IMG/VR virus record: IMGVR_UViG_3300035701_000360
Location: 1-20,466 of that record
Origin: a virus
Direction: 5' to 3' (one strand)
Length of the DNA stretch: 20,466 nt
The position numbers and the translations under genes are program-made. The notes under the pieces are model-generated. The model was not told where the DNA came from. It was given only the letters and a program-made list of their open reading frames with translations, and did not search any database. Of the stretch, positions 1-20,466 are shown one piece after another. Position 1 is the first letter of the stretch. Each line of letters starts with the position of its first letter.

Positions 1-132
1 GCTTTTTGTTCGCAATGTTTCAAATGGAGCCACCAAAAGCCCGGCCTTCTTCGCATCATTCAAAAGCAAAAACGTATCCGATTTAAAAACTGGATTCAAC
101 TCGTTCAAATCCCTGCAAATTTCTATTCCCAT
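1..132 (-). CDS. M15-type peptidase/endolysin, N-terminal 44 residues (cut by window edge)
   Basis: This reading frame is open from an ATG at 132 to the window edge, and the window ends exactly on a codon boundary. The visible protein begins MGIEICRDLNELNPVF and continues to FETLRTKS. The pattern 'LNP.F......L..A...GL...PFET.RT' is the usual start of phage L-alanyl-D-glutamate / D-Ala-D-Ala peptidases of the M15 family, which cleave peptidoglycan crosslinks. The zinc-binding His and Asp residues would lie beyond the edge. A GGGGAG SD sits 7 nt before the ATG, and the gene starts 1 nt after the tape-measure stop (TAA-A-ATG). It may be a lysis enzyme or a tail-associated wall hydrolase. The family call is by resemblance of a short segment. 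Confidence 0.6.
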   Translation of the reverse strand, partial: MGIEICRDLNELNPVFKSDTFLLLNDAKKAGLLVAPFETLRTKS

Positions 133-133
133 T

Positions 134-1855
134 TTATCTCCCCAGGTAAATGCCGGCAGTTTCTAAAAGCCTTGGTAAGTCGATTTCTTTTGACCTTACC
201 CCGCGCTCCAATTGCGATTCCAGACTTCCCGCACCCCCAGTGATATAAAGATTCACGGTGGGCTTATTATTCGTTGTCATATTTCTGGTCTGCTGGTTAT
301 TGTAGATTTGTGAACCACGGGGGACGTTTATTAATTCCGGCCCACGTTCGCCCACCATGGCCCAGCCCCCGGGTGCGAAAGAAGTTCCTGCGGCAAAACC
401 GGATATTCCTTTTTTGAGTGCTTCAAATGCAAACGTTACAGCGGCCAGTTTCGCAAGGCCGCTCCAATCCCAAAGGCTCTGGATAATCAGCATGGCCTGC
501 GCTTTCTTTTCCATGAGATCAATAACGGTAATCAAAACGGCCTTGGCACTTTCCTTAAAACCTTTATCCCCCTGTCCAATGCCAACGGCCATAGCGGCCC
601 CGATAGCCATAGCACCTTCGCGTTGGCTCTTAATCAACTCTTCTTCTAACTTGCGACGATGCATATATATTTTATCCCAAGCCTGTAAATTGTCGCTTGC
701 AATGCGAATTTTTTCGTTTTCGGAATCCATAAAAGCCTTATCTGATTTTTTCCCAAACTCCTCTTCCTCTTTCCATCTTTCCTTACGTTGTCTTTCACTT
801 TCCTTGAGTTTGGCATCCGTAATTTTTTGCATTTTTTTCAAATCAGCATCGGATACTCCTTGGGGAGTTATGCCGCTGGCAAGTGCTGGAGATATTGAAG
901 TTTCAGATTTGTTAGAATCGAAAATTTTCTTTTTCCATTCTTCAACTTTAGAAGACCAACTATTAATGGCGCGTTGCGCTGATTCGGGAGTGCCTATATA
1001 TAACTTTTCAAATACAGATGCATCACTTTTTAATCCTTGAGATTTTTTTAATCTTTCCTGTGCATCCTTTAGCATTTGTTCGGAATAACGCAATTGCACC
1101 TCGAAGCCTTTGTTGCTTGGCTTTATTTGTCCGCCTTCTGTCAATGCTTCTTTTGTAGATTTTAAAGCCTGCTCAAGAGTATCCCAAAACCCAACGGTTG
1201 TATTGCCAACCTTTATAACAATAGGCAAGACTTTTTTACCAAAATCCTCTTTTAACTCGTTCCATTTTAATTGAATTTTGTCCAGTTCGCTGGCACCAGC
1301 TTCAGCACTACCCCTAAAAGTTTTTGTTAATACCTCGTAAATGGAAGATAGCCGCTCTACGCTTCCAGCAGCACCGTTCGCCGATAACCCCAATTTCTCA
1401 AGAGAGCCGTTTTCAGATTCTAAACCACGTAAAACAATAGCAGTCGCGACGTTTAAGTCCATGCCTTTTGCGGCGGCCAAATCCATTATAGCCTTCGTTG
1501 TTTTATTTACCAGAGGGCCATAAATTCCATACTGCAAAAGCAAAGTTTGAACAGATTCGATTTCCTCGTGGGATTTTCCAACAATCATCATTTGCTCTTC
1601 TGCGAAACTTTTATAAAAAGCAAATGACTGTTCAGTATAAAGATTTTTTTCTTTGAGAGCATTTATTAATTTTCGGTTGCTTTTTTCTTCATCGTCCGCC
1701 GCCTTCGCCGCGTCAATGGAGAAATTTATAAATTGTCGGGCCCCGGCAATACCGATGTATGCCGCAAACAAACCCTTTAAAGCGGTGGTTGCGCGGTCAA
1801 AGGTTTCTATTCCCTGTTGCCGTACTTTGAGCATTACCTCTAAATCATTGCCCAT
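134..1855 (-). CDS. Tail tape measure protein (lambda gpH-like)
   Basis: This 573-aa protein sets siphovirus tail length and is ejected at infection. The N-terminal third is helical and Ala-rich. Residues ~360-420 are highly charged, with many Lys/Glu/Arg (KESERQRKERWKEEEEFGKK). Hydrophobic helices follow at ~420-490 (AMAIGAAMAVGIG, AVLITVIDLM, LAAVTFAFEAL). The C-terminal stretch around residues 495-530 carries GGWAMVGERGPELINVPRGS, a hallmark of many tape measure proteins. At about 0.15 nm per residue this predicts a short tail near 85 nm (inference). It follows the G/GT chaperone genes as in lambda, and its ATG overlaps the T-frame stop (TAATG) with AAGGA upstream. No lysozyme or peptidase domain is visible inside it. 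Confidence 0.85.
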   Translation of the reverse strand: MGNDLEVMLKVRQQGIETFDRATTALKGLFAAYIGIAGARQFINFSIDAAKAADDEEKSNRKLINALKEKNLYTEQSFAFYKSFAEEQMMIVGKSHEEIESVQTLLLQYGIYGPLVNKTTKAIMDLAAAKGMDLNVATAIVLRGLESENGSLEKLGLSANGAAGSVERLSSIYEVLTKTFRGSAEAGASELDKIQLKWNELKEDFGKKVLPIVIKVGNTTVGFWDTLEQALKSTKEALTEGGQIKPSNKGFEVQLRYSEQMLKDAQERLKKSQGLKSDASVFEKLYIGTPESAQRAINSWSSKVEEWKKKIFDSNKSETSISPALASGITPQGVSDADLKKMQKITDAKLKESERQRKERWKEEEEFGKKSDKAFMDSENEKIRIASDNLQAWDKIYMHRRKLEEELIKSQREGAMAIGAAMAVGIGQGDKGFKESAKAVLITVIDLMEKKAQAMLIIQSLWDWSGLAKLAAVTFAFEALKKGISGFAAGTSFAPGGWAMVGERGPELINVPRGSQIYNNQQTRNMTTNNKPTVNLYITGGAGSLESQLERGVRSKEIDLPRLLETAGIYLGR

Positions 1856-2199
1856 TATTTGTCCTTCGCTTCTAACTTTTTATCGAAGTACCTTTTGAGA
1901 AAATAGAAAGCATCCGAGAGTTTCGCCGGTTGCTCAAGACTCGATTTCCCGTTCGGCCAGCGGATACAGCCGTTGTGATACCACTGAAAAAAATACGGCA
2001 GCAGGAAAAAGCCTTCGTGGTCAGCCAACATGCGGGGACATTGCTGGATTTCCACATCCCCGCTGCCGTTGCATGTTTTACAGTTTGGCTCATATCCGTC
2101 ACATTCCCAACAAAAATGTATTCTCCACGGCCTCCGGCAATCCATCGAGCTGCAAATCGAACAAACGAACATTTTGGCCGTTTCGCTGTCCGTTATCAT
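1855..2199 (-). CDS. Tail assembly chaperone extension (T part of G-T frameshift product)
   Basis: This 114-aa frame is probably expressed mainly as the C-terminal half of a G-T fusion. It lies in the -1 frame relative to the upstream G gene, and that frame is open across the end of G and the slippery site at 2214-2220. The ATG at 2199 has no recognisable SD, which argues against independent initiation. The fusion would be 270 aa. In lambda the T part of gpGT recruits tail tube protein around the tape measure (family knowledge). This T part is unusually Cys-rich, with CSIC (13-16), CWEC (30-33) and CKTC (40-43), so a zinc-binding fold is likely. The C-terminal half is aromatic (FFLLPYFFQWYHNG). 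It ends in TAATG with the tape measure gene. Confidence 0.65.
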   Translation of the reverse strand: MITDSETAKMFVCSICSSMDCRRPWRIHFCWECDGYEPNCKTCNGSGDVEIQQCPRMLADHEGFFLLPYFFQWYHNGCIRWPNGKSSLEQPAKLSDAFYFLKRYFDKKLEAKDK

Positions 2200-2210
2200 T
2201 GCAGCCGCGA

Positions 2211-2666
2211 TTAATTTTTTCTTTCTTGTCCCCCCAAAGCATTCAGGTCAAGAATAATACCGAGCATTTTATAACGGTCAACCAGAGAAAAGAATTGCGA
2301 AGGCTTTCCGCCGACAGGTAGTGCCGCCGCGCCCTCACCTTTCCATGATATGAGCGTGGTGTCAACAAGCCGGTTCAAAGCGTCCAGTTCTTTTTTGTCC
2401 GCCTCTTCGGTGGATTGCTCTTTGCGCGAAAGCTCAATAGCCCGGTCGCGTACAGCTTTAGGTTTTGCGTCTTTGTCCAGGGCCGGGCTTTCGGCCTCAA
2501 TCTGCTTTTGAGCTTCCGCAAGATACGGCTGGAAATTAGAATTGATCTGGCGCAGAACGCTTTTTATCGCAAGCTCCGCCGCATCAGTCATGGGCTTAAA
2601 AAAATAGGTTATGCCGCTTTCCTTGTCTTCGTGCGGCATCTCCACGTCAAGAGAAACTGGAATCAT
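2211..2666 (-). CDS. Tail assembly chaperone (lambda gpG-like)
   Basis: This 151-aa protein is mainly helical and acidic, beginning MIPVSLDVEMPHEDK. It sits between the tail tube genes and the tape measure gene, the position of lambda G. The frame can be extended to a TTG at 2684. The ATG at 2666 is preferred because GGGGAGGG lies just upstream of it and would otherwise fall inside the coding sequence. The protein ends GGQERKN-stop, and the last 25 nt contain two heptamers that fit -1 frameshifting. Gene G products coat the tape measure protein during tail assembly. The identification rests on position plus the frameshift signal, not on a recognised domain. Confidence 0.7.
   Translation of the reverse strand: MIPVSLDVEMPHEDKESGITYFFKPMTDAAELAIKSVLRQINSNFQPYLAEAQKQIEAESPALDKDAKPKAVRDRAIELSRKEQSTEEADKKELDALNRLVDTTLISWKGEGAAALPVGGKPSQFFSLVDRYKMLGIILDLNALGGQERKN
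2214..2235 (-). promoter_or_regulatory. Programmed -1 frameshift site in G/T tail chaperone genes
   Basis: On the minus strand the end of G reads G GGG GGA CAA GAA AGA AAA AAT TAA. The A AAA AAT heptamer (2214-2220) has the X XXY YYZ form in the zero frame, directly before the G stop. Nine nt upstream is a run of six G (2230-2235), the position of the SD-like stimulator in the dnaX frameshift site. That run is itself a second candidate heptamer, G GGG GGA (2229-2235). Eight nt downstream, GCTGCAA (2199-2205) can pair with TTGCAGC (2149-2155) as a stimulatory stem. The -1 frame continues without a stop into the T ORF. Confidence 0.75.
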
Positions 2667-2690
2667 AAAAAACCCTCCCCGCAAAAGTTT

Positions 2691-3644
2691 TTATTTTGTG
2701 TTGAGCGTGATTGTGAAATCGTTACGCTCGAAAAGCCCTTCTAAATCCCAGGTTTCCACCCCCGCCTCGTCGCTGTTCGTGATATTTGTAATCTGTCCGT
2801 ATGCCGAAGTCCATTTGTATTTTTGAGGAACAGCACCGTATTCGATCGTAACGGCCCCAAGGGTCTTTCCCAGTAAAGCAGTTTCAGGGTCGCAGGTTGC
2901 CGGAAGTTCTTTGTAGGCTTTTGCCTTCCATTTTATTTTACGCTTGGTTACAATCGTAAGGCCCTGGCCGTAGGTTGCCGCCGGGTTAATGGTAAGCGCC
3001 GCTTCCTGGCCCATGTCGATTTCGGCATTGATAACTTTGTAGTCGTTATCGCCATTTATTGTAAGCGTAGAGGCACCAAGGAAGGCGCTGGCAAGAGTTC
3101 GGATCTTCGTAGGAGTTGGAGCCGTCGCCGCCGCCGGTATTCCATCATACATGAATTTTCCGGTAATGTCCATGACTGTGGGCTTGCCTGCCTCGAAAGT
3201 CCACTTGGGAATTAATATACCACTGCTCATTTTTCGCAGTATGGCGCCGGAAGCGTCAAGGTTTCCAGAGTACCCCCAGGCCGTGCAATCCACCATAGAG
3301 CCAAGAACGGACGTAGGAGTGTAAATAAAAATGCCGTCAACGGCTTCGGCCACGGTAAAGCAGGACATTCCCAAGAGCGCCCCAAATTGGCTTGGAGTGT
3401 CAGATCCGCCCGAGCGCGCGTAAACCTTAAAGGAAAGGTCGCAAGAGGTCAAACCCGGTATGCTGGCATCCTGGTCAAAGCTTCCGCCTACAAGATCAAT
3501 TTCAGTCATACCAAAATTTGGCTTGAGCGTGGCCGGGCCTATGGTTTCGATAATATTTGTAGCATCCAAATCTGTTTTTGCCGTACCATAAGCTGATTGT
3601 GCCTTAACCAAAAGCATGGAGAGATTGATTGCCTGCTTTGCCAT
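2691..3644 (-). CDS. Major tail tube protein, second paralogue
   Basis: This 317-aa protein is probably a tail tube subunit (lambda gpV role), forming the stacked rings of the siphovirus tail. It is closely related to the gene just upstream (3655-4632). Shared blocks include MAKQ.INL at the start, QDASIPG, IPKWTFE, AEIDMGQEAALT, KRKIKWKAK, DPETALLGKT, GQITNI.NSDE, GVETWD and FERNDFTI near the end. It has a good SD (AAGGAG, 7 nt before ATG) that overlaps the stop codon of the preceding gene. Its place before the G/GT chaperones fits a tail tube gene. One of the two paralogues may instead form a specialised ring or decorate the tube. Confidence 0.7.
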   Translation of the reverse strand: MAKQAINLSMLLVKAQSAYGTAKTDLDATNIIETIGPATLKPNFGMTEIDLVGGSFDQDASIPGLTSCDLSFKVYARSGGSDTPSQFGALLGMSCFTVAEAVDGIFIYTPTSVLGSMVDCTAWGYSGNLDASGAILRKMSSGILIPKWTFEAGKPTVMDITGKFMYDGIPAAATAPTPTKIRTLASAFLGASTLTINGDNDYKVINAEIDMGQEAALTINPAATYGQGLTIVTKRKIKWKAKAYKELPATCDPETALLGKTLGAVTIEYGAVPQKYKWTSAYGQITNITNSDEAGVETWDLEGLFERNDFTITLNTK

Positions 3645-3654
3645 GATTTACTCC

Positions 3655-4632
3655 TTATACCACATGGGTATATTGTATTATTGTGAAATCGTTTCTTTCA
3701 AAAATCCCTTCAATGTCCCATGTTTCCACACCGCCCTCGTCGCTGTTGGAAATGTTGGTGATCTGGCCATAGCTGGATGAAAAAGAATGCCGCTGTGGAA
3801 TCACTCCAAAGTCAAAAGTAACGGCTGCAATAGTTTTGCCAAGCAGTGCCGTTTCAGGATCAACAGTTGTGTCTTTGTAGATTTTGGCTTTCCATTTTAT
3901 TTTCCGCTTGGAAAAGATTGATTCCGCGCGCCCGTATGTGGCCCCGGCATCCACGGTCAAGGCCGCTTCTTGCCCCATATCAATCTCTGCGGATATGATT
4001 TGATAAAGCGCGCTGTTTAAAATAAGATGTGTATTAAGACCCATGAATGCAGGGGCAATGGTGCGCTGCTTGGTAAGTGCTGGTGTTGACGCGCTTGTTG
4101 GCTGTGTTGCAAGGGCAGACACGCCAGAATAGCACAGCTTGGCGGATAAATCCATAAGACAGGGCTTTCCAGTTTCAAATGTCCACTTGGGAATGAATAG
4201 GCCATTAAATGCTTTGTATAAAAAACAGGCGTTTGATCCTATCTGGCCGGAATACATCCAAGCCGTAAAATCCTTTTGCTCGGAGATTAAGGATGTGGGT
4301 ACATAGGTAAAGGTTCCGCCCGTAGGGGTGCTTTCGGTTTGCTTCATGCCTGCGCACTTTAAGAGCGTTCCCGCCTGGCCCGCAGCATCCGCGCCATTGC
4401 TGCGCATATGGACGGCGAGGGAAAGGTCAATCTCTTGTGCCCCCGGAATACTCGCATCCTGTTCAAACCCGCCGCCGATTAAATCTACCTCATTCGGGTT
4501 TGAATTCAATTTCAGTTTGGCAGGCCCGACGGTTTCGATAAAGTGCGCCGCCGTAAGCCCGGCCTGTTCGGCCCCCCAGGAATCCTGCGCCGATACCAAT
4601 AGAAGATCGAGATTTATAGATTGTTTTGCCAT
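3655..4632 (-). CDS. Major tail tube protein, first paralogue
   Basis: This 325-aa protein begins MAKQSINLDLLLVSAQ and is homologous over its full length to the following gene, with roughly half the positions identical by eye. It occupies the position of lambda V, right after the U-like terminator gene. The region before IPKWTFE and a Thr/Ala/Ser-rich loop near residues 180-195 (TQPTSASTPALT) differ most between the copies; a shorter loop (TAPTPT) stands there in the second copy. The SD is AAGGGG, 7 nt before the ATG. The two genes look like an old tandem duplication, since coding sequence and protein have diverged well beyond a recent copy. Confidence 0.72.
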   Translation of the reverse strand: MAKQSINLDLLLVSAQDSWGAEQAGLTAAHFIETVGPAKLKLNSNPNEVDLIGGGFEQDASIPGAQEIDLSLAVHMRSNGADAAGQAGTLLKCAGMKQTESTPTGGTFTYVPTSLISEQKDFTAWMYSGQIGSNACFLYKAFNGLFIPKWTFETGKPCLMDLSAKLCYSGVSALATQPTSASTPALTKQRTIAPAFMGLNTHLILNSALYQIISAEIDMGQEAALTVDAGATYGRAESIFSKRKIKWKAKIYKDTTVDPETALLGKTIAAVTFDFGVIPQRHSFSSSYGQITNISNSDEGGVETWDIEGIFERNDFTIIQYTHVV

Positions 4633-4635
4633 AAT

Positions 4636-5121
4636 TTACCCCTTCACGTAAGGATCTTTAAAATCCACAAAAGTTATTACCTTGAAAGTTAGGACAATCA
4701 TAAAAAGCGCTTCGCCGTCCGGCCCAATGTCGATAGTGTAGTAGGTTTCCGTCGGCTCTGTTGTAATGGCATACCCGCCGCGCGTGTGATCCGCCATGAT
4801 CCCTTTTATGAGATCGGGTGCCACATTATCGGTCTGTTGCGGGATCGGTTCCTCTGTGGCAATGGCATCATCGGAGAGTTTTGCTTTGTAGAGTAGCGTA
4901 TATTCGAGTTCGTAGCTGTCTGCCTGTGTCTGTCCTTGGTCGCGGTTTATGGTAATGGCCGGGCCAAGCACTTCCACCCGTGGATATCGGTTGTTTGTTC
5001 TATCGCTCAAGCGTTCCTGTTCGCAGTAAGCCACGTTGGTATTGTAATGGTTTGCCGTGGTTATGGCAGCAACGGACGTTACCACGTTCGCGGTAATCAA
5101 AGAGGTAATTGAATCAGCCAT
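4636..5121 (-). CDS. Tail terminator / completion protein (lambda gpU-like position)
   Basis: This 161-aa protein lies between the Z-like gene and the tail tube genes, exactly where lambda U is found. gpU-type proteins cap the tail tube and bind the head-tail connector. The protein is compact and mixed alpha/beta, with an internal beta-rich stretch (DSYELEYTLLYKAK) and a C-terminal strand-rich segment (GEALFMIVLTFKVITFVDF). These resemble terminator-fold proteins in outline only. The ATG overlaps the preceding gene by 8 nt. A GGAG lies about 10 nt upstream. No motif proves the assignment. Confidence 0.5.
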   Translation of the reverse strand: MADSITSLITANVVTSVAAITTANHYNTNVAYCEQERLSDRTNNRYPRVEVLGPAITINRDQGQTQADSYELEYTLLYKAKLSDDAIATEEPIPQQTDNVAPDLIKGIMADHTRGGYAITTEPTETYYTIDIGPDGEALFMIVLTFKVITFVDFKDPYVKG

Positions 5122-5884
5122 TTGGCCCTACTCCTTCCACGCCCCAGCGTCCGGCGTTTTTGCCTGCGTATCTTTCTTTTAAATCTCTACATGCCCTATT
5201 CAAAGCAGTCATGCCGCGCCTTATTACAGCGCCAGACTCACTATAAAATTGCTTGGAAAAATCAAAATGCTGTTTTATTTTTACCTGCTTTTTACCTATG
5301 AACATAAGTGCGTTTCTTTTAAACGGGTTCCCGCCGCGTTGACGTTTATATGTCATGTCCTTTTCAAACCATAAAAGCGTTCCACCCTTCCCCATGATTG
5401 GGGTTAAATTATCTTTAAATAAAAGTTCAAAATGCTTTTTAAAATTGCTTTCAATTCCCAAGCGCTTTAAATTTTTATAAACAGGCAAAGACATAAATCG
5501 GGAAGATGTTATTGTCCCGCCCCCCTTTGCCGCATCCATCATAGCCATGCCTTCCATGAATTTTGAAGGGTGTCGCAATCCAGAACCCATTTTTAAAGTC
5601 AAATCGTTCAAGTTCTCTTTGTTGTAAATGTACCCCTTGAAAGATTTTGCCAATTTCATAGGCCATTTCCCGCCGCGCCGGAAAGAATCGCTTGCGCCTT
5701 CCCCGCGTTTCAATCGTAATATCTGCTTTCGGAAAGCGCCGTCCTTGCCGCTGTTGTTTCCAACGTACCGGTCGCGCTCTGCGCCAAGCCAAGCCCGCAT
5801 AGTAATAAGAAACCGCTGCGGGGCTTCGTTAAGCATATTCTGTAAATTCGCGTGCCCCTTGAGGCTTGTGGATAGTGAAATCAT
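5114..5884 (-). CDS. Minor tail / virion morphogenesis protein (lambda gpZ-like position)
   Basis: This 256-aa, strongly basic protein is rich in Lys and Arg (LKERYAGKNAGRW near the C terminus). It sits between an FII-like connector gene and the U-like gene, the position of lambda Z, whose product is needed for head-tail joining. Family members are generally basic and poorly conserved, so position is the main evidence. Its ATG overlaps the upstream stop as ATGA, and its 3' end overlaps the next gene by 8 nt, so translation is probably coupled on both sides. A segment around residues 100-130 (SKFMEGMAMMDAAKGGG) is Met- and Gly-rich. An HK97 gp10-like neck protein is the alternative. Confidence 0.45.
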   Translation of the reverse strand: MISLSTSLKGHANLQNMLNEAPQRFLITMRAWLGAERDRYVGNNSGKDGAFRKQILRLKRGEGASDSFRRGGKWPMKLAKSFKGYIYNKENLNDLTLKMGSGLRHPSKFMEGMAMMDAAKGGGTITSSRFMSLPVYKNLKRLGIESNFKKHFELLFKDNLTPIMGKGGTLLWFEKDMTYKRQRGGNPFKRNALMFIGKKQVKIKQHFDFSKQFYSESGAVIRRGMTALNRACRDLKERYAGKNAGRWGVEGVGPNG

Positions 5885-6225
5885 GGCTTCAATCCCAAAT
5901 GCCAGGCCATAGGCGTATATCCTATAATCCCGGCCACGGTAAAAATATTCGTCTCTCCTCCAAATTCCGGGGAAGCAATAGAAACAGTGTCTTTTCCGAC
6001 CTTCACGGTTTCGATTCCGGCGGCTGCGGAAATAGAAATAACGATAGTGACTTCGTACATAACCGGCATTTTGTCAACCTTGGAGGAAACCTTTTTATTC
6101 CCCCCGTGATTAACGATTGCATAAATGCTTTTTGCTGCGGCCCCGTTTGCGGTATAGGAAATCATAGAGCGAAAAGGATTTTCCGCCCCGAGAATTGCCG
6201 CCGTGAATTCATCTGCAAGGTTCAT
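5881..6225 (-). CDS. Head-tail connector protein (lambda gpFII-like)
   Basis: This 114-aa protein starts MNLADEFTAAILGAENPFRSM, resembling the amphipathic start of FII-type head-tail joining proteins. Alternating beta-strands and turns follow (VMYEVTIVISISAAAG, DTVSIASPEFGGETNIFTVAGIIGY). The size matches lambda gpFII (117 aa). FII binds the bottom of the gpW ring and presents the interface for the tail. The gene follows the capsid-associated genes and precedes the Z-like gene, as in lambda. AAGGAAAT provides an SD close to the ATG. The assignment is by size, order and general sequence pattern. Confidence 0.5.
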   Translation of the reverse strand: MNLADEFTAAILGAENPFRSMISYTANGAAAKSIYAIVNHGGNKKVSSKVDKMPVMYEVTIVISISAAAGIETVKVGKDTVSIASPEFGGETNIFTVAGIIGYTPMAWHLGLKP

Positions 6226-6231
6226 ATTTCC

Positions 6232-6564
6232 TTATCGGCAAAGCTTTATTCCGCGCACCAATGTCCCGTTTTGTTTAAAAACATGGGCCGTGATCGGCGT
6301 ATCCTTCGCGTAATTTTGGTAAAGCTTTACAATGTTCCTGCGAAGGCAGGGAGTTCCGGCATTCGCCTGTAAAACCTCCGTCTTTACCTCGCCTGTTTGA
6401 TCTTGGAAGTCTATTTTAACAATGCCGGATACATCCACCTGGAAATAGTGGCAATTTGAAATATCAGGAACCACATTCTTGTCGCTGGCATCCAAAACCA
6501 CAACGTCGGTACATCCAACACCAGCCGTCGGAAGCATGTCTTGATTAAAACCACCTGGAGCCAT
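6232..6564 (-). CDS. Small beta-rich virion protein, function unknown
   Basis: This 110-aa protein contains short predicted strands (TDVVVLDASDKNVVP, CHYFQVDVSGIVKID, TPITAHVFKQNGTLVRGI) separated by turns, and no recognisable catalytic motif. Its pattern of 'hydrophobic strand, Asp-rich turn, G.V..... VLQANAGTPCLRRNIVKLY' loosely recalls the small spike-base/head-decoration proteins of some phages, but that link is weak. It sits directly below the terminator hairpin at 6589-6621. It has its own SD (AAAGGA, 6 nt from the ATG) and ends 6 nt before the FII-like gene. A head-completion or decoration role is inferred from position only. Confidence 0.55.
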   Translation of the reverse strand: MAPGGFNQDMLPTAGVGCTDVVVLDASDKNVVPDISNCHYFQVDVSGIVKIDFQDQTGEVKTEVLQANAGTPCLRRNIVKLYQNYAKDTPITAHVFKQNGTLVRGIKLCR

Positions 6565-6588
6565 AAGTGTCCTTTCACTCTTCGAGTT

Positions 6589-6621
6589 AAAAAAAGGGCG
6601 AGCGGTGTTTCACGCCCGCCC
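6589..6621 (-). terminator. Rho-independent terminator between head genes
   Basis: On the minus strand a GC-rich stem (5' arm GGGCGGGCGTG at 6611-6621, 3' arm CACCGCTCGCCC at 6596-6607) closes an AAA loop. It pairs through 9 bp including one G-T, then 2 bp after a bulge. Seven T residues (6589-6595) follow at once. This is a textbook intrinsic terminator facing the direction of gene transcription. It lies inside the head operon, after the capsid-associated genes and before the connector and tail genes, so it probably gives partial termination or needs antitermination. Confidence 0.8.
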
Positions 6622-6657
6622 CCTGTTTTTATTTTATTCCATCCATGATTCACATTT

Positions 6658-6984
6658 TCATTTTGTAAACATCTCGAATAACGGGAGAGTGTCGGCATCT
6701 ATTTTCTCTTCCTCATCCAACTTTAGGAAGATTTTTTTTAAACAATCAAGAATAATTTCGTTAAAAGAAAAGGATTTCATCGGATCAAGACTTGCCTTAT
6801 ACATAAAAGACATCCCGTTCCCGATTTGCCTTTCCACGTATTCTGTTGTTTTTATTTCTTCCACTGTAAGGGATAAATCCATAATACAATCACTGATGAT
6901 TTTACGTTTTGCAGCAGAGGAAACTATAGGCTGTAAAAGATTTGAAATTAAAATTCTATGTTTAATCGAAAGTTTTGTTTCCAT
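6658..6984 (-). CDS. Hypothetical small helical protein in head module
   Basis: This 108-aa protein (METKLSIKHRILISNLLQP...) is mainly alpha-helical, with charged ends and a hydrophobic middle. The frame could run to a GTG at 7026, but that would place the start inside the hairpin at 7021-7050. The ATG at 6984 has GGGGA about 9 nt upstream and is preferred. I do not recognise the family. Placement between the DUF2190 capsid protein and the FII-like connector suggests a head gene, perhaps in the place of lambda FI. A terminator lies 37 nt after the stop codon. Confidence 0.6.
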   Translation of the reverse strand: METKLSIKHRILISNLLQPIVSSAAKRKIISDCIMDLSLTVEEIKTTEYVERQIGNGMSFMYKASLDPMKSFSFNEIILDCLKKIFLKLDEEEKIDADTLPLFEMFTK

Positions 6985-7020
6985 TTTTCTTGTCCCCGCT
7001 AAAAAAGATTGGTTAAAGCA

Positions 7021-7050
7021 CCGCACCGATGTATTTCAACACCGGTGCGG
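7021..7050 (-). repeat. Stable hairpin between capsid-associated genes
   Basis: CCGCACCG and CGGTGCGG form a perfect 8-bp stem with a 14-nt loop in which TGT and ACA can pair further. It lies 20 nt after the stop of the DUF2190 gene and 36 nt before the next start. There is no immediate T tract on the minus strand; TTTTTT comes 13-18 nt later. It could stabilise the abundant capsid mRNA or pause polymerase. Confidence 0.65.
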
Positions 7051-7069
7051 GTTAATTAAGGCTCAAAAA

Positions 7070-8068
7070 CTATTCGTTTGTTACTTCGCCAGAACCATAA
7101 AGCGGCAAATAATATGTCACGCCATTTAATGTATCCCGCACTTTAGCAAGTGCGGAGCAGGTTCCAGATACGGTACTTGACGTAATCTTTACCGCATTCA
7201 GATATGCCGTTGCGGCGCCATTAAAACTGAATACGTTATCGCACCCAAGCAGATACAAACCGCAATCCCATGATCTTTTCGTGGCATGAGAAGGCGACAC
7301 AATGGCAGCGAAAGCCGCAATCACCGTATTGTTTGTAACGCCTGAGCTGGTAATTACGGAATCCGCAATTACTCCGGCCACGATAGCATTATTAACAAAA
7401 GCTGTTGCCGAATTTATGATTGTGGCAACAACGGCTCCAACATAAGTTGAAGTTGATCCCGCCGTTGAAACCGACGTTCCGCTGATTTCCAAATCAGCCC
7501 AGAATGCCGCACAGTTACCATTCAGAACGATTGTTCCACCGGCAATATCGTGTTCGGCAATCATGGCAAATGTTGAAGTATCATGCGTCTGCGTATGTGT
7601 GAGTGTGGCATACGCTTGAATGCAAGCATACCAGCTCGCGGCAACGTCAGTCGAAATTGTTCCACGGCAATCAATAGGAAATTTTGCACCAACAAGGGTC
7701 GTATTAGAAACAAAACCAACATTGATACCGTTGTTAATTTCCACATCAACATACCCCGCCGCTGCGGTTCCCGCCGATACAGCATAACCAAGAAAAAAGT
7801 CACCTTCTACCATTCCGGTAAGAATGATCTTGTTTTCACTGGCGTCCCAGAAACAGGCATCGCCCTGGGCAACGGTAACAGCAGTATAAATCGGGAAATT
7901 GAATACACCTTTTACGGCGTAGGCAATGCTTTCATTGGCTGCACCGGCCTCCATGGCTCGCAACACGCCAAGCCCAGCAACAAACAGAACTTCCCCAGCA
8001 GCAACAATCGAAGTATGTGCATACATGATTGTCTCAGGTATGCTTTTTTCTCTTACATAGGCTTCCAT
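7070..8068 (-). CDS. DUF2190-type capsid-associated protein with long C-terminal domain
   Basis: The first ~110 of 332 residues fit the DUF2190 pattern seen next to phage capsid genes: an N-terminal strand, then GEVLFVAGLGVLRAMEAGAANE, AVKGVFNFP, VTVAQGDACFWDASENKI and FFLGYAVSAGTAAAGYVDVEI. Such proteins decorate or stabilise capsids. DUF2190 proteins are usually about 110 aa; here ~220 further residues follow. These are Ala/Thr/Ser/Val-rich, apparently beta-structured, and end with GVTYYLPLYGS. The extra part may be an outward-facing domain. It follows the capsid fusion gene, the place of lambda D. AAGGAG lies 9 nt before the ATG. Confidence 0.7.
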   Translation of the reverse strand: MEAYVREKSIPETIMYAHTSIVAAGEVLFVAGLGVLRAMEAGAANESIAYAVKGVFNFPIYTAVTVAQGDACFWDASENKIILTGMVEGDFFLGYAVSAGTAAAGYVDVEINNGINVGFVSNTTLVGAKFPIDCRGTISTDVAASWYACIQAYATLTHTQTHDTSTFAMIAEHDIAGGTIVLNGNCAAFWADLEISGTSVSTAGSTSTYVGAVVATIINSATAFVNNAIVAGVIADSVITSSGVTNNTVIAAFAAIVSPSHATKRSWDCGLYLLGCDNVFSFNGAATAYLNAVKITSSTVSGTCSALAKVRDTLNGVTYYLPLYGSGEVTNE

Positions 8069-8096
8069 TTTGAAATCTCCTTATTTTGGTTTTGAA

Positions 8097-8122
8097 ATAG
8101 CCCCACGTTTAAGCAGGGCTAT
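8097..8122 (-). repeat. Hairpin after the major capsid gene
   Basis: ATAGCCC and GGGCTAT form a perfect 7-bp inverted repeat around a 12-nt loop. It lies 12 nt past the capsid stop codon and before the DUF2190 gene. Only TTTC follows on the minus strand, so a strong terminator is unlikely. A role in mRNA stability or partial attenuation fits the location. Confidence 0.55.
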
Positions 8123-8134
8123 CTCGTTTTTTAG

Positions 8135-10384
8135 TTAGTTACCATTGTTGTAGTACATCCCTCTCCAGTCGCCGAACATCCAACCGGAGTCAATGTATAC
8201 ATCCCACGAAATCCCAAGGGCTTCACCCACGCGCGAAGGCTCGCTGCGTAACGTCGGGGATTCGTTTCCATTCAGCGTAAGCCGAATAGCGGTATCTATG
8301 GAAGCGGGATTCGCGGCCAAATACCAACCTGCGTCAGTTCCGCTGTCGGAATTAACCAGGAAAGGCTCTATGATCGGCGTAAGCTGATACTTTCCACCGG
8401 GGCCGTATGGATTATACACGCCTGTCTGTCCGACGGTCGTCGAAGCCGCAATCAGGAAACCGGTATATACGATCTGATTAATCGTATCTTCCAGGGAAGG
8501 CCCGGCAATTATGAACTTTGGCGGAATATTTGTATATTGCGCTGCGGCCAAAGGATCGGGAGCAAGCATTTTGCGGGTCATCATGGCTTTGCGTCCAGCG
8601 CCTATCGTGGTCGAGCTGGGAGCTGCTCCGGAACCATGAGCAACATAGTTTCCGTGGCCTACTGTAGATGTCGCGTCGAACAAACGATACCCATCCTCTG
8701 TCATCAGTGGGCCAGCAATGTTGGTTATTGCCAAAAGCGTGTAAAGGTCGGCATTGATTTTGCGTTCTACACTGTCCCCGACAAGCTGAGGGATGCGTGT
8801 AAATACGCTTTGATCGTCATTGATGAGTGCCTGGCGGGAAATGGTGTAGGACTTTCCCAAAGTCGAAAGATTTCCAACTTCTTTTTTGTCCTTGAATGCA
8901 CCGGTTTTGAACGCGGCACCTTCGGCAATTATTTCCAAATCGCTGAAATTGGAAATCGCGGCCTGGGTGAACTGCTTGAAATCGGCTACCGATTGTGAAC
9001 GTGTCCACTGACGGTATGTCGTCGGGGCTGCTACAATACCGGCGGCAATACTTTTGTTAATCGTGTCGGCCAGAATGTTCGCAAAATCCCCGGTTCCCTG
9101 TGAAACAAGGTTAAGAATTGACATTGCAACGGAGCTATTCGACATTGCTGCAACGCCCTTCACGCCTGCGCGTTCAAGGCTTACCCGCGCAAGGGCAAGC
9201 ATCCCACGGGCACCGCCCTGGGTGCGCGCATCCTGAATGTCCTTCGGATCTTTGAGCGTCCCGGCAACATCCATGAGGGATTTGGTATGCAGGGCAACGA
9301 ATTTGTCTTTCTCGTCGGTGGGATTGGCGGAGGTGGATTTGGGAATAACCACGGTGCCGTCCGCAACGGCTTTGTTAAAAGTCTTGGAAGCGTCCGCATA
9401 GGAAACGCCGTCGGATATGGCTTTCTCCACCATTTCCGCCTTGATGTTCAGCATCTTCCCGGCTGCGGTTATGTCCGTTACGCGCGCGCGCTCTTCGTTT
9501 TTTGCGGCCAGAGCTGCGGCATCCGACGCGGCCTTGCCATCCGTCGGGTTTATGGCCAGCGCATCCATATACGCTTTCAGTTGATTCTGGGCGGCTATGT
9601 CGCCCGTTGCGGCCTTGTCTCTTAAGGCTTTGAGCTGTTCGGGTGTCATTTGGACATCCTCCTGTATTTTGGGTTTGATTTCATTTTGACTTTTGGCGGG
9701 GACAGCGGGCGGTTCTCCTCCTTTGTTTTGAGGCGTCGGTTTCCCCTGAACCAAAGCCTGAATTTTTTTAGGAACATTCTTGAATTGTTTAAAAATTTCA
9801 TTATCGGACATAGCCGCGAAGTGCACGGCCACATCTTCCGGTTTATCGTTCTTGATTATCTCGTCAGCGAATCCAAAGGTTTTAGCTTCGTCCGCGTCCA
9901 TCCAGGTTTCCTCTTCCATCATTTGATGTAAGTCGGCATCGGACAAATCTTTTATTTTCGTTTTGTAAGCTTTTACAATGTTATTTTCGATTTTGTCCAA
10001 AACGTCTGCGCTTTTACGAAGTTGGGGAGCGTTACCAATGGATAAAACAAGCGGTTTGTGAATCATCATTACCGAGGTGTCGTACATGGTTATTTTATCG
10101 CCGGACATAACGATAACAGAAGCGATTGAAGACGCCTCGGCGTCCACGAAAATATTTACCTGGGCTTTGTGTTCGTTCAGGACGTTATAAATTGCGATAC
10201 CGTCGAACACGTCCCCGCCGGGTGAATTGATATGCACGTTCAAGGTTTCTATGTCATCGTATTGCTTTAAATCGGCAATGAATTCGCTGGCCGAAATATC
10301 CCAAGCGCCGATAATCCCATAGATTGAAAGTTCGGCTGTCTTATTTTCTTTTTGGCAAACAAGATCGTACCAGGTTTTAAGCAT
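8135..10384 (-). CDS. ClpP-type prohead protease / scaffold / major capsid protein fusion
   Basis: This 749-aa protein joins functions that lambda splits among C, Nu3 and E. Residues ~1-180 are an S14/ClpP-fold prohead protease. HINSPGGDVFDG (51-62) is the oxyanion-side motif, ASSIAS (84-89) contains the likely nucleophile Ser86, and MMIHKP (106-111) contains likely catalytic His109. The acidic partner cannot be assigned safely. A Pro/Lys-rich linker (~212-240) leads to a helical scaffold-like region (~246-410). The HK97-fold capsid protein occupies the C-terminal ~340 residues (AIAAGIVAAPTTYRQW onward). It overlaps the portal gene by 8 nt (ATGCTTAA). An internal SD and ATG at Met246 should yield a nested 504-aa protein. 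Such fusions are known in other phages. The maturation cleavage site is not evident. Confidence 0.88.
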   Translation of the reverse strand: MLKTWYDLVCQKENKTAELSIYGIIGAWDISASEFIADLKQYDDIETLNVHINSPGGDVFDGIAIYNVLNEHKAQVNIFVDAEASSIASVIVMSGDKITMYDTSVMMIHKPLVLSIGNAPQLRKSADVLDKIENNIVKAYKTKIKDLSDADLHQMMEEETWMDADEAKTFGFADEIIKNDKPEDVAVHFAAMSDNEIFKQFKNVPKKIQALVQGKPTPQNKGGEPPAVPAKSQNEIKPKIQEDVQMTPEQLKALRDKAATGDIAAQNQLKAYMDALAINPTDGKAASDAAALAAKNEERARVTDITAAGKMLNIKAEMVEKAISDGVSYADASKTFNKAVADGTVVIPKSTSANPTDEKDKFVALHTKSLMDVAGTLKDPKDIQDARTQGGARGMLALARVSLERAGVKGVAAMSNSSVAMSILNLVSQGTGDFANILADTINKSIAAGIVAAPTTYRQWTRSQSVADFKQFTQAAISNFSDLEIIAEGAAFKTGAFKDKKEVGNLSTLGKSYTISRQALINDDQSVFTRIPQLVGDSVERKINADLYTLLAITNIAGPLMTEDGYRLFDATSTVGHGNYVAHGSGAAPSSTTIGAGRKAMMTRKMLAPDPLAAAQYTNIPPKFIIAGPSLEDTINQIVYTGFLIAASTTVGQTGVYNPYGPGGKYQLTPIIEPFLVNSDSGTDAGWYLAANPASIDTAIRLTLNGNESPTLRSEPSRVGEALGISWDVYIDSGWMFGDWRGMYYNNGN
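9647..9663 (-). promoter_or_regulatory. Internal SD and start codon for nested scaffold-capsid protein
   Basis: AGGAGGA (9657-9663, minus strand) lies 8 nt upstream of an in-frame ATG (9647-9649), codon 246 of the protease-capsid fusion. It is among the best SD matches in the window and falls in the linker between protease and scaffold regions. Initiation here would give a 504-aa scaffold-capsid protein in excess over the protease fusion, as lambda Nu3 is made from within C. Confidence 0.75.
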
Positions 10385-12041
10385 TTACGGCCTCTTTCTG
10401 TTTTTTATTTTTTACGCTTTTCGCTTTCGGCTTTACGGGTTCAATAATCGCCAGTTCCTCGCTTGTGGTTGCGGCTTCGGGCATTGTTTTCGTTCCCGCT
10501 TGGCGCTCGATTAAATCTTCCAGACCCTTTTCTTTTAGAACCGCGCGCTCTTCCATCAAAGTGTCGGTATGTTCGTCAAAGTCCCCGCCACGCTTTCCGA
10601 CAACATAGTGCATTGTATAAGCGCCCGATTTCAGACCTTCGTTATCGGCCTGAATGTCCTTTAATGGGTCAACATTTAACCGCCCGTTTCCAAACCATTC
10701 AACTTCGTAGAAATCATAGGGGTTTTTTGCGAAAACGGTGGGAGTGACTCCTGGAATTTCCCCTTTGATTATCATAAGAAGGACGGCTTTTTCATAGAAT
10801 GGATCGCAATAATCGTCGATAAAATAATCTCGAACCATTGACGAAATTTTCCATTCTACGTTATCCACGCCTTGGGAAGCTGCATAATTAACCCCCTTCA
10901 TATTTCGCGTAACAGTGCTATAAGAGGTTCCAAGATTTGAGCAAATGCCGTGCTGCAACATTTCAACAAGAGGCAAAACCGTATCGCTTACGGAGTCTGG
11001 CATTTTCAGTAATTCCGGCGCTTCCTCTGTTCGCATCTGGCTCAAAGGTTCCAGGCCGATAACAGAATCGGCGTCCTGGTCGCCCGCATTGGGTATGCCG
11101 TCGTCCATTTTTGTGGATAGCCACCATAAAACTTTTGCAATGGCGCGGCTTTTCAAAACGTAATCTTCTTTCAAATCTTGCAAATCGAAAACCTCATCCA
11201 ACGCAGCAACAGCGGCGGGGATGCCTATATATTGCTCTGGTCGGTCAGAAGCCATAAAAGAATGGATAATGTTTTTGGCCGGAACCGCGCTTGAAATGCC
11301 TTTAAAAAGATAGGACACCGGAGCCCCAAACTCATCCAGGTTAATGCCATGAATGGTTTGTTTAATATTCTCGCTCTGCCATGTCTGCTTTAAAAGCATA
11401 TCATGCGTGGTGTCGAGCCGGTCGCTTTCGGTTTGCTGCCACATAACAGGAAGGAAGGCACCGTCACGGGAAGTAACGGCATTCATGATAAAATCTCCGC
11501 TTACAAGAATGGTTTTAAGGGCAAGCCGCTGTCCTTCCCCTACCCAGTGCATTTTCTTCCGGGCATCCCATTCCTGCCTGCGGGCATATTTCCAGAAGGC
11601 TTTTTCGATTGCTTTATTTATGGTTTTATCCGGTTTGCCGTCTTTTCCAAGAACTTTTGGCTTGGGGCGCAGTCCCGTGCCGATAACATTTGTAACAACC
11701 ATATTTATTGCGGCCCGGTACGTGGAATCGTTTTTGTAAAGATTGCGACTGCGGGCAACAAGAATTCCATGAGCACCGGAAAGCTCGTTGTAGGGTACAT
11801 CCGTTGCATAGCCCCAATCTTCCCGCGTGCGGCCAGTGCGTGCTCCGTCGTAGGTTCCCGCTTCATTCCTGAATCCATTCCTGGCAAAATTCCGGTTGCG
11901 TTCGCTCTTGATTACGTACTGAACAAGATTTTGCAAATCCTGGACGCGGTAATTACTGGCCTGCTGTTTGCCCCGCAAAAGGCCAAACGCTTCACGCGCG
12001 CGGGCAAGAAAGGGCTGCGGCTTGTGTGCAATGGCTCTCAT
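10377..12041 (-). CDS. Portal protein (lambda gpB family)
   Basis: This 554-aa protein forms the dodecameric DNA entry pore of the capsid. The N-terminal third is typical of the lambda portal family: ARSRNLYKNDSTYRAAINMVVTNVIGTGLRP (residues ~97-127), and MHWVGEGQRLALKTILVSGD follows near 165-185. Later segments, such as IHSFMASDRPEQYIGIPAAVAALDEVFDLQDLKEDYVLKSRAIAK and the Ser-Tyr-rich TSYSTVTRNMKGVNYAA, also fit. Length is close to lambda gpB (533 aa). The C-terminal 40 residues are Lys/Glu-rich and variable. The ATG follows the gpW-like stop by 2 nt without an SD, so it probably depends on coupled translation. Confidence 0.92.
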   Translation of the reverse strand: MRAIAHKPQPFLARAREAFGLLRGKQQASNYRVQDLQNLVQYVIKSERNRNFARNGFRNEAGTYDGARTGRTREDWGYATDVPYNELSGAHGILVARSRNLYKNDSTYRAAINMVVTNVIGTGLRPKPKVLGKDGKPDKTINKAIEKAFWKYARRQEWDARKKMHWVGEGQRLALKTILVSGDFIMNAVTSRDGAFLPVMWQQTESDRLDTTHDMLLKQTWQSENIKQTIHGINLDEFGAPVSYLFKGISSAVPAKNIIHSFMASDRPEQYIGIPAAVAALDEVFDLQDLKEDYVLKSRAIAKVLWWLSTKMDDGIPNAGDQDADSVIGLEPLSQMRTEEAPELLKMPDSVSDTVLPLVEMLQHGICSNLGTSYSTVTRNMKGVNYAASQGVDNVEWKISSMVRDYFIDDYCDPFYEKAVLLMIIKGEIPGVTPTVFAKNPYDFYEVEWFGNGRLNVDPLKDIQADNEGLKSGAYTMHYVVGKRGGDFDEHTDTLMEERAVLKEKGLEDLIERQAGTKTMPEAATTSEELAIIEPVKPKAKSVKNKKQKEAVNA

Positions 12042-12043
12042 TT

Positions 12044-12268
12044 TCAGTTTTTGCCGATAAAGCGGAATTTGTCAAACATCGACGTGCGCGCATTGCGGCC
12101 CGTCCTGGCCTTGAGCCAGTCATAGGTCTGGGTTAGAAGGTTAAGCGGGGGGCGTTGGTACTCTACGCGGTTCCCTGTGGCGTCCTGTATGGACGTTTTG
12201 GGGTCGCCGGTGAGGTCGGCAGCTATTTTTGTTTCGAGGAGTGTGACATCGGTTGAGTCTATACCCAT
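12044..12268 (-). CDS. gpW-like head-tail joining protein
   Basis: This 74-aa protein matches gpW (68 aa in lambda) in size and in position directly before the portal gene. The core 'DPKTSIQDATGNRVEYQRP....L' parallels gpW, in which a Val-Gln-Lys-Asp-Gly-Arg-Arg-Val-Glu turn precedes a C-terminal helix. gpW plugs the portal channel after DNA packaging. There is no SD before the ATG. Instead a consensus-like promoter places the -10 box exactly 6 nt upstream, so the mRNA may start at the ATG itself (leaderless). The start codon is therefore supported by promoter spacing rather than by a ribosome binding site. Confidence 0.7.
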   Translation of the reverse strand: MGIDSTDVTLLETKIAADLTGDPKTSIQDATGNRVEYQRPPLNLLTQTYDWLKARTGRNARTSMFDKFRFIGKN

Positions 12269-12274
12269 GCCGAT

Positions 12275-12303
12275 AAGATAAGCGCATAAACCAAGGATGT
12301 CAA
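12275..12303 (-). promoter_or_regulatory. Sigma-70-type promoter for gpW and head operon
   Basis: A perfect -35 TTGACA (12298-12303), a 17-bp spacer and a -10 TATCTT (12275-12280) lie on the minus strand. The -10 is followed by 6 nt and then the gpW ATG at 12268, so the predicted +1 coincides with the A of ATG. Four 11-bp repeats end 24 bp upstream of the -35 box. It could drive the late head and tail genes. Confidence 0.7.
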
Positions 12304-12326
12304 ACCGCGAATGGTATTTAGTACCA

Positions 12327-12370
12327 CCTTATCAACACGTTTATCACAGGTTATAAACAAGTTATCAACA
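12327..12370 (-). repeat. Four contiguous 11-bp direct repeats upstream of the head promoter
   Basis: Read on the minus strand from 12370 the units are TGTTGATAACT, TGTTTATAACC, TGTGATAAACG and TGTTGATAAGG, with no gap between them. A weaker fifth unit, TGGTACTAAAT, occupies 12316-12326. The 11-bp period puts all copies on nearly the same DNA face. On the plus strand the units read TTATCAACA-like, one mismatch from the DnaA box TTATCCACA. They could bind a phage activator or repressor of the adjacent promoter, or DnaA or a replication protein. A further TGTTGATAG lies at 12751-12759. Confidence 0.8.
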
Positions 12371-12419
12371 TCCTTGTGCGCACCGATTTTTATACCTATG
12401 CCCTATATAAAGCAATGGC

Positions 12420-12641
12420 TTATAGCCCGCTTAGTGTCGTTTGCGGGTATTCTGTCAACATTCTGCACCCTTGAGCCCATTTTGCAGAACTGCGCGTCCG
12501 GCGTACATTGAAATGGCATAGATACCGGGAAAAGGTCGTGATCGGTAGCACGTTGCCCCATGACGCTTTGGCAGAAGTACGGATCGGGCTTATCCCTACC
12601 GTATCCAGCTTGTTTTTAGGAAAAACCCTGTTAAAAACCAT
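12420..12641 (-). CDS. Small basic ORF or non-coding RNA with its own promoter (uncertain)
   Basis: A 73-codon frame (MVFNRVFPKNKLDTVGISP...) begins 6 nt after a -10 box TATCTT, the same geometry as at gpW and the ligase. The product is basic, Ser/Thr/Arg-rich and unlike any family I know, and its composition looks only partly protein-like. A weak GGGA lies 4 nt before the ATG. The same transcript could be a regulatory RNA. Near its 3' end, GGCTATAAGC and GCTTTATATAG can form an imperfect hairpin. The coding call is therefore weak; the transcription start is better supported than the protein. Confidence 0.25.
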   Translation of the reverse strand: MVFNRVFPKNKLDTVGISPIRTSAKASWGNVLPITTFSRYLCHFNVRRTRSSAKWAQGCRMLTEYPQTTLSGL

Positions 12642-12753
12642 ATTCCCAAGATAAAAAATGTTTTTTACGATTGCAAATGAAGGATAATTCTTTTAATTAC
12701 CGGATGCAAGCCAATGTATGTATTTAATACAGGCGCGGGTTATTGATCAACTA
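12642..12753. other. AT-rich upstream part of the regulatory gap
   Basis: The gene-free stretch 12269-12753 holds, in minus-strand order, a 13-nt near-palindrome TGTATTAAATACA around 12716-12733, the AT-rich promoter at 12648-12676, the 12420-12641 ORF/RNA, the 11-bp repeats and the gpW promoter. The near-palindrome could be an operator, but nothing else supports this. No terminator with a T tract is seen after the zinc-ribbon gene that ends at 12754. Confidence 0.4.
12648..12676 (-). promoter_or_regulatory. Promoter-like sequence in the regulatory gap
   Basis: TTGCAA (12671-12676), 17 bp, then TATCTT (12648-12653), then 6 nt to an ATG at 12641. The -10 box is identical to that of the gpW promoter and the spacer has the same length. 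The -35 box matches consensus at 4 of 6 positions and the spacer is A/T-rich, so the site is weaker than the other two. Confidence 0.45.
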
Positions 12754-12960
12754 TCAACAATAAATGCACTGACTATATTTTCCGCAGGCATAGCATTGCC
12801 AAACAGGATCGCCGTTGACGGAATAAGTGCGAATTTTCCCACTAAGCGAGCCACATTTAGGACACCTCCTGCGTGCTATCAAATATTTTTTTGTTACCGG
12901 ATCGAGTTCGGGCGGGCCGGGGAGCGGGGAGAGGTCGGGCAATAGCGGGCGGGTTCTCAT
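12754..12960 (-). CDS. Small zinc-ribbon protein
   Basis: This 68-aa protein has a Pro-rich N terminus (LLPDLSPLPGPPELDP) followed by a zinc ribbon: CPKC (33-36) and CYAC (56-59), with a further CIYC (65-68) at the very C terminus. The six Cys could bind one or two zinc ions. Such ribbons typically bind nucleic acid or partner proteins. The ATG overlaps the stop of the radical SAM gene as ATGA, so the two are probably made together. It is the last gene of the ligase-led cassette before the regulatory gap. Its function is unknown. Confidence 0.65.
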   Translation of the reverse strand: MRTRPLLPDLSPLPGPPELDPVTKKYLIARRRCPKCGSLSGKIRTYSVNGDPVWQCYACGKYSQCIYC

Positions 12961-13736
12961 TTCGCCGCGAATAAATCAGCCTGACGTGCGCCCTCTTTTA
13001 CGATAACTCCAGGGCAAGCAGCGGCCAGGTCGTTTTTTATGTAGTAGCTTTTTCCTGCGGCTTCCAGAATCTTAATCGCCTGCATCAAAAATGCCTGCCA
13101 GTCTATCGCGTTCGCGCGGGTGTCATGGTTCCATTTTCCGATTTTGTAATGGTCAACAAAGCCAAGGGTTTTTTCGAGAAGCTCAAGGCTTTGCGCTGGG
13201 TCAATCACGGGCTCCAGGCTGGCCCAGGTTTTAATTCCAAGCTGATGTAAAAATAAAAGAGTATCCACCCTTTCGGCGGGAAGTGCGGCCCCCGGTTCCC
13301 ATTCCAGGGAATCGACTTCGTTGTCAAAAGTAAGCGTTGCGCCTATTTTTATTTCCTTTTTGAACGCTTTGAAAATGGTAACGTCGGCCAGGCATCGGTT
13401 GCCGCCCTTAGTTAAAATGGAAACGGGAAACTCGCATTTATTCAAAATTAAAAGAGCATCGCGGGTGATTCTGCATTCCGGTTCGGCTTTACAGTAAGGG
13501 TCGCCCGTAAAGGAAAGTAAAATCTGTTTGCGCTCAAGATACAAAACCTCTTTGCGCATGGCTTCGATAATCCCGGGCCGGGGAATTGGTTTTGCCTCCT
13601 GCGTATTTCTACCTTTGAATCCGGGTATCGAATTTACAAAACAATATTTACATCCATGATCACATGAATTGTAAAGATTCAAAGCCATTGGAGAATACTC
13701 GCGGGCTCGGCCTGCGGGAACATAAATTGCGTTCAT
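12957..13736 (-). CDS. Radical SAM protein, SplB/spore photoproduct lyase-like
   Basis: This 259-aa protein carries the radical SAM cluster motif CxxxCxxC as C25-DHG-C29-KY-C32 near its N terminus. The cluster binds a 4Fe-4S centre that splits S-adenosylmethionine. Flanking sequence fits the SplB-like DNA repair photolyase group: SPMALNLYNSCDHGCKYCF, then LLSFTGDPYCKAEPECRITRDAL and FPVSILTKGG, then a barrel strand TWASLEPVID. True spore photoproduct lyases are longer (about 340 aa) and repair thymine lesions in spores, so this smaller relative may act on another DNA or nucleotide substrate. Overlaps (ATGA) on both sides tie it to two zinc-ribbon genes, with a DNA ligase upstream. Confidence 0.82.
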   Translation of the reverse strand: MNAIYVPAGRAREYSPMALNLYNSCDHGCKYCFVNSIPGFKGRNTQEAKPIPRPGIIEAMRKEVLYLERKQILLSFTGDPYCKAEPECRITRDALLILNKCEFPVSILTKGGNRCLADVTIFKAFKKEIKIGATLTFDNEVDSLEWEPGAALPAERVDTLLFLHQLGIKTWASLEPVIDPAQSLELLEKTLGFVDHYKIGKWNHDTRANAIDWQAFLMQAIKILEAAGKSYYIKNDLAAACPGVIVKEGARQADLFAAK

Positions 13737-13900
13737 TTTACCCTGCCTTTTTTTGAAACGGTAAATCTTACAATTGGTTTATCCCAATACGGGCTTTTGC
13801 AAAGGGCGCAAACCTTGGGCTTTTTAATTTTTCCATCCGGCGGGATTTTCGGCCACCATGATTTTCCGCAGCGCAGGCAATGCCATTTTTTCACTTCCAT
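13733..13900 (-). CDS. Mini zinc-ribbon protein between ligase and radical SAM genes
   Basis: This 55-aa protein begins MEVKKWHCLRCGKSWW and has CLRC (8-11) and CALC (31-34), followed by KSPYWDKP. The pattern CxxCG.xWxP ... CxxCxSPYWDKP is a small zinc ribbon common in phages and archaea, thought to bind nucleic acid or act as a regulator. Its ATG shares a base with the ligase stop codon (TAATG), and its TGA overlaps the radical SAM start (ATGA), which strongly supports the reading frame. It is the second gene of a tightly packed four-gene cassette. Confidence 0.75.
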   Translation of the reverse strand: MEVKKWHCLRCGKSWWPKIPPDGKIKKPKVCALCKSPYWDKPIVRFTVSKKGRVK

Positions 13901-14769
13901 TATTGTACCGATCCTGCTTTTTTTCCGTTTACTGAAAAATTTACCACGAATTTCCCGCTTTTGTTTTGCGTGACCGATACACCAATAGAAAGCGGAGCGA
14001 ATCGTTGAAAGCCTTCATAATTGCGCTCGCAAACATAAACGGGTTCGCGCGGAATGCCGGAATCGGTAAGGCACTTATAAGAAAAAGTAACTTTCGAGCC
14101 AATTGCAGGCGGTTTTTTTCGGTCTTTATCAGTTAGACCAGTGCCTAAATTAAATTTTTTGCCTTTCCATTTACAGATAAGCGCCCCGGTCAGACCGTAA
14201 TATTTACCCTTCCCCGCCTCGTATCCTATAACCTCTGCCTCGTCCGTTTCGATTGGCTTGTATTTTAGCATTCTGTCAGAGCGCCGATATTCATATTTAG
14301 AGTTTGGGTCACGGATAATAACGCCCTCGGCCCCGGTATCGCAAAGCGTTTTGAAATATTCTTCCAGGTGTTTTTGGCTTTTGCAGGTGATTTGCCTAAC
14401 AGGGGATGCAACCCGGTTGCCGCGCAATAATTCACGGCAGTATTGCAGTTTGTTTTTAAAAACTCCATCAACGCAAGGAAGATCGAAAACGCAGTAAACT
14501 ATTTTTTTCCATTCCGAATCTGCGGGCTTATTTTTGCTAACAGCTGCAATTGTTTGCTGAAATTTCCCACGGCCTGCGAATAATTCACCGTCCATGTGAA
14601 CGGGCGGAAGCTGTTGAGTGAACCACTTAGGGGCAAAGAATTTATTCCCGTTTCGGCTGGTCAGTTGTTTACCGTCCCACGTGGCCCGTACCCCGTCCAA
14701 CTTCTCCGACATAAGCCAGCCCGTAACGTCCTGGCCAGTATATTTCTTAGCAAGCATTGCTGGTTCCAT
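13900..14769 (-). CDS. ATP-dependent DNA ligase
   Basis: This 289-aa enzyme seals DNA nicks through a lysine-AMP intermediate. Motifs appear in order. Motif I is EKLDGVR, with adenylated Lys23. Arg39 lies in SRNGN. Motif III is DGELFAGRG (60-68), IIIa is VYCVFDLP (91-98), IV is EGVIIR (148-153) and V is LKYKP (168-172). An OB-fold domain follows (~175-262). It is a minimal ligase without an N-terminal DNA-binding domain. The last ~27 residues (from IGVSVTQNKSGKF) form a Ser/Asn/Lys-rich tail of unknown role. No SD precedes the first ATG; a strong promoter fits a leaderless start at 14769. A start at Met5 (14757), with a weak GGAA, is possible. Confidence 0.92.
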   Translation of the reverse strand: MEPAMLAKKYTGQDVTGWLMSEKLDGVRATWDGKQLTSRNGNKFFAPKWFTQQLPPVHMDGELFAGRGKFQQTIAAVSKNKPADSEWKKIVYCVFDLPCVDGVFKNKLQYCRELLRGNRVASPVRQITCKSQKHLEEYFKTLCDTGAEGVIIRDPNSKYEYRRSDRMLKYKPIETDEAEVIGYEAGKGKYYGLTGALICKWKGKKFNLGTGLTDKDRKKPPAIGSKVTFSYKCLTDSGIPREPVYVCERNYEGFQRFAPLSIGVSVTQNKSGKFVVNFSVNGKKAGSVQ

Positions 14770-14775
14770 AATTCA

Positions 14776-14804
14776 AATATATACTATCTCGAACATATTG
14801 TCAA
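14776..14804 (-). promoter_or_regulatory. Strong sigma-70-type promoter for the ligase cassette
   Basis: TTGACA (14799-14804), a 17-bp spacer and TATATT (14776-14781) lie on the minus strand. This is a perfect -35 box, and the -10 box matches consensus at five of six positions. Six nt separate the -10 box from the ligase ATG, so the predicted +1 is the A of ATG. The promoter lies in the 41-nt gap after the ParB-like gene and probably gives the ligase, zinc-ribbon and radical SAM genes independent expression. Confidence 0.75.
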
Positions 14805-14810
14805 GTCTTT

Positions 14811-15314
14811 CTATATCTCATACCCGCACTTCGGGCAAATGGTTAAAGTTACTTTTTTGGCTGGCTCTTTTATAAAATTCAAATCGAATTTTTTAACGTC
14901 GATTCCAGGCAGATCGGTTTCGTTTTTTATTTCCTCAAAATCTATTTCAGCCATAGCCAAAAACTCATACAACCCCTCCTCGGTTGTCTTATGAAACTCG
15001 CTGCGCCCCAATAAAATCTTTCGCTTGGCCTCCGCCATATCCTTACATACGGTTTCAACCACAGGCAAAGGCGGGATATCGAATCCATCTTCCTTCATTT
15101 TCTGTAAAGTCCGAAACCTGCCAGTCCCGTCAATGATATAATTCTTTCCCTTAGCCTTCCAGACAGTGAGCGCAAAAGTAATGCCATATTTCTGAAAAGC
15201 CTTTTTAAGTTTCTCATAATTCTCCTTCGACATTTCGGCAAGGTTGCCCTGCAATTCGGTAAGCTGTTCAATCGGGAGCGTGGACGCGGATTTACAGGTG
15301 ACGGAAAGTTTCAT
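14811..15314 (-). CDS. ParB/Srx-like N-terminal domain protein (orphan)
   Basis: This 167-aa protein has a ParB/sulfiredoxin-type fold. LTELQGNLAEMSKENYEKLKKAFQKYG leads to a strand pair (FALTVWKAKGKNYIIDGTGRF), with IDGTGRFRTLQKM (residues ~60-72) standing for the family's 'DG..R......' signature. Phage proteins of this type often precede, or are fused to, DNA methyltransferases that modify phage DNA; no methyltransferase domain or gene is present here. The C terminus ends in CPKCGYEI, half of a zinc knuckle, suggesting dimeric zinc binding or truncation of a longer protein. AAAGG lies 7 nt before the ATG, which overlaps the upstream stop (ATGA). Confidence 0.7.
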   Translation of the reverse strand: MKLSVTCKSASTLPIEQLTELQGNLAEMSKENYEKLKKAFQKYGITFALTVWKAKGKNYIIDGTGRFRTLQKMKEDGFDIPPLPVVETVCKDMAEAKRKILLGRSEFHKTTEEGLYEFLAMAEIDFEEIKNETDLPGIDVKKFDLNFIKEPAKKVTLTICPKCGYEI

Positions 15315-15505
15315 GATTTACCTTTGATAATTTTTAATTGTAGCTCTTTCAATGTTTTATGGAGAAGTATAGTAAAATCGTTTTTCTTGAATTTTCCATT
15401 CGCCATAAATTTAGCCCTGGCTTTTAAAACATAATCACCCATTAAACAATTCACGCATGTCTTTAACGGGCAACAATCACAATAACTGCGCTGTTTTTTA
15501 TTCAT
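15311..15505 (-). CDS. Small Cys-rich protein
   Basis: This 64-aa protein starts MNKKQRSYCDCCPLKTCVNC, with five Cys in twelve residues (C9, C11, C12, C17, C20), likely metal-binding. A Lys-rich helical tail follows. The frame can be extended upstream to a TTG at 15544, but the ATG at 15505 is preferred. It overlaps the last 8 nt of the immunity gene (ATGAATAA), and it puts the Cys cluster at the N terminus. The SD is weak, so coupling to the immunity gene is likely. I do not recognise the family. Confidence 0.55.
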   Translation of the reverse strand: MNKKQRSYCDCCPLKTCVNCLMGDYVLKARAKFMANGKFKKNDFTILLHKTLKELQLKIIKGKS

Positions 15506-15665
15506 GGGTACACGCCCAGACAAGGGCCACAACCCACCCGACAAGTGTCCACCCTAAGAAAAAATTAAGAACAAGAATCGCCGTAAAATTCTTTTTGTTC
15601 CATCCGGCAATGGACGGCAAAAAATACACAGCAATAAAAAGCAGCACCAAAAGAATAGTTCCCAT
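15498..15665 (-). CDS. Superinfection immunity (Imm-like) membrane protein
   Basis: This 55-aa protein has two transmembrane segments: ~4-20 (ILLVLLFIAVYFLPSIA) and ~28-51, separated by a short basic loop (GWNKKN). The second segment carries ILVLNFFLGWTLVGWVVALV. 'YFLP.I' followed by 'LN..LGWT..GWVVALVWA' is the signature of the superinfection immunity family, which includes relatives of T4 Imm. These inner-membrane proteins block DNA entry by a second phage. The start is supported by GAGGGGG, 5 nt before the ATG. It lies among packaging-operon genes rather than in a lysogeny region, so it would be expressed with virion genes or from read-through. Confidence 0.82.
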   Translation of the reverse strand: MGTILLVLLFIAVYFLPSIAGWNKKNFTAILVLNFFLGWTLVGWVVALVWACTHE

Positions 15666-15679
15666 GTTACCCCCTCTTT

Positions 15680-15856
15680 TTATTTCTTTTTATTGTTGAA
15701 TTGTATTTGATAACTCCAAAAAATCATCATTACGGCAAACGAGACGCTCCAGCTCGTTAAACGGGCCAACCATAAAAAACCCCAAACCCCTATTCCAAGC
15801 CCAAAAAGCATCCATGCTAAACGGATAACTTCCCTGCGAATTTTCTTATCCATCAT
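15680..15856 (-). CDS. Two-TM mini membrane protein
   Basis: This 58-aa protein begins MMDKKIRREVIRLAWMLFGL and has two hydrophobic segments (~12-31 and ~35-50), a Trp-rich core (VWGFLWLARLTSWS) and basic ends (NNKKK). The first ATG overlaps the preceding stop (ATGA). A second ATG at 15853 has better spacing from GGGAGG and is an equally good start. It ends 14 nt before the immunity gene, so the two may act together at the membrane. The family is unknown to me; a partner of the immunity protein or a lysis-related protein are both conceivable. Confidence 0.6.
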   Translation of the reverse strand: MMDKKIRREVIRLAWMLFGLGIGVWGFLWLARLTSWSVSFAVMMIFWSYQIQFNNKKK

Positions 15857-16059
15857 GCCTCCCTTGGCGTTAAATATGCTGGATATACATTTCCAGTAGG
15901 TTTGAAATGACCAAAAATAAAAGCGGGAAACCTTTCCACTGGAATATCTTGCCGCAATTCAAACCCGTCGAAATTTTTTATTTCCAGATTGCCACAGCGC
16001 GCATGAAGGTCAACCAGGCTTTCGAGTAAAGAGTTTAAATCGTTTCGCTGTATTCGCAT
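15853..16059 (-). CDS. Hypothetical 68-aa protein
   Basis: It starts MRIQRNDLNSLLESLVDLHARC and probably forms an N-terminal helix followed by a beta-rich part (LEIKNFDGFELRQDIPVERFPAFIFGHF). The ATG at 16059 is preferred over a GTG at 16065 because GAGGGGG is correctly spaced (5 nt) and the GTG lies inside that SD. It follows the previous stop by 2 nt and overlaps the two-TM gene. No family is recognised. Confidence 0.55.
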   Translation of the reverse strand: MRIQRNDLNSLLESLVDLHARCGNLEIKNFDGFELRQDIPVERFPAFIFGHFKPTGNVYPAYLTPREA

Positions 16060-16061
16060 AG

Positions 16062-16271
16062 TCACCCCCTCTTTTCAAATCTAATTACCATTTGTCCGCC
16101 GTAAATCATGGTAGTATCCAGGTAATCCCACCCCTCCCCAGCAAGGCGCTTAATGGTTTCGTCCTGCTCCTCGGGGCTTCCCGCGTTGGATTTCACGGAT
16201 TTTATAAGGCGCTTCGGGCCGGATACTTGGGGCTGGGCATTCTTTTGGGCTTGACTAAACGGCTTGTTCAT
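16062..16271 (-). CDS. Hypothetical 69-aa protein after large terminase
   Basis: The N-terminal half is basic and disordered-looking (NKPFSQAQKNAQPQVSGPKR). The C-terminal half forms a small fold with EEQDETIKRLAGEGWDYLDTTMIYGGQMVIRFEKRG. The pattern 'I..LA..GW.YL....I.....V.RFEK' resembles small DUF1737/DUF4177-like proteins of unknown role found widely in bacteria and phages. Its ATG shares a base with the terminase stop (TAATG), with GGAGG 9 nt upstream. Function unknown. Confidence 0.6.
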   Translation of the reverse strand: MNKPFSQAQKNAQPQVSGPKRLIKSVKSNAGSPEEQDETIKRLAGEGWDYLDTTMIYGGQMVIRFEKRG

Positions 16272-18289
16272 TATCTGTACCTCCTTGAAAATGGGTTTTT
16301 GCTTGTATAAGGGTCGCGCCTATTTGCGAAAGGATCGGGCGGCTTCACGGCATTCGGCTTTTGTGCCTGTTGCTGTTGTGGCGCCGGGGTAGTTTGCGTT
16401 ACCTGTTGCTTTGTTTTTGCAAGCACCGCCGCGCGCACCTTCTCTAAAGCCGCCGGGTCATTCAATTTCTCAGGCAGGTTTAAAACATTTGCAGCGGCAA
16501 GGGCAAGATTTTCTGTGTCGCGGTAATGATCCTTGCCCCCGCTTATCCAAACATATTTTTTATTTCCCCGCGCGTCGGTTTCCTCTGTGTTGTACTGCTT
16601 AACCACTTGCTCCAGGTAATCTTTTCCCACGTCCTTGGGTAAATGCCAGCCGTCGGCTTCCATGTGGTTTCCAACGAGCTCTGACCAGTGCCGGGTGTTG
16701 CCGTTCCACTGTGGCCCCGTCCGGCTGCGCTTTAAAGGCTCTGCCGTCGGGCTCGTGCTGCCCTTGTATGGCTTAAATGCGGGGATATTCCGGCAAATAT
16801 AATGCACGTCAGCCTGTCTATGCCCCCCCTCGTCGATCAAACCAAAGACAATTCCCATTTCTGTATCGTCCCCACGCATGTATGCAGGCATGGAAATGCC
16901 AGTTTTGAAGCACTTTAAAACCTCGTTTGGGTCACGGAAAAGCTCATTATGAATATCGCAGGATATAAAAGCGTGGCGAATAAGCCAACTTTCCATGTTC
17001 CTGCCAAAGCCGCGCACCACAAAATAGAACCCATCATCCTGGGTATCCACCCCCGCAATCAAAATGGCTACCTCGTCTGGTATCCGGGCCGCGTCCCCAT
17101 ACTGGAAATAATGCAAGCACTTACCCACAAGCATGGATTCGCTGATTTGGAGCGTCTTTGGATCAATGAAACGTGCCATATCTTCATTCTGGTAAATGTA
17201 CCAGGCGCGCGGGTCATTGGCCTGTCGCGCCCCAAAGAACGCGCTAAGGCAATCACTCCAAGAATACATATCCGGCATTGTTACCAGCCGGTTGAACTGG
17301 AAACATACGGAATCTGTTTTTTCCCTTAATGATATCGGATTTACGATGCGGCCATCCGGCGCCACATCTTCCCCCTCCGCCGCCCAAACCCCCGCCGCGC
17401 ACATTTTCCAACGGTCTTGATCTAAAATTTCCTGGTGACAGTGCGGGCATTCATACTTTGCCGCATGGTCAAGCCGGATACGAACCGGATTATGGTCGAG
17501 TTCCCCCGCCGAATTGGGCGTTTCTTTTATGTTATCGTCCATCAACTCATGGAAATGGTTGCACCTGGGGCATGGCATCCGGTAACGCAAAATCAAAACG
17601 CCTCCCCGGTACATCTCCCGATAGAGCGGATCGCCTTTTTTCTTGGGGCTGCTTACAATTCCCATGAGTGCATGATACCCCGGCATACCCTTGTAACTCT
17701 TTTGCCGGCCCCGTGCCGCGCCGATAACGTCAAACGCCCCCGGCGAATCATAGGTATATTTGGCAACCTCATCCAAAAGCACAAGGTCGCTGCTAAATGT
17801 GGCAATATCATTCTCAATATTGGCCGACGCGCAACGAGTAATTCCATTCAAGAGGGATATTTTTTCAATAGTTAAATCATCTTCGTTGCCACTCCAAAAC
17901 TCTTTTAAATTTTCTCTTACACTTGGTTTTAATCGCTCTTCAAAAACATCTTTCACCTTATTCTTGCCTTCATATACCAGAAGGCTGTGGCCTCCAACGT
18001 TGGCATTCCACCACGTCCAGGGAATATCCATACCTGCAATGCTTTTACCAGATTGTACGGGGCCGCAAACAATTACGGTCTTAAACCCATTGTAAAAGGC
18101 GTCAACAATGTCAATCTGCCATTCGCGGCCCTCAAATGTTACCGGCCCCTGTTCGCCGTATCCCTTCCCTAAACTGAAATGATCAACGGCCCACTCGCTC
18201 GGGCGCATGACTATTTTGGGGAGAAATAGTTTTTTTATCTCCGGCGGGAGTGGGTACTTGGGCTTGAAGGGCGGGGTGTCGAAAGTCAT
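16271..18289 (-). CDS. Terminase large subunit (lambda gpA family)
   Basis: This 672-aa packaging motor cuts concatemers and pumps DNA into proheads. Walker A is GPVQSGKS (76-83), with the gpA-family context ID.......F.....CGPVQSGKS. Walker B lies in DLVLLDEVAKYTYD. A zinc-binding pair, CPRC.HFHEL ... YECPHCHQEIL (around residues 235-285), is characteristic of gpA-type terminases. The nuclease domain starts at IAGVDTQDDGFYFVVRGFG, which gives the first catalytic Asp. The C-terminal ~50 residues are Gln/Pro-rich (TTPAPQQQQAQKPNAV). Length is close to lambda gpA (641 aa). The ATG follows the HAD gene stop directly (TAA-ATG) without a clear SD. Confidence 0.93.
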   Translation of the reverse strand: MTFDTPPFKPKYPLPPEIKKLFLPKIVMRPSEWAVDHFSLGKGYGEQGPVTFEGREWQIDIVDAFYNGFKTVIVCGPVQSGKSIAGMDIPWTWWNANVGGHSLLVYEGKNKVKDVFEERLKPSVRENLKEFWSGNEDDLTIEKISLLNGITRCASANIENDIATFSSDLVLLDEVAKYTYDSPGAFDVIGAARGRQKSYKGMPGYHALMGIVSSPKKKGDPLYREMYRGGVLILRYRMPCPRCNHFHELMDDNIKETPNSAGELDHNPVRIRLDHAAKYECPHCHQEILDQDRWKMCAAGVWAAEGEDVAPDGRIVNPISLREKTDSVCFQFNRLVTMPDMYSWSDCLSAFFGARQANDPRAWYIYQNEDMARFIDPKTLQISESMLVGKCLHYFQYGDAARIPDEVAILIAGVDTQDDGFYFVVRGFGRNMESWLIRHAFISCDIHNELFRDPNEVLKCFKTGISMPAYMRGDDTEMGIVFGLIDEGGHRQADVHYICRNIPAFKPYKGSTSPTAEPLKRSRTGPQWNGNTRHWSELVGNHMEADGWHLPKDVGKDYLEQVVKQYNTEETDARGNKKYVWISGGKDHYRDTENLALAAANVLNLPEKLNDPAALEKVRAAVLAKTKQQVTQTTPAPQQQQAQKPNAVKPPDPFANRRDPYTSKNPFSRRYR

Positions 18290-18637
18290 TTATTGCATTC
18301 GCCTTTTTATATTTTCCAATATATCATACCATTCATCCAATGGATGCAAAGCCGAATCGTCAACATAAAGGTGAGCATAAATTTTGCGCGGGTCGCTGCC
18401 TCCGAAAAGGTCAATCATTTCTTTTGCGTTCTCATTCACAAGATCAGGTGTAAAGCCTTTATCTTTGAGCGCCGCCAAAGCGTTGGCCAACTGTTCTCCC
18501 GTCCGGCACGTCCAAAGGATAATGCAGTGCTCTTTCTGCAATTCCTTCAATGCCGCAATCGCGCCGGGACGCTCGGCCCCGATTAAAGGGAAGGCGTTCT
18601 CGACGATACAGCCGTCAAAGTCGATAGCCAAAATCAT
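18290..18637 (-). CDS. HAD-family hydrolase
   Basis: This 115-aa protein is a compact HAD phosphatase. DFDGCI at residues 6-11 gives nucleophile Asp6 and acid/base Asp8. Motif II is in WTCRTG, and HLYVDDSALHP near the C terminus holds the metal-binding Asp pair. There is no cap domain of notable size. Small HAD proteins of this type occur in many phages and probably dephosphorylate a nucleotide or sugar phosphate; the substrate is unknown. It overlaps the upstream gene by 23 nt and abuts the large terminase, so it is part of the packaging transcription unit. Confidence 0.8.
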   Translation of the reverse strand: MILAIDFDGCIVENAFPLIGAERPGAIAALKELQKEHCIILWTCRTGEQLANALAALKDKGFTPDLVNENAKEMIDLFGGSDPRKIYAHLYVDDSALHPLDEWYDILENIKRRMQ

Positions 18638-18920
18638 TCTTCTCTATAAGATCGTGGAAAACGTTTTTAAATTCAGAAATGCAAGCTGGCCCAACATTGC
18701 GGCACCTTAAAAGGCATTCCTCCCAATCATCATTTTCAGAAACAAACCTTTTTATGTTGGATATTAACACTTGAACCCTGTCACATCCGTCCGATAAATC
18801 CACTTCTCCAAATATAGGTATAAAAGAAAACAGCATATTTCTAAGCCGAGTAGATACCGAATATTTCCCGTATTTCCACAATGAATTATTTTTACCCTGA
18901 ATGTTCCTTGTCATGTTCAT
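18615..18920 (-). CDS. Small protein with helix-hairpin-helix/RpoA-CTD-like motif
   Basis: This 101-aa protein is mostly helical. Residues ~70-92 (LLRCRNVGPACISEFKNVF) resemble the helix-hairpin-helix of the RNA polymerase alpha C-terminal domain, 'LL.LRN.G..SL.EI...L', which contacts promoter UP-element DNA. The N terminus is basic with aromatic residues (MTRNIQGKNNSLWKYGKYS). The start is supported by AAGGGGGAAGG next to the ATG and an ATGA overlap with the small terminase stop. It could bind DNA or RNA polymerase, or it could be an unrelated helical protein. The resemblance is a short motif only. Confidence 0.5.
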   Translation of the reverse strand: MNMTRNIQGKNNSLWKYGKYSVSTRLRNMLFSFIPIFGEVDLSDGCDRVQVLISNIKRFVSENDDWEECLLRCRNVGPACISEFKNVFHDLIEKNDFGYRL

Positions 18921-19492
18921 CCTTCCCCCTTCCCTCCCAGCTTGTTCAATATCGCCCTCGGCGCTTCATCGCATATCACGTCCACTACCTCTTTCGGCTG
19001 CTGGACGAATACGTGCGCATTCTTTCTAAACCATTGTTCAATAAATCCACGTACCGCAATAACCAGAGATCGCAAAACCTCCTCGTGTTCTTTCCTTGGT
19101 ATGTTTTCACTTCGCACATTCTCCAATTTCGCCTGCAAATAATCAATTTCCTTTTGCAGCTTCTGATCTTTGAGCCCGCCGCCCTTACCAGTCGCCTTCT
19201 CTGTCGCCCTGGCAAGCCGCCATTCGTACATTTCATAAAGGCTATAAGTCCCGTCCTTGGTATGCGGGCAACCCAAATCATTCCAGTCATAAACGGCCTT
19301 GCGTGTTACATGGAAGAAGGACGCGGCAAAGGTAATGGACACCGCGCTCAAATCAATTCCCAAGAGCCCCACATCCTCCGGCAAAAGCTTGGTACCGTCC
19401 TGCAACCTCTTTAAGATTTTCAGGACGGCCTCACGCTGGAAAACATCGAGAGTGGCCAAAAGGTCTTTCATGCTGGAAGAAGGTTTTTTCAT
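18917..19492 (-). CDS. Terminase small subunit (Nu1-like)
   Basis: This 191-aa protein should recognise the packaging start site and load the large terminase. A winged-helix-type HTH lies at residues ~50-90 (SITFAASFFHVTRKAVYDW, then LGCPHTKDGTYSLYEMYEW), the usual Nu1 pattern of 'FGVS...V..W...GCP....G.Y.L.....W'. A Lys-rich linker and a coiled coil follow (LKDQKLQKEIDYLQAKLENVR), which in relatives mediates oligomerisation. SD AAGGA lies 5 nt before the ATG. Upstream lies the NNGCC repeat array. Order (small terminase, then two small genes, then large terminase) is lambda-like with insertions. Confidence 0.85.
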   Translation of the reverse strand: MKKPSSSMKDLLATLDVFQREAVLKILKRLQDGTKLLPEDVGLLGIDLSAVSITFAASFFHVTRKAVYDWNDLGCPHTKDGTYSLYEMYEWRLARATEKATGKGGGLKDQKLQKEIDYLQAKLENVRSENIPRKEHEEVLRSLVIAVRGFIEQWFRKNAHVFVQQPKEVVDVICDEAPRAILNKLGGKGEG

Positions 19493-19534
19493 TCAGTCCT
19501 TTTTAAAAATAAACCATACCACACCCGACCGAAC

Positions 19535-19671
19535 CTGCCCTGCCTTGCCGGGCCAAGCCATGCCTCGCCATGCCTGCCATGCCATGCCACGCCGCGCCTT
19601 GCCGGGCCAAGCCATGCCTGCCGTGCCATGCCAAGCCAAGCCAGGCCTCGCCTCGCCATGCCGTGCCTTGG
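19535..19671. repeat. Degenerate NNGCC pentanucleotide array
   Basis: About 27 consecutive units of the form NNGCC (mostly AT, AA, TT, GT, TC, GG as NN) fill 137 bp, with two 4-base slips. Within it a 24-bp segment is repeated exactly (19542-19565 and 19596-19619), indicating internal duplication. It lies in the 189-nt gap between the gene ending at 19682 and the small terminase. It has no spacers and no plausible coding on either strand. It may be a packaging recognition site or a host-type dispersed repeat. Confidence 0.85.
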
Positions 19672-19681
19672 CTACTAAAAA

Positions 19682-20302
19682 CTAATTCACCCTCTCAAAC
19701 CGCCCCCACCCCAGCGCACTCGTCCGCTCCGGTCTCCCCTCACATATCCCCACTCCCCACCCCGCCTGGTCAACCAAAGCTAAAAGCTGCTCCTTGCTAA
19801 CAATACGCGGATTAAACTCAATCGAAATCCGCAATTGCCATTCCTTATATTCCGGCCTGTACGTCAACCCGCGAACATTCATCCCGATCGTAACCGCATC
19901 CTCACGCATTACACCAATAGCCGCTTTACCTCCATAAGTCTCAATAGGTATAAGCGATGACCCAGGCGAGGCAATCGAATCAACGAAAATTGCCTGCCGC
20001 AATCCCGTCTTTGTTATATCCTCAAACGCCGTCGCAGCACTGATAATGCTTTTCTTCAACGCGGTTATAGGTGCACATTCTAAACCTCTCGCATCAATAT
20101 ATCGCGCAGCCAAACATTCAGCCTGTGGATCACGCTGCGCAAAAGCCTTCTTGGCTTTCTTCTGCTGCTTGTCCCGTATCTCCTGCTTCGCTTTTTCAGC
20201 AAAAGCATGAATAACCAACGGTGAGCCCTTCCGGCCATGCAAAGTTATTTCAACTTTCTGAATCCCCACTTCTGCACTCGACTTAATAGGTGTCTTTTCC
20301 AT
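19682..20302 (-). CDS. Phage protein of unknown function, 206 aa
   Basis: The protein starts MEKTPIKSSAEVGIQKVEITLHG. A Lys/Gln-rich helix follows (EKAKQEIRDKQQKKAKKAF), then IDARGLECAPITALKKSIISAA. The C-terminal half is beta-rich and ends with 'LLALVDQAGWGVGICEGRPER....GWGRFE'. This closing motif, of the type 'GvG.wRPe..G.yGrF', recurs in phage proteins I recall from packaging-gene neighbourhoods, but no function is known to me. SD GGGGAGA lies 5 nt before the ATG. It precedes the repeat array and small terminase and may be the last gene of the early or middle region. Confidence 0.7.
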   Translation of the reverse strand: MEKTPIKSSAEVGIQKVEITLHGRKGSPLVIHAFAEKAKQEIRDKQQKKAKKAFAQRDPQAECLAARYIDARGLECAPITALKKSIISAATAFEDITKTGLRQAIFVDSIASPGSSLIPIETYGGKAAIGVMREDAVTIGMNVRGLTYRPEYKEWQLRISIEFNPRIVSKEQLLALVDQAGWGVGICEGRPERTSALGWGRFERVN

Positions 20303-20347
20303 TTCAATCTCCCCGCTTTAAAATTTCTCTCGCGTCATGTCCCCAAT

Positions 20348-20404
20348 TTACGGATGGAAACTCCCCGCATAAAAAACCGTCAACCCGAAATCACCTCCCT
20401 TCAT
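20348..20404 (-). promoter_or_regulatory. Near-perfect SD with a tiny ORF upstream of the 206-aa gene
   Basis: AAGGGAGGTGAT (20390-20401, minus strand) differs by one base from the full anti-SD complement. It is followed 6 nt later by TTG ACG, an 11-codon frame that ends at 20348; the same frame has an ATG at 20404 (18 codons). The adjacent frame stays open to the TGA that overlaps the next gene's start region. It may be a leader peptide or the remains of a short gene. The last ~60 nt of the window show nothing else recognisable. Confidence 0.3.
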
Positions 20405-20466
20405 GCTTTACTATGACCGTTCCTTATTTCAAATTTCATATAAAAATTATGAGCTCCCGGCGAAAC

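Follow-up and report, generated by a model that had tools for sequence, protein, structure and literature searches.

Promoters placed six nucleotides before ATG predict leaderless mRNAs for a DNA ligase module and a gpW-led head/tail unit in a lambda-like phage fragment

Leaderless mRNAs are known from several phages. The cI gene of phage lambda and the cI and cro genes of PY54 are leaderless, the 5′ ends in PY54 having been mapped by RACE (PMC4488713), and in the Thermus phage phiYS40 most middle and late mRNAs are leaderless, with IF2 raised and IF3 lowered (PMC3594737). In bacteria, a TANNNT element some 12 bp ahead of the start codon is a mark of leaderless genes (PMC3160421 and PMC12340547; reviewed in PMC9031893).

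Two gene starts in the phage fragment described here resemble those of lambda cI (promoter PRM) and PY54 cI and cro in having a strong promoter directly before the start codon, no Shine–Dalgarno (SD) sequence and an mRNA that, here by prediction, begins at the AUG. The lambda and PY54 genes are regulators of lysogeny, whereas the two genes of this fragment, each heading an operon, encode a DNA ligase and a head-joining protein. The likeness to phiYS40 lies in many non-regulatory phage genes being leaderless; there, however, this is the rule for middle and late genes, and the host itself has many leaderless genes. A genome-wide scheme of that kind is not seen in our window, in which only two starts are predicted to be leaderless and most others are SD-led or coupled. 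With the TA-led leaderless genes of Actinobacteria and Deinococcus-Thermus the two starts share the TANNNT element and its distance of about 12 bp from the start codon, but here it belongs to a full −35/N17/−10 promoter and is not only a −10 element. The first-pass annotation of this DNA had presented leaderless operon heads as a distinctive control scheme; the scheme has precedents in lambda, PY54 and phiYS40, and the arrangement is ordinary in kind and useful as a rule.

The window, by which we mean the whole 20,466-base stretch analysed, is a complete IMG/VR record and represents a fragment of a lambda-like tailed phage. All main genes are on the minus strand, in the order terminase, ParB-like gene, ligase module, gpW-like gene, lambda-type portal, ClpP-protease/capsid fusion and more downstream genes. 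Heading the four-gene ligase module is an ATP-dependent DNA ligase (13900–14769; PF14743 and PF01068). The remainder of the module (12754–13900, minus strand) encodes a Cys-rich small protein (13733–13900), a radical SAM protein (12957–13736; related to the PA0069/Rv2578c families, under their cut-offs) and a zinc ribbon (12754–12960), neighbouring genes overlapping by 1–4 nt. Beyond a non-coding stretch of about 485 nt lies the gpW-like head-tail joining gene (12044–12268, minus strand), which heads the head/tail unit and is tentatively assigned by a weak match to phrog_75 (E 0.0057) together with its position just before the portal gene; the protein has no Pfam match, and a low-confidence structural model gives it a helix-hairpin-helix-helix arrangement. 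The portal gene (10377–12041, minus strand; PF05136) has no SD, starts 2 nt past the gpW stop and is probably translationally coupled to gpW. Elsewhere in the window, a small membrane protein (15498–15665, minus strand) matches the superinfection immunity family PF14373 (E 1.4e-13), and a strongly C-rich repetitive stretch (19500–19660) adjoins the terminase small subunit gene, GC skew being −0.38 over 19501–20000.

Exact matches to TTGNNA-N17-TATNTT-N6-ATG occupy 12266–12303, 12639–12676 and 14767–14804, all on the minus strand, confirming the identical geometry that the first-pass annotation had reported for three promoters; the reversed pattern has no match in the window. The comparison with shuffled sequence that it had proposed gives 0 expected matches against the three found (100 dinucleotide shuffles), a figure that flatters because the pattern was fitted to these three sites. 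Promoter strength was scored as a neutral count of matches to TTGACA/TATAAT. The highest sigma70-like score in the window, 11/12, belongs to the ligase promoter (TTGACA-N17-TATATT, 14776–14804), and the gpW promoter (TTGACA-N17-TATCTT, 12275–12303) is joint second with 10/12. The third promoter-like site (TTGCAA-N17-TATCTT, 12648–12676), before a 73-codon open reading frame (ORF), reaches only 8/12, under the threshold of the promoter scan and absent from its list. Of the three proposed promoters, two are borne out, and the third is both weak and followed by an ORF that is non-coding by codon usage, as set out below.

At both strong sites the −10 element ends exactly 6 nt before the start codon (at 12268 and 14769), the distance used to recognize leaderless starts being 6, with a range of 5–8. 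Among the six minus-strand sites in the window that score at least 10/12, these are two lying exactly N6 before gene starts, for which random placement gives P of about 3e-5, or about 1e-3 if any distance from 0 to 30 is allowed. Sites of at least 8/12 in the window have no enrichment of ATG at N6 (4 observed, 1.9 expected, P 0.145), and a post-hoc scan of the window alone for a shared promoter–ATG distance gives P 0.18 as the maximum over distances at 9/12 or better. With every distance admitted, the window by itself shows nothing significant, and for this reason an external population test was used. A third 10/12 minus-strand site with ATG at N6 (3701–3648, −10 at 3677–3672) is probably due to chance; its ATG opens only a five-codon ORF (MWYKE), which begins inside the end of another gene and covers the SD of the gene at 2691–3644. 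The three sites can also be fitted, roughly, to a Bacteroidetes-type promoter, TTTG-N20-TAnnTTnG. SDs are generally missing from Bacteroidetes and present at most genes here, and this candidate was therefore set aside.

Both strong promoters stand before uncoupled starts without an SD, the lack of an SD being as first annotated: the duplex energies are −1.7 kcal/mol for gpW and +0.4 for the ligase, and most other starts in the window are SD-led or coupled, the other SD-less ones abutting or overlapping an upstream stop or being doubtful start calls. For gpW the start codon is unambiguous, since there is no ATG, GTG or TTG between the upstream in-frame stop and its ATG, nor within the next 40 codons.

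For the population test, IMG/VR was scanned for TTGACA-N17-TATATT followed by ATGR at 6, 10 or 3 nt, a success being an ATG that starts an ORF 60 or more codons long. Among the matches listed, with at most 120 loci per scan, the ligase form succeeded in 86 of 124 cases at N6, against 28 of 117 at N10 and 28 of 103 at N3; the gpW form, TATCTT, succeeded at N6 in 76 of 115 (Fisher 1e-12, 2e-10 and 6e-13 for the contrasts of N6, in either form, with N10 and N3). Distances from strong promoter-like sites to the ATGs of long ORFs were then collected over 447 loci (4.05 Mb) with the selecting matches removed. They form a sharp single peak at exactly N6 (30/55 ATGs) with a shoulder at 7–8, few cases at 1–5 and 9–18, and, beginning near 21, a broad hump of the kind that leadered, SD-led genes should give. 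The peak is present also in loci selected by N10 or N3 (24/37 in about 3 Mb, P 3e-7) and persists when protein families are collapsed (21 families against a mean background of 5.9, P 9e-6); among terminase-selected relatives alone, where counts are small, it is not significant (2/5, P 0.17). Sites scoring 8/12, the class of the third site, have no N6 excess in any pool (49/253 against a background of 0.18). Because gene starts behind strong promoters peak at N6 and those behind 8/12 sites do not, we take N6 as the mark of a real leaderless class in phages and estimate that, of the long ORFs lying at N6 downstream of a strong promoter, about 85% truly belong to it.

Judged from their sequence, the ligase and gpW starts very likely belong to this class. 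We therefore consider it probable, on the strength of the population test and the missing SDs, and for gpW also of the lack of any other possible start codon, that the ligase module and the gpW-led unit are each transcribed from their own sigma70 promoter, with +1 on the A of the first ATG (14769 and 12268, respectively) and the first gene leaderless. A host-type sigma70 promoter would precede the ligase module and a second one the gpW-led head/tail unit; with the RNA beginning at the A of the unit's first ATG, each unit would have its first gene translated from a leaderless mRNA, the 5′-terminal AUG being bound directly by a ribosome carrying fMet-tRNA, and the later genes would be reached through overlapping stop and start codons or their own SDs. 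In such a scheme the third site, in the roughly 0.5-kb non-coding stretch before gpW, would match by chance. The earlier prediction of transcription starting on the A of the ATG is accordingly retained for two of its three sites, the third having a weak promoter and a non-coding ORF. The accompanying proposal, that leaderless starts fall at exactly the points where operons begin, describes the ligase and gpW heads and fails at the other unit heads of the window (20302, 19492 and 8068), where an SD or a weak SD is present and an N6 promoter is absent.

The locus might instead be expressed in the ordinary leadered way, an upstream late promoter reading the head/tail genes, the SD-less gpW start being served by S1 or A/U-rich initiation, and the N6 boxes being fortuitous. 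Comparison with other phages lends this some weight. Searches with the portal, ligase and terminase against viral contigs, and with the capsid against genome contigs, returned no useful close relatives, the nearest terminases being less than 30% identical. In about 50 distant lambda-like relatives, the slot between terminase and portal is occupied by a small gene that mostly has an SD and often follows immediately on the terminase, and in none of them is it preceded by TANNNT at N6; hhalign found no match between the gpW-like protein and these slot genes. In addition, the RNA between 12641 and gpW has an unremarkable fold energy (12269–12641, z −0.79). The window differs from these relatives, however, in carrying the ligase module between terminase and gpW, so that gpW may need a promoter of its own; a likely reason for the arrangement is that a compact, self-sufficient promoter-plus-ATG cassette would give a start of both transcription and translation to the inserted unit and to the structural genes behind it. 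Leadered expression would also leave two strong sites falling exactly at N6 to chance (about 3e-5, or 1e-3 at any distance), in spite of the reality of the N6 class in phages, and, given a gap of about 480 nt and no SD, initiation at gpW on a long mRNA would be poor. We regard it as unlikely.

Among N6 genes of other phages the spacing is conserved. Homologous N6 genes keep N6 in 92 of 94 pairs at 80–95% identity and in 98 of 145 at 60–80%, counts that come partly from loci selected for N6; contigs L340, L349, L373 and L382, which were not so selected, are related phage contigs with several common N6 promoters and conserved spacing.

A second alternative concerns the ligase alone and accepts its promoter. 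Upstream of the first ligase ATG by two codons is an in-frame TGA, and later in-frame ATGs occur at codon 5 (14757) and codon 20. Translation from codon 5 would give a 12-nt leader, with the GGA 7 nt upstream of that ATG acting as a weak SD; the GGAACCAGCA-ATG spacing suits such a role, and MLAKKY is a plausible beginning for a ligase. Against it, GGA alone is weak, and the best homologue aligns from residue 1 and conserves the Pro just before the ‘xxLLA’ stretch. Codon 1 is favoured by this alignment, and a short leader appears quite improbable.

That all three sites are leaderless, the third driving a small 73-codon protein (12420–12641, minus strand), fits the common boxes and spacing but is very improbable, given the 8/12 class to which that site belongs and the properties of the ORF. 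With the genes of the window as the training set, its codon score comes to −0.18 bits per codon, within the range of non-coding frames (mean −0.12, s.d. 0.12) and below coding pieces (mean 0.22, s.d. 0.10), of which 0 of 69 score as low; gpW scores 0.134. Although the zinc-ribbon gene at 12754–12960 is also low (−0.15), it has family support, unlike the 73-codon ORF, which matches nothing in Pfam, PHROG or NCBIfam. The ORF was rejected as a gene on codon usage, and the site before it is indistinguishable from chance.

Rfam gave no match. By DNA similarity to phages and plasmids, the region between the ligase module and gpW yields only 22–41-base matches to microvirus records, or none. Within this region, and separated by 12 bp from the gpW −35 box downstream, is an 11-bp tandem array of five units (12316–12370, minus strand; TGTTGATAA/TGTTTATAA/TGTGATAAA/TGTTGATAA/TGGTACTAA). 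The units are TGTTGATAAnn and variants, four close and one loose, and the paired-unit pattern occurs 4 times against 0.19 expected. The array may comprise operator or DnaA-box-like sites.

The reading we prefer, of leaderless ligase and gpW starts, predicts, to the nucleotide, where two transcripts of this phage begin, and accounts for the translation of two operon heads that lack an SD. More broadly, a strong promoter with ATG at N6 can serve as a simple rule by which to recognize leaderless genes in uncultured phages, whose starts cannot be mapped directly, and the population signal singles out phages that may rely on leaderless translation. In the literature searched we found no survey of a −10 element next to ATG across uncultured phages, although one may exist. 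The 129 N6 genes fall into 95 families and include DNA polymerase, clamp loader, DNA ligase, ribonucleotide reductase, methyltransferases and a late sigma factor. Tentatively, leaderless sigma70 cassettes of fixed N6 geometry could be a widespread, little-described class in environmental phages, serving single genes or operon heads, several of them in replication and nucleotide metabolism; some phages, such as that of contig L547, would use one for many genes, and the phage described here would use two, to drive an inserted ligase module and restart the structural operon.

In contig L547 (IMGVR_UViG_3300025536_000038, positions 1–12055), about ten genes within 12 kb have the N6 geometry, and only one of the 28 ORFs shows an SD-like motif; this is possibly an almost fully leaderless phage. 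A phage contig of 57% GC (IMGVR_UViG_3300041779_000001, L100) has five N6 promoters, on both strands, within 13 kb.
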